DNA of 64,000 bases, from contig NC_049981.1 in the NCBI RefSeq assembly GCF_000003815.2, positions 2,408,010 through 2,472,009 on the forward strand. The letters run 5' to 3'. The notes under the pieces are model-generated. The model searched no databases. It saw only the letters and a list, made by a program, of their open reading frames with translations, and was not told the origin of the DNA. Both the position numbers and the translations under genes were made by a program. Position 1 is the stretch's first letter; the number at the start of each line of letters is the position of its first letter. This DNA is from Branchiostoma floridae. Taxonomy: Eukaryota; Chordata; Leptocardii; Amphioxiformes; Branchiostomatidae. Positions 1-64,000 of the stretch are shown piece after piece.

Positions 1-267
1 ACAGACTCCAGTTTACGTCAAGGAAGGTCAGACATCCAGGTAATGAAATATACCAAGTAGCGCAGCAACTACATGTACACAAACAACTTGATATGAGTTT
101 CCAATGTCATGTCCAGTTGCTTTAACGTTTAAGTAATTGCTACTTGGTGAGATTTCAGATTGTCTTCTAGACAGCTAGTTTACATGTCTGACTGAGTCTG
201 TGAGGATGCATAGATATAGATGTATCCGTAAATAGTGTCATCAGGTTGGTAAATTACTTATATACTA

Positions 268-909
268 ATATAGTAAGGTTCTTTGTTACACAACCAAATT
301 TGTACTCACTTCCAACGTTTTGATGTCTGTCAGACACCATCATCAGGATTAGAATGACTAGGACAGCATTCTATAAGTAGCAGCAAGAACCAGACCTAGT
401 CATTCTAACCCTGATGATGGTGTCTAACAGTAACAGACATCAAAACGTTGGAAGTGAGTACAAACAGGGTTAGACAAGTTTTCAAAAATTCACTTGTCCT
501 ATCGGGCAAGTACATTAAAAATTTACTTGCCCGTACCAGATTTTCACTTGCCCGAAATTTTAATTACATTTTTCTATGTGTTTTCCCTTTCATAAATTTT
601 CTCTTTTGTTAAGAGACCATGTCTAGCGAAATAATAGACGTTAAACGAGGACAACAACAACAACAAAATCCATGTCTCTGATGGCTTAAAAATGACATGG
701 TCAATATAGGCAGGCATTCAGCCCCATGTGCTGTCACACTCAGTGGTAATTTGAGCGGGTCACATCTGGAAATTTTTACTTGCCCATCGGGCAAGTGGGG
801 AAGCACTTCTGCTTGCCCGAACAGCACTTTTACTTTCCCGGGACAATCGGGCTAATGGACTTGTTTATCCCTGACAAATTTGGTTGTGTAACAAAGAACC
901 TTACTATAT
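268..909. mobile_element. Fold-back MITE-like element with nested inverted repeats
   Basis: A 36-bp terminal inverted repeat lies at 268-303 and 874-909 and is essentially perfect. Inside the left end, about 299-362 and 394-463 form a second, imperfect inverted pair. The centre carries several inverted copies of the motif ACTTGCCCG/CGGGCAAGT (about 495-560 and 775-860). No transposase is encoded, so it is non-autonomous. The nesting suggests one element inserted into another. Confidence 0.75.
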
Positions 910-1049
910 GAGATATAGATGTATCTTGTAAACTGCTATATTAAAAGGTTGCAGTCACTAGTAAGATATTATTGAACAGCTACGTATGATCATGACTGGT
1001 TAAGCTTGAATGTTGAACATTACACGTATGATGATTTGCTGGTTGGATT

Positions 1050-1450
1050 GCATGGGGCAAACAACAGCACATTGAGCTAAGGCCCAATAGGTCAGGAGTT
1101 CAAATCCTGCTGTGTCACTGATCTTGTGCCCTTGGGAAAGGCACTTTGCACAACTTTCCTGACTTCACTCAGGTGAAAATGAGTACCTAGCATTGCTTAG
1201 GACATTAAAGGGAGGTCCCGTGTTTGGGAAGAGTAGGGGCATGCCCCGGTGTGCGTTGGTGGAAATCCTTCTGTCTGGAGTTAGTGATTCACTTCAAATC
1301 ACCCGGATGGAGGTCTGGCAAACCTTCTTCTCGTATCAACCATACCTTGATTTACACCATTCACCCAAACAGGAGACCTGGCGCATCCATGTCTTGTAAT
1401 CAGCCAGCGAAAGGGTATGCCACCCTGTATGTGTAAGGGGCAGCATAACT
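1050..1450 (+). mobile_element. tRNA-derived SINE copy
   Basis: A B-box-like GAGTTCAAATCC sits near 1098. It is followed by a body containing CTTGTGCCCTTGGGAAAGGCACTTTGCACAACTTTCC. The same body recurs in decayed form at about 14100-14160 after another B-box. A repeated tRNA-like head plus shared body is the signature of a SINE family. The boundaries are approximate. Confidence 0.55.
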
Positions 1451-2669
1451 ATGTTGTGCGTAAGCACGCCGATCAATGATGATCGTGATCATCATCATGA
1501 TTCTCTTGTGCAGGAAAGTTTTCATGTCATCTATTGCTAGAATGTGTAAAAGATAAAATCTACATTGTGAAACCTTTCTGTAGATATCTGAGGTGCTGCT
1601 CCTTCTTTACACACTTACACAGCCTTCTTGGCCTGAGGAGTGATTGAACTGTGACTATAGATGCTTCATAGTCATACATACACCGCTCATGATGGTTACA
1701 TGCTGGATGTGTGATTGTCATGCACTGAGCACATGTTAGCAACATGATGTTGATATGCTCTTCAAATGAGAATCACATGCACAGCACATGGCCATCATTG
1801 GACCTGCTATGTCCCGTCCAATATTAGGTATATAGGCTTCTAACTTTGTGTTCTGCATTTGCTTTGCAGGTGTTTTATTGCAGTGGTTCAGATGTCTCAG
1901 TCATGGCGAATCATGTGAACATCACGTCATTGTGTGCTGGGTACATGATAGCCCATGCTTAAAGCCTACGTCACCCTTCCAAACCTGGGCCCGGCTAGGC
2001 AGCTTTTGGGAACAAAAAGTATGATATAAAAGATACCAAGCTATCATTTGTGTATATCTTTATGTATACATATCTATTTTTTGTTTCCACAAACAGCCCA
2101 TCCAAGCCCCGGTTTGAGATAACTGTCCCTGCCGTATGCACTCCTCAACCCATTCTGCCTTCGCTTTGCAGGTGCTGCTGGAAGGCATTTTCTCTCGGCG
2201 AACTTTCAACTGCTGCCAAGGACTTCTTCGCTGACAAAAGGCGTCATCCTTGACCAAAGTTGTCACAAAGAAGGCAATCCACAACCAGCACAGCAGCAAC
2301 AGTGAACTTCAATCTCCTGTGAGCTGTGTGTGCAGTGATTGACAGCTGTCCACCAGTGATTGACAGATGTCTACATGGCAGTACCCCCAGATAGTAGGGG
2401 GAGTTGAGGTCCTGAGCTAGTGCAGGGAGGCCTCCAGTCTGGCACAGAATTACCCAACTGTGAGGGCTGTCACGACCGTGCAATCACTAAGTTGAGAGTC
2501 ATATGACTCAGAACTTTAGTGATAAAGTCTACACATGTACTGCCTACAGTAAAGCTGACAACAGATACATTTTATAGAATATATAGTATTGTCTCTGCCT
2601 TCTGAAAAAGGTTGAAGACACTGGTTCCTCCTGTCACAAGGTAGGAAGGGTGGGGCTGTGAGTGCCACC

Positions 2670-5600
2670 ATGGGAGATGTGGAAAGAGAGCAGGAACAGG
2701 AAAGTGGGGAGGACAACAGGCCGGTTTCGATAATGTCAGAGTCGACCAGACCTAGGACTAGGAGCATGACTAATAACAGCAATTCAGAACTGGATAGTTC
2801 CTGCCAGAAAACTCAGCAAGAGAAGAGCGGCACAGGCCAGAATGGGCTATTCAGTACTAACCCAGGTCAGAATGATAAAGGCCAAACTGACCCAGGTCAG
2901 CATGAGCAAGGCCAAACTGACACAGATCAGCCTGAGCAAAGCCAAGCTGACCCTGGTCAGAATGACCAAAGCCAAACTGATGACCCAGGTCAGCACGAGC
3001 AAAGCCAAACTGACCCAGGTCAGCATGAGCAAGGCCAAACTGACCCTGGTCAGAGTGACCAAAGTCAAACCCACTCATCTCAGAATGATGAGGATCAAAC
3101 TGACCCAGGTGATGAAAATGCTCAGAGCATCCCAGAAATGAAGACAATAGAGATGTCTGGGCCTACCAGAGACCCCCAGAGCTTGGAGAGTTCCAGGGAG
3201 TGCCAGCTGGAAAAAGATGAGGAGGGACACATTCAGGAGGCGGTACACGGTGATGCATCGCAGGACACTCAGCCTGGTATGGCTGCAAGTTCAGCTGTAA
3301 GTCAGGCTGAATCTCCAACTGTTAAGGGTTGCATTGCCCTTTCCTCTGCTGAAAACCCAGCCTCACCCAAACTGACTACAGTTTCAGATCAAACTGGTCA
3401 GGAGTCATGTCACAATGAGCAAGGGCAAATGGACCCAGGTCAGAGTGAAACAGAGCAAACTGACCCAGTTCAGAGTGAGCCAGGGCAAGCCGACCTAGTT
3501 CAGAGTGAGGAAGGCCAAACTGACGCAGTTCAGAGTGAGTATGGTCAAACTTACCTAGTTCTGAGTGATGAAGGCCAAACTGACCCAGTTCCGATTGAGC
3601 ATGGGCAAACTGACCCAGGTCAGATTGAGCAAGATCAAACTGACCCAGTTGAGAGTGAGCAAGGTCAAACTTACCTAGTTCTGAGTGAGGAAGGCCAAAC
3701 TGACCCAGTTCCGATTGAGCATGGGCAAACTGACCCAGGTCAGATCGAGCAAGGTCCAACTGACCCAGTTCAAAGTGAACAAGGTCCAACTGACCCAGTT
3801 CAAAGTGAGCAAGGTCAAACTGACCCAGGTCAGAGTCAAAATGCCCAAAGCAACGCAGTAAGAAAGCCTGTTGAAGACTGTGAGGGTTTAGAGAGTCCCA
3901 TGGCAGAAGATGAGGGACAAATCCAGGTTCAAGGTGAGGCATCAAAGGACAGTCAGTCAGACATGGCTGTAAGTCAGGCTGGAATTGTTTCCTCCACTGC
4001 AAACCCAGGCACACCAGAACTATCTGAAGATGCAGGTCAAACCAGTCAGGAAGCACAGCCATTCCTGCCTGGTTCGTCCTCACAGGGAACCGCCCAACAG
4101 CCTGCTCAGGTGCAGTCTCAACCCACTAGAGGCACTTTGATACGAGAACATTTCTGTAAAAAGCTGCTTGCATTTGTGAGGAAAAACTACCCTGTAAAAA
4201 CAAGGCAGAATGTTGAAAATCGGATCAACTCCTTTGAAATAGAGCTGGCAAGTGATGCTGGGTTTGTCTGGATGCACAAGGATAACAACGACAAAATGAT
4301 CCATCAGCTGGTGGAGCATTTGCACCTGCATCCCACGTCTACCTGGAAACTCCGGCTCTTACGTAGGGTTGTGATAAATTCGTTGCCAAAGTGGAGTCCC
4401 AGCATGAAGATGCAAGTCAATCGCCTGTGTAAACAACTCCTGATGGGGGAAGGTGCTAATGCTAGAGCCAACATCTCGCAACTTATGAAAGTCATGACAG
4501 TCCGATTACCCAGAGGTAATAAGCAGAGACGTGGTAAGTCTCAAGTGGAGCAGAGTCAGACTGGGGGGCAAGAAAGAGACTTTCCAATTTCACGCAAACT
4601 TTCCAAGATACTTTCCAAGATAGAGTGGAGACTAGCGCAAGGCCTTTTTATAAATCAGAAAGACCTGAAGATGTATGAGAAGTATAGGGAGGAGCTGAGA
4701 AAACGGGAAGGAGAAATTCAGCAGCAAAGGAGGGAGGGAAAAGATGTGTCATCTCAGGGCACTCAGCCAGCTCTAGCAGCAAGCTCAACCGTAAGTCATG
4801 TGGCAAGTTCAACAGCAAGTCAGGAGGCAAATTCAGCTGTACAGGCTGTGGGAAGTTCAGATTCGTCCAGCAAAAACCCAGTCCTACCAAAACTTGCTAC
4901 AGATTCAAATCAAACCAGTCAGGAACCACAACCAACCCTGCCTGGTCCGTCTTCACAAGACACCACTCAAGAACCTGCCAGGGCACAGAAAGGAACCACA
5001 GGAGGGACTTTAGTCTCAGAACCGTTTTGTAAGATGTTGCTTGCGTCGGTGCAGCAGCACTTCACTGAATGGAAAAAGGAGACTACTAAACAGTTCATCA
5101 ACAACTTTGAAGAAGAGCTGAAGGGAAATGCTGAGTTTTTGTGGGGCCGCCATGACAAGACGATTGAGGAGCTGGCAGAGCGCCTGCAACTGCCTCCTGG
5201 ATCTGTCTGGAAACTGCAACTCTTACGGAAGCTAAATCTTAGAGGCCTTGCCAAATCAAATCCCAGCCAATTAGAGCGAAACATGCAGATGTTTCTGCAG
5301 ATCTTACGTGAGGAATTTAACTCGGAAGTGGTGGACATCTCTGAACTGATGAAAGTCATTTATCTCCCAGTGTTAAAAAGCATCAAACAGGAAAGTGAAC
5401 AGTCAGACTTAACAAAACCAGACCGAGTTTCTGATCAAACCAGTCAGCAGTCACAACCAGACCTGCCTGGTGTGTCCTCACAAGGAGCCACCCAACAACC
5501 TGCTGGGTCACAGGAAGAAGGCTGGAGAGGGTCTTTGAGCTTAAATAAATTTTCGCAGAACTTGATAGCCTTGGTGGAACACAGATACAGCAACGAAAAG

Positions 5601-8600
5601 GTCAAGAAGAAGGTTGAGCACAGAATCAACAAATTTGAAGAGGAGTTGCACACGGCATGTGAGTGGAAAAGCGTGCATAACAACGACGAGGAGATTGTGA
5701 AGTTAGCAGCACGCTTGAAGCTACTTCCTGGGTCTGTCTGGAACTCCGGCTGTTACGGAGAGTGGTGATGGGCTGTCTGCCCAAGAGAAGGGACAATGAG
5801 ATCTTAAAAGCCCAACATTTTTGCAGATACATTCTACTGGGTGAAAAATCCACTTGCTTTAAGCCAAGTAATGCCACAACTGATGAAAGTGATGATGCCC
5901 ACAATGCAGGCACATGCGGAGAAGGGAAGGATGGAGCACCAGACAGCAGGTCGTAAGGAGCAGGAGTGGCTGAGTGCAGGAGCAAAGGAACAGGAATACT
6001 TCTCAGATCGACATAAAAGATTACTTTGGCATCTACAGTCAAAACAAGCTAAAGGCCAGCATATGTCCAAGAAGGAGCTGAATTCATTAAAGTGGCTGAA
6101 GAAGCGGCAGCGGAGAGCAACCCAGATGGAACGACAGAAGTTGCAAGTACAGGAGCAGCGAAGTACTCGGAGCAGAAAGGACCAGCGTCAAAGTGAGGAG
6201 AGGAGAGGAATGAAGCGAGGGAGCAGGGAGCGATACCTTCCAGACCAAAGGAAAGTTTCCAAACAGTCACCAAGTCGGCAGGTGGCGAGATTAGAACGGG
6301 TTGGGGGGCAGCAGCGGAAAAGGCGTGATAGTGGCCGAGAGGAGCAGCAGCCAGTTGAAGATGGACAATCTGAGGCAAGACACAGCAAGTCTCACCAGTT
6401 GGCCGTTGATGTCGAGAAAATGCTGCTGCAGAAAGAGTGGGAGCGTCTAGCGGGGGAGAGAAAGGCATTAGACTACGAGCTGGCTCTGCGAGAGGCAGCC
6501 GTCCAGGAACACGTCTTCCAGATGCAGCACGCTGTCTACACCCACAAGGTCACACGGGAGGTCACACAGGTTACCCAGCATTCCAAACACCTCCCCCTGG
6601 AGGCTGGTACCCATGGCGACCACAGTGAGCAGCTGATGTCAGCCAATCATGACGTGGATTACAGACATGTTCAGGTGACGTCAGAGAGCAGCAGCCTGAG
6701 TGGCGACAGGAGCCATAAGCATTTCCCAGGAGACCCTCACCTTGATGACAGAAGTCTACTCCCGTATGACCACAAGCGTTTACACGGAGATCCTGTCCTT
6801 GACGACAGAAGTCTAATCCCGTATGACCAAGACCACGGGCGTTTCCACACAGACCTCCTCCATGGCGACAGTTCCTTAATGTGCCCTGATGACACGGCAC
6901 CACGCGATTGGTCACCTGAAAGAGATGCAAAGATTCCGTACTACAGGCGGCAGCCCCAGTACGAGGAGGATTGGCAGGGGAGAAGCTACTCCTTTAAAAG
7001 TGATGAGGAAGATGAGTTCCTCCATGATCCATACAGGAGAGATGCTTTAGCAGACCGATATGGAGAACCGTACAGACCCAAGCAGGCTGTAGGAAGTTAC
7101 AGAGATGACCCACCCTTCCTTGTGCCTGGGTCACTGCCCTACGATAACTCTGTCTTTTCAGCTGAACCTCCCCCAGACATACGTGATGCTCCGTACATCA
7201 GGAACGATAGAAGGCAGGAACAGACACTCCGACAAGCCAGTCACGTTGACTTCGTCAGGAGTTTGCAACCGGGCCAGAGTCCTTACTATGACCTAGACGA
7301 ATTTGGTTGGCCGGTTGCCCCTTCACCACATGAAGGGTATAAGAGTCCACCTGTCGTCCCAGGTTTCCATGGCAACCTTCGCCATGGCAACCGTCAGTCT
7401 CAAGGCCACAGCCAAATGCCCGGCAAGATGAAGAACAAAGCAGGCAAAAGGAATAAAAGTCGCAGAGATCAACATAGAAATCCCAGATCCAACAGTCAGA
7501 GTTGGGGCAGAGATCCAAGATCCAACAGTCAGAATCAGGGGAGAGATCCAAGATCCAACAGTCAGGGTAGAGATCACAGATCCAGCAGTCAGAGTTTCGA
7601 TAGAGATCACAGATCCAACAGTCAGAGTTTTGACACAAATCAAAGGTCCAACAACCGAAGAGAAGATCAGAGATCCAGCAGTGAAAGCCAATGGGAAAGA
7701 AATAACAGATCCAGCAGAAGAGGCCAGGGTAGGGATCACAGATCCAGAAGCCAGAGTCGGGGTAGAGATTCCAGATCCAACAGTCAGAGTCAGGGGAGAG
7801 ATTCCAGATCCAACAGTCAGAGTCAGAGTAGAGATTCCAGATCCAACAGCCAGAGTCAGGGTAGAGATTCCAGATCCAACAGTCAGGGCCAGGGTATCAG
7901 TGGTGATCACAGTTCCATTAGTCAGAGGCAGGGAGGTCACAGATTCACTCAGAGTTTTGATCCTGGTCAGTCAAGGGATCGTTCTCAATACAACTCGCAG
8001 CCCGGCCAAAACAACATCCAACAAAAACCAGCACAAACTGGCAGAAACAGCCAAAACAGTGCAAAGCGACAGAGAAGCGGCAGTCCAAGTCCCAGAGGAA
8101 CCAAAAAGGGGCCAGGAGAGATGGGAGCCCCCAAATGTCCCCCCAAACAACAGCAGACTGTAGATACCCAGATGTGGCCCCTACAGGCCCCTGGTACTGT
8201 GATGCAGCAAAATGTTCAAATCCCAAACAGCCAGGCCATGCAGTCTCAGGACTTTGGTCTAATCCAGGACAACCAGACCATGCAGTCTCAGGACTTTGGT
8301 CAAATCCAGGACAACCAGACCATGCAGTCTCAGGACTTTGGTCAAATCCAGGACAACCAGACCATGCAGTCTCAGGACTTTGGTCAAATCCAGGACAACC
8401 AGACCATGCAGTCTCAGGACTTTGGTCAAATCCAGGACAACCAGACCATGCAGTCTCAGGACTTTGGTCAAATCCAGGACAACCAGACCATGCAGTCTCA
8501 GGACTTTGGTCAAATCCAGGACAACCAGACCATGCAGTCTCAGGACTTTGGTCAAATCCAGGATAACCAGACCATGCAGTCTCAAGTCTTTGGTCAACTC

Positions 8601-11372
8601 CCAACCAAAGAGGCCACCAGACCACAAGAGATAAGCCAAAGAGTCCAATCCTCTTGGCATGATGACTGTTTGGAAGGAGACTTCTTAGACTTTGGGAAGG
8701 AAAGTGCTGTCTCTTTCCAAGGCAGCATCCAGCAGACTGTTCTGCCAGCTGCTTCTGCCACACGAGAGACCAGCACCTTTTCTGGTGGGGATGTCGGACT
8801 CCTTTCCCCCACTGGGAAGACAACTGATAGGCCAGAATCAGAGCAAGTGGCATGCCTGCCCCCCGTGGTGATTCCCCCTGGTTTGAGCTTCACAGAGAAA
8901 CTGCTTGTCGTGGTAGAAACCTTCGGCCCCATCACAAAGCAGGAAGTGCAGAAAAGACTCCCCAAGTTTGAGTTGGAGGTGAAGAAAGAGGTAGTAAACA
9001 GGAGGAGGACCTACGATGATCTACTGATAGACCAATTGGGCGACAGCATTCCAGAACAACATCGCTGGAAGCTCAAGTTGCTGCGCAGAATCATTGTTGA
9101 CACCATGTCCCAGACAACCCCAGAAGGAAGAGAAAAAGTCTCGTGGCTGTGCCACCAGTTGTTGCCCCAGGAGGGGATAGAACTCACAGATGAGGTTTTG
9201 AAAGCGCTGATGGCTAAGAGAATGTTGGTGAATCCGCTCCTGAAGCCGATGGTCATTACAGGAATGGGAGCAGGGATAGGGACTACAGCTAAGAGAAGCA
9301 GGAAGTCAGTGGTTACGGCCTACCTGCAGCAGCAGGGCATACGTCCCACCGAGGAGACGGTTCGTGACATAGTGCAGAATGAGCAGATGGTAGACAAGAT
9401 CTTGAAAACACTAGGCCATCAACAACAGCTCTTTGGGGCAGAGGCAGAGGCATCACAGGACACACACCAGGGCGCAGGTGTGTCACAGGGCACACACAAG
9501 GACACACTACTGGGTGCAACAGTAAACACAGCTGTAAGTCAGGCAGGTATTCTGCCCTCTGAAGGAAATGCAGCTTTGTCCTCAAACAGGGAATCACAGC
9601 CACTGCCCTGTTTGTCCTCAGAAAGAACTGGGCCTGAGTGCATGCCAAACGAAGAAAAAGGAGGAAACACAGCTTTGTCCTCAAACCGGGAATCACAGTC
9701 ACTGCCTGGTCCGTCCTCAGAAAGAAAAGGGCCCAAAAAAGGGCCTAGGCGGATGCCAAACGAAGAAAGAGGAGGAACCTTAATCTTAACGCCATTTGCT
9801 CAAAAGTTGGCTGCTTTTGTGGAAAAAACTTACGGGAAAGAAAAGAAGATAAAGATTGTCAACAGGATCAACACGTTTGAAGAGGAGCTGAAGGGAAACG
9901 CTGAATTTTTCTGGAAACGCGGACAGAATAACGACAAGATGATCGAGCAGCTTGCAGAGCGCCTGCAACTACCTCATGGGTCTGTCTGGAAACTCCAACT
10001 CTTACGGAGAGTTAGCGTAGACTGTCTGCCCAAGAAAACCGTGCCCGCGAGGGAAAGAATCCTGGAGATGTGCCAGCATGTTCTGTTTGATGAAGGTATC
10101 AAGGTTACAGATGAGATTTTCAAAGTCATCCTTGCAATAGTACCGAGACACCTTCAGGGATCTTTGGCGACGACGACTAGAGACCCAACATCATCTGTGG
10201 CAAGCATTCGGGAATCTTCGGGATTGACGTCTGGAAAACCGACATCATTTGTGGAGAATCTTCGGGAATCTTCAGGAATGACGTCTGGAAACCCAACACC
10301 GTTTGTGGAGAACCTTCGAGAATCTTCAGGAATGACGACTGGATACCCGATACCGTTTGCGGAAGAGACGCTCGAGATTGTACCAAGTACCTCCACAGGG
10401 GGTAACATGGCTTTGCCCTCTAATAGGGAACCACAGTCACTGCCCAGTTCATCCTTACAAGGACCTATTTATGATGGGCCGATGCCAAAAGAATTAAGAG
10501 GAGGAACTTTAATCTTAACGCCATTTGCTCAGAAGTTGGTTGCTTTTGTGAAAAAAACTTACGGGAAGAAGATAGAAACAAGGGTTGTCGATAGGATCAA
10601 CACGTTTGAAGAGGAGCGGAAGGGGAACCCTGATTTTTTCTGGACACGCATACAGAATAACGACATGGTAATCAAACAGATAGCAGAGCGCAGGAATTTA
10701 CCTCCTGAGTCTTTCTGGAAACTCCAACTCTTACGAAGAGTCACGATGGACTGTCTGCCCAAGACAAACCTGCCGCAGAGAGTCCTTCAGATGTGTCAGC
10801 ATCTTCTGTTCAACGAAGGTGTAGCGGTTACGGATGAGATTTTCAAAGTCATTGTCACCAGAATATCGAAAAACCCTCAGCCACCGACACCATTTGTGGA
10901 GAACCTCCAGGATTCTTCGGCAATGACGACTGGATACTCGATACCGTTTGTGAAGGGAGAGATGCTCCGGACGGTACCAAGTACTTCCACAGGGGGGCAG
11001 TCTTCAAGTACCTCCACAGGGGGGCAGTCTTCTGTGCCGAACACCCATAGCCAGACATTAGAGCAGGTTTCAGATAAACATCAGATGGTCGTGGCGTACC
11101 TGATGAGCATGGGTGTGCATGTGACAACCGAGGCTGTGGAAGGGATACTGCAGAACCAACAGGCTCTAGACAGCATCGAGAGGATCTTCTGGACCCCCAT
11201 TCAGGACCGTCAACTGGTGCAGGAGTACCTACAAATGATAAACATCCCCGTCACTCCCGATGCTGTCAACAAGATAATGGAGAATCCAGAACTGATGCGG
11301 AGGATTAAGAACACACTCGGGGCCCCAGGGGCTAATGTCGGGCCCCCGGGGACTAGCCGAGGGGGTCAGTAA
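2670..11372 (+). CDS. Giant repeat-rich protein with six copies of an unrecognised domain (one gene, two compensating 1-bp indels)
   Basis: I do not recognise the family and assign no function. Translation should start at 2670, where GCCACCATGG is a near-ideal Kozak context. The frame is open to a stop at 5766-5768 and reopens in the same frame until 11372. Between about 5742 and 5846 the continuing domain sequence is in another frame. Restoring both indels gives about 2,900 residues without an intron. Order of parts: acidic N-terminus; Gln/Asp-rich tandem decapeptides; domain A copies 1-3; a basic, Arg/Lys/Glu-rich probable coiled coil (about 5940-6530); a charged linker; Arg-Ser-Gln repeats (about 7440-7900); a 14-residue repeat array (8235-8590); domain A copy 4; motif B; domain A copies 5 and 6; two further motifs B. 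The composition suggests an intracellular scaffold, but that is inference. It could be a lineage-specific gene. Confidence 0.7.
2857..3840 (+). repeat. Coding 30-bp tandem repeats (DPGQxEQxQT type)
   Basis: Two blocks (about 2857-3110 and 3415-3840) encode decapeptides such as DPGQHEQGQT and DPVQSEQGQT. Because the unit length is a multiple of three, the repeats also keep long antisense and out-of-frame ORFs open. Those are shadows, not genes. Confidence 0.85.
4131..4513 (+). other. Domain A, copy 1 of 6
   Basis: About 125 residues with the family signature: a TLxxxxF start, an NRINxFExEL helix, the NNDKMIxQLxExLxL segment, then a WKLRLLRR core and a distal xISQLMKVM helix. The pattern looks mostly alpha-helical. 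It is preceded by a linker ending SQPTRG. I know of no named family with this pattern. Confidence 0.7.
5001..5378 (+). other. Domain A, copy 2 of 6
   Basis: Same layout as copy 1, with NNFEEELKGNAEFLW, an ELAERLQLPPGSVWKLQLL core and an ELMKVIYL tail. A short deletion in the NND segment (HDKTIEEL) distinguishes it. It is closest to copies 5 and 6, which suggests duplication of A units across the gene. Confidence 0.7.
5527..5912 (+). other. Domain A, copy 3 of 6, split by the two indels
   Basis: The first half is in the upstream frame (HRINKFEEEL, HNNDEEIVKLAARLKLLPGSVW). At the normal WKLRLLRR core the sequence has GGAACTCC where the other copies have GGAAACTCC, which moves the frame. The core continues in the second frame through LRLLRRVVMGCLPK and FCRYILLGE. 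It returns to the original frame at a run of five A's (5844-5848), giving the typical PQLMKVMMP tail. All parts of the domain are therefore present. Confidence 0.75.
7440..7900 (+). repeat. Coding Arg-Ser-Asn-Ser-Gln repeat tract
   Basis: Tandem 27-36 bp units encode variants of RDSRSNSQSQG. The tract is basic and resembles RS-like low-complexity regions found in some RNA-associated proteins, but no RNA-binding domain is seen, so no function is assigned. Confidence 0.8.
8235..8590 (+). repeat. Coding 42-bp tandem array (DNQTMQSQDFGQIQ)
   Basis: Eight to nine nearly identical 42-bp units encode a 14-residue Gln-rich repeat. Low divergence between units points to recent expansion or homogenisation. 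The unit is a multiple of three, so several other frames stay open by chance. Confidence 0.9.
8878..9230 (+). other. Domain A, copy 4 of 6 (most divergent)
   Basis: It keeps the LSFTEKLLVVVE start, a KFELEVKKE helix, a WKLKLLRRI core and the ELTDEVLKALM tail. The NND segment is replaced by TYDDLLIDQLGD. It is followed by the first motif B, so A and B are physically paired. Confidence 0.65.
9301..9417 (+). other. Motif B, copy 1 of 3
   Basis: About 37 residues with the pattern VxxYLxxxGIxxTxExVxxIxxNxxxxxxI. Two more copies close the protein (11080-11192 and 11203-11310). It resembles a small three-helix unit. The family is not recognised. Confidence 0.55.
9772..10150 (+). other. Domain A, copy 5 of 6
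   Basis: A clean copy: GGTLILTPFAQKL start, NRINTFEEELKGNAEFFW, QNNDKMIEQLAERLQLP, SVWKLQLLRRVSVDCLP, then a CQHVLFDEGIKVTDEIFKVI tail. The segments are near-identical to copy 6, so the two are recent duplicates. Confidence 0.75.
10498..10875 (+). other. Domain A, copy 6 of 6
   Basis: Highly similar to copy 5, including GGTLILTPFAQKL, a DRINTFEEE helix and an LQLLRRVTMDCLP core. The linkers around copies 5 and 6 also share a 60-bp FVENLRESSGMTTG-type repeat (about 10190-10350 and 10890-10960). Confidence 0.75.
11080..11310 (+). other. Motif B, copies 2 and 3 (C-terminus)
   Basis: Two tandem copies, with VVAYLMSMGVHVTTEAVEGI in the first and VQEYLQMINIPVTPDAVNKI in the second. They are followed by a Gly/Pro-rich tail and the TAA at 11370-11372. 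The tandem arrangement argues for a real folded unit. Confidence 0.55.
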
Positions 11373-12060
11373 CAGCCTTTGGTCTCACAGGGCCAACTTA
11401 GGAGGGACTCACAGAGCCAGCTGACCTAGGGTAAATCTTGGAACATGCTACTTTTGTTGACCAATTTTGTTACCAGAAAAGGAGAGACATTAGATGAAAT
11501 ACTCTTTAGATACCACAGGACTTGAGTAATATCTCAATGTGATCAATTGTAGTCTCTGAGTGGAACGTTATGCTTTAAGGAAGGTAGCCCATTTTTGTCA
11601 TGTAGTTTCATTCTAAGTTTACATTTTCAGGATGGTTTGAATTATGTTTTGAAGTTCAACATCAGATCAATGTGAAGTTATGTTGTCTGGACTTCAAGGA
11701 AATATTAAGAACTAGTGATATATTTTGTTCTGTACTTTTCACTTCTGTCACTAATCTGCTGTTACTAGGACTTTCAATGAGAAGTAGATTTATATATAGA
11801 ATGAGATGTACGTATTCTTGAATCGGTTTATATATGACTACAAAAATGAGGCTGCCAGATTTTGTTTCAATTTATTTTTACTTAGTTTGCATTACAGTTC
11901 GAATTTTGCATTTAATACTTTACAGATATGTTATGCGAGATGTAAAAACATTTACAAACCAGTTTTCAATGAAGATTTGGCACTCATGATGTCAAAGACA
12001 TGCTGATTCTTGTTGCTAGATTGGAATAGATTTGTTGTAAAAAGGCATTAAAGTCACAGA
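11373..12060 (+). other. Probable 3' UTR of the repeat-rich gene
   Basis: AT-rich non-coding sequence follows the stop. An ATTAAA at 12047-12052 is a plausible poly(A) signal. No other coding evidence is seen. Confidence 0.45.
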
Positions 12061-12139
12061 GAAAGTAAATGGTTTGTTATGACTGTGTTGCTTATTCTGT
12101 AGACTTATTGAACTCTTCTTTAGGATCAACCTAGCAAAG

Positions 12140-12210
12140 CAAAATTGAGTCAGTGAGTGAGCGAGCGAGTGATTGAGAGAGTGGGTGAGTGTGAGTGAGT
12201 GAGTGAGTAG
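12140..12210. repeat. GAGT/GAGC microsatellite
   Basis: A short imperfect (GTGA)n tract precedes the large minisatellite. Confidence 0.8.
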
Positions 12211-12259
12211 AGAAAGGACTGTGCTAACGGTGGGCTGGACCTATATTAAATACAGTCCT

Positions 12260-13170
12260 AAAGTCAGCCCTTTGGGAAGGGTTACCTGGCTAGTACAGTC
12301 AGAGTTGACTTACTGCCCTTTGGGAAGGGTTACCAGGCTAGCCAGGGATGACTTACAGCCCTTTGTGAATGGTTACCAGGCTAGCCAGTGATGACTTACT
12401 GCCCTTTGGGAAGGGTTACCTGGCTAGTACATAGTCAGAGTTGACTTAATGCACTTTGGAAATGGTTACCAGGCTAGTCAAAGTTGATTTACTGCCCTTT
12501 GGGAATGGTAGCCAGGTTAGTCAGGGATGACTTACTGTCCTTTGGGAATGGTTACCGGGCTAGTCAAAGTTGACTTACTGCCCTTTGGGAATGGTTACCA
12601 GGCTAGCCAGGGATGACTTACTGCCCCTTGGGAATGGGTACCAGGCTAGTCAGGGATGACTTTCGGCCCTTTGGAAATGGGTACCAGGCTAGTCAGGGAT
12701 GACTTACGGCCCTTTGGGAATGGGTACCAGGCTAATCAGGGATGACTTACGGCCCTTTGTGAATGGGTACCAGGCTAGTCAGGGATGACTTACGGCCCGT
12801 TGGGAATGGTTACCAGGCTAGTCAGGGATGACTTACGGCCCTTTGGGAATGGGTACCAGGCTAGTCAGGGATGACTTACGGCCCTTTGGGAATGGGTACC
12901 AGGCTAATCAGGGATGACTTACTGCCCTTTGGGAATGGTTACCAGGCTAGTCAGGGATGACTTACGGCCCTTTGGGAATGGTTACCAGGCTAGTCAGGGA
13001 TGACTTACGGCCCTTTGGGAATGGTTACCAGGCTAGTCAGGGATGACTTACGGCCCTTTGGGAATGGTTACCAGGCTAGTCAGGGATGACTTACGGCCCT
13101 TTGGGAATGGTTACCAGGCTAGTCAGGGATGACTTACGGACCTTTGGGAATGGTTACCAGACCAATCAGG
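12260..13170. repeat. 43-bp minisatellite, about 20 copies
   Basis: Units of the type GGGATGACTTACGGCCCTTTGGGAATGGTTACCAGGCTAGTCA repeat head to tail. The right half is more homogeneous than the left, which points to expansion from one side. The unit is not a multiple of three in any convincing ORF, so it is not coding. Confidence 0.95.
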
Positions 13171-13999
13171 TAGAATTAGAAAGGTAGCATTTGAGGGTAA
13201 TAACATAAATTTACCTTCACATGGTCTAGCTACTCTGTTTATTCCTACCCAACCACGCAGTGTATATGGTAACCTAGTTACTCCAGCTCAGTCCTGCCAC
13301 TTGCTATATTATATACATGTACTACGTTACCAACATGTTGTCTGCTACTTAACCAGTAGCGATGGCGACAGTCGCCTGGTCCAGTTCATTGACCGTACTA
13401 GTTTGTTAAAAATGGGTGAAGAGGAAGGAGAAACCGGACTAAAACGTAAACATAAGTCATAACGAGAATCACATACGCCAAGAAAATTTTGTTTTTATTT
13501 CCTTTCACAACGTTAAGCTTCTGAGTACCAAACGACATTACATTCTTACATCGCGTAGATAAAAAAAATCATGACGGCAGCACAATTTAATAACACATAT
13601 GTTCGATACGATATAACCAACAACTTGATGGCTTTCAATGAAACAAAGGTTAGTCAAAAAGAAAACAGAAAATGTCAACATATAGAACGCCTTCATTGAA
13701 GAGAACGACTGAGCATCATTTCACTTGGGCTCCAAGTCTTATAACAAGTTCGAAAACGTTACAAAAATGAAAAATAAAAAGTTGAAAAGATATGAAAATA
13801 GATAAAACAGATGAAATGAGGTGTAGTATATACATATAATACCCCGAAAAAACACTTTTACGCAATATCTAAATCATAAAAAGTCGGCAAAAGTAACACA
13901 ACAGCGAACGAACCCCGCAGTGCCGCACCTGTGCCCCAATTGCACCTTTACTAGGCTTTAGTGGTACGATTCGAATACGTTACTTTACTTATGCATATA

Positions 14000-14220
14000 T
14001 GATCAAGACTGCGTTAGGTTGAGTTGCGCCTCGTAACTGCTGAGTGTTGGGCCATAATCCAGAAGTCCCGGGTTCAAACCCAACCTTGCTGCGCCACCGG
14101 TGCACCGACCTTGTGCCAATGGGAAGACACTTTGCACGACTTTCCTCACTTCACTCAGGCTGTTGCAAACATTATATGGCCTGAGGTCCCGTGTTTGAGT
14201 AGAGCGGGAGTGAAAGAGCT
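14000..14220 (+). mobile_element. tRNA-derived SINE copy
   Basis: A clear B-box GGTTCAAACCC near 14072 is followed by CTTGTGCCAATGGGAAGACACTTTGCACGACTTTCC. That body is shared with the copy near 1120. This is the second member of the same family in the window. Confidence 0.6.
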
Positions 14221-15059
14221 CACCACATCATGACATTTGTAGCCAGCCTGAAATCATTTTCAGTCCCCTTGATTTTGAATGGGAATCCTATCGAGCACCG
14301 AGGGCATAGCGTGACGTTGCGCGTCATTTCTAGGGGGTCTGGGTCCCAGAAAATTTTTAAATCAAGACCCTCTGAAACACTATTTCCTGCATTTTGAGGT
14401 GCAAATTTTGCTTGTAGACTAAGCTGTTCAATGACATCTGTTTTGGTGAAGAAGAACACATGGGTTTCAGTTTTTTTATATCTTTACTAATTTTTGTCTG
14501 TCCCAGGGGACGGAATGGGGAAAACTTTTTTCAGTCCCCAGCTGCAAAATTCCTTCAAAGGACTGAAGGACAGGTGCTGGCTACAACCCTGGTTCAAATT
14601 TTAGTAAAGACAAAAGAGCAGGGGGCGATCCTTCCCTGTGTGATGAGTGGATCTGTATATGTAGCTTGTACTCTTCAATACAGACATGAGGCGGTATATC
14701 GAATAGGACACCCCTTCGGCGTATTAAACACACCAGCTTCACGGACACATGTGCACGGCGCGGCAGCAGCTGGTTATATTACACTGAACAACCCGTTACA
14801 CCTATCCTTTGCACATCTATCTGCAATCGTTCTTGAAATCTATTCAGAGAAGATGCCCCAATATAGCTGCTGTGCTTGGTGATAACAATGATTCCACTCT
14901 ACGATAGTTCTGTGAAAATACGAATTTTTAACACTATTCTACATTGTAGGTTGGTAACTCTGGTGACCCCTCTCTGGTACTTGAAGGCAATACAATACAA
15001 ACAAACAAACAAAATTATGGCCCATCTACAATAATGTTGTTGTCAATGACAATGAGTAT

Positions 15060-15863
15060 CAAACAGAACTTTTAAAGAAGGTGTACAGCGTCGGGCATCT
15101 AGGTATATACTGGGTGCTGGACTTGAACATCCCGACTACAAATCCAGGTTGACGTCTCTGGGTATGCTACCACTCTCATATAGGAGAGAAGCTGCCGACG
15201 TTCTACTCTTTGTAAAGTCTATTGGGAACATATATGACTCAGACATAGTGAAATATGTTTCTTTCTCATCTAGAGGCACTAGAAGCTTTAGGGCCAACAT
15301 GGCAACACCCTTTAGAACCAAAACCCAACAGTTTGCTACCTCATACATCCCAAGACTCATTAGTATTTGGAATGGGCTAGATGGAAACCTTAGAGCCATG
15401 GGCCGCTGTGTCTCTCAGTCCTCACACATATCCACCTTCAAACGACAGCTGTTAAAACACCTACACAACCGATTCACACACCTCTACGATACAGACACCC
15501 CATGTACCTGGACCTCGTTCTGCTCCTGTTCGACGTGGCTTCGCAACGAGAGCACGTTAATCGTTTCAGTTTGTATTTAGTCATTGTGCATTTTGTATTT
15601 TGTGCAAGTTATCTTTTGTTTCCGATTATCACTGTATATGCCATTTTGTGATTCTTATTATTTACTTGTATATGTACTTGTATATAAGTTATCTTTTGCT
15701 TCCGATTATGTTTGTATATACCTTTGTTGATTATTATTATTCACTTGAATGTGTATTTTGTTTCGGGGAGACAACTTGCAGAGGTGGTATCACCTGTTTT
15801 GTCTCCCCACCATTTTTTTATGGGAAGTACAATAAATAAATAAATAAATAAATAAATAAAACA
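15060..15863 (+). mobile_element. 3' end of a CR1/RTE-type LINE (C-terminal reverse-transcriptase remnant)
   Basis: From about 15075 the translation has the C-terminal pattern of non-LTR retrotransposon polyproteins: an RRASRYILGAG-like start, then LGMLPLSYRREAADVLLFVKS, IPRLISIWNGL and STFKRQLLKHL. It has a frame disturbance near 15090 and no catalytic core, so it is a 5'-truncated dead copy. It ends in an (AAAT)n tail at about 15832-15863, which marks the 3' end. Confidence 0.8.
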
Positions 15864-16072
15864 GAAGATACGGATACCGTTGCAGTGGATGTTGGTGACG
15901 CCAACCAAAGCGTTTTAGTACCTAAAACGGAACTACGGCGGAATGATGATGTTCTCTCTGATCCGAACTCATAAGTCATATCTACATACTTAGACATTGT
16001 TCTCTTCTCAGTTACATATGCGACAAGTTTGACAGTCCTATCATGGCATGCAGTGAATGTATAAACTTTCTT

Positions 16073-16474
16073 CATTATTAAGGCCACACCAATTTTATTT
16101 GTTGTTTCTCGGATTTTTCAAAACCCTATTTTTTCCGATTTGAAAAAAAACAAACTTTTCAAATAGATGGCACACCTCGTGTTGACAAATTTTCACTGCC
16201 CCTCCTTTCTCAAATTAACTATGGGCCTCAAATTCCAGTAGCTGTACGTGCCTATTTTGGGCAGTACGTTTATCATTTTTCTTCAAACGTTGCATGGACT
16301 TTGCTACCAGGGACCCCCTAAATGTTGAAAGTTTAGGTTTTCCTGTCCGATCCCTCCTACCCCCGACTTTTTGAAAGTTTTTTTTTTTTTTTAATTTTTT
16401 TCGACCGACCGACCCAATATTTTTTCTGAAGAAATCCGAGAAACAACAAATACAATTGGTGTGACCTAATAATG
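16073..16474. mobile_element. MITE with ~40-bp terminal inverted repeats
   Basis: The left end (CATTATTAAGGCCACACC...) and right end (...GGTGTGACCTAATAATG) are inverted copies over about 40 bp, with few mismatches. The 400-bp interior is AT-rich and has no ORF. It is non-autonomous. Confidence 0.8.
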
Positions 16475-19400
16475 CAAATTGTCTGTCGATTTACACAGTA
16501 CATATCCAATTATGTAAGTCATAACTTTCCCTATCTAACTGAGTAGCTTCATACCAAACATCATGACGAACCATCAACACTTTCATGAGTTATTCTCGTC
16601 GAAAGTTGGAATCGGTACCTGCAGTTCCAGAAAATGCCACGAGAGGGCAAAAGATTTGCTTCGTCTTATCACTGAGTCAGGCTTGGGTTGTCTTCAAATC
16701 CAATAGCAAAGCCACACAAAATTGTCTTCGCCCCTCTAATGAATGGAATATTCCGAATTGTGATAAATACGTCATCACAGACCACGCCTTTCACTCACAT
16801 GACGTCAGAGGTCAAAGTTCACAAGAAGCCGGAGTGTTCTGTAGTCAGTAAAAGTAACAGCTCTAAAATGATTTTTGAAATGCGGTAGTTTTGGGTTTAG
16901 TTTGGGGAGTATGGAGCCCGTGTCACCGATCCTGGCATCGCCAAGTCCCACATGGGGCCAGGTGAGTGGATAGAACAGTCATCTAAGCCCGAGTTTTGCG
17001 GGGAAAGTGTCCAAGTTCTGGGTTTTTCTGGGGACTTGATGCGGAAGTAAGCCGATCCCGTGATATCATGGAAAGTGTCTGTGTTTGTCTAAGCAGGACT
17101 AAATTAAAAATCCAGAATTCATAACCAGGTTTTGTGTTCAGGTCAAGTCAAATTATATTTGTGTCATCAGTGTGTGATTAGGGTTGCATGACTACTTTGT
17201 AAAATCAACACAGTTTCAGAAGGATATTAATTTTTTATTTTTATGATATTGTTCTGAATTTCTTCTATCATTATAGTTTTTTCGACCTTTGACATACATT
17301 TTCGACCTAAGCCATTTTGTCAAGACTGCAAGCTTAGGGTGGAGGAGGTCAGAAGGCTTTCGTTCTGGCTAATACAGTTTATTAATAAACTAATCAACAG
17401 TTCATAATCACATCAGGGATTGTCAACACAGTCTATGATGTGGATGAGATTTGAATATACAGACAACAAATTAAATTTATCAGTAAACAAAGTCAGAGGG
17501 AGAAAATCACTGAAGAACAATGGCTCTGCAGTTGATTTTGTAAAAATTTGTTACGATTTCATATATCTGCAGTCATAATAATAATCTTTATTGCAAAACC
17601 TTAATAAATAAAATATTGACATTGACATTGAAATGATAATAGAGGGTCCAAATAGGGGAATCCTAGCAACAGTCTACGGTAAATTTAGGGGTGCCAGTAA
17701 CACTTAACAGTATTCAGAAAGGCTGACAACACCTAATGGCAAATTCGGTAGCTAATCCCAAAATATTTTGCAGGACTCACCCACATGTAGCGTCGTAACT
17801 TTTGGGTCAAAGTTGCTTATTTATGAGGTGTGGTGCCGGTGACAAAATCGTTTTGAGCCCAGAGTGTTTAGAAGTGTGATCTCCGAGGATCATCTGACAT
17901 TTACCTCCATGGGTCTACTTGTCACAAAGAATCTCAGTAACTTTTGATGACAAGTTCAGGATAAAGCGCACTACGTAAAATTAAAATGTCTAATAATGCG
18001 TCACGAATTATATACAGATCAGGCTTAACATTGCATGAGAGTGAGCCTGGGTACGATTAACGCCCGGCTATAGTAATCTGCAGTTCATCCAAGTACTACT
18101 AGTAGTACTCTGCTTTAAAAGTTTAATGATCTGCTGTTTTTGTGTCTGTCTTGCTGCAGTACTGAGTAGGTACGTGAGCTCCTTCAAATCTTTTTGGCCA
18201 AAATTGAGGGGATTGGTTTCTAATTCTCTGTTAAAAAAAAACCTGCTACGGAAATGTGTAATTGAATGTGTAGGTATGTTGATTAACCAGATATGTGTTA
18301 GTACAGTGTTTTATGCCTCCATTTTTATAGAACAAGAATTGAAGATTTAGAAAAAATATTGTTGTACTAGTATTAATTCTCTCTATATATAATATATCAC
18401 TTATCAGGCACCAAGTGGCCCTTTATAACAGCATATATATCAGCAATGGGAATACATTAAAGATAAGAGAGAAACATTTTAATACTAACTTATACATATA
18501 TTTGCAATTCAAGGTTTTTTTACTTGTTATTTAATGTTGTACAGGTTCGTTTGAATCAGAACCATGGAATTGGGTACTATACCCCTGGTAATACTACTGC
18601 GGGATAATGTTTCAAACACAAACTCAAAACACATCAAGTTCCTGCAAAACTAACCATAATCTATTGATACATCAAGCTTTTCATTCAATTGTCATAGTAC
18701 ATGATTTGAATCCCCTGGTATCCAACATGGCAAGTAATTAGATTATGCAAAAGCGTCTTTGTGGGCTTTACGCATACACTGTAATTAAACATGGCCCTGA
18801 TGACGTCAACTGAAAAGCCTGACTTATTATAGTACAGTTGTACTTATGTATAACAGTCCTGTTGAACTAGCCAGATGGAGGCTTGAGAAAAACTTTGCAT
18901 TGAACTAGACTCTGAATCTGATTTATAATAATATAACCTATATAAAATGTCCTTGATGGAAGATAGGGTGGAGTGGAGGCAACTTTCAACCTTGGCTCGA
19001 GCGGGAGCTCGACCAAAGTAAAGTTCTACATAAGTAAAATGTAAATATAGATACAGTGGAACACAGTGGACAATTCAGTTCTGTAAACTCTAACCTCTCC
19101 AATCCCTCCTAATATACTTTATAACAAATAGTTGGAATTAGATTTCACACCACAATGGAACTAAGGCTGTACTTAGCAAGGAGGTTAAACATAAGTATGT
19201 ACTATGTACCTAGTGAGGAAATGATGGGAGAACGTTTAAGTCAACACTACTAAATACTGAACAGCAGAGAGAATTAAATCTCAGCTCCCACATTTTCCGG
19301 GGTGGGAACAGAAGCCGGCTGTGGTGAGGAGGAAAATCTCATTTCAAGTCTTACAACATTAGCAGTCTAATGTTGTTAGTGGTCTAACGGTGTTTAACCA

Positions 19401-20320
19401 TGTTAGCAAGGGACAGCTGTGGAACGCAAGGTCAGACACAGAGGTCGTCTGATGAATTGGCCCACCTCATGTTCAGACTGACTCTAGAGGGCATCTTTAT
19501 ACTAGTAAATCTGTAATAAAGAACCTTCTAATCAATTACAAAGTTCTTATTTCAAACATAATTCAGTTCAATCTCTCATAGTATATACTCTTAGTCTTAG
19601 CTGGCATAACCACCCTTTGGTGAATGCACCAGCTTCTGTATTATGTATAGCCAGTATATCTACTCTTCTGAGTAGCACATGTGTAACACGTTTGTAACAC
19701 ACCAGCTTCTGTATTCTGTATCTACATATATAGCTCAGGTATAAAACATAATCCTATGACATGCAACCTTTGCAGGCAGGTACTAGTAAGCACCACAGAT
19801 GTTCCACAGAATGAACTGAATATGATTGACAAAAATGACATGTCATGAGTACAAGTACTCAGTTAAGTCAGTTAACATAATGATAAAGTCTATTTACTGT
19901 GAAGTGAGTTCTCTTTTGTGATTTATGGTGGAGTAGGAGGAAAAATGAGGTTTATGCAGTCTCTGAGGTTGAAACAATTGTGCTCAGTTCACAGTCATTT
20001 TATTCATGATGATGTACTAGTAGAGGGTCTATGCAAAGCTGCGAGAACAAAAGAACTGCGGACATTCCAAGAGTTACCGCACAGAGTTCTGTGCATGCTG
20101 TCCCATGCTCCCTTTAATATTGCACACAACGTGGCTGGTGGGTATCTAATTACAGGGCAGAAAACTTGTTCGTCAAGTCTTCCACGCCCCTCAGGTGACC
20201 TTCATGATCAGCTGGCCCCCTCAGGCAGTTACTGACAGGTGGTTATTAACAAGAGTACATATAGATTTGTTTGTTTACTTGTTTGTTTACTTGTTGACAC
20301 ATGTGCTGTTGACCCTACAG

Positions 20321-20416
20321 GACAGCGTGACCTTGATCCAAGCTGTCCAGCGAGGTGATCTCACAAAGGTCAACGACCTGATCAAGAGTGGCTGTGACGT
20401 CAATAAGAATGAAGAG
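20321..20416 (+). CDS. ROCO exon: ankyrin unit 1
   Basis: Acceptor CCCTACAG, donor GAG|GTGAGA, phase 0 on both sides. It encodes one ankyrin-like unit (VTLIQAVQRGDLTKVNDLIK, then GCDVN). One exon per repeat is common in ankyrin genes. Confidence 0.85.
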
Positions 20417-23400
20417 GTGAGACAAAACATCTTCAAGACGTCTTAGAGTTCATTGAAATGGTCTGTTACTATTAAAGATGCATGGGCCTTTTTTTTTAAG
20501 ATGAAAAATAATTTCCCCAGCTAACTTACAAGGATTGTGTTCTTTGCAGACCCAGAACATGGAATGTAAACTTTAAGGTGCTGTCCAGCTCCAGTCCGTC
20601 TAGTTCCCAACTTATGACCATGTATTTTACCTGCCCCACAGACCTTCCTTGGCACTTCACCAGTTTGTTTGCTGGTGAGGAATACAAAGGTGCTATGCAG
20701 CTCCAGTCTGTCTAGTTCCCAGCCTATAACCATGTATTTTACCTGCCTCACAGACCTTCCTTGGCACTTCACCAGTTTTTTTGCCAGTGGGGACTACAAA
20801 GGTGCTGTCCAGCTCCAGTCCGTCTAGTTCCCAGCTTGTAACCATATATTTTCCCTGCCCCACAGACCTTCCTTGGTGCGTCAGCAGTTCATGTAGCAGC
20901 ACTGATGGGGAACACAGAGGTCCTTGACCTGCTGCTCAGCTTGGGGGCAAAGGTCAATGTGAACGATGGGGTATGCATGCTCGCCATTTTATTTTCAAGT
21001 TTGTTTCTTTCTGCTCATAACAAAATGCTTCATTGGCAAAAATTATGAGGTCTGGGCTTAGAGTTTGTTTCTTTCTGCTCATAACAAAATGCTTCATTGC
21101 CAAAAATGTGGAAGTTTTGAGTTTAGATGGCAAATATTAACAGCTCCCCCATACATGATGCTTATGGGACCCTCCTCCTATCTTGCTAACAGGGCACATA
21201 CACAGAACCCCCTCTAACTACTCTTGCATCCTCTATAGGGCACATACAGAACTCCCTCTAAGCTATTGGTGCATCCCCCTACAGGGCACATATGGAACCC
21301 CCCTAACCTACTTGTGTACCCACTACAGGGCACATACGGAACCCCCCTGACGTATGCAGTGATGAAGTCCCAGGCTGACTGTGTGCGATCACTCATCAGC
21401 CATGGAGCTGAGGTCGATGACCTCTCCACTGAGGTAGGTCCTGCTGATGTTGATTGACAGGTTTGATTGACTGGTTTGACAGATGATGGCAAGTCTGTGG
21501 TGATGTGCTGTAGATAAAGCAGGGGCTGACAGGTTTGACATGATTGACATGTTTGATTGACATGTTGACATGTTTGATGGCACATTTGATGTGCTTGATT
21601 GACAGATAATAGAGGCCTGGCCTATGGTGGTGAGCTGTAGATGAAGCAGAAGGCAGCAGGTGTGACATGCTGACATGTTTGATGTGTGAGCTGTTGACAT
21701 GTTTGATGTACACGTTTGATGTGCCACATGTTGACATGTTTGATTGACATGTTTGATGTTTGACATGTTGACATGTTTGATTGACAGATGATGGAGAGCC
21801 TGTGGAGGTGTGCTGTAGATGAAGTTGAAGGCTGCAGGAGGTGTGACATGATTGACATGTTTGAGTGACATATTGACATGTTTGATTGACATGTTTGATG
21901 TTTGACATGTTGACATGTTTGATTGACAGATGATGGAGAGCCTGTGGAGGTGTGCTGTAGATGAAGTGGAAGGCTGCAGCAGAAGTGACATGATTGACAT
22001 GTTTGATTGACATGTTGACATGTTTGATTGACATGTTTGATGTTTGAAATGATTGACATGTTTGATTGACAGATGATGGAGAGCCTGTGGAAGTTAGCTG
22101 TAGATGAAGCGGAGGGTGGCAGGTTCGACATTTTGAACCATCTCCTGGAGAACTACGAGAAACCACATGACACTAGAAAGGTCAGAGGTCACGCCCGCAT
22201 TGGCAATTTTTTTTAAAATTCAGTCAAAGCATGTTTTGACTATCTTGTAATTTCTAAAACTGTACTAGTACCGGTAAAATCACTATCATGACATTTGTAT
22301 AATCCTGTTGCTTGGGTATGCACCTTGATTTGTTAGAAATGATCACAATGTTTACCAAATTGAATAAGCAGATGAATGACTTCTGTAAAGAGTTAGTCGT
22401 CTGTGATGAACAATTCTGCCAATTCCACTAAAGGGACCAACCATAATAAGGCATTCGAGATTCATTGCAATAGAAAGATAAATAGATAAATTGCTGTCAT
22501 TGTTCTTCCCCCAGCTGGTAGAAAACATTTCCCGGATGACCAAAGCCTGCGACGTTGAGGTCCAGACCATGGAGGGTCGGATCGAGGCCGTCCAAACGGG
22601 CGGGTTCTCTGAGCTTTCCGGCGCCCTCGGTCGCGACCGGCTCGACCACGTGAAGGAGTTCCTGTCCATGCGTGTCGTGGCGCACACCTTCGAGGACGTG
22701 GCGCTCTCGGTTTGTTTGTTTATTTGAAGGATTGATACAACAGATGACTAACCTACGTCACTACATCACTGGTTGTCTGAAACCTTTAACCGTTTCCAAA
22801 ATCATATCCAGTTGCTCGAGTGTCTACTTTTTGGCGTAGCTTATTACCTGGATGTTTAATCTTCATTCACATAGATGACATGTTTTCAAGGTGTTAACTG
22901 TGAGACCTGACTGTAAGGTTGATCCACGCACAACGGGATGGACTCATACTCTCTGTTTGTTTGTTTGTTCATTTATGTCTATCTGTAACAGCTATTACTT
23001 TTTATAGTCCTTCTGGATTCCATGACCATGTAAATGTTTACAACATCTTGAAACATGTACAGATATAAATCTGCAACAGTTGCTTACATTTCTTTTGAAA
23101 CCTGTAGGTGCGTTCAATCTCTCGAGAAAAGCCCGTACGTACGCTGTACTTGCTGAACACCATGAAGCCGGGGTTCTTCCCGTACGAAGCGTTCGAGGAC
23201 GGGAAGTGGGCGAAGCTCTGTCTGCTGATGGGCGTCAACGGCGAGATACGCAAAGTTCCCAGCATGCCTCTTCACAGGTGGGTTAGGCAGGCAGGATAAT
23301 CGGGGGTTGTTTTAGTTTATTGGAAAACTAAGCAGAATGTACTAAAAGCAAGACTTTTTTTTTAAAACTACCGTATATTCTCGAATAAAGTACGCACTTT

Positions 23401-26400
23401 TTTAACTTTTCAAAATTGAAAAGGTGCTACAAGTTGTTGCCAAAGTTGGGGTGCGTACTTTATTTGAGGTAACTGCACAGATAAATGGTAAGAAAAGCCT
23501 AAAATAAAGCAAGGTGGAGCTACACTTCTAGTAATGTTTCAAAACATACACATTGTTGTTGTCTTGAAGTTGTCTAAACATGAAACAAAGAAATTGTCTT
23601 AACATGATTTACATATTAACAGTGGCATTTGCATACAATCCTTTTGAGTTAGTGACTTTGACTTGTACAACTGGTTTTGCCTGATTTCTTCTACCAGTTC
23701 TCAGTGATTTTTATAATTTGCAGTAGGCAATTCACAAGTTTATAGAGACAATGACAGTGTAAACCCAGGTTATTTTATGCAAAATGACCTGGGGAAAACA
23801 TCATAAATTCGAATTTATTTAGTTAAAGGTCTGTTCAAAACTGGTGGAGAAGGGGTGCGTACTTTATTTGAGTTGTTCCATTTTACCTTTCAGTCCCAAA
23901 GATCTGTCTAAGACTTGTCCAAAATCAGGGGTGCGTACTTTAATTGGGGTGCGTATTTTATTCGAGAATATACGGTACTCAAACAAATGAACGAGGGGGG
24001 GTTTGTAGACAGACATTTCGGACAGCATCCACTCTTCTGTCTGCAACAGATTCTCTCTGATACACCTTACAAGTTGCTTGAGTAACTTTCGTATTGAGTA
24101 TCTCAAAAGTGTACAGTCAGAATATGTGGCTATCAAAAATTCAAAGGCAAAACATCTATCAGCTTTTGTTTCATTGAATGCCGTGTATGAATACTGAAAT
24201 AGGCTCAAATATATCAGATGTTGACAATGCTGTGTGAAATCTTGAACTCTCCCCCACCCAATTCAGCTGACATGCGAAATCAACCGGTTTTGTACCAGTT
24301 TGTTATACACATAAGTTTCCTGCGCTTTGGATCCAGAGTGTGATAGAATGACGCTATGAAAGCCCATGTGATAACAGATTGACATTAAAAGACAGATTGA
24401 TAATGACATTAATTGTTACACAAATCCCCCCCCCCAGGTCCCAGCTGACTGTCCTGGTACTGCTCAACACGAGGCTCACCATGCTGCCTGATGACATCGG
24501 TGAGCTGTCGAACCTGGAGGTCCTCCGCCTCAGCTTCAACCACATCCGCACCCTCCCGCCGGGCATCGGCAAGTGCCACGCTCTACGCTACCTCGCCGCA
24601 GACCACAACGCTCTACGGGAACTCCCCCGCGAGCTCGGCCAGCTCGCTGACACCCTGGTGTCTTTGTTTGTCAACAACAACGAGATCGTCAAGCTGCCGT
24701 TCGAGCTGGGCTTGCTGCGGAATCTGCGGTACCTTTCGCTGGAGAACAACCCGATCGAGTTCCCGCAGCCCAACATCCTGCAGCAGCCTCTGCAGCACAT
24801 CCTGGCGTACCTGCGACCGTACCTGGGAGAGACGGTCGAGGACCGAACTGTCCGCGTGGTGCTCATGGGTGCGTAGAACTTGTCTGTCTGTTCTGGTGTA
24901 CATGCACCCGTACCTGGGTGAGACCGTCGAAGACCAAACCATCAGCGTGGGCTCGTGGGTGTGGAATTTGGGTCCTTTTTGTTCTGTATATGACATCTTG
25001 AATATATTCATAAATCATGAATATATTCACTTGCTTGTTTACCTTATAATCTGGGTGATCGATGATGATGTACGTGTCTTACAGGTGGAAGGGGCGCAGG
25101 GAAGACGACGCTTCTACATGGGATGCAGCGTAAGTACTGGATCGGGACCGCCCCCGACCCAGAGAAAACCGTCTACATCGACATCGCAGACGTGAACCTT
25201 ACTGAGATCCAGCTGCGAGTGTTTGACCTGGCCGGAGATGCAGACGTATTCCAGACGCAGCTTCCGTTCGTCCCGCGCCGCTGCCTCTACCTCGTCACCT
25301 TTGACCTGAGCGTGGAAGCTGTTGACCCTGACAGTGACCTGACGTTCCAGCTGGAGGCGTCGCTGTCGAAGATCTGCGAGCATGCACCAATGGCGTACGT
25401 AATTCTGGTCGGCACGCATGTGGACGACAAACGACTCACGAAGGACATTCTCGACTACACCTGGGGCAAGGTGAAGACAGTTCTGTACTTTCAATTTCTC
25501 AGAAATTACAGTGAATTAAATTATTGTACACTAGAAATTATTGTGTCACTGTCATTATTATTTTGAATAATATAAAGACCAAATACATAAATGTAGTTAT
25601 GTTCTTTATATCCTTTTTCATGGACACTAAATCTGTACTCCTGTTTTCTTTGTGCCTTGACTTAAGTCACCAGACATTCCAGACAATACTATGACTTTCA
25701 ATACATACATTAGGCAACAAAAAATGACATGCCTCCCTCAATAGATTGTAACCTTCTACCAAGTGTTTAAAATACTTTATATATACTTTATATACTTCAT
25801 ATTTTTGTGGTTGTATGTAATGTAAATGAATTGTAAGTTCAAGAACAGCATATACATGATTCAGCTAAAAGGCTGACATTTTAACGACGTAGATAAACCA
25901 TTGTTTCTTTCCCTTCCCTCCAGGTGAACGCCCTGTTACAGCGAGCGCGCCCGTCACACCGTGAGAACTTCAGCGGGGAGTCGTCTATCGGGAACTGCCT
26001 GCTGTGTCAGAAGGCCGATCACCTCTACCGCGTGGCAGAGACACGGAACGGGCCCGGCTACGTCACGGTCGACAGCTTTCGACAGAGGACGCAGTCCATA
26101 GACTTAGGGCGACGCTGGAGCTTTGGGAAGGCGGACGAATTTGAGTCTCCGCACATCCTGGGGTAATTTTGCAAATTCAAGATGTGTTTAGTGAAAGTCC
26201 TCCTCGGTTAGGGACACTGAATTGCATAGGATTTAGAAAGACTAAAAAGATTCAGAGACATACAATATTTGCCCATGACATTGTAGATAGTAATGTTTGA
26301 TGTTGCACTTTGTAGAACAGTCGCTTACAATGGTTAAAACAGTCATGTAACAAATGTGGGCAGTTTAAGAGACGTAAACAAACAAACAAATAAACATGTT

Positions 26401-29349
26401 AACAACTCCTTTTAACCGTATACTCCAAACAAATGAACATGGAAACAACCCCTCTTTAACTCGAATGTAAGTTCATCTGTGATGGTAGTCAACATTATGT
26501 TACAATTTTAAGACCATATATCTGTACCTCTTTAACTCCTCTCTGTTATAATCAGTTACTTTGAGGTGAGCGGAAAGCGACCGTGCCCCAAACCGCTCTT
26601 CAGCATCAGTAACCGGATCCACAACGAGAGCATCGAGCAGCTCAAGTACGCCATGGAAGGCTACGCGCAGCTCCTGCGTGACCCCTGCCCCAACATCCCG
26701 AAGAAATGGAGCGAGATGATCCGCTTCCTTCGCTACGAGGCGCCGCAACAGAACGCCCACCTCCAGACGCATCCCATCATGCCCTTCGACGTGTACTGCG
26801 CCATTGCAATGACTTGTGGGATACTGTCGGAAGAGGAGATCACCGTGATGACTCAGCACTTTCACCAGCAGGGCGTGTTCCTCCACTACTCCGACTCCCC
26901 CGAACTGACCAATCACGTCTTCCTCAGCACAAAGTGGCTAACCAGTCAGCTTGGAAAGCTCCTGTCACATGATCATGAACAGCCACCAATCAGTGCAGAA
27001 GGTTTCCTTGACCACGACATCCTGCCCAAGGTGAATGAGTAAATGGTTAATTTGGTATAGACATCCGGTAGCCAAAGGTGGAATCGCATACCACTGACAA
27101 TGCAGTATAAACAGTTTGTAAATAACAGCATGGAAATCTTATTGAGTAAATTGTCATCATCAATAGACATTAAGATCAAATATGCAAACAACAAACAATA
27201 GTGCCTACACAGATTGAATGTCTCCTCCTCATGTGCTATCTTTCAGTAATGGAAGATATGGGATGGGCAAGTTTGTTTGTTTGTTTATTCTGTATTTAAC
27301 CAGGGCGAAAGCACTAGCATATCACCTGGCGGCGTTTTTCAAAGCCCCTTGGGGAGAACCCAGAACATGAGTCATAGATAAAGTTCAACAAAAACAAATT
27401 AACTTCAATAACATAATCATATATCAAGTTCTATGAAACCACATTACTTATTAAGTAACATAAACATAACCAGATTTAACTGACATAACAAGTCTCTGTA
27501 TCTGTTTGCTTTCCACTTTCATAAGTCTGTCTGAGTTCCTTTTGGTCATGCTTTTGCCATCTCTTATCCTTAGGTGTGGGCAGATGTGGAGGAAAGGTAC
27601 CACGGGACGCTGCTTGCCCTCTTCCGCCATGTTGGAATCAGCGTGAAGGTCTGCGATACAGAGCGAGACGTTTTCCCTGGGCGAATCCCAGCGTGTCGTC
27701 CTGATGACGACATCTGGAATGCAGACCTGGCGCCGGAGGAGAGCCAGATTACGTCGGTTTTCAGCTTCAGTCGGTACCCGCTCTCGTTCTTCTCCTCGCT
27801 GGTTGCGGCAGTGGAGCGAGACCGCGCCCATTCCAAGCTGCTTGTGAAAAACCCAGCGGTGTACCGACAGAACTGTGTAGTGTACGTCAGCAGCAGCGTC
27901 CCCACGGGCTGCGCCGTGTGTCGTAAGCGGAACCTCTCCCACGGTGATGCCTGGCACCTACGGGAGGCAGAGATACCCGACACCACAGCCGCTGGGCAGG
28001 AGGATGATCGCGAGGATTCCCGTATTGCTCATCTCTTGGATGTACCAGAGTTTTCGGAGGAGCAAAAATCCCGATCGACATCGTCTGAGTCACTCAATGT
28101 GCAGGAGGAACCGGAGTTACCCGAGGCAGATCAGCAGAAATCGCCGGCAGTCATCTTCGACAGCTCAGATAGCGAGAGTTCGAAAACTGACTTTGTGGCC
28201 ACCCAGAAGATGCACTTCTATCTGAACCCGAAGAGTCGGAGTTTAGAGGTCATAGTTCGAGGGGAGCGGCCATGCTGCGGGATGGAGCACGTGCGGGAAA
28301 TCCTGGCAGGAATCTTCATGGGAAAACCCAGGTTGACACATCAGGAGAAGGTGGTCTGCCCCTGCTGCCTGCTAGAGGGAAAACCCGCCCCTGCATTCTT
28401 CGCTCGCGACCCAGATATGGAGCCAGACGGGGTGCGGGCCACCCACCAGAACAGCCACCAGCAGGACGGGGAGGAGATCACCTGTCGAAACAGCCATCAG
28501 CTGGGCACCTGGCGTGACCTTCTGAAAGGGACGATACCAGAGAGCTTCCGTGCCAGAATGCGATGTGGTAACCATGGTGATGCCGACTCCACGGACAGTA
28601 TTGTGTGTCCCGCCTGTGTTCTGGAGAGGCACCCAGAACCAGCGGTGTTCGAACACGACGAGGTTGGCACAGAAGAGCAGAAGCCGCTGGTGTGTCAGAA
28701 CGGCCACGAGCTGGGGACCTGGGGAGACATCGCTAACGGGAAGATCCCAGAGAAATACCTGCAGCACCGGGAGGGGACGGAGAACGGAACAGATCTCCCT
28801 CAGAAGGTCACAAACAGAAACAGCGCGGAGGTCACAGAACAGCAAGTCATACAGCACACCCCGTCGCTTACCAACCAGTCTCATGACAGGAAAGAGGAAA
28901 CAGCAGAAACAGCAGTAACCATGAAAACAAACTTGGAGAATATAAACGGCAACACAAACAACAACAACAACAACAAAGACGCAGTGGGTTCATTTCCATT
29001 GCTGGAACAGATGCAAAGAATGATGGGAGAGAGCCCCTCAGATGAGGCTTTGATGAACCTTGCTCAAACAGAATCACTTTCCGACCCACCAAACCCCACC
29101 TCGCGAAGTCCCGACTCACCGCGTACCTCCAAACGGAAAAGCTATTCTGAAGACTACCCCCAGGAGCAGAACCCATTCGACGAGCCCACTTGTACTTACA
29201 ACAGCCCCTCCCAGCAGTATCCAGAGGAACTGAACCCATTTGAGGAAGTGGAGGAGCGAGTGGCGACAATCCAGGTCGATGAAATGTACATAAGCAGTCC
29301 CCTTGCCAACTCCAGTGTGCTGGGTCCTGAGGACAGTGCTGTGCAGTAG
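20321..29349 (+). CDS. Ankyrin-LRR-Roc-COR protein (ROCO family, no kinase), 5'-incomplete
   Basis: Eleven exons join in frame: 20321-20416, 20866-20970, 21329-21433, 22073-22180, 22515-22709, 23108-23277, 24438-24868, 25085-25470, 25924-26162, 26556-27030 and 27574-29349 (1,361 codons). Order: four ankyrin-type units, a linker, about five LRRs, a Roc GTPase domain, a COR domain, and a long tail with Cys/His clusters. Roc carries the P-loop GGRGAGKTT, the G3 motif DLAG and the G4-like THVD, so GTP binding is expected. ROCO proteins act as GTPase-controlled intracellular signalling scaffolds. The layout resembles LRRK1 without its kinase, or MFHAS1 with added ankyrins. The tail repeats CxNxHxLGTW and CPxCxLE signatures that look zinc-binding. 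The start codon was not found. Confidence 0.88.
20569..20880 (+). repeat. 112-bp tandem repeat carrying copies of the ankyrin-2 acceptor
   Basis: Three units each end in a polypyrimidine tract plus CACAG|ACCTTCCTTGG. The AG positions are 20640-20641, 20752-20753 and the real 20864-20865. The duplicated unit therefore spans the intron end and the first exon bases. Confidence 0.9.
20866..20970 (+). CDS. ROCO exon: ankyrin unit 2
   Basis: 35 codons, phase 0, with the ankyrin core AVHVAALMGNTEVLDLLLSL and GAKVN. Only the last of three tandem acceptors opens into the ankyrin sequence. Confidence 0.9.
21181..21345 (+). repeat. 44-46-bp tandem repeat carrying copies of the ankyrin-3 acceptor
   Basis: Four units contain AG|GGCACATA(C/T) followed by a GGAACCCCCCT-like stretch. 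The AG positions are 21191-21192, 21237-21238, 21283-21284 and the real 21327-21328. Confidence 0.9.
21329..21433 (+). CDS. ROCO exon: ankyrin unit 3
   Basis: 35 codons, phase 0: GTPLTYAVMKSQADCVRSLI then HGAEVDD. It ends at GAG|GTAGGT. The ankyrin TPLxxA core is clear. Confidence 0.9.
21434..22072. repeat. Minisatellite of ACATGTTTGATTGAC units with exon-edge copies
   Basis: A short unit (GACATGTTTGATT and variants) alternates with longer ~142-bp units. The long units contain TTGACAG|ATGATGGAGAGCCTGTGG, a copy of the next exon's start. Copies have AG at 21786-21787 and 21928-21929, with weaker ones at 21481-21482 and 21604-21605. The real acceptor is 22071-22072. Confidence 0.9.
22073..22180 (+). 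CDS. ROCO exon: ankyrin-like unit 4
   Basis: 36 codons, phase 0. The core LWKLAVDEAEGGRFDILNHL is followed by ENYEK. It is more divergent than units 1-3 and is inferred to cap the ankyrin stack. Confidence 0.85.
22515..22709 (+). CDS. ROCO exon: linker region
   Basis: 65 codons, phase 0, from CCCCCAG to TCG|GTTTGT. Charged sequence with no recognised motif. GC content is markedly higher than the flanking introns, as in the other downstream exons. Confidence 0.8.
23108..23277 (+). CDS. ROCO exon: linker before the LRRs
   Basis: 170 bp, phase 0 to phase 2, ending CACAG|GTGGGT. It encodes VRTLYLLNTMKPGFFPYEAF and similar sequence leading into the LRR block. Confidence 0.85.
23369..23977. mobile_element. 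TA-flanked MITE (mariner-like ends) in a ROCO intron
   Basis: Ends CCGTATATTCTCGAATAAAG and CTTTATTCGAGAATATACGG-like are inverted copies flanked by TA on both sides. Subterminal GTGCGTACTTTA repeats occur near both ends. It has no ORF. Confidence 0.85.
24438..24868 (+). CDS. ROCO exon: leucine-rich repeats
   Basis: 144 codons holding about five LRRs of the LxxLxLxxNxIxxLPxxI type, such as LEVLRLSFNHIRTLPPGI and LVSLFVNNNEIVKLPFEL. It ends in the β-strand leading to the Roc P-loop (VRVVLMG). The acceptor follows a run of C's. Confidence 0.95.
25085..25470 (+). CDS. ROCO exon: Roc GTPase core
   Basis: It completes the P-loop (GRGAGKTTLLHG), then has LRVFDLAGDADVF (G3) and VILVGTHVDDKRL (G4-like). 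An internal CAGC|GTAAGT at about 25131 looks like a donor, but the frame continues open with conserved sequence, so it is treated as exonic. Confidence 0.95.
25924..26162 (+). CDS. ROCO exon: late Roc domain / insert
   Basis: 239 bp ending in phase 2. It carries a CLLCQK pair and charged sequence between G4 and the ROCO SAxxG-like strand that follows. Its phases match both neighbours. Confidence 0.85.
26556..27030 (+). CDS. ROCO exon: end of Roc and COR domain
   Basis: It starts in the strand YFEVSGK and continues with the helix NESIEQLKYAM. COR-type sequence follows: IPKKWSEMIRFLR, then CGILSEEEITVMTQHFHQQG, VFLHYSD and HVFLSTKWLTSQL. These match the dimerising COR-A features of ROCO proteins. 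Confidence 0.9.
27574..29349 (+). CDS. ROCO last exon: COR-B and Cys/His-rich tail
   Basis: 591 codons plus TAG. The first ~110 residues continue COR. A Ser/Glu-rich linker follows, then Cys clusters: ERPCCGMEH, VCPCCLLEGK, CRNSHQLGTW, MRCGNHGD, VCPACVLERH and CQNGHELGTW. The repeated CPxCxLE...CxNxHxLGTWxDxxxGxIPE pattern suggests two or more zinc-binding units (inference). A short poly-Asn tract and a Pro/Ser-rich C-terminus end the protein. Confidence 0.92.
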   Translation: MWADVEERYHGTLLALFRHVGISVKVCDTERDVFPGRIPACRPDDDIWNADLAPEESQITSVFSFSRYPLSFFSSLVAAVERDRAHSKLLVKNPAVYRQNCVVYVSSSVPTGCAVCRKRNLSHGDAWHLREAEIPDTTAAGQEDDREDSRIAHLLDVPEFSEEQKSRSTSSESLNVQEEPELPEADQQKSPAVIFDSSDSESSKTDFVATQKMHFYLNPKSRSLEVIVRGERPCCGMEHVREILAGIFMGKPRLTHQEKVVCPCCLLEGKPAPAFFARDPDMEPDGVRATHQNSHQQDGEEITCRNSHQLGTWRDLLKGTIPESFRARMRCGNHGDADSTDSIVCPACVLERHPEPAVFEHDEVGTEEQKPLVCQNGHELGTWGDIANGKIPEKYLQHREGTENGTDLPQKVTNRNSAEVTEQQVIQHTPSLTNQSHDRKEETAETAVTMKTNLENINGNTNNNNNNKDAVGSFPLLEQMQRMMGESPSDEALMNLAQTESLSDPPNPTSRSPDSPRTSKRKSYSEDYPQEQNPFDEPTCTYNSPSQQYPEELNPFEEVEERVATIQVDEMYISSPLANSSVLGPEDSAVQ

Positions 29350-32292
29350 CGCCCCCCTGCAGGTCCCAGCAGAACTGAACATACTGATGCAGTAAAGTGC
29401 AGATTGTGCACATTATTTGTGACTATTGATTAAGGATCATTGATTGTATGTCATTTATTGATAGTTATAGATGACTACCAGTAGCGACTGGTCAGCACTG
29501 GGTACTTGCCTGTACTTAATAGTTATGACTATGCTAAAGAATTTCAGGTGAATGTGCATCCACAAATAGTTTCATTCAAACCCCACCAAAGCTGCTTCAA
29601 ACATTAATGCTTGAAACAGTAGACCCAGGAGTATATGCTGTATATTCTATATAGATAAAATCTAGATCTTTACATAATATATTCTGTATTCACGAATTAA
29701 AGGAGGTTAATTAAATCTATCCAGTTTTCTGGACCCACCAAACTCCTTTATATGCAGGAGGGTGACAAAACTGGCCTTAGACCCACCAATGTGTGCAGTA
29801 AAGTACTGATGAGGCCTTTTCTAATCACCCCCAAGCCAACCACCTTTGGGCACTTTGGAATAGTCCGGACCCACTTATTGCTGCTAGACCAAACCAAGTG
29901 TTTGGATATTAGGGGGTGAATGAGAGCAAAGGAAAACAAACAAAGAAACTCAACTGTTACTTGAGAAGCTCTTTAATGCTAGTATTACAAACAGATGAAG
30001 TTGTGGAGACCAAAAAGCCATTTCAGATGTTTGAATGATTCAGTGTAACAAAACTTCCCACCGACTCCGCCCAGGGGTTTATAGATTTGTATCAAAAGAG
30101 AGGAGAATAAGTTTTAAACTTTTCCCTTTTAGAATTTTGTGTTTGTTCATGTGTCTCCATGACGTGTTAATCAAAGATTTGACTCCAGTCGCGCCTTTTC
30201 TTGTTTCTGCATGTTTAAAATGATGTTCGTTAATTATTTTTGTTGTAAAGAAAGGTTCAGAACTTGGAATTTTAAGCAGTTTCCAAAATGCCCTTGTTTT
30301 AGATTGGCCATGTTGTTGGTAGTGGTTTTTATGTCATTCTATATGAGTACTTGAGTACTTTCATGACAGAAATAGATATTGATTAGAAGAACACAAAATG
30401 TCAGAAGTATCTACATCAACATATATAAGCAAACTTGTTTGTACATGTTTTTATCAGGCTAGAAAGTAAATAGATCATTGAATTACCCTTATGATATCTT
30501 TTAAAATGTTTCTGTAAGTAATGAATCATATGCAAAGGCTAGATTCTGTGCTGGATGTCAGTATTATGTGTTGTTTGTGTATTATTTATTTATAATGCCA
30601 ACAGATAATTATTGTTTTTTTTTTTCAAATGTGTATTGTATTTTATATTGTTATGGTGTTGATGGTACTTTTGTTCATTGGTTCATTCATTTTTCTTTCC
30701 ATTCTACATTTGTCCTTGCTCAAAATGCCCACCTATTTTTTATTTTTTATTTGCATGCATCATGATTGTACATGTAGGTAGACATTCATGAAGCAACTTG
30801 AAATTTTACAAGCAGAAATTTGCTGCCGCGTGAGCTAAAGTGGAAAAACATTATATTTAAAGCCCAACAACTTGAAGAAAATCTAATGAAGACTTGGAGC
30901 ATTGAAAGTTGGAAATTTACACGTTAGTTGCCACTTGGCAGCTGATAAGTTTAACTGAATTGGAGTGCTACAGTCAAACCTGCCCAAGACGACCACCCGG
31001 GGGACCGGAAAAAAGCGGTCGATTTGGACAGGTGGTCGCTGAGAAGAGTATCGACTCAAAACATGCCCGATGGAAAGTATAAATGGTTTCCATTGTGCTT
31101 AATGGCATAAAGCAAGCACACTGCATGCATGCAAATTAGCGAGGTCTTTAATCTCAAATACAACAGACACACTGTAAACCTGTAAATTTAACCCCAAAAT
31201 CCGACGAAAAATGGCCGATTTCAGCACAAAATCGTGCTAGTTATCATCAAAAATCGATGAAAACCTCAATTTTGAAAATGATGCGGTCGTTATGGGTCCC
31301 AATTTGAGTCCGTCGCGGTCACGTTGGCCAGGTGGTCGTTGAGAAAAGGTCGCTTAATGCTTACGTCAATGGGAAAATAAATCGGGACCGAGAAAAAGTG
31401 GTCGAAATGGCCAGGTGGTCGCTGAGAAGAGGTGGTCGCTCGGGCAGGTTTGACTGTACTTAAGTACTATGTGTAGAACTGTATAACAAGCTTTTGTGAT
31501 TTACTCTCATTGTTGTTCGCTAAAAAAATTGTAGAAAAAATTCTAACTGCTAACACTTTCCAGGGAACCGAAGTATTTTCAGCACAGTTTCTGTACCTTC
31601 AGTGTTAGTGAAGTTTGTAATTGTTGTATGCTCCAAACAGAAGTGGAAATAGATTTTTATGAATGTCACATGCTTGATTTTGGTGTCTTTTATTGTTGAC
31701 TGATTTATTGTGACGTTACAGCCATAAATGACATCATTTGGGCTCCCAAAACTGGTGCAAAAATATTAAAGTTTGTTCCCCAAAAAAAGTTGCCTATATC
31801 ATCTCATTCTCAATGCAATGGCCGTTTTGCTGGGCTGAATTCTGAGATGAAACAGCAAAACCATATTGACCTGGAATCTGAAATGGGATTTCTGACAAAA
31901 TGTTGCAGTGCAACAGCGCCCTCTATCAACTATGATATGAACTGCAGCCTCGGAGATGCACAGTCAGAAACCTGCGCGGTCTTGTCAGGTTTCTTTCCCA
32001 AAGGGCCATATAATCATTTGACCTAAGAGAATGACAATAATTTTTCACAACACGTCAAAAATGCGTTTGGGTATGAACCCTTGCTCTCTGATCTTTACAC
32101 GCGATGGAAGAAGTTAGAGTTTGTACTGAGTTACTTGTCAGTCCCACTTGTATTTCTCTAAGATTAATTCCCCTTCCCCAAAAGCAGCTCAAGTCAATTC
32201 CTAACTACAGATTCAGAATTGCGTTTCTAAGTACGCAGGCTTTCTTGGTGTACCTCACAATGTCATCATTTCCATGTTTATATATTGTAAGT
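29350..32292. other. 3' UTR of the ROCO gene and intergenic DNA
   Basis: AT-rich with no exon I can support. It contains one TA-flanked MITE (30969-31458). The poly(A) site is not clear; no good AATAAA follows closely after the stop. Confidence 0.5.
30969..31458 (+). mobile_element. TA-flanked MITE, family 'CAGTCAAACCTGCCC', copy 1
   Basis: Ends CAGTCAAACCTGCCC and GGGCAGGTTTGACTG are perfect inverted repeats with TA on both sides. Subterminal GGTGGTCGCTGAGAAGA repeats occur near each end. A longer inverted-orientation copy lies at 48731-49608. TA target and CAGT ends suggest the Tc1/mariner superfamily. Confidence 0.9.
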
Positions 32293-32385
32293 AAAAACTA
32301 TAATTGATGATTGAGCCCTATCATACTGTGTTGGTTAAACAGTTTAACACAGTATGATAGGGCTCAATCATCAATTATAGTTTTT
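32293..32385. repeat. Perfect 40-bp inverted repeat with 13-nt loop
   Basis: The arms at 32293-32332 and 32346-32385 are exact reverse complements (AAAAACTATAATTGATGATT... outward to ...ATACTGTGTT inward). The loop itself contains TTAAAC/GTTTAA symmetry. A perfect arm of this length implies recent origin, selection, or an assembly artefact. Confidence 0.95.
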
Positions 32386-32549
32386 AATTCCCAGTCACTG
32401 ATATCACAGTATTTTGATTTGAACGGTTCATGATCCAGCACTTCAAATTCAGTACTTAAGATCTAAAATCCTATAGATTTTGGACTATTTTTTCAATCGG
32501 TAATCAAATTTGGCACTAAATTATCCTCCTGTCGTGAAGATTTACGACG

Positions 32550-33080
32550 CTCTCACACTACTACTTCTCAGCATTCCCTTGCATGGATCCCGCCAAATCG
32601 CCGTCCCAGCGGACCAATCAGGGGGCGTGTAGCGGGTCACGTGAGGCGAAGTTGACCTACGTGATCAGCAACCTTCGATGTTGGCCGTGTCCAGAATGGC
32701 GGAAATCTCGGCCTTTCGCGCTTCTTTCCCCGCCCTGTCGTGATACAGCCGCGCCAGAGGATGCCGAGAGCCCGGAAGAATGCAGGTGAGGTGCCGTGCG
32801 CGGCGTGTGGGCGGCGGGGGTCGCGCGGAGGGCCGAAGAGATGCGCAGGGGGAGGGGTGAAGGGAGGGTGGGTGCCATGTTGGTCCGAGCTCAGACGGTC
32901 TGCATGCTTGCATGAGATCGTCGCTGTGGTGGAACTGGCTCCGTGTTTACGTGATCGCGTCATGTGAGAGGTAAACAGACCCTACACGCTACAAACCACG
33001 CAAACATCGCCGCTCCAGTCGGCTATTAACGGCCTCCAACCCGTCGGAATCGCTCCCCAAAACCCGGGGTGTGTAGCTCT
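32550..33080 (+). promoter_or_regulatory. GC/CpG-rich putative promoter and first exon of the CECR2-like/BCL9 gene
   Basis: Base composition changes abruptly to GC- and CpG-rich around the 32761 ATG, against AT-rich flanks. It surrounds a short first coding exon with a consensus donor. No TATA box is evident, consistent with a broad CpG-type promoter (inference). Confidence 0.5.
32761..32785 (+). CDS. CECR2-like exon 1 (start)
   Basis: ATGCCGAGAGCCCGGAAG... encodes MPRARKNA plus one base (phase 1), donor CAG|GTGAGG. The leftover G joins AA of the exon at 39143 to give Glu, in frame with the conserved helix. An upstream ATG at 32583 is in another frame and would break the join. Confidence 0.65.
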
Positions 33081-36000
33081 GGCCGCCTCTGTTTACTACA
33101 GTTTGATACCTTCTGTATAGATATGCAAACGCCCCCCTCCCCCTTCTCCATTCACACTCACCCCTCCCACTGTATAGTTTACACAAACGTGTGTCACACA
33201 TTCACACACACAAACACATCATAGAGCTGATTAGTAACACGCGTCCATTCTGTTTGGGATTCTTCCCACTAAACAGTTTGTGCAGAAACTGGTTTGTTTG
33301 GGTGTGTAAGGGGGGATTCTTTAGGTTGTTTTGTTTTCATTTGCAGGACAACTTTCACCTATTTGAGTCTGACTTTGCATTTTTTTCTCCAACATCTTCT
33401 TCAGTGATAATCAGTGATATGTAGTTTGATATTCTATATTGACCAATATAGAACAATAGTCATATTGCAATCATATCCTATCAAATTTACTTTCTGTCTT
33501 GCAGGTATTTTTTGTTCACAAATGCATGCATCTTTCCCCACCCAAGTTTGAGTTTGTTGTATACTTGTTTATTTTTTTGTCTACATGTGACTTTTGGTGA
33601 AATGTTGTCACTCATTTCATTTTGAAGATTTGACATTCATTAAACTGTAGATTCATTTAATTTTTCGATGTTTTTTTTCTGGAGTATTAAGAGAATGGGG
33701 ATTTTCAAGATGTTTTTAGACACACAGTTTAAATGATTATGTAGTGCACAGTAGACAACTTATAAGACACATATTCACAGCGTTGTAAATTCACGATAAA
33801 GAAGAAACAGTAAAGATAAAACCACCGCAAACATGTCAAGATTTCCAATACTGATACTGAAAGAAAGCATGCCCCTATATTGTCCTCTACAGCACAATAC
33901 AAATTCGTCTCAAATTATCAATTCTATCAATCAGCGTCTGAAAGACATTTATTTTCAAACTTTTTTAAGAGAGATACACAATGACAACAAAGGTGGATCC
34001 GCTAAAAACAAATTGAGGTCTTACAGACTGTTCAAGTCCACTTATAATGTGGAACAATACCTGGATATTGACAATATTCGGCACAGGACGGCCGTCACAA
34101 AACTACGAGTCAGTTGCCACAAGTTACACATCGAAACCGGAAGACATAACCGCACTCCTCTAGAACAACGAATATGTAGATACTGCAATCTAGATAAGTT
34201 AGAAGACGAACATCATTTTGTAGTAGAATGTAGTTTGTACAAGTGGGTTTATGAGCTGGTGGCCTGGGTTCGGCACAGGTTTGAATCCCGAGAGCCAGTA
34301 AACTGTTCCTACTCACCTCTTCAGCTCCCACACCAGGAATCGAACCCAGGCCTTGGTGGTGAGAGCGCCAAATCCTAACCACTAGACCACTGTTTCTACT
34401 GGTCTCTTACAGTATATTGCCCCAAACACCTTCATAGACCCTAACTCTCATCAACAAGCTTTAAGTCTGATGGACTCTTTGATATTTTTTTAGACATTGC
34501 CTCCAGTGAGAGAAGTCTTATATTAACGTGTTAGCTAGTGCTGCATATCTAAACTCATATTCAGGTTCAGGCCAGGATTCAGGATCGGGTCTGGACTCGT
34601 AAATACAAGCAAATTACAGGGATATAATGTTAAAAAGAAAGCCACTGTTTTCGGTCATTTTTCTACATTATGAGTTGAGTCTACCTCGTTACACTGCATA
34701 GCAATATTTACAATGTATGGATACGACTTTGTTGCGAGGTGAGGACGTCTTGAAATATGCGCACTTCCCACCGCCGCTTGAGTTGCCCGCCATTTTATTC
34801 AACTCTCCGGTGAACCAAAGTGTGCTTTAGAACGCGTTCGGTGGTTTGCTCGAATCGTTACTGAAGTTTGTTGAAAGTCCCTGCTAAGCTCCGAAGATCT
34901 GCGACCGCAAAGGTCGATTCGGAAATCTACGGCCGTCTTACTTCCAGAAGTAAGGGCTTACTTTGGCGTTGTTGATTAGCGCTAGAAATGTGAAAAAATG
35001 ATGCAGATAAGTTTGAAAAAAGTTACAAATGTCAATCTGACTGGAGATTTTAAAGTTTGAACAGAAAATTTGAAATTTGAAGTCAGTAGTTGACACAAAG
35101 GGTCAGTAATGAACACAAAATGTTGTTGTCTTTTTTACAGTGCAAATTTCACTTACTATGGAAGGTTGTAGATGGTTTAGAACAAAAAATAGTATATAAG
35201 TAAGATTGCTTTTTGCATGTCCGGACTTGGTTTCCGACATTTAGTTGTTCAATGTTCAATGTTCAATGTTTTATTTTATTAAGGTTCTCGCGGGCAAACA
35301 CACATTCACCCGAATTTTGACCTTATTACACACGTCAGGCTTACCAAAGCCACACAAAACACATAATAACAACAGCTGCATACAAACAACGACTTGTAGA
35401 TTCCAGTTAACATTTGTATAACATACATAATAGATTAAAATCAACGTATTGGAAAACGGTACCGAGTTAACAAGCAGTACAGGAATGGCTAACAACAAGT
35501 GTTAATAGCACTACTGTGTAACCTTCTTGTTGTATAGACGGATGGCGCTATGGAGGAAGGACTTGCTGAGTCTCTTAGTACGGGCTTTTGGTAAACTGAT
35601 TGTCCTAGAGTTTCTAAGTGTGCGTCCCGTGGCCCCTGTTCTTGTGGGTGGAACCATGTCATGTAGGGGGTGGTCTTCCTTGAGCATGCGTTCAAACAGC
35701 TGTACCGCTGCCTCCTCCCGTCTGACCTTCAGTGTTGGCAAGTCGGGCACACTGCGTCTACCTCCAAGGGAGATGATGCGCAGGGCCCGGCGCTGTACCC
35801 TCTCGATGGCCAGTTCCTGCTCCTTACTGCACCCGACCAGTATCACATGGCCATACTCAAGTACTGGACGTACAAGTGACAGGTATATCTGTATCAGGTC
35901 CGTTATACTGGTACCTTGCTTCGTCAACAGACGCAGATAATATAGTCTGCGCGATGCTTTACTGATCATTGCAGAGATCTGTTCGTCGAAGGTGAGGTTC

Positions 36001-39000
36001 TTGTCCATGTAGAAACCTAGCCCCTTGGCACAGTCAACGGATGGGACTGGTTGGCCTCCAAGTGTGATCATAGGTGGAATCGGAGCAGATTTGCTGAAGC
36101 AGATCTGGAGAAGTAAACTCTTCCCACCGTTCAGCGTCATCCTGTTGTCTTCTGCCCAGGAGTTAAGATGTGTAGACTCCTCTTCAACAGTTGTATCCTG
36201 ATCGGCTAAAGGCACAGGAATAGTCCTCGACAGAGAAACGTCATCGGCATATCCAACATCCATTGTGTCGTTGTACACGGTGGAGCGTGTGCTCATGAAC
36301 AGCAGAAATAGGTACGGAGACAGCACTCCTCCCTGGGGCACCCCTGACGTTAGGGTGCGCCAGGAGCTGCTCTCCCCGTCCATAACCACTCTCTGCCGTC
36401 GGTTCTGTAAGAAGCTGAAAATCCATCTCTGCATACGAGGGCTGACGTGAATGTCAATGACACGCTGGAGAAGCAGAGCATGGTCCACGCGATCGAACGC
36501 CTTACTCATGTCAGCGAAGATGGCTCTGACGAGCGTCGGCTTGTTTGCGTCCACAGCTGTCAGCCACGTTTGCACCATGCGAACAAGAGCCAGGGTCGTT
36601 GACGAACCCTTTGCATAGGCGTACTGGTTCTTGATGACTGACTGGATGGAGGGTAGCAGCCTTTTCAAGATGCATCTCTCTAGAAGCTTTGCTAAGACTG
36701 AGAGGAGGGACACTGGTCTCATGTCACGAGCTTGACATGCACCGGGAAATTTTGGCACCGGGACCACGTTTGCAGACTTCCAGCCTACAGGAACTGTCCC
36801 CTCTGCGTATGAGGCGTTGAAAAGGTGGGTCACAATCGGAGCAAGGTCCTCTGCGAACTCAGTAAGAATCCAGTTAGGTAAACTGTCGGGCCCGCATGCC
36901 TTCTTGGGTTTGACGGACTTCAGAAGGCACTTGACCTCCCCAATGGAGCACAAGTCAGGACCTGGGTCACCTAGTGGTAGGGGGAACATGTAAAGTGGAA
37001 CACTTTGGCAACATTTGTTGTTTTTGTACTTGGACTTAAACATTTTTACAAGTCGAGTTCCAGTTCAAAGTTTTACGTACACAGCACTAGTGTGAGCACC
37101 CTTCAAAGGGAATCCATTTCTATTTTTACTATTAATTTTTGATATAGTATAATTAGATGCTTGTATGCACCTGTTCATTTGAACAATATGTTAATAATAT
37201 ACATGTCTCTCATGTACATTAACAGTATTACCCACATGAATTTTTGATGTTGCAAGCAGCACATAAGTATGATAATCAAACATATTTTCTTATTTTTGTC
37301 ATATTTTAAAACAGTCAGGAATATGACATTACCATACCATATATCTAATTTTTACTCAGGGCTCGAAATTCAATTTTGGGATTAGGTGCACTGGTGCACC
37401 CAGCTTAAGAAATTGGGTGCACCAAAAATTTTTTGAGTGCACCACTTTAAATTGAAGTAATAACCTAGTAATAAAACTTAGTTACAAGCTATCAAATTAG
37501 TTAAACAAGTACCATGATAGACATTTTTATTATCTTTCTAACACTTAGATGTCAAGAATATGATATATACTAGTATACTTTGATATCTTATACACACAAC
37601 CTAAGAAAATAATTGGGTGCACAGCTCCAAAAAAGCCCTGTTACTTTACCAATAGCTGTTGTTAATTGTAGTTTAGCATTTCATGTAAATTAGTATAGAA
37701 TTGAGGACACCAGTAATAATGTTCATGTCTTCTATTTGCTAATAAAAGGTTATCAATTTATATCTGAAAGAGTAGGGAAGAAATGATTAATGGTTTTATG
37801 ATTTGCAGAAAGTTTCATTGACTTGATAAAGGGAAATTTCTGACAACTTGCAGTTTAGAATATTATTTAATTATAAGTAAACTCAACAGAGGAGTTACAC
37901 AAGAGCTGATGTTTTGGTGACCGTCTGTCAACTTCCTCAGGCAATACTTCTGGTTCTACTCTGCACTGCAGGTATAGGTGGCGCTGCTTACAATGCAGTC
38001 CCTAACATATTGCCTTATTTACATAGTCAAGACACTTCTTAAGAATGTGATCCCACATGTGTACCATCAAATGGCTTAGAAGTAGCATTTGCAAGTTAAT
38101 TGGGCCATTTCCTTGCTTTCTACGATTTTTGATCTTAGAGTACATTTGTAGGCCTAGGCTATAGCCCAAAAGAGTCTATACCCTCCTTCAGCATAGTTCA
38201 TGACTGGAGTGGATTTTCCCCAAACTCTCGCCTCACTAGAAATTTACTGGCTTTGACAAACTCCAAAATTGCAAATACTCCTCTTCCTTCTACTCATAAC
38301 ATTAGAGGAGTAACTGCTCTGGCAGACCCTCCAAAAATAATAAACATAAGCAAAGTGAGCACTAGCTGGTTGTGCAGAAGAATTCTACAATATCCTGCTC
38401 TGGCATACAACTATCTAAGTCCTCCTTGAAACTTGTCCACATGGAGACCATTTCCTGACTTCCCTGTAGTATACACAGAGTGACAAAGCCTGTCATGGCT
38501 GTAACTTGTAACGAAGCACATATCCAGAACGTATTTGTGCATGCAATGATGCAAGTGAACATAAGGTGCACTGGAGTGTCACTGACGTTTCGAAAGTCAC
38601 ATCCAGTTGCTTGGGTAACTGCTATGTGGCATATCTGCTTATTACCTGGATGTCTTGCCTTCATGATGTATGAACTCCCTTTCCAGTTATCATCATTTTT
38701 TCCACCTTTATATTATAGCACTTCATCATGTTTTGCACTGTTGTAGACTAGTATATATTGACAGACGTCACAAGCAGTTTCACTCACATTGTATAAATGT
38801 CCAATGTCACAGAGATACAAACATCTCACATACAGGCAGACCAGCAAGGAGCCTGGGAGCTAGTCTCTTAATACAATTTGCCTGACTGTTTAAACTTTAG
38901 GGTTATAATTGTGTATGTATGTTTTACAGAACCAGAGGTGCAACAGGACGTGTGAGGAGCCTGGGAGCTAGTCTATTAGTATTAGCACAGTTAGCCTGGG

Positions 39001-42000
39001 AGCCAGACTGTTCTGGGTTATAATTGTATACAGAACCAGAGGCGCGGCAGGACCTGCAAGGAGCCTGGGAGCTAGTCTATTAGCACAGTTAGCCTGGAAG
39101 CCAGACTGTTTAGGGTTATAATTCTGTACTTGTGTTTTACAGAACTAGAGGCTCGGCAGGACTTGCGAGGAGCCTGGGAGCTAGTCCAAGTCGCCCAGTT
39201 CCTCAGGCTGTTCAGACAAAAGCTTGGGTTTGCTGACATCAACACACAGGTTTGTTTATTTGTTTGTTTATTTATTTGTTTATGTTTGGTCAAATTTGCA
39301 AATCACTGAAAATTGAACAAGAATTGGTACATAAAAATGCAGTGATAACAAAAAATGTTATGATACTTTTAATATGTATATCATCCTATTTAAACTTTTA
39401 GGTTTCAATTGCAATGAATTGAAAAACAATTTGAAAAATTTGTATATTTTTCTGTGCAGAAGTTTCTCATTTGCAAATTTTTCACACAAACAAAACCCCA
39501 ACCCACTTGAAAAACTTGTTTGGCTTTTTCAAGGTGTATGATGAAACACTACTTTAGGCTACGGTTACATGCCAGAGTCAGCATACCCTGTGGACCCCAC
39601 CAACACAAAGTGGCACATCCCGTATACACAGACTTGTTACAGGGAGCAACCATTTCAGCACCTGTAAAAGGGGTGATGCTAATACTATAGTTTGACTTAT
39701 GAAAAGCAGAACTGTGTATATTAGTAACATTAGTGAACTACTGTATGTTTTCATTCTCATCATTTTCAAGGTTCTCTTGTTATTATTGTTGAACTATTGT
39801 CATTAAATCAAAAATTGTTATTTTTAGGTTTAGTAAAGTGTTATTGGCAGACCTTTTTACATGATTAAATTTGCTATATCGTTGCATACAGTATAGGTGA
39901 CAGTATTGTTTGTGGCTTGTTGATGGTGTTAATGCCATTGTTGTTTACGTTGTTGTTGTTGTTGACGTTGTTTCCAGCGGCTGGAGGCGGAGCTGCGGCA
40001 GCGTGACAGCGCCCCCCTGGCCGACACTCTTGCTCGCCTGCTGCGATACCTCTTCACACGCACCGATATCAGGTTAGAATATATATAGGTCATAGGTCAG
40101 AGTTCGTGCGATAATGCCTCACATCAGGTGAGAATATGCAAATGTCATATGTCAGAGTTCATGCAGCAAAGCCTCACATTAGGTGAGAAGATGCATATGT
40201 CATAGGTCAGAGTTCGTGCAATTAATCCTCACATGCACTGACATCAGGTGAGAAGATGCTTATGTCAAAGGTCAGAGTTTATGCAATTCTGCATCACAGG
40301 TACTGAAAAGCACCCAAAGAAGGTGAAGTCAAAGTTTTTGTCATCTGTTCTAAAATATGCTGTATATTAGTGTACAATGGTACCAAAACAATTGAGTACA
40401 TGCATATTACCCAACACGAATTATACACCAAGCCAAATTTGGTGCACAACTACAATCTGTGATACACAAAAATGCACATTACTGTAATTCACCTTGTCTT
40501 CTCGGTACCAAACTTTCATGGTCGGAGAAAATTTAACTTGTTCTCGGAACTAAATGTTCACGGTGGTGGCAGGTGCATATAAAAAAGTATATTGTATTAT
40601 TTGTTATCAGTAATGATAAGTTCACGTTATAGTCATCACCGTGAAAACTGTGAACACAAAAGTACATTGAAAAAGTCAGGAATTACAGTATGTAACGGGG
40701 GCCGCCCTAAGACGGTCCCCGTCGTAAGACGGTACGGATTTTTTGCTGATCTTATTATCCATAAGTACACCGTGTTTGTTGCCACTGACTATGCTGATTA
40801 CAAAGGTAAATAAACCAAGTCCATGCACACAACTTTAATTTGCATTCCAAGTATACTTTAACATATTTAATTCATGTTTTTTTAAGAGCAGAATTCTAAC
40901 AGTAATGTTGACAGTGCTGAATCACTGCGGTCACCGGCCTCTGCGTATTGGCGGCTCGTGTCGCTAACTATACGAACTCATCCAAGCAGTCACACAACTG
41001 CCATGATACACATAAATAAAGCTCCATAAAACACTATGAATATGGGTCTTCAAATGTTTGTTGAGTAGAAAAGCAACCAAAAGCAAGCGACATAAACATT
41101 GCCACCATTGTACTCCCAAGGGAGTGTGGCCGTGAAGGTGGCAGACTAGAGAACGCTCCAAAGATTTATTTGACTGTAACAAATGATTCGTGCTGTCTAT
41201 GAAAATAAAACTTGACAGAGAGATGTAGACGATATTTTCATATAATCAGACAGAGTTTTGTTGATGTTGGCGGTGTCGTTTTTTCGTAATAGTTTTTTTA
41301 GTCGGGCATTCACAATCAGTGCATTCAGCCCATTGCCCGTAAAACATCAGCTTGATTGTTCTAGGTACAGCCTTCCTCATGTGAGACAAGAAGTACATAC
41401 AGTCACAATTTTATTGTCAAAAGAAAGCTAAAATATCATACTATTAATTTTTTTCTGTGTACTTAGATTTACCACTTACTTCTGAAGAGAGCAAAATATA
41501 AAAAAAGCGTACCGAGTTAGGCACACTGTCCAGCGTAGCACAAAATTGGAAGGTTACATACACGAAATTGTCTCTCAGTGTTTGCCGCTTGTAACACGCA
41601 GCGCGAAAGGTTCATGAACCACATGAATGCATTTCTTATTCAAGTATGTTGTTCAAATCTATGAGTAAAAAATTCAGTCATTAAAATTTGACCACTCTCA
41701 GGCAACTAGCGATGGAGCGCCATGAGTTTGAGCGCATGAAAAAGCGTACCGTGTTGGGGCACCTCCCGTTACTACCCATTTTCAGCCCTGCAAGAAAAAA
41801 GAAGGAAAAAGATTGATTTAGATAAGTAAAGCATCAGCTGATTTGACTGTTATACAACAGGAGGGGCCTTGCTGTAGATGTAGATGGAAAATATTAGTTT
41901 TAGGTCATAGGTCAGGGTTCATAGGGCAGGATGTAGACCTTTCTGAGCTAGGTACCGGATGGTGTTAATTTGTGGGGGAGTGGATATTAATGAGGTGCCG

Positions 42001-45000
42001 TTATCGACCGGCACACGTAATGGCTCCCCAGGGTATACTGCCCAAACCGCGCTGTTACTAATGTGCGCCGCGGGAATTTTAGCGGTCAGGGGATATGGTG
42101 TAGCTCACGACATTTAATTTGAGAACATTCGTTTTCTAGCTGGCCTTGTAGCAATCAAATAACTTTGAGATGATGAAATTTAGCATTTGATTAGTCACTA
42201 TAATTAAGTTATCATCAAATAATCAAGAATTACTGTGCAGATTGTTTCAGATTGCTGCTATATTGTTGCACGATGTATAAAAAATTGTTGCTTGCAGGTT
42301 GATATTTTGAGCCATTAGATTGTACAAGATGGATTAGACTATGAATAACTTGTTTTTATCTGAAAGATTACAGAATCATGTATAATTATATGTTAGTAAG
42401 GGAATACATAAGAGTGTTTTTTATCCATTTGTTACAACATATAGACAGAATATAGAAATGTATTTTATTATCCTATTGTTACCACATGTGACAGAATATA
42501 GAAATGTATCACATGTGCCATCGGGGCTTGAAATACCACCTGCATATGCAAGTTAGTGCAGGTAAAATTGGAGCTGTGCAGGTATTTCTAGTGTCTACTT
42601 GCACCTAACCTGCACTGGTCTATGTACTGGGTTTGCAGAAAAAAGTATTTTGAGCCCTGGCCATGTTCGAGCCTTTTGCCAAGAACATGTGACAGAATAT
42701 ACAAACTACAGAAATATGGATTTATGAGCCCAGTCCTCCACAGGAATCATGGGATACCAGGGCTTGAAATACTTTTTTCTGCATACCTGCACTGGTGCAG
42801 GTAACATTGAAAATTACCTGCACCCGACAAATTTTGCCTGCACCACTCTGAATTTAGGAATTTTAGATCATACTAAAATAGTTCAAGAACCATTGCTATT
42901 TTTTCTTTTATACTTTATAGGTAGTAACAGTCAATGCAGCTAATGACAATCTAAACTATATACAGCTACATTATAGGACGTTTATGTAGAAAACATGGAC
43001 CAGTGCAGGTTAGGTGCAGGTAGACACCAGAAATACCTGCACAGCTCCAATTTTACCTGCACTAACCTGCATATACAGGTGGTATTTCGAGCCCTGGATA
43101 CAAAGAAACGCAGTGCTCAAAATACCCACTTGCACACATGCTAATGCAAACACATTTTCAATGATTTTGCCTGGCATAGGTTAATTTCAAACTCAGGTAG
43201 CTCATTGCAACCTGAAATTTTGCAGTTTTAATACCACTTTTCCCCCACCTTTGTGCATAAGCTTTTATATTCATTTCTTGAAAAGATAAAACATAAGAAA
43301 AGATAATGGATTAGTAAATGACTTGAAGAAAATGATAACTTGAAAGTGGAACAACCTGAAATGTTGATGGCACAAACTGGCTTATGACTCAGGTTGCCGC
43401 CTCAGCAATCTGGCTGAAAAAAAAAAGTATTTTGCGCACTGAAACGTTTTGTTTAGTTCTATATGCCTCAGAATGATTGTGGATTTATAAAACATGAAAT
43501 TTCCACAACTACCAATATGTGCATCACATAGATTAGGTCTGGCAGGAGGGGGATCATATAGGGGCTGTCTCAGAAGTTCAGTTTCATTCAGTAAACAATA
43601 TTGGTAATGTACATGTAACATGACAGTTACTGTTTGTAATGCATGCTTGGTAAATTTCAGATCTGTTAATTCAAAGTTTAATTTTATAGTGGCTTCCATG
43701 TCAGATTACTAAGATTTACCTACTTTGTGAGAATTATCAATTACTTTGTAATATTTTCTTTTTGTTTGACTTTGAGCAAAGAAAGCCCTTAATGCACAAC
43801 CAATAGCACTATTTTAATGTCCTAATGAAGATTTTTGCAAATTAAAAGGTTCTTTTAGTACTGAATATTTTACCAACCAGTGGTTCTGATACATCCAGGT
43901 AAACCAGTGGCTGTATTTGGTGGCTTAACCAATCATGGAGCCTGATACATCCAGTGTAACCAATGGCTGTCTTTGGTGGTTTCAACCAGAGTGCCACTAA
44001 TCAGGTGCCTTGTTACATCCAGACTGACTAATGGCTGTCCTTTCAGACATAACCAATCAGGGAGCCTGTTACATCCAGTTTAACCAATGGCTGTCTTTGT
44101 TCCTCCAGGTTGGGCAGTTGGGAGGCTGATGTGAAGAGAGTTCTGACGGAGACTGGCAGCCAATGGAAACCCTTCGCTTCTGGCGCATCATACGCAGACA
44201 TGGACCCCTACCAACGGGTGAGTCCGGCGTTGTTGTTATTTTGTTTTTTGTTTTCATTTCTTTATTGAAGTTTGGGTGAAAAGCAAAATGCTTACATTTA
44301 AAAAGCCATCTCTTTGAAAACATTAGTAGAAACAAAAAAATATTGACTTGAGTAAGAACCCAACATATCTAAAAATGCCAGATGGATTATGAAAAGCAAT
44401 TAATGAGAAATAAAACAATGAACCACTGCAGGCAATTGCAAAAACTAACTGTTCAATCTGTATTAAAAGTGTGAACAATATGGGCTGTTACACTTTCATG
44501 GGTGGAAATGCCAAACAAACTAATGTTGGTAAGAAGCTGACCTGATGCTGATGAGCTGGTCCCCAGAATGTGTCATCTGCTGAAGTTTTTCCAGACAAAC
44601 TAGTGTTGGTAAGAGGCAGACTTTGTATTGGCAAACTTGTTCCTATTTTTTGTAATTATAAATCTACGTCAGTAAGAAGGAAAAAGGTGCTGTTGAGTCG
44701 CCCCCAGCGTATAATTTATTCATTACAGAAACTGCAGGAGATGAGAAATGAATATCGTTAAGATGTGACATGGTACAGCTGAGCCAGTCCCCGCAGTGTA
44801 ACATATTCATTACAAATATAGTCTCAGTTGCTGGCAAAATGATACTGATAAGTGTGTGATGTTGGACTGCTGAGCTGGTCCCCTTGCGATGTTTATGCAT
44901 TGCAAAAGTCTGAGACGGGAAATGAAACTGCTGACATCAGCAGACTCTGATTCTCCAGCCCACGGCAAAGCGCAGGGTTCGAAGCCTACGGCTGGAGACA

Positions 45001-48000
45001 TGTCTAGAGCATAGTCCGGCCACTTGTATCTGCGAGAGGTACCCTGCAGTCATTATTGCGTATGGGACAGGTTTCTGGAGACAAGAGATATTTCTGCATG
45101 TGAGACAAGTTTCTGGGTTCAACAGGTATTTCTGGAATGGAACAAGTTTCTGGTATCATAGATGTTTCCTCGTCGGGGACAGGTTTCTGGGTACTACAGG
45201 TATTTCTGCGTATGGGACAAGTTTCTGGGTGCAGCAAGGATTAAAGCTTATGGGACACTTTTCTGGGTATGACAGGTATTTTTGTGTATGGGACACAAGT
45301 CTCTGTTACTGTAGATATTTCTGTGTACAGGACAAGTTTCTGGGTAGGACAGATATTTCTGCATATCTGACAAGTTTCTTGGGAGGACAGATATTTCTGT
45401 GTGTACAGGACAAGTTTTCGTTACTACAGATATTTCTATGTATGGGACAACTTTCTGGTATGGCAGATATTTCTGCATAAGTTTTTGGTACTACACTACA
45501 AATATTTCTGCATATGGGACAAGTTTTTGGGTAGGACAGATACTTCTGGTTATGAGACAAGTGTCTTGTACGGCAGATATTTTTGCCAATTTTTCTGGGT
45601 AGGACAGATATTTCTGGTACAGGACAAGTTTCTGGTAGGACATCTGTGTTTCTGCGTATGGGACAAGTTTCTGGTACCCCAGATATTTCTGTGTATGGGA
45701 CAAGTTTCTGGTCCAACATTTTCTTGTGTGGGACAAGTTTCTGGGGAGGACAGATATTTCTGCGTTTGGGGCGAGTAACTACAGATATTTCTGTGTATGG
45801 GACAAGTTTCTGGTACCCCAGATATTTCTGTGTATGGGACAAGTTTCTGGTACCCCAGATATTTCTGTGTATGGGACAAGTTTCTGGTACCCCAGATATT
45901 TCTGTGTATGGGACAAGTTTCTGGTACCCCAGATATTTCTGTGTATGGGACAAGTTTCTGGTACCCCAGATATTTCTGTGTATGGGACAAGTTTCTGGTA
46001 CCCCAGATATTTCTATGTATGGGACAAGTTTTTGGTCCAACGTTTTCTTGTGTGGGACAAGTTTCTGGGGAGGACAGATATTTCTGCGTATGGGGCGAGT
46101 AACTACAGATATTTCTATATATAGGACTATTTTCTGGTACTACAGATATTTCTACGCATGGGACAAGTTTCGTCACGACAGTCTACAGATACTAACTTGA
46201 AGGGTGTTAACAAATTACAAACTGTATTACGGTACATCATCACAGTTTCAGTACAGTAACAGGATGTGTTGTTATGTACAGCTGGTGTTCCTGAAGGGCG
46301 TTGCGGACCACGTGTTCGAGCAGAAGGTGGACGAGTTGTCAGAGTATCTGGACGAGACGTACGACCCTGAAGACATGGTGAGCACTTTCACTTTTTTCTT
46401 CAAGACAAACTGAGCAAGACAAGAAATGTACTTGAGATTTTTGACATGCTGAAATGTACAGTTCTTCAAGTCAGGCTTTTAGACAGGCATGCGTCCAGGC
46501 ATCATTTGGTCACACTTTTCTTGAAATAACAAGAAATTGGACGCACTAGACATCCTTACACTGGGGAGCAGGTCCTCTGACAAGCATGAAATTCTGATTG
46601 ACCATTGATGCCACTAGGTAATTTGTGGTCGCAGTCTTCTACTGTGACCTCTCCTTACAGTAATTAAATGCTCCTTAGAATAACCTTAGAATGCACCATT
46701 TTAACTTAAAATTCTTGAAAACTCTGCACCATGGAAGGTGGAGGTTGTCCCCGATTTACCACGACTCACCAAGAAATTTGGACCCCCTATGAGAATCCTT
46801 GCTGAAAGCCTGTTTACAGTATTAACCTGTTGTTGTCTGCCATGCCCACAGAGAGCCGTTCCTATTGGCCAGGACAGTCTGAAGAACACCTACTGGTACT
46901 TCGATGGTGAGTAGGAAAGTCTCTGGATGGTTTTTGTGAAGCCTCAGCGATGTCATGTATCCACTATGGTGTCATGTTTTATGAACTTTGGGAGATAAGT
47001 AAAATACTGAGTGTTTTTTTTAATGTGTGAGGAACGAGTGGGTACTTAATCATAATGTGAAGGAGTTTGCATTTTTATGTCCTAAAACATAACCTGTCAT
47101 AAACATAACACCCCCTTCTGGAGTTCAGTGCTCATTTCCACCTCTGACCCCTTCAGGTCAGTGTAATCTGCATATTACCTCTGACCCTTCTAGGTCATGT
47201 GTACATTGACTTCTGACCCTACTGGTAATATTATCTGCATATTTACCTTTGGCCCTTCCAGGTAATATGAAATCTGCATATTGACCTCTGACACCTCCAG
47301 GTCAAGCCCAACTGCACATATCCGGTCTTTTATGTCCCTCGTAGTAGTAGGATATTGGTAAATATCCTTGCCTTCAGATTTGGTCTTTTTACACAGCTAC
47401 TTGTTTCTCCTCAGACTTGCGGCTGTACAAAGAGACAGTCGGAAGGAAGGGGGAGAAGTGGGAGTGTGTCTGCAGCAATCTTAAGGAGTGGACCTCCTTC
47501 GTCAAGAAGTTCCGCAAGTCGTCCCACCCCCAGGAGAAGGAGCTCTACGAGTTTCTGCATGGCCAGCTACTGCCGCTTATCCTGGGGCCACTTCAGACAC
47601 TGGAGGGACTGTCTCAGGTAAGAACCCCCCTCGGTACCCCCTCTCAGCTAACCCCCTCAGGTAACACCCCCTCCCCCAGCTGCTGCTGCTGCTTATCCTT
47701 CTTATCCTTCAGACACTGGAGGGACTCTCTCAGGTAAGCACCCACCCACCCACATACACCCACCCACCCACCCACCCATACCCCCGGCACAACCCCCCCC
47801 CCCCCCCCACGCCCCCCACACAAACACACAAACACGCAACACACACACGGTAACACCCCCCTGCCCCAGCTACTGCCCCAGATGTTGGCCATGCTTCAGA
47901 CACCGGAGAGACTCTCTCTAGTGAGAATCCCTTCATGTACTGACTCTCAGCAAACCCCTTCAGAGCCTCCTCAGGTAAGAAACCCCCTCAGGTACTGGAG

Positions 48001-51000
48001 GGACTCTCTTAAATAAGACCCTCCTTAGACCTGTACATGTCCTGCTATATTTATGATAAGAGGTTAAGTTAAGATGTTCCCATCCCCAGGATGCTACAAG
48101 GAGGTTTGTGGGGTTAAAAGAAACAGGTTAAGGGTTAAGATTGTTGTTCACCCCCTCCCCACCACAGGACGCTGACAGAAGGAGGTTTGAGACAGCCGAG
48201 TTCTTGAGGAGGGAAGAGCAGGAGGTGAACCAAGTCATCCACCCTGCCAGACATGATGGTAACAACATTACCAGACACCGAGGGCCCCTGACGGTTCCCA
48301 GCAGTACTGCAACCTCCACTGCCTCAGTAGCCCCACCAGAAAACATGGTATGTTTACTGATGACGCAGCAAAGCTGAAAGTACTGTGTACGTGCGTACAC
48401 ACAAGAGGTGCTCCCATATCTATACAAGTGGAACTGTGCACCTAGTTGTAGACTGTAGGTGCAGCTAGATACAAAAATGTATTTGTAAAGGTTTGTGTAC
48501 GGTAAGTAGTATTATACAGCATATTCTTGACATTCAAGTATCACTCACATTCAAGTATCAGAAAAATAATAATAAGACTTTTGTGTTGTATTTGTTTAGA
48601 ATCTTTTAAGTTATTTTTTCAGATTTATGTTCTGAAGAGGGGCAGCAAGGTTTGCAATTAGGTTTTGCTGGTATGATTTCATGTTGTGCATCCAAAATGT
48701 TTTCTGTTAGGTTTGGTGCACCATTGCACCTACAGTCAAACCTGCCCGAGCGACCACCTCTTCTCAGCGACCACCTGGCCAATTCGACCGCTTTTTCTCG
48801 GTCCCGATTTTTTTCCCCATTGACGTAAGCATTAAGCAACCTTTTCTCAACGACCACCTGGCCAACGCGACCGGCCCAAATTGGGACCCATAACGACCGC
48901 GTCATTTTCAAAATTGAGGTTTTAATTGATTTTTGATGATAACTAGCGCGATTTTGTGCCGGAATCGGCCAGTTTGCGTCGGATTTTGACTGCCATTATG
49001 ATGTTATGTTTAGAATAGATAAAGATGACAGCGGTCAATGGGTGGGTCAATGGGCAGTCTACTGTAATATGGGAGGAAATTTCGTAAGAAAATCCAAATT
49101 AAGTTGTTACAGAAGTTTTTTTTTAAAAATCTATATCATTATTATAAAGTGAAACGTATATAGCCTTATACTTTTTAAGAAAGATCTGTGTAGCTCAACC
49201 TTTTTAAGAAAGATCTGTGTGAGTGCTTGTGTCCAACTGTACTGTAAATTCACCCGTGGGTGAGTACGCTATCGGGACGTACCGGGCATCGAATTCGAAA
49301 GGTGCACCGTAGTTATTTCAAATACGGCAATCAAGAACACAGCGGCGCTTAAAGGCTTGTATGGTAACTGACAGCATCAAAGGTCCCTTACTGTCTAAAA
49401 CGTTTGTGTACACATATTGAGCTTTAAAACGCTTCTTTGCGTGCGTGCAGTGTGCTTGCTATTTGCCATTTAACACAACGGAAACCATTTATACTTTGCA
49501 TCGGGCATGTTTTGAGTCGATACTCTTCTCAGCGACCACCTGTCCAAATCGACCGTTTTTTTCCGGTCCCCCAGGTGGTCGTCTTGGACAGCTGCAGGTT
49601 TGACTGTATTCCCAAACATGAATATGGATCCCTGCACAGTAGACTCTTACTTGCTAAAAGCATTCAGTTGTTGCCTAACTGTGTCTAAGAATGTTAGAAA
49701 AGTTCAAAGCCTTAAGACAAATCATGTTCTGATAATCACATTGGCTCTCCCCCTTCCCAGGCTGACATCCATGTATCTGAATCGGAGCAGAACTCGGGCC
49801 AAGATGAGCCCCTTCAAAGGGAAGCAGATGGAACCAGTTCAAACCAGTTCAGACCTGTTCCCACCCAGGATGGAACAGGCCCCAAACCGGACAGAACCAG
49901 TCCCAAACCAGACAGAACTGGTCCCAGCCACAACGTAACCAGCCCCAACCTGAATACCACCAGTCCCAACCAGGACAAAACCGGTCCAAACCAGTTTAGA
50001 ACGGGTTCTGGCCAGTCTCAGGAGGACACAGCCAGTTCTGACTGGTCCAGCTCTGACCTGCCGCCGCTCAAACCCTCAGGAAAGAAGAGGAAACGGGAAA
50101 CGTCGACGGATTCGCGAGATAGCAGCGGGACAGGACAAAGTGACACCAGCAAGGGCGACACAAGTAAGCCGTTTCTGTCACCTGTAAACAATATCAGTAT
50201 CATGCATCGCTTCTGAGGTAACACTTTGTGTTACAGTGTGGCAAGATCTGAGGATTCTGTAGTTATTCCGCAGTTGCCAAAAGAAATAGTAAGAAAACTA
50301 TATTCAAATGAGTTCCTGATGATGTGTGATGCAGCAAGTCAGGAAAAAAGTACTTTTGAGTCCTGCCCAAGCATGTCTCAAATGTTGTTCCACCCTTGAC
50401 AACAAGTATAAATGTTTCAGGAACCCCCGAGTTGATGGGCCCCCCTCTGGCACCACCCCCCTCCAGCCTGCCCCCTGCAGCTGACGCCCCCCCTCTACAG
50501 AACCCCCCTGCGAAGAAACAGCAGCAGTATGCCTACATCTTCTCCACGGAGCTGGCAAACAAGGCAAGTACTGTGGAGTTTTGTGTCACACATAAGACCT
50601 GGGAGCAATGTTGTATCCCAAACAACCATGGCATAACCATATGACAATGGACAGGACCAGATCTGTAATCCAGCTCGAGTTTGCTGTAACATGGTCTCTT
50701 CTAAAACGCGATACTTCTGTCCCCCTAGGCTGCAGAGGCGGTACTGCAGGGACGTGTGCAGTCCATCGTGGCGTTCCACATCGAGCACGTGACTCGGGCG
50801 CGACTCAGCCGCATGCGCCACAGCGAACAGGTGCGTGGACTTTTTCATTTCAGCTTCGTTAAAATTACATTCATCATGTCTTAATGACTTTGAAACTGGT
50901 CAACATATTACTCTATTCATGATGTCTACATTTCCTACTGTTGTCAGTAGTTGTCTGTTTCTGTTTTCTGCCTAGCATTTTGTTTAGTGGCAGTGCTTTG

Positions 51001-54000
51001 GGGTTTGTTTTTTTTAAAGCTTTGTTGAACTTATGGCACCAGCTGTATCAGTTTGGTAACCCCTGGCAACAGGTTATTAATTTGGTAACCCATGGCAACA
51101 GCTGTATCAGGTGTAGGTCGGTAACCCATGGCAACAGCTGTATCAGGTGTAGGTCGGTAACCCATGGCAACAACTGTATCAGGTGCAGCTCGGTGACGCA
51201 TGGGAACAGCTGTATTAGGTGCAGCTCGGTTACCCATGGGAACAGCTGTATCAGGTGCAGCTCGGTTACCCATGGGAACAGCTGTATCAGGTGCAGCTCA
51301 GTTACCCATGGGAACAGCTGTATCAGGTGCAGCTTGGTGGCCCAAGACACCTTAGCATCAGGTGTAGGTTGGATACAGCTGACAGGTGTCTTCCCTTTTC
51401 CAGGTGCAGTCCGGTAACCCATGGCAACAGATGCAGGCCAGCCAGATGGGTTATGGTTCAGACTTGGCACTGAACCCATCAGCGGGCCCGGGAGGAGCGC
51501 CGCCCCAACAGCTACCCTCCAAACCACCCCCACCATACCCGGGCAGCGCCTCCCTAGAGGCAGGGGGGACGGAGGGCCTGACACCGGAGCAGCTTCGCCA
51601 TCGCCAGGAGCGGCTGATGACCATCCAGCGCATGCACAAGCTGCTGTTCCCTGAACAGGCGCAGACGGCGCCCCCTAGTGACTCCCTAGCAGCACAGCAG
51701 CAGCTGGACCTGGCCAGCCTACAGGGGCAGCCCCTGGGGCGGGGGATGCCGGGCGGCCCACCACGACCCGTGGGCCCCGGGGGACTCAACATGCAGCAGC
51801 AGCCCAGCCCGGGCAACCTACCTCCCAATCAGATGATGTCACCGCACGGAATGATGACATCACAAGCAAACATGATGACATCACAGGGTTGGACCGACCC
51901 TTCCCAGAGTGCAGCAGCTCACAAGGTGGCCATGATGGGGCTGGGGTCGCCGGGGTCAGAGGGCATGGGTTCGCCGGGTCAGCTGGGCGATGATCAGATG
52001 TCGGCTGCGCAGATCGAGTGGCGACGGCTGGAGGAGAGTTTCTACCGCGAGAAACGGAAACGGATGCTGGAGCAGCAGATGATGCGTGGAGGGCCGTATG
52101 GGGGACAGAGGTAACTCACTCACACTCATTCACCGACTCACAGTCACTCACACTCACTCACACACTCTTTATGCGTACACTCATTCACTCTTTCACTCCG
52201 TTGATTGATGGAGGGCTGTACAGGGTACAGAGGTACACTAACTTATTCACTCTCTTACTCATTCATCAGCACTTACTCCTTCACATACTCTCTTACTTAC
52301 CAGCTAGCTGTAAATACATACTAGCTTAACATTTAACTCAGACTACAAAATGTGGAGCACACAGAGGCAGCTGCAACCTATGAACAGTGGCAAAATTTCA
52401 GCATTTTGAAAATGAATGGCTAGTAAAAGACACTTATACGCTCTAGTGTTTCAAGTTGTCAGTTTCTTTATTTGTCCTGTAAAATTTATTTTTCAATGTG
52501 TGCGGGGAACAGCATTGTCCAAGTTGTTTTCAGCCCATAATGCTTTACCCCTGCCTCCATTCTAGGTACCCTGGTCCGCAACAGTTCTTACCTCAGGACT
52601 ATGATGGCCCCCCAGACTCCCAGGGGGCCTTGCAGACTATGCAGCCGCCACCACCGTACCAGGACCTGGCGCGGTTAAACCGACAGCAAACTGGCTTCTC
52701 TACCTCATTCAGTGAGCCCTACACACTGCTGCAGTCACAGCCACAGGGGGCGCCGCAGGACAGACATCCAATGCTGCAGTCTCAGCCACAGCCACAGGGG
52801 GCGCCCCAGGAAAGACATCCAATGCTGCAGTCCCAGCCACAGCCACAGGGGGCGCCCCAGGACAGAAATCCTCTTCTGCAGCCCCAGCCACAGGGGGCAC
52901 CCCAGGACAGACATCCAATGCTGCAGTCCCAACCACAGCCACAGGGGGCGCCACTGGACGGCACCTCCCCCAACTTCAGTATTAGCCAACAGCTTCAGGA
53001 AAGGGCGCGGCTATCGGCCCAGCGGGAACAGCTTCCGCAGTATGCAGGTGGGCAGCCAGCCAGACACCCAGCCCGACCACCATTTAGACACCCAACAGGA
53101 CACCCAGCTGCACACCCAGGCGGACACCCACAACGCTTCATGTACCCCATGCAGGACCGCCCTCGCCCCCAGGTTTGTATCTCTTAAACAGGTATAACTA
53201 TGTAGTGCACCAGCTTCTGTGTCTATATATGTATGGCTGATATGAGAACCCTTAAGAACAACACACCAGCTTCTGCATCTGTATGTGTATCTGTATAGTC
53301 GTATAAAGCTCCCTTCAACATAAAATTCCAGTGTCTATATGTGGATTTATCTGTATTTGCCTTTTGCACAACACACCAGCTTCTATATCCATACAGCTAG
53401 TTACTCCCTTCAGCATAACACACCAGTTTCTATATCTGTATAGCCCTAATAGTAATAACCCCCCTTTAGCTTCTGTATCTTATCATGGAAGGTCATCTGT
53501 GAACCCTCTGGTATAACTCTCCAGCAATAGTTCTTGGAGAAAAATAATTTTGGAACACTTAAAAACTGGATTGATAAATCTGACTCATGACAGTTTCTTG
53601 TTTTGATTTTTACATCCAAACAAGGTCTCCCCATCACAACAATCTGCCATGCAGAGATTGATGATGTCACAGCAGAGTCTGATGATGTCACAGCAGGGAC
53701 CGATGACATCACCAGGTATGATGTCACCGGATGGGTCGGATGGAGGGCTGCTGATGGAGTTCCCGCGGCAACGACACCAACCTGGCAGCGATATGATGTC
53801 ACCCAACTCTGCAGCCAGCCCACAGGGTCAGATGCCACTGGGGGTCAAGGGGCAGAGTTCAGGGGGAAGTGAAGGCACCCCCCCAGATAACGGTCGGTCC
53901 AGCCAGCAGTCAAACCAGCCTGAAACCAGCCTGCCCTCGAACTCACAACCCAACTCCAGACAGCCTAGCCAGATGCCCAACCAGCCCACAACCAGCCACC

Positions 54001-57000
54001 TTCCCAATGAGCCCACAACCGGCCAACAGCAATTGTCTACAACAACGCAACCTTCTTCCAACCAGTCTACCACTGCCCAACCCTCAGTGAACCAGCCCTC
54101 TACCAGCCAGCAGCTGTCCAACCAGACAGTATCCAGTCCAGCCGTTACCAGCCAGCCGCCGACCTTTGCCCCCAGCTCCCTGCAACAGCTGGAGCAGCAC
54201 TTTTCCAAGAGGTTCATGCCGGGCTTCGACGAGGCGCCGTTCAGTAAAACCACCGCCATTAGCACCACTAACGCCATGACCTCCGGCTCCACCACTGTTA
54301 CCATGACAACCGCCGCGGTGTCCAGTCGAACCGGGACCTCGGCTTCGGACGGTTCTGTTGCCATGGCGCCCAAGTTCAAGGCTCCCCCTCCCCCGACTAA
54401 CGGCGTGAAGCCATTGGCCAGCGGTGATAACGACAATGTCGCGTCTCCACACGCTGCTGCTGAAAACAGAACTGTGTCACCTGCTGGGTCATCCCCAGCA
54501 CAGGTCAAAGGACAAGGGTCAGCAGATTCAAAGCCCATGTCCCCAGCTGTGAAGTCACCTGCAGTTCCCCAATCTGCCCAGCAGGGGTCCTCGCCAGCAC
54601 CGGTGCCCTCCCCCAAACTGAAGCGGCAGCCATCTCCAGCCCTGGCAAACTCCCCGGCCGTGCAGTCTTTACGCTCCCCCGCGCCGGGCTCGCCATTCGC
54701 TCAGCCGCTTAAGTCGCCCATGGAGAAAAAGTCGCCAAAGATTCCACCGCCATTGAAGTCACCCTCAGAGGTCAAATCTCCCATGATGCCACAGAGGCAG
54801 TCGCCAGGACTGAGGTCACCCACAATGCCTCAGGAAGCAGGCAGTGGTGTTCCGAGCTCTCCTGCTGTGCCCATCAAATCCCCCGCTGTCCTCAAGTCTC
54901 CCAGCATGCCTAGCAATTCTCCCATGATGCAGCAGGTCAAGTCGCCCATGAGGCGGCAGGAGAGTTCCCCAGTGGTTACCATGGTGAGGCAAGAAATCCC
55001 CAAAACCATGTTGCCGGAGAGGTCACAGGTCATCCCCACAACAATGCGACCTTTGTTGCCAAGGCAACCACAGCAACTGGACACCATGAGTCAAGGTCAG
55101 AGGCTGGCAATGATGGCTGGTCAAAGTGCAATGTTAGGTCAAAGTTCAATGGGACCACAGATGTCAGTGGCCTCGTCAGGACAGTTCAGCCATCAGATGG
55201 GCGGTTTCCCCCGGCAACCATCACCAGGGCAACGCCATATGATGGGCCGTGCAGCGCAGTACCTGGCCCGTCCGCCAGGTGGCGACCTGGAGAACCAGTC
55301 GAGAGGGAACATTATGTACTCCCAGTCACAACTGGTTCAGATGCAGGCACGCTATATGGCTGGGCTGAGGCAAGACACCCCCTCACCAGCAATGGTACCT
55401 CCCGGAATGAGACAGGACACCCCCGCTGCAGCAATGGTGTCATCCCAGCCCAGGCCCACCTTTGAACCCCAGACACCTGTGGAAATTGGACCAAACACGG
55501 AGTTCGCCCTGGCTTTCCAGAAACGGGGGCCCCCCTCCCCACCACAGAACAGGTTTCCCAGCCCACAGCACTCCCAGCCCCCACACCCTGGGGATCCAAG
55601 ATACTCCCACCCTGGGGACATGCAATTCAGCGAGCCTCAACAAGTAATGGATGCAAGATATCCTCACCCCGGGGACAGCAGGTTCCCCCACCCTGGGGAG
55701 AGATTTCCCCAACCTGGGGAAAATAGGATCCCCCACCCAGGGGACAGCAGGTTTCCCCACCCTGGAGACAGCAGGTTCCCCCACCCAGCAGAAAGGTTCC
55801 CCCACCCTAGGGAGGAAAGGTTTTCCCACCCAGGGGACAACAGATTTCCCCACCCTGGGGATAACCGGTTTCCACATCCTGGGGTCAGCAGGTTCCCCCA
55901 GCAAGGCAACCAGAGATACCCCCACCCTGGGGAGAGATATCCCCACCCTCACCCCTCCTTAGACAGTAGGTTTCCCCACCCAGGGGAAGGCAGGTATGGG
56001 GAGGAGAGGTACCTGGCCCAGGCGGCCGGGGATAGCCGGTTTGTGGCACAGCGGATGGCAGGGATGCTGCAGGTGGGTTGGTTTTTAACAGCCAAAAAAT
56101 GACTGAAATTCCACAACAGTTTACAACTCATAAGAAAGTACATTGTTTATTTGAGCTTTAAATTATCTATCAGCACTTCACTTGGTGCTATATGGCACTT
56201 CTAGGGCTGTTTGAGCTGTTTGTTTGGTGTGCCTTATGTTCATTGTTCACATAAGAGTGTGAAGTATTGCAGGGAACTTGACAGCCTATGTTTGTGTTGT
56301 ATTTCTGCAGGACGGTCTGGAGGAGGCGAGCTTGATGGACAGGTCAGTAGCACTACAGAACCTGCAGAACATGCTCGGTCCACCGCGATCCATGGCAGAG
56401 TCACTTAGCAACAACATGGAGGCGTTTCCAGGGCAACGACAAATGGTGGAAGAGATGAGATCGCAAGAGGCAGTGCAAAGCATGTTGGGAAGGATGATGC
56501 AGTCCCACAATGCCATGGGAAATGCTGCCATGCAAAAGTCTGGCATGCCTGCAGGTCTGTCCCATGGTGCAATGCAAGGACCAAGAATGACCACGCCCTA
56601 CAGCACAGCAGATGGGGCCATGGCAGCAGGTCAAGGGTCGGTGGGAGGTCAAATGTCAGGAGGTCAAATGTCGCCAGGGGGTTTGATGTTCAAAGCGCCG
56701 GGGCCGATGGGGGATGCTGGGATGGGCGTTCCCGTACAGGACATTCAGCAGACTAGGAAGGCACAACGGTTCGTGTTGCCAACGGAAACACCAACCAGAA
56801 CTCTGCAGTATTTTCCCGCAGGGAAACCTGCCGAGCGGGCGCCGCACCCGGGCATGATGCAGCCCGCTATGAGTGCCCCGAACCTCTCGGCCAATCAGGA
56901 GCCTCAAAAGAGGATTTCTTTCTCCGAGGAGAACCTGATGCAAGCTGGGGTCAGAGCAATGAACCCTGGGTATCCTGCAATGAACCATGGGTACTCAGGC

Positions 57001-57015
57001 TACCCTGGACAGTAG
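32761..57015 (+). CDS. CECR2-like DDT/WHIM N-terminus joined in frame to BCL9/legless (putative fusion gene)
   Basis: Fifteen exons join in frame: 32761-32785, 39143-39249, 39978-40072, 44109-44217, 46282-46377, 46852-46906, 47415-47617, 48168-48347, 49761-50163, 50421-50563, 50729-50830, 51404-52110, 52566-53172, 53625-56072 and 56311-57015 (1,994 codons). Residues 1-290 resemble the N-terminus of CECR2, an ISWI-partner chromatin factor. The match covers a WELVQVAQFLRLF helix, LEAELRQRD, a YWYFDDLRLYKE WHIM-like strand and KEWTSFVKKFR. Residues 291-1994 are BCL9-like: a basic GKKRKRE segment, HD1 (binds Pygopus), HD2 (binds β-catenin), HD3, KSP-rich repeats and a C-terminal TLQYFPAGK motif. 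In BCL9 these parts link β-catenin to Pygopus in the nucleus. No bromodomain is seen. Two tandem genes remain possible, with the break inside 48348-49760. Confidence 0.75.
33780..34240 (+). mobile_element. Non-LTR retrotransposon C-terminal fragment
   Basis: The translation from about 33833 has a LRSYRLFKS...YL stretch and the zinc-knuckle-like end CRYCNLDKLEDEHHFVVEC. That combination is typical of the C-terminus of some invertebrate LINE polyproteins. It stops at a SINE insertion. There is no RT core, so this is a remnant. Confidence 0.65.
34240..34403 (-). mobile_element. tRNA-Glu-derived SINE (pseudo-tRNA head)
   Basis: On the - strand, 34330-34392 reads TGGTCTAGTGGTTAGGATT, then GGCGCTCTCACC (CTC anticodon loop), then GGGTTCGATTCC. 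These are the D-, anticodon- and T-arms of tRNA-Glu. The acceptor stem halves do not pair, so it is not a functional tRNA. The body continues toward lower coordinates with a second B-box-like GGATTCAAACC. Confidence 0.65.
35244..37065 (-). mobile_element. CR1-like LINE, 5'-truncated, reverse-transcriptase ORF
   Basis: A 510-codon open frame (35511-37043) encodes a reverse transcriptase. It has the ACGPDSLPNW, RPVSLLSVLAKLLERC, FADMSKAFDRVDH, SGVPQGGVLSPYLF and catalytic GYADDVSLS motifs, then a LGFYMDKNLTF thumb and the C-terminal tail. No endonuclease precedes it, which implies 5' truncation. The 3' end shows the CR1-like short tandem CATTGAA repeat (35245-35266 on the other strand). The frame has no stop, so the insertion is young. 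It sits antisense in intron 1. Confidence 0.92.
37363..37640. repeat. Dispersed repeat rich in GGTGCACC
   Basis: It begins AGGGCTCGAAATTCAATTTTGGG and ends CAGCTCCAAAAAAGCCCTG, with GGGTGCACC motifs inside. It resembles the unit at 42528-43097 in layout (GCTCGAAAT ends, internal palindromes), which suggests related non-autonomous elements. Confidence 0.5.
38833..39142 (+). repeat. Tandem ~105-bp copies of the exon 2 acceptor region
   Basis: Copies of TTACAG|AACCAGAGG(T/C)GC(A/G)GCAGGAC..GGAGCCTGGGAGCTAGTC occur with AG at 38928-38929 and 39032-39033, before the real 39141-39142. A partial copy lies at 38833-38870. Only the last continues in the coding frame. Confidence 0.9.
39143..39249 (+). 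CDS. CECR2-like exon 2
   Basis: 107 bp, phase 1 to 0. It encodes LEARQDLRGAWELVQVAQFL and RLFRQKLGFADIN. It matches the first DDT-region helices of CECR2 (WEVPAIAHFCSLFR-like), including the exon end before the LEAxL helix. Confidence 0.85.
39978..40072 (+). CDS. CECR2-like exon 3
   Basis: 95 bp, phase 0 to 2: RLEAELRQRDSAPLADTLAR, then LLRYLFTRTDIR across the junction. This matches the CECR2 LEAALHRDD...LLQGCYQRRDI region. Confidence 0.85.
40073..40270 (+). repeat. 55-65-bp tandem copies of the exon 3 donor region
   Basis: The real donor ATATCAG|GTTAGAATAT is followed by copies ACATCAG|GTGAGAATAT (GT at 40128-40129), ACATTAG|GTGAGAAG (40183-40184) and GACATCAG|GTGAGAAG (40248-40249). Each is separated by CATAGGTCAGAGTTCGTGC. 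Confidence 0.9.
40691..41775. mobile_element. Possible non-autonomous DNA transposon in intron 3
   Basis: The left end GTAACGGGGGCCGCCCTAAGACGGT and right end ACCGTGTTGGGGCACCTCCCGTTAC are imperfect inverted repeats. An internal AAGCGTACCGAGTTAGGCAC (about 41503) repeats the right end. No transposase ORF is visible. Confidence 0.55.
42528..43097. mobile_element. Inverted pair of GGGCTTGAAATA...ACCTGCAC repeats
   Basis: About 42528-42662 and 42960-43097 are inverted copies built from CACCTGCATAT, TTAGTGCAGGTAAAATTGGAGCTGTGCAGGTATTTC and GAGCCCTGG. A third related piece lies at 42760-42850. It is a fold-back, non-autonomous repeat. Confidence 0.7.
43870..44108. repeat. ~60-bp imperfect repeat before exon 4
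   Basis: Four copies of ACATCCAG..TAACCAATGGCTGTCTTTG with an AACCAATCAGGGAGCCTG spacer. The last copy supplies the polypyrimidine tract of the exon 4 acceptor (CTTTGTTCCTCCAG). Confidence 0.75.
44109..44217 (+). CDS. CECR2-like exon 4
   Basis: 109 bp, phase 2 to 0: LGSWEADVKRVLTETGSQWK, then PFASGASYADMDPYQR. It is positioned like the CECR2 YLEDIINYRWEL...LPLRTR segment. The donor is CGG|GTGAGT. Confidence 0.8.
45040..46180. repeat. Minisatellite of ~37-bp GGGACAAGTTTCTGG units
   Basis: About 25-30 units of GGGACAAGTTTCTGGTACCCCAGATATTTCTGTGTAT fill intron 4. The stretch 45650-46030 is nearly homogeneous and also shows a higher-order repeat (two copies of a block with GGTCCAACNTTTTCTTGTGTGGGACAAG). 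Long ORFs in several frames here are artefacts of repetition. Confidence 0.95.
46282..46377 (+). CDS. CECR2-like exon 5
   Basis: 32 codons, phase 0: LVFLKGVADHVFEQKVDELS, then EYLDETYDPEDM. It corresponds to CECR2 [21 protein letters not shown]. Confidence 0.85.
46852..46906 (+). CDS. CECR2-like exon 6 (WHIM-like strand)
   Basis: 55 bp, phase 0 to 1: RAVPIGQDSLKNTYWYFD. The P(I/L)GxDxxxxxYWYF pattern is shared by CECR2, RSF1 and related chromatin factors, so this is the best diagnostic of the family. Confidence 0.9.
47415..47617 (+). CDS. CECR2-like exon 7
   Basis: 203 bp, phase 1 to 0: DLRLYKETVGRKGEKWECVC, then NLKEWTSFVKKFR, EKELYEFLHGQLLPLIL. It matches the CECR2 WWLLCQTEEEWRQVTESFRER...LYKLLSEDFLPEI stretch. 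Confidence 0.88.
47618..48030 (+). repeat. Decayed copies of the exon 7 end and donor; C-rich tract
   Basis: 47678-47744 copies the exon end (CAGCTGCTGC..CTTATCC..TTCAGACACTGGAGGGACTCTCTCAG|GTAAGC). 47868-47933 and about 47972-48018 are weaker copies. A (CCCA)n/poly-C tract (47745-47815) lies between. Confidence 0.85.
48168..48347 (+). CDS. CECR2-like exon 8 (last before the BCL9 part)
   Basis: 60 codons, phase 0 both ends: DADRRRFETAEFLRREEQEV starts a charged helix, then a Ser/Thr-rich tail. The donor ATG|GTATGT is strong. Reading through it would stop at 48375-48377 after ten residues, which could give a short CECR2-only isoform. Confidence 0.75.
48348..49760 (+). other. Intron 8: junction between CECR2-like and BCL9-like parts
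   Basis: Contains an 878-bp TA-flanked MITE and otherwise nothing I recognise. There is no clear poly(A) signal after exon 8, no CpG-rich promoter and no obvious BCL9 first exon with an ATG. Confidence 0.6.
48731..49608 (-). mobile_element. TA-flanked MITE, family 'CAGTCAAACCTGCCC', copy 2 (long form)
   Basis: Same subterminal sequences as 30969-31458 but in inverted orientation and ~390 bp longer inside. The right end is slightly diverged (GCAGGTTTGACTG). TA lies at both edges. No transposase. Confidence 0.88.
49761..50163 (+). CDS. BCL9-like exon 9: N-terminal region with basic motif
   Basis: 134 codons plus one base. Ser/Pro/Asn-rich sequence with GPKPDRTSP-type repeats, then PSGKKRKRETSTDSRDS. 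This resembles the GKGKRERSISADSFDQRD segment ahead of HD1 in vertebrate BCL9 and probably is a nuclear localisation signal. No in-frame Met occurs in the exon, so translation must start upstream. Confidence 0.85.
50421..50563 (+). CDS. BCL9-like exon 10: first half of HD1
   Basis: 143 bp, phase 1 to 0. Pro-rich, then QQQYAYIFSTELANK. The conserved HD1 core continues in the next exon. The donor is AAG|GCAAGT, a GC-AG intron with otherwise perfect consensus. Reading on as exon would break HD1. Confidence 0.9.
50729..50830 (+). CDS. BCL9-like exon 11: second half of HD1
   Basis: 34 codons, phase 0: AAEAVLQGRVQSIVAFHIEH. Joined to exon 10 it gives the FSTELANKAAEAVLQG signature of the Pygopus-PHD-binding HD1 helices. 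Confidence 0.95.
51047..51360 (+). repeat. 36-bp minisatellite derived from the exon 12 start
   Basis: About nine units of GGTAACCCATGGCAACAGCTGTATCAGGTGCAGCTC. The exon itself begins GTGCAGTCCGGTAACCCATGGCAACAGATGCAG, so the repeat unit contains the acceptor plus the first ~30 exon bases. Confidence 0.95.
51404..52110 (+). CDS. BCL9-like exon 12: HD2 and HD3
   Basis: 235 codons plus two bases. HD2 is at about residues 560-590 of the joined protein (LTPEQLRHRQERLMTIQRMH, then KLLFPE); this helix binds β-catenin in BCL9. HD3 is near the end (AQIEWRRLEESFYREKRKRM). Between them lie Pro/Gly/Met-rich spacers. Confidence 0.96.
52566..53172 (+). CDS. BCL9-like exon 13: Gln/Pro-rich repeats
   Basis: 607 bp, phase 2 to 0. 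It carries five tandem copies of a QSQPQPQGAPQDRHPML-type repeat (about 52728-52960), then HPxxHP stretches. Low-complexity spacer regions are normal for BCL9, but this expansion is local. Confidence 0.88.
53200..53480. repeat. ACACCAGCTTCTGTATCTATA repeats
   Basis: Five or six loose copies in intron 13, also seen at about 19628-19735. This suggests a dispersed or simple-repeat family. Confidence 0.6.
53625..56072 (+). CDS. BCL9-like exon 14: long low-complexity region
   Basis: 816 codons, phase 0. Order: Met/Ser/Gln-rich, Thr/Gln/Ser-rich (53870-54130), a conserved-looking SSLQQLEQHFSKRFMPG helix (54178), a KSPxxxKSP region (54535-54960) like the SPxxxLKSP stretches of BCL9, then Gly/Met/Pro-rich and a tandem RFPHPGDS/N/E array (55560-55990). 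Transactivation-type composition. Confidence 0.9.
56311..57015 (+). CDS. BCL9-like exon 15: C-terminal region
   Basis: 234 codons plus TAG. Met/Gln-rich, then PTRTLQYFPAGKPAE (about residue 1920), matching the SQTLQYFPRGE motif near the BCL9 C-terminus. It ends NPGYPAMNHGYSGYPGQ. This motif ties the last exon to BCL9 rather than to a separate gene. Confidence 0.92.
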   Translation, partial: DGLEEASLMDRSVALQNLQNMLGPPRSMAESLSNNMEAFPGQRQMVEEMRSQEAVQSMLGRMMQSHNAMGNAAMQKSGMPAGLSHGAMQGPRMTTPYSTADGAMAAGQGSVGGQMSGGQMSPGGLMFKAPGPMGDAGMGVPVQDIQQTRKAQRFVLPTETPTRTLQYFPAGKPAERAPHPGMMQPAMSAPNLSANQEPQKRISFSEENLMQAGVRAMNPGYPAMNHGYSGYPGQ

Positions 57016-59130
57016 GACTGATCCATTAAGTGGTTGGGGGGGGGGGGTGCAGGGTGAGAAATGTTGCCATATCCAGTGAAAATATAGAGAGCAGGACATG
57101 AGATATATTTGTACATATGTGTTTTGCAGGGCATGATGGGTGAGATGGCTCTGCTTATGACCTGTGACCTTTACAGCCCAGATGTGTACCTTGTTGTACA
57201 TTTTGCATGTACTCTGGCCGTGGTGTGGCTCTGCAGCCCTTCTTCACTGTCCTGTACTGCCAACTGTGATGTTGTGATGTACAGACTTGACCTGACCTGT
57301 CATCTGTATCTTAGTATACTTTCCGGGGAGCACACTTCACAGGAACACACTTTCTAGAAGAAACACTCAAAACATACACTACCAAACTTACCAAATTCAA
57401 AACATTTTTCTATATCACATTTTGTTGGAGAGTGAATTGAAATGAAAAACACGTAGAAAATTTGTAGGAAAACTGCTCATTAAGGAAAAAACCTGGTCTG
57501 AAAAGGATTCAGATTACACTTGTAAAGTGATTGGTCAGGTCAGGTCGGGCTATGAATTTGACACATTTGATTTTTGGCCTCCTGAAGATGCAGCTGAATT
57601 CGGAATTTTCCAGCCACCAGACCTTTTGTAGCAATGTGAGGGTCCAGTTGATTCATAAGTGGGACCGTTTTTGGCGATGCCACGGGGGCGGAGCCCTTTT
57701 GTTGTACGGGTGGTTTTGTTTAAGGTGCCTTTGTACTGACGTTTCAGGCCTCTACGAGGTCCTATCAACTGTGCCATATATGGATTGGGAGGGGTAGGTT
57801 TGTGGGTATATTGTATGATGGAATATACATGTATGTATCATTGCCAAATTCTACTGTATTCAATGAGGGGAAAATCTGTACACTGCCATATAAGGGAGCT
57901 GTTTGGAGAAGTGATTATCAGCATTTTTAAACCAGTTGGTTCAGTTGTTTCTTTTTTATTCTTTTTGTTTTGATCAGTGCCACCAACATGATTAAGTCAT
58001 GCAAATTTATTCCATGGTTCATTTTAGAATAAAAAGTTGCCAAGAGGAATAAAAGAGCTGGGGGGAAAACTTGCAGCCAACTAGATTCACCGTACACTCT
58101 ACCAGTACTGCTGCTTGCTTGTTTTCCCATGTGATTTGGTCATTTGGGAGCCACTGTAGACGCATGTTTGGGCCACCATAGGCACATATTTGGGCTACCA
58201 TAAATGCATTTTGGGTCTCTGGCTACATTTCAAGGTAACCTTAGACATGTTTTTGGTGCAAAAAAATTCTTCTACCCTTCTTTACTCCATCAGTGTTATT
58301 GTCAAGGTCAAAATTTCGCACAATGTTTTTTGAAGGTCAGCTGGACATTCATAGATTTTGGGGGTGTTCAATTGAGGGGGGGTGCTGTCAGTAGCAGACA
58401 GGCTAATTTTCAGTAACTGCAGATCCCCTTCTGTGGATTACATTGATCAGTGCACCACTTACATCCAGTCACTGCATAGTTCCTTCTTTTGTAACTTTGA
58501 TCATATGGAGTGAAACCATGAGGGGGGGGGGGGGGCTTTCTTGACAGCAGGGACAAGGGTAGGGAGGTCTATGCAATACTTGTGGGTATCACACCAGAGT
58601 GGGCTCACAGCTGAGGGTGTCACACCAGTGTGGGCTCAATGTTGAGGGTATCACACCAGTGTGGGCTCACAGCTGAGGGTATCACACCTGTGGCCTCACA
58701 GCTAAGGGTATCACACCATAGTTGGCTCGCAGCTGAACGTTTCACACCATTGTGCATTCACAGCTGACGGTATCACACCATTGTTCTGCATTGGGGCAGA
58801 TATTTTCTATTTTTGTCACTTTCTTGAGTTGTAAATGTTCATTTTATCTTTTGTGGTACAGGAGATGATTATGTACAGCGGGGTGGGGGACAGGAAGTTC
58901 CCCTAACTAGTACTAAAGTCTGTAGGTCATGTGTAGGTCTGTATGTAGAGCTAGCGGAAAATCTGCAATATATGATAGGGAACAAGTTGTGTTACATACA
59001 AACTGTTTTCATGTTGAAAATGTTCTTGTTTAAATCCTGTATAACTTTTGAGAGAAATACAACATATCTTGGAGGAAATATGCTCAACTTCAGCAATAAA
59101 AACTCTTTATATCACTTCAGATTTGACGTC
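57016..59130 (+). other. Probable 3' UTR of the BCL9-like gene
   Basis: Non-coding. Candidate poly(A) signals AATAAA occur at 58028-58033 and 59095-59100; the second is followed by a T-rich/GT-rich stretch. Includes a ~32-bp repeat at 58589-58785. Confidence 0.45.
58589..58785. repeat. ~32-bp minisatellite (GTATCACACCAGTGTGGGCTCACAGCTGAGG)
   Basis: About six diverged copies in the putative 3' UTR. Not coding. Confidence 0.85.
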
Positions 59131-61166
59131 TTTATTGTTTCACTCATTCAGAACTCTCCAAGCAGAGGTTCGGGTTCATCTCCGGCTGATTTCTATGTCT
59201 TTTAGGGAATTTTTATCATCCTTTTTTATCAAAGTTGTTTTTGTGTGCTATAAGGATTGGGGTCAGGTAGCCTACAATACGATGGATATGTGCTTTGTAT
59301 GCAAACTGTATGTGTACCCAGGGTCCCCCTAAAAAGCAGCTCCTATGCCTCTGAGGGAGCAACCCTGAATAAAGAAAACAAAAACAGATACATAATAGAT
59401 TTTAAAAAAGGACAAGAGAAAACCTGATAAAAACACCTAAAAAATACTTGAAAAGCCAACTGGAGCCAAACCTCTGCTAGGAGTGTACTCCTGCTCAACA
59501 GACAGAATGATTCAGCCAGGCACACTCAAGGATATTCATCTTCCAAAGTCAACCATTCTTACCATCATGACACTGACTAGGTTTATATCATTAGCTTGGC
59601 TGTTTAAATGCAGCAGCCAGCGCTACCTGACTAGCCGAAGGCATAGTGTTAAACAGGGCGAGCTGAATCGCGTTCACAATAAAACACGTTCACCCTTGAT
59701 CCAGTTTCACACCAATCCACATTCGTATTCCATGTAATTCTGAAGTAAACTCAGGTCCAGTTTGTGCTCTGAATCACATTGTCATGCCAAATTCGAACCA
59801 TCTGCTGACAACAGCTCCCTCTACCGATCTGACATGTTAGTAATTGTTATCGTCGCCACATAAGGCCCTGTTACCATGGTAACTGTTTACTTGGCCAAAC
59901 GGGTGAACTCGTGTGAGTAATAAATGATTCATTAGCGCAAGGAGCTTTTATAATGTTCTGCATAACCGGTAAAACACCCACGTTGTACATTACATGTGAT
60001 CACTCTTTCAGGTATAAGCTGCTCATTCACACCTCTTCTTGTGTGGTGCTCCAGGTGTGGGTCTCCTCAAACACAGGACCTTCGGCTTAACGTCCGACCC
60101 GAAAGGCTCTCTCTAACCAAAGCGGCCATTTTCACTTGCTGTGTCGAGTTAGGGATTTGAAATAGGTGTAAAGCAGCTTTCCAGTCATCACTGGCACCTG
60201 CTAGGAATTCGAACCCATAACCTTTAGATTCCTAAGTCAACATCCTCATCACAAATTCGCCTTGCCACTGAGAGGTGCACATTTTCTCCTTGTTAATCAA
60301 TGTTTAAGCTAAGTTGTTTTTCACTCATATTTAGCTGGCATTTACCCGAACTTAGCTTGTGTATATGTGATAATGGAGGTGACGTCATTGGCGGGAAAGT
60401 TACCAAATGTGTTGGGAAGTTTGAAATGTCAAGAGGCGGTAATGCGATACAAGTGCTGTTAAGTTTTTGTTCCAACATTTGCATGTTGCTCGCCGTGCAC
60501 TTTGCATTTACGCAAAGGTGAACAATAGAATTTTGATTTGAGGCCAGTGGGTTGCTATTCTAGAAGGACACTGTATCGCTCTCCTTTCAAAACCTTTTAT
60601 CTCTCCAATTGAAGTCAAGTACCCATTCTTACACCTTGGTTGAGTGAGGAAAGTCTTGATCCCCATTGTTTGTTTTTCGTTATCTTTTTGTATTTTCATG
60701 CTTTGATGTAGTGTAGATGTAATTGTTTTACATTTGAATCAGTTTTTTATGCAAGGGCATAAAATAAAAAATGAATTAAAAGATAAGCATTAACACAAAA
60801 TGAAGCCTCAGATGTCCAAAATCGAAAGGTCACGTCGTTCGAATCCTGGCGGTCGGATATATGTTATGTCCATAGGAAACAAGGCGAGGTCGAGTTGGTG
60901 CTTTTCTAATGGGCTTGAGATTTGCTATAGAAACTAAGACGTTGATTTTGAAATCTAGTTATTAGACTCGTATATATTTTCAATTTCCTGCATGCGGTAA
61001 AAGTCTTTTCTGGAAGCTCCAACAGCAAAGTTTGAGCTCCTCGGCAACTCCAGCTCCAACGGCACCGAAGTTGCCTTGGAAACCGCCAATCACCGACCAC
61101 TCCTGAAGTTTCTCACCAACCAGCGCTCACCCTCCCGTGTTACGTCACAGGCTACACACACACACA
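59131..61166. other. Intergenic DNA
   Basis: No gene recognised. About 60040-60260 carries a repeat of the ACAGGACCTTCGGCTTAACGTCCGA type with tRNA-B-box-like GGAATTCGAACCC. Another B-box-like GTTCGAATCC is near 60838. These are probably SINE remnants. Confidence 0.5.
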
Positions 61167-61244
61167 GCTTGAAAAGAATAAAGTGAGTTCTGAAGGTGCA
61201 ACAGGTTGCTACGACGCCCAGGGCACTCCGGGGTCATGTGTCAA

Positions 61245-61422
61245 CAGGTGTGACTCCGGTTCACCTGTGCAGCACACCTGAGGTTCCCACCTGCCGACAG
61301 GAAAGGTGTCTAAACACACCTGCCGTTCCCAACCTGCCGACAGGGGAGGTGTTTAAATCTGCGTGCAGGGGGAGAGGAGCGTCAGACGAAGCCGAGGAGT
61401 CTTCCTGTCCTGACGTGACGTC
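61245..61422 (+). promoter_or_regulatory. Putative promoter of the peptide gene: E-box cluster and TTTAAAT box
   Basis: Five CACCTG/CAGGTG hexamers lie at 61245, 61262, 61275, 61288 and 61317. TTTAAAT at 61352-61358 is about 65 bases before the ATG and may act as a TATA-type box. A full CRE palindrome TGACGTCA (61416-61423) overlaps the start codon. Motif matches only; function is inferred. Confidence 0.35.
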
Positions 61423-61476
61423 ATGATGATCCAAGTTGGTGTCGTGCTTGTACTGGTGGGGCTGCAGCTGGTGCAG
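61423..61476 (+). CDS. Peptide precursor exon 1 (signal peptide)
   Basis: 18 codons, donor CAG|GTAGGC. Two ATGs in tandem (61423 and 61426), either would give a signal peptide. The hydrophobic core VGVVLVLVGL is typical. Confidence 0.85.
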
Positions 61477-63045
61477 GTAGGCGGAATGTCTCCTTAAGTC
61501 TTTACGTCTTAGATCTTAAGTCTTTACGTCTTAGACCTGCAGCTGGTGCAGGTAGGCTGAACGTCGTCTTACGTCTTTACGTCTTACATGTTAAGTCTTT
61601 ACGTCTTAGACCTACAGCTGGTGCATGTAGACTGAAAGTCTTCTTACGTCTTCCGTCGTAAGTCTTTACGTCTTAAATCTTCACGTCGTATGTGTTAGAC
61701 CTGCAGCAGGTGCAGGTAGGCAGGGCAGAATGTTTTCTTACGTCTTTACGGTCTTACGATTTAAGTCTTCAAGTTTGTACGTCCTAAGTCTTTACATGTT
61801 GAGGCAACTTGGAGCTGTACTTGTCCTGGTGGGGCTGCATCTGACGCAGTTAGGCAGGGCAGAGCGTTTTCGATAGTCAAGAACGAGCTGACTAAGGATA
61901 CAGTGAACGTTATCCAAACCTTTTGGATCTACCCAATTGTAACATGTAATATAACCTGCCGTTTCCTCCCCAGACCAGCCCGCTCCCCGTCCATCAACCC
62001 AGACAGCTTCCGGACAATCTGCGGGAGGAGCAAGGTAAGGAAAATCACTGCGATTCACTATTAGTATTACACGACAGTGACTTTATCATGTTCAGTCGGC
62101 TTTACACGTTGAAACTAATGTACTAGTGTTGATCTTTCTGCCAATTTATTTTAGTGACGCTAAAAAAGACTGATTTCAGGATGTTATTCAGTTACACAGC
62201 AGGTTGAATTGTCCTTGCATATAAATCACCGATATTGCTACACATGAGAGGAACATGTTTTAAACATTTCAGTTAAGCGTCGGCTTCAAGATCTCCAGGA
62301 GAACCTCGGCAACGGCTTTCCTAGAAAGCGACAATTCCAAGATCCCCAGGAGAACCTCGGCAACGGCTTTCCTGGAAAGCGACAATTCCAAGATCCCCAG
62401 GAGAACCTCGGCAACGGCTTTCCTGGCAAACGACAGTTTCAAGATCCCCAGGAGAGCCTCGGCAACGGCTTTCCTGGAAAGCGGCAGTTTCAAGATCCCC
62501 AGGAAAGCCTCGGCAACGGCTTTCCTGGAAAGCGACAGTTTCAGGATCTCCATGAGAACCTCGGTAACGGCTTTCCCGGCATACGGCAGTTTCAAGATCC
62601 CCAGGAGAGCCTCGGCAACGGCTTTCCCGGCAAACGGCAGGTTCAAGATCCCCAGGAGAGCCTCGGCAACGGCTTTCCCGGAAAGCGACAGTTTCAAGAT
62701 CCCCAGGAGAACCTCGGCAACGGCTTTCCTGGAAAGCGGCAATTTAAAGATCCCCAGGAGGACCTCGGCAACGGCTTTCCCGGCAAACGACAGTTTCATG
62801 ATCCCCAGGAGACCCTCGGCAACGGCTTTCCCGGCAAACGGCAGTTTCAAGATCCCCAGGAGAACCTCGGCAACGGCTTTCCCGGCAAACGGCAGGTTCA
62901 AGATCCCCAGGAGAACCTCGGCAATGGCTTTCCTGGAAAGCGGCAATTTAAAGATCCCCAGGAGGACTTCGGCAACGGCTTTCCCGGCAAACGGCAGTTT
63001 CAAGATCCCCAGGAGAGCCTCGGCAATGGCTTTCCTGGCAAGTAA
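61423..63045 (+). CDS. Multicopy amidated (neuro)peptide precursor, 295 residues
   Basis: Three exons: 61423-61476, 61974-62034 and 62273-63045, phases 0 and 1, with consensus GT-AG sites. Exon 1 is a hydrophobic signal peptide (MMIQVGVVLVLVGLQLVQ). Exon 2 is a short spacer (TSPLPVHQPRQLPDNLREEQ). Exon 3 begins with VKR and then fifteen tandem 51-bp units of type QFQDPQENLGNGFPGKR. Twelve units end GKR, the canonical signal for prohormone-convertase cleavage and C-terminal amidation. Unit 1 ends RKR, unit 6 GIR, and the last GK-stop. N-terminal Gln would cyclise to pyroglutamate. Predicted product: pQFQDPQENLGNGFP-amide and variants, released by regulated secretion, probably for a G-protein-coupled receptor. 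GNGFP is invariant in all fifteen. I do not recognise the family. Confidence 0.9.
61490..61860 (+). repeat. Tandem copies of the signal-peptide exon edge with TACGTCTTA repeats
   Basis: Copies of GACCTGCAGCTGGTGCAG|GTAGGC occur near 61534, 61605 and 61698. A longer one at about 61809-61860 copies GTACTTGTCCTGGTGGGGCTGCATCTG..CAG. They are separated by GTCTTTACGTCTTA units. Confidence 0.85.
61974..62034 (+). CDS. Peptide precursor exon 2 (spacer)
   Basis: 61 bp, acceptor CCTCCCCAG, donor CAAG|GTAAGG, phase 0 to 1. Encodes 20 residues, no dibasic site. Confidence 0.8.
62273..63045 (+). CDS. Peptide precursor exon 3 (fifteen peptide units)
   Basis: Acceptor ATTTCAG. V-K-R precedes unit 1, giving the first cleavage site. 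Units vary at set positions: Q-(F/V)-(Q/K/H)-D-(P/L)-(Q/H)-E-(N/S/D/T)-(L/F)-GNGFP. Changes at silent sites between units (GGA/GGC, AAG/AAA, CGA/CGG) show selection on the peptide rather than mere DNA copying. TAA at 63043-63045. Confidence 0.92.
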
Positions 63046-63600
63046 CCGCTTAAAAACCACAGGAAGGCGGCCGCAAAGGCTCCTTTCTTCCCTCACAATC
63101 GTTAGCCATGGTTGAAACCACTGTGAAGTCAAGGCAAGGTCTATCGCGCCACCTAGCGTGTAATGTAGATTTTGCATTCTCGTTCTGCTAACTTCTACAC
63201 TTCATTGGAACTGGAACAAAAGCAATGTAATAGGATCACTAGGCAGCTAAGTAGCTGGTATTGTGACCGCATACATATTTTGTACCAAAATGAACATAAC
63301 GTGTTGATAATTGAATAATACTAGCGGTAAACTTGAAGAAATGCTCCTTGTAAATCCCGCTCTGCACTTTGTACTGTGACTCCAAAAGTTGCTCACATCT
63401 CTAAACTTAGCCCCAACCCTATCCAGAACCCTAACCCTGACTCTAACCCTAAACTAATCCACAACCCCAACCCTAACTTCACGCACGCACGCGCATTCGC
63501 CTCACGTAGCCAAAAAATCTGGCTAAGCACAAAATTGGTTCCGTTATGGCAGTTTCTACTTCTTCACTTTCTCAGATGGGATGTAATAAAGCATGGCATG
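63046..63600 (+). other. Probable 3' UTR of the peptide gene
   Basis: Non-coding. AATAAA at 63585-63590 is a good poly(A) signal candidate. Contains telomere-like CCCTAA repeats at 63406-63475. Confidence 0.5.
63406..63475. repeat. Degenerate CCCTAA (telomere-like) repeats
   Basis: About eight copies of AACCCTA/AACCCCA with variants. Interstitial and decayed, so it does not mark a chromosome end here. Confidence 0.75.
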
Positions 63601-63749
63601 AGCAGTGCTGGTACTGGTGGAAGTCTTCTGTTTGGCTCTGTGCGCAACGTTGTAGTATATAACAAAGTTAGGAGAGGTAGAAACGGATAGATATATAGAT
63701 ATCGATAGAGTAAGGAGCCGTTGGATAGAGATAGATAGACGGGGTTCAG

Positions 63750-63862
63750 ATGTGTTTGTATGTGAGTGAGTGAGTGTGTGTGTGTGTGCGTGTGTGTGTT
63801 TGTGTGTGTGTTTGTATTTGAATTCGTGTGTATGTGTGCCCGTGTTTTATGCCTGTGTGTGA

Positions 63863-63935
<73 letters not shown>
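63750..63935. repeat. (GT)n and (CT)n microsatellites
   Basis: A GT-rich tract (63750-63830) is followed by a ~58-bp pure CT run (63866-63924) and another GT run. Confidence 0.95.
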
Positions 63936-63941
<6 letters not shown>

Positions 63942-64000
63942 CTTCAATCAACGTACTATGAAAATACTCAAACGAAAATCACATATAAATCTTAAACTTT

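Follow-up and report, generated by a model that had tools for sequence, protein, structure and literature searches.

Amphioxus serves as a reference for how the endocrine brain of chordates arose, and the locus described here raises the question of whether an array of 51-bp tandem units in its genome belongs to a gene for secreted signalling peptides and, if so, to which known peptides that gene is related. The window, meaning the whole 64,000-nucleotide stretch that was analysed, corresponds to C3:2408010-2472009 of the 513.4-Mb assembly of Branchiostoma floridae. As read from its sequence, the locus is best explained as a functional gene for a secreted prohormone, one of a family that includes members with ring-type peptides, a reading to which a probability of about 0.83 is given. 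It is an ordinary gene of its kind, encoding a multicopy amidated prohormone, and no name for its family was found in the open-licence papers searched. What is new is that the window gene has relatives in the same genome, as far as sequence comparison can tell.

Gene organization

The three exons proposed in a first-pass annotation of this DNA are exact at both junctions (61476/61974 and 62034/62273), and once joined they give a frame of 888 nt that encodes 295 amino acids and a stop, with zero internal stops (Table 1). The same annotation had listed a signal peptide; judged by hydropathy, exon 1 encodes a hydrophobic, signal-peptide-like start (9-residue maximum of 3.09) that has no clear cleavage site. 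The spacer is encoded by exon 2, between the signal-like exon and the unit array, and the exon 3 frame, described earlier as devoid of an ATG, has none in its stop-to-stop translation.

Within intron 1, the interval 61462-61860 holds three more copies of the final part of exon 1, each with a donor-like GT, together with a full second copy of this exon, for which the roles of alternative or dead start exon are both possible; from its letters, the copy is probably dead.

Table 1. Coordinates of the features of the window gene (window positions) and of related or control loci in the genome (contig positions)
Feature	Position	Strand	Details
TATA-box-like TTTAAAT	61352..61358	+	Pattern scan; ~70 bp upstream of the ATG; putative core promoter element
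Perfect CRE-type site, TGACGTCA	61416..61423	+	Pattern scan; overlaps the first base of the start codon; putative function
Exon 1, coding part	61423..61476	+	MMIQVGVVLVLVGLQLVQ, signal-peptide-like; phase 0; donor GTAGGC
75-bp tandem duplication	61462..61674	+	3' end of exon 1 and donor, extending into intron 1
Second exon 1 copy, MLRQLGAVLVLVGLHLTQ	61796..61849	+	42/54 nt identical; TT at the position of the donor GT
Exon 2	61974..62034	+	Spacer TSPLPVHQPRQLPDNLREEQ; phase 1 end; donor GTAAGG
Exon 3	62273..63045	+	VKR, then fifteen units; TAA stop codon, 63043-63045
Array of fifteen 51-bp units	62281..63045	+	Encodes QFQDPQENLGNGFPGKR and variants; repeat finding, translation
AATAAA	63585..63590	+	Pattern scan; candidate polyadenylation signal, 540 bp past the stop
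C3 ring-peptide cluster	C3:349500-361000 and 388500-398000		Tandem; four loci and one altered copy; four signal-peptide-like exons, MLF(A/P)V...LCLCSMQAAG
NPLDPIRN gene	C3:2349566-2351071		~118 kb from the window gene; reached from the C14 protein
C14 hybrid precursor stretch	C14:6059414-6060655	-	414 aa open; 16 DPLSPI(V/S)NGQ-amide copies
Amphioxus calcitonin-type peptide	C4:18129120-18129266		GKIACKTAWCMNNRLSHNLSSLDNPTDTGVGAP-GRKRR, ends NPTDTGVGAP; in-genome control

Repeat units and predicted peptides

All fifteen units announced in the first-pass annotation are present and 12 of them end in GKR, as it had counted (units 2-5 and 7-14); their length of 17 residues has one exception, unit 15, which has 16 residues because it ends in GK-stop. 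Unit 1 ends in RKR, without an amide donor, and unit 6 in GIR, without a dibasic site, and units 6 and 7 would stay joined. From these four kinds of ending (RKR, GIR, GK-stop and GKR), 12 discrete 14-residue peptides bearing pyroglutamate and amide are predicted, namely those of units 2-5 and 8-15, which agrees with the pyroglutamyl, amidated 14-mers ending in GNGFP-amide that had been anticipated. Four of them would be pQFQDPQENLGNGFP-amide and three pQFQDPQESLGNGFP-amide, and the calculated [M+H]+ of such 14-mers is 1572.71 or 1545.70. The GNGFP motif is present in 15/15 units of the translated array, and the Q, G and K positions are kept in 14/15 despite synonymous turnover in their codons; the codons for P, G, K and R show synonymous change.

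Evidence for a coding gene

Repeat finding recovered the 51-bp array independently, as 14.8 copies with 89% matches. For the exons upstream, an exon-chain test over 61000-62272 admitted chains that begin with an ATG and a hydrophobic stretch, use donors and a first acceptor that were scored, and stay open once joined; the splice weights were entered by hand, and the second acceptor, whose score is weak (0.97), was held fixed. A single chain fits in this interval, with two adjacent Met starts, and any chain at all was found in 1/200 dinucleotide shuffles at loose thresholds and in 0/200 at the observed scores.

Variation among units 2-14 gives a pN/pS of 0.17 in the coding frame. The remaining two sense frames give 3.6, and the antisense frames 1.7, 1.9 and 0.27, the last value being that of the frame with shared third positions. 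The variants fall into 10 synonymous types and 10 that change an amino acid (p 0.004 when every possible change is allowed for, p 0.09 under a transitions-only expectation). Control repeat arrays, of which 14 were tried and five were unusable (four with too few units and one without variation), reached a pN/pS of 0.17 or less in the best of six frames in 4/9 usable cases; some of the nine may be coding. Because of these equally low values, pN/pS was rejected as proof of coding and downgraded to supportive evidence. The case for a gene is carried by the exon chain and by the relatives, both read from sequence.

Relatives in the same genome

A codon pattern for NGFPGKR has 15 matches genome-wide, 12 in the window gene and three outside, and the reversed control pattern has none in the same search. 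All three outside matches, of which C14 has one and the C3 cluster two, lie in KR/RRR-rich frames, encode a ring-type version of the peptide, such as pQYDCSVDGTCDALGNGFP-amide, and carry, beyond the searched letters, a G before NGFP. The linear array is seemingly single-copy in the genome.

At 350-394 kb, the C3 cluster has four loci whose main exon is open, and a fifth locus, near 360 kb, is altered; the four encode seven peptides of the form RRRQ(Y/A)(D/G)C-x6-CD...FPGKR. The C14 frame contains 12 DPLSPIVNGQGKR, four DPLSPISNGQGKR, several PLxPIxNGQ(F/Y/L)-KR variants, RRRQYDCSVDGTCDALGNGFPGKR and CLWDPSDSICFGKKKR; its predicted peptides include a single ring-type GNGFP-amide peptide (QYDCSVDGTCDALGNGFPGKR) and CLWDPSDSICF-amide, and no convincing signal exon was found within ~9 kb. 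By their endings, the eight ring peptides divide into GNGFP (three), GDGFP (two), GGGFP (one) and NSFP (two). The NPLDPIRN gene consists of a Met-led frame, MEVFINLLTAINTF..., followed by ~36 intron-free units of the pQ(Q/D)NPLDPIRN-amide type, 35 of them recovered by pattern (29 being exactly Q(Q/D)NPLDPIRNGKR) and one being QDSPLDPIRNGKR. The calculated [M+H]+ is 1176.612 for pQQNPLDPIRN-amide and 1841.711 for the C14 ring peptide. A Pfam scan of three relatives, the NPLDPIRN gene included, gave no match.

A genome search with the whole precursor gave 62 rows to an E-value of 10, for which 15 loci were retrieved; it listed one C3 ring locus with an E-value of 0.077 and 50% identity across query positions 67-112. 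The row at C3:354555, outside the retrieved loci, proved on reading to be a true relative. Eight loci outside the gene were read and discarded as unrelated repeats, and three more overlap two of these eight. The reverse search, with a ring gene as the query, reached the window array only at E 8. Ring and linear peptides have an RQ start in common, and 3/8 ring peptides also the GNGFPGKR end. The alignment of the linear peptide with the eight ring peptides was equalled by 0/20,000 full shuffles and by 233/20,000 in which NGFP was fixed, which lends moderate support to a kinship beyond the searched-for motif; as compared here, the ring-linear link rests mainly on the short C-terminal motif. The linear array may have arisen from a ring peptide by loss of the ring and amplification. 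Homology of gene structure between the window gene and the C3 and C14 genes is not claimed, the intron phases being unreconciled and a convincing C14 signal exon lacking.

The multicopy amidated precursor of the first-pass annotation is supported by the exon chain, by the residues kept in the units despite synonymous turnover and by relatives in the same genome with RQ...GNGFPGKR.

Proposed processing and action

The precursor would enter the regulated secretory pathway, in which prohormone convertases would cleave after KR and a carboxypeptidase would then trim these two residues, PAM would convert the Gly into a C-terminal amide and glutaminyl cyclase would form the N-terminal pyroglutamate. 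Each precursor would yield about twelve 14-mers, for example pQFQDPQENLGNGFP-NH2. The copper-monooxygenase family, which includes PAM, is represented by 37 genome matches to PF03712, a model that is not PAM-specific. Since GNGFP is found in every unit and the processing residues in nearly all, the C-terminal amide end is likely to be the receptor-facing part of the peptide; this invariant GNGFP-amide end would be read by a receptor, most likely G-protein-coupled, with the variable positions 2, 3, 8 and 9 of the 14-mer presumably less important.

Alternative explanations and comparison with known peptide families

The absence of a match to a named family, noted in the first-pass annotation, extends to 5.39 million open-licence papers, in which the peptide strings returned nothing relevant by title; the gene may still stand in closed or tabulated lists. 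Its judgement that the likeness to NG peptides is superficial was borne out as well. NG peptides/neuropeptide S (SFRNGVamide in B. floridae) have in common with the window gene the Asn-Gly pair, amidation and dibasic sites, but the window gene has no neurophysin and its NG is internal to the 14-mer. With an E-value limit of 0.01, the genome has two neurophysin matches, both on C4 and neither near the window gene, and the NG precursor on C4 combines two SFRNGVGKR with a neurophysin domain, the arrangement reported for B. floridae in PMC5860471 and PMC5818035. An NG peptide/neuropeptide S identity was rejected, given the lack of neurophysin and the separate C4 locus of the true NG precursor. TRH-type precursors resemble the window gene in their many copies, pyroglutamyl start and amidation, and the vertebrate and amphioxus forms end in Pro-amide (PMC4772807); this identity was rejected too, 14-mers being predicted here against the tri- and tetrapeptides pQxP(x)-amide of the same source. 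A KRQSPGKR pattern restricted to TCN serine codons had 0 matches in the genome, so the known amphioxus TRH gene was unrecovered as a positive control.

Among the readings that dispense with a prohormone, a repetitive secreted protein with another role (mucus, adhesive or defence), its KR sites unprocessed or its products not signalling, has the commonness of such proteins in its favour, but it is improbable in view of the exact register of Gln after KR, amide-donor Gly and closing KR in 11/15 units and the similar sites in the relatives; moreover, the sole Pfam row for the precursor, DUF5338, is below the cut-off, and a PDB search to an E-value of 1 gave no relative. A noncoding minisatellite or dead gene, open by chance, is very improbable: the genome has other open arrays of the 51-bp type, several with a low best-frame pN/pS, and a decayed copy of exon 1 lies inside intron 1, but against this stand the exon chain, the signal-like start and the relatives in independent precursor frames. 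An origin of the peptides from the C-terminal, receptor-binding end of calcitonin, or a mimicry of that end, which would make miniature calcitonins of the ring-bearing relatives and possible antagonists of the ring-less peptides, draws on the Gly-x-Gly-x-Pro-amide end shared with this family (PQENLGNGFP-amide against human PQTAIGVGAP-amide and salmon PRTNTGSGTP-amide), on the amidated C-terminal Pro, a calcitonin/CGRP feature predicted here from FPGKR, and on the ring-type cysteine pairs of the C3 and C14 relatives. Against the human and salmon sequences, 35/200,000 shuffles were as good as the window peptide, which reached z 6.1 in one setting and 4.0 in another, where the 35 other peptides peaked at 2.0 and 1.9, and calcitonin ranked first of 22 families in 3/3 settings; the C14 ring, moreover, is C-x5-C, as in calcitonin. 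The likeness to these two vertebrate sequences fails against the amphioxus calcitonin recovered in the genome, one of three reported, of 31-33 residues (PMC6283891): z is 1.0-1.6, with 442-873 of 5,000 shuffles as good, and it is 0.6-1.3 against the sea cucumber AjCT2, whereas the human, salmon and AjCT2 ends match the amphioxus peptide at z 3.0-5.0. The window peptide has no Cys ring, no central helix and half the length (14 against ~30 residues), the C3 rings are C-x6-C, unlike calcitonin, and the calcitonin Pfam model, at E up to 1, has two matches in the genome, both on C4 and none at the window gene or its relatives. Because of the mismatch with the amphioxus peptide and the absent ring and helix, the comparison points to convergence on the Gly-x-Gly-x-Pro-amide end, and a calcitonin origin or mimicry is regarded as quite improbable.

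A further proposal, compatible with the prohormone reading, is that the gene family is a diverged and newly amidated chordate branch of the pedal peptide/orcokinin (PP/OK) type, in which case the peptides would act as modulators of muscle and cilia. PP/OK precursors of molluscs, arthropods and echinoderms are described as a signal peptide followed by 9-21 dibasic-bounded tandem peptides of ~13-19 residues, and the window gene likewise has KR-separated multicopy peptides of comparable length. Both kinds of peptide have a Phe near the N-terminus and Gly-Phe near the C-terminus; the echinoderm pattern also includes an Asp-X-Leu core and an aromatic residue near the C-terminus (PMC9793003), and the window peptide has F2 and F13, with a core D-P-Q rather than D-P-L, DPL being found in relatives. 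The window peptide aligns to orcokinin from end to end with a single gap; its alignment to a starfish peptide runs through F, DP, L and GF and needs several gaps. Aligned to a panel of four published PP/OK members under four settings, it scored above all 31 unrelated peptides in 3/4 settings, and the C14 ring peptide, QQNPLDPIRN and TPLDPIENGQY did so in 4/4; the scores of the window peptide and three relatives against the four members are within or above the members' mutual range. PP/OK is also first of 22 families in 3/3 settings for the C14 ring peptide, QQNPLDPIRN and TPLDPIENGQY. As of 2017, PP/OK-type peptides were unidentified in chordates or hemichordates, possibly through divergence, according to PMC5656890.

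Several observations weigh against this descent, which is considered doubtful. For the window peptide itself, PP/OK ranks 2, 4 and 2 of 22, with calcitonin ahead each time; the N-to-S variant, DPLSPIVNGQ and a C3 ring peptide exceed all decoys in only 2/4 settings, and SSPLHPMENGQF and LPLLSPIENGQL in 0/4. Ring cysteines are not a known feature of PP/OK peptides, and the window peptides differ further in their predicted pyroglutamate, some of their relatives having ring-type cysteines. Starfish PP/OK peptides are not amidated (PMC5814872), whereas amidation is predicted from GKR for the window peptides, and no PP/OK receptor was known in 2017-2018 according to PMC5818035 and PMC5656890. The peptides are too short to settle descent, the idea was formed after they had been seen, and the panels for the other families, like the decoys with few exceptions, were entered by hand; because of this post hoc choice, the hand-entered decoys and the short peptides, PP/OK is put forward as a possibility and not as a family assignment. 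The more specific proposal that the window gene, the C3 and C14 ring-peptide genes and the pQ(Q/D)NPLDPIRN-amide gene form one superfamily, the missing chordate PP/OK branch, with amidation acquired and a disulfide ring added in one line, is on the sequences compared slightly more doubtful still.

Significance

The proposed prohormone family comprises four precursor types (the linear GNGFP array, the C3 ring-peptide cluster, the C14 hybrid and the NPLDPIRN array) and adds candidate ligands for the orphan receptors of amphioxus, while linear and ring-type peptides with a common C-terminal motif offer a natural structure-activity series. If the PP/OK link were true, a system unfound in chordates as of 2017 would be present there and not lost at the chordate base, and orphan amphioxus receptors could be screened for its first chordate member.

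Surroundings of the gene in the window

Elsewhere in the window, 2616-11372 is occupied by two open frames of great length that contain several arrays and a recurring motif of ~75 residues (FEEEL..NAEFLW...LQLLRK); the Pfam scan of the first frame gave one weak row below the cut-off. A fragment of a retroelement reverse transcriptase (RVT_1) is found on the minus strand at 35511-37064. The interval 51383-57015 holds a BCL9-like gene (PF11502 in 51383-52114), followed by long Pro/Gln/Met-rich frames, and pieces of a Roco-type gene lie on the plus strand at 24352-29349, with LRR, Roc and COR-A, and with COR-B below the cut-off.
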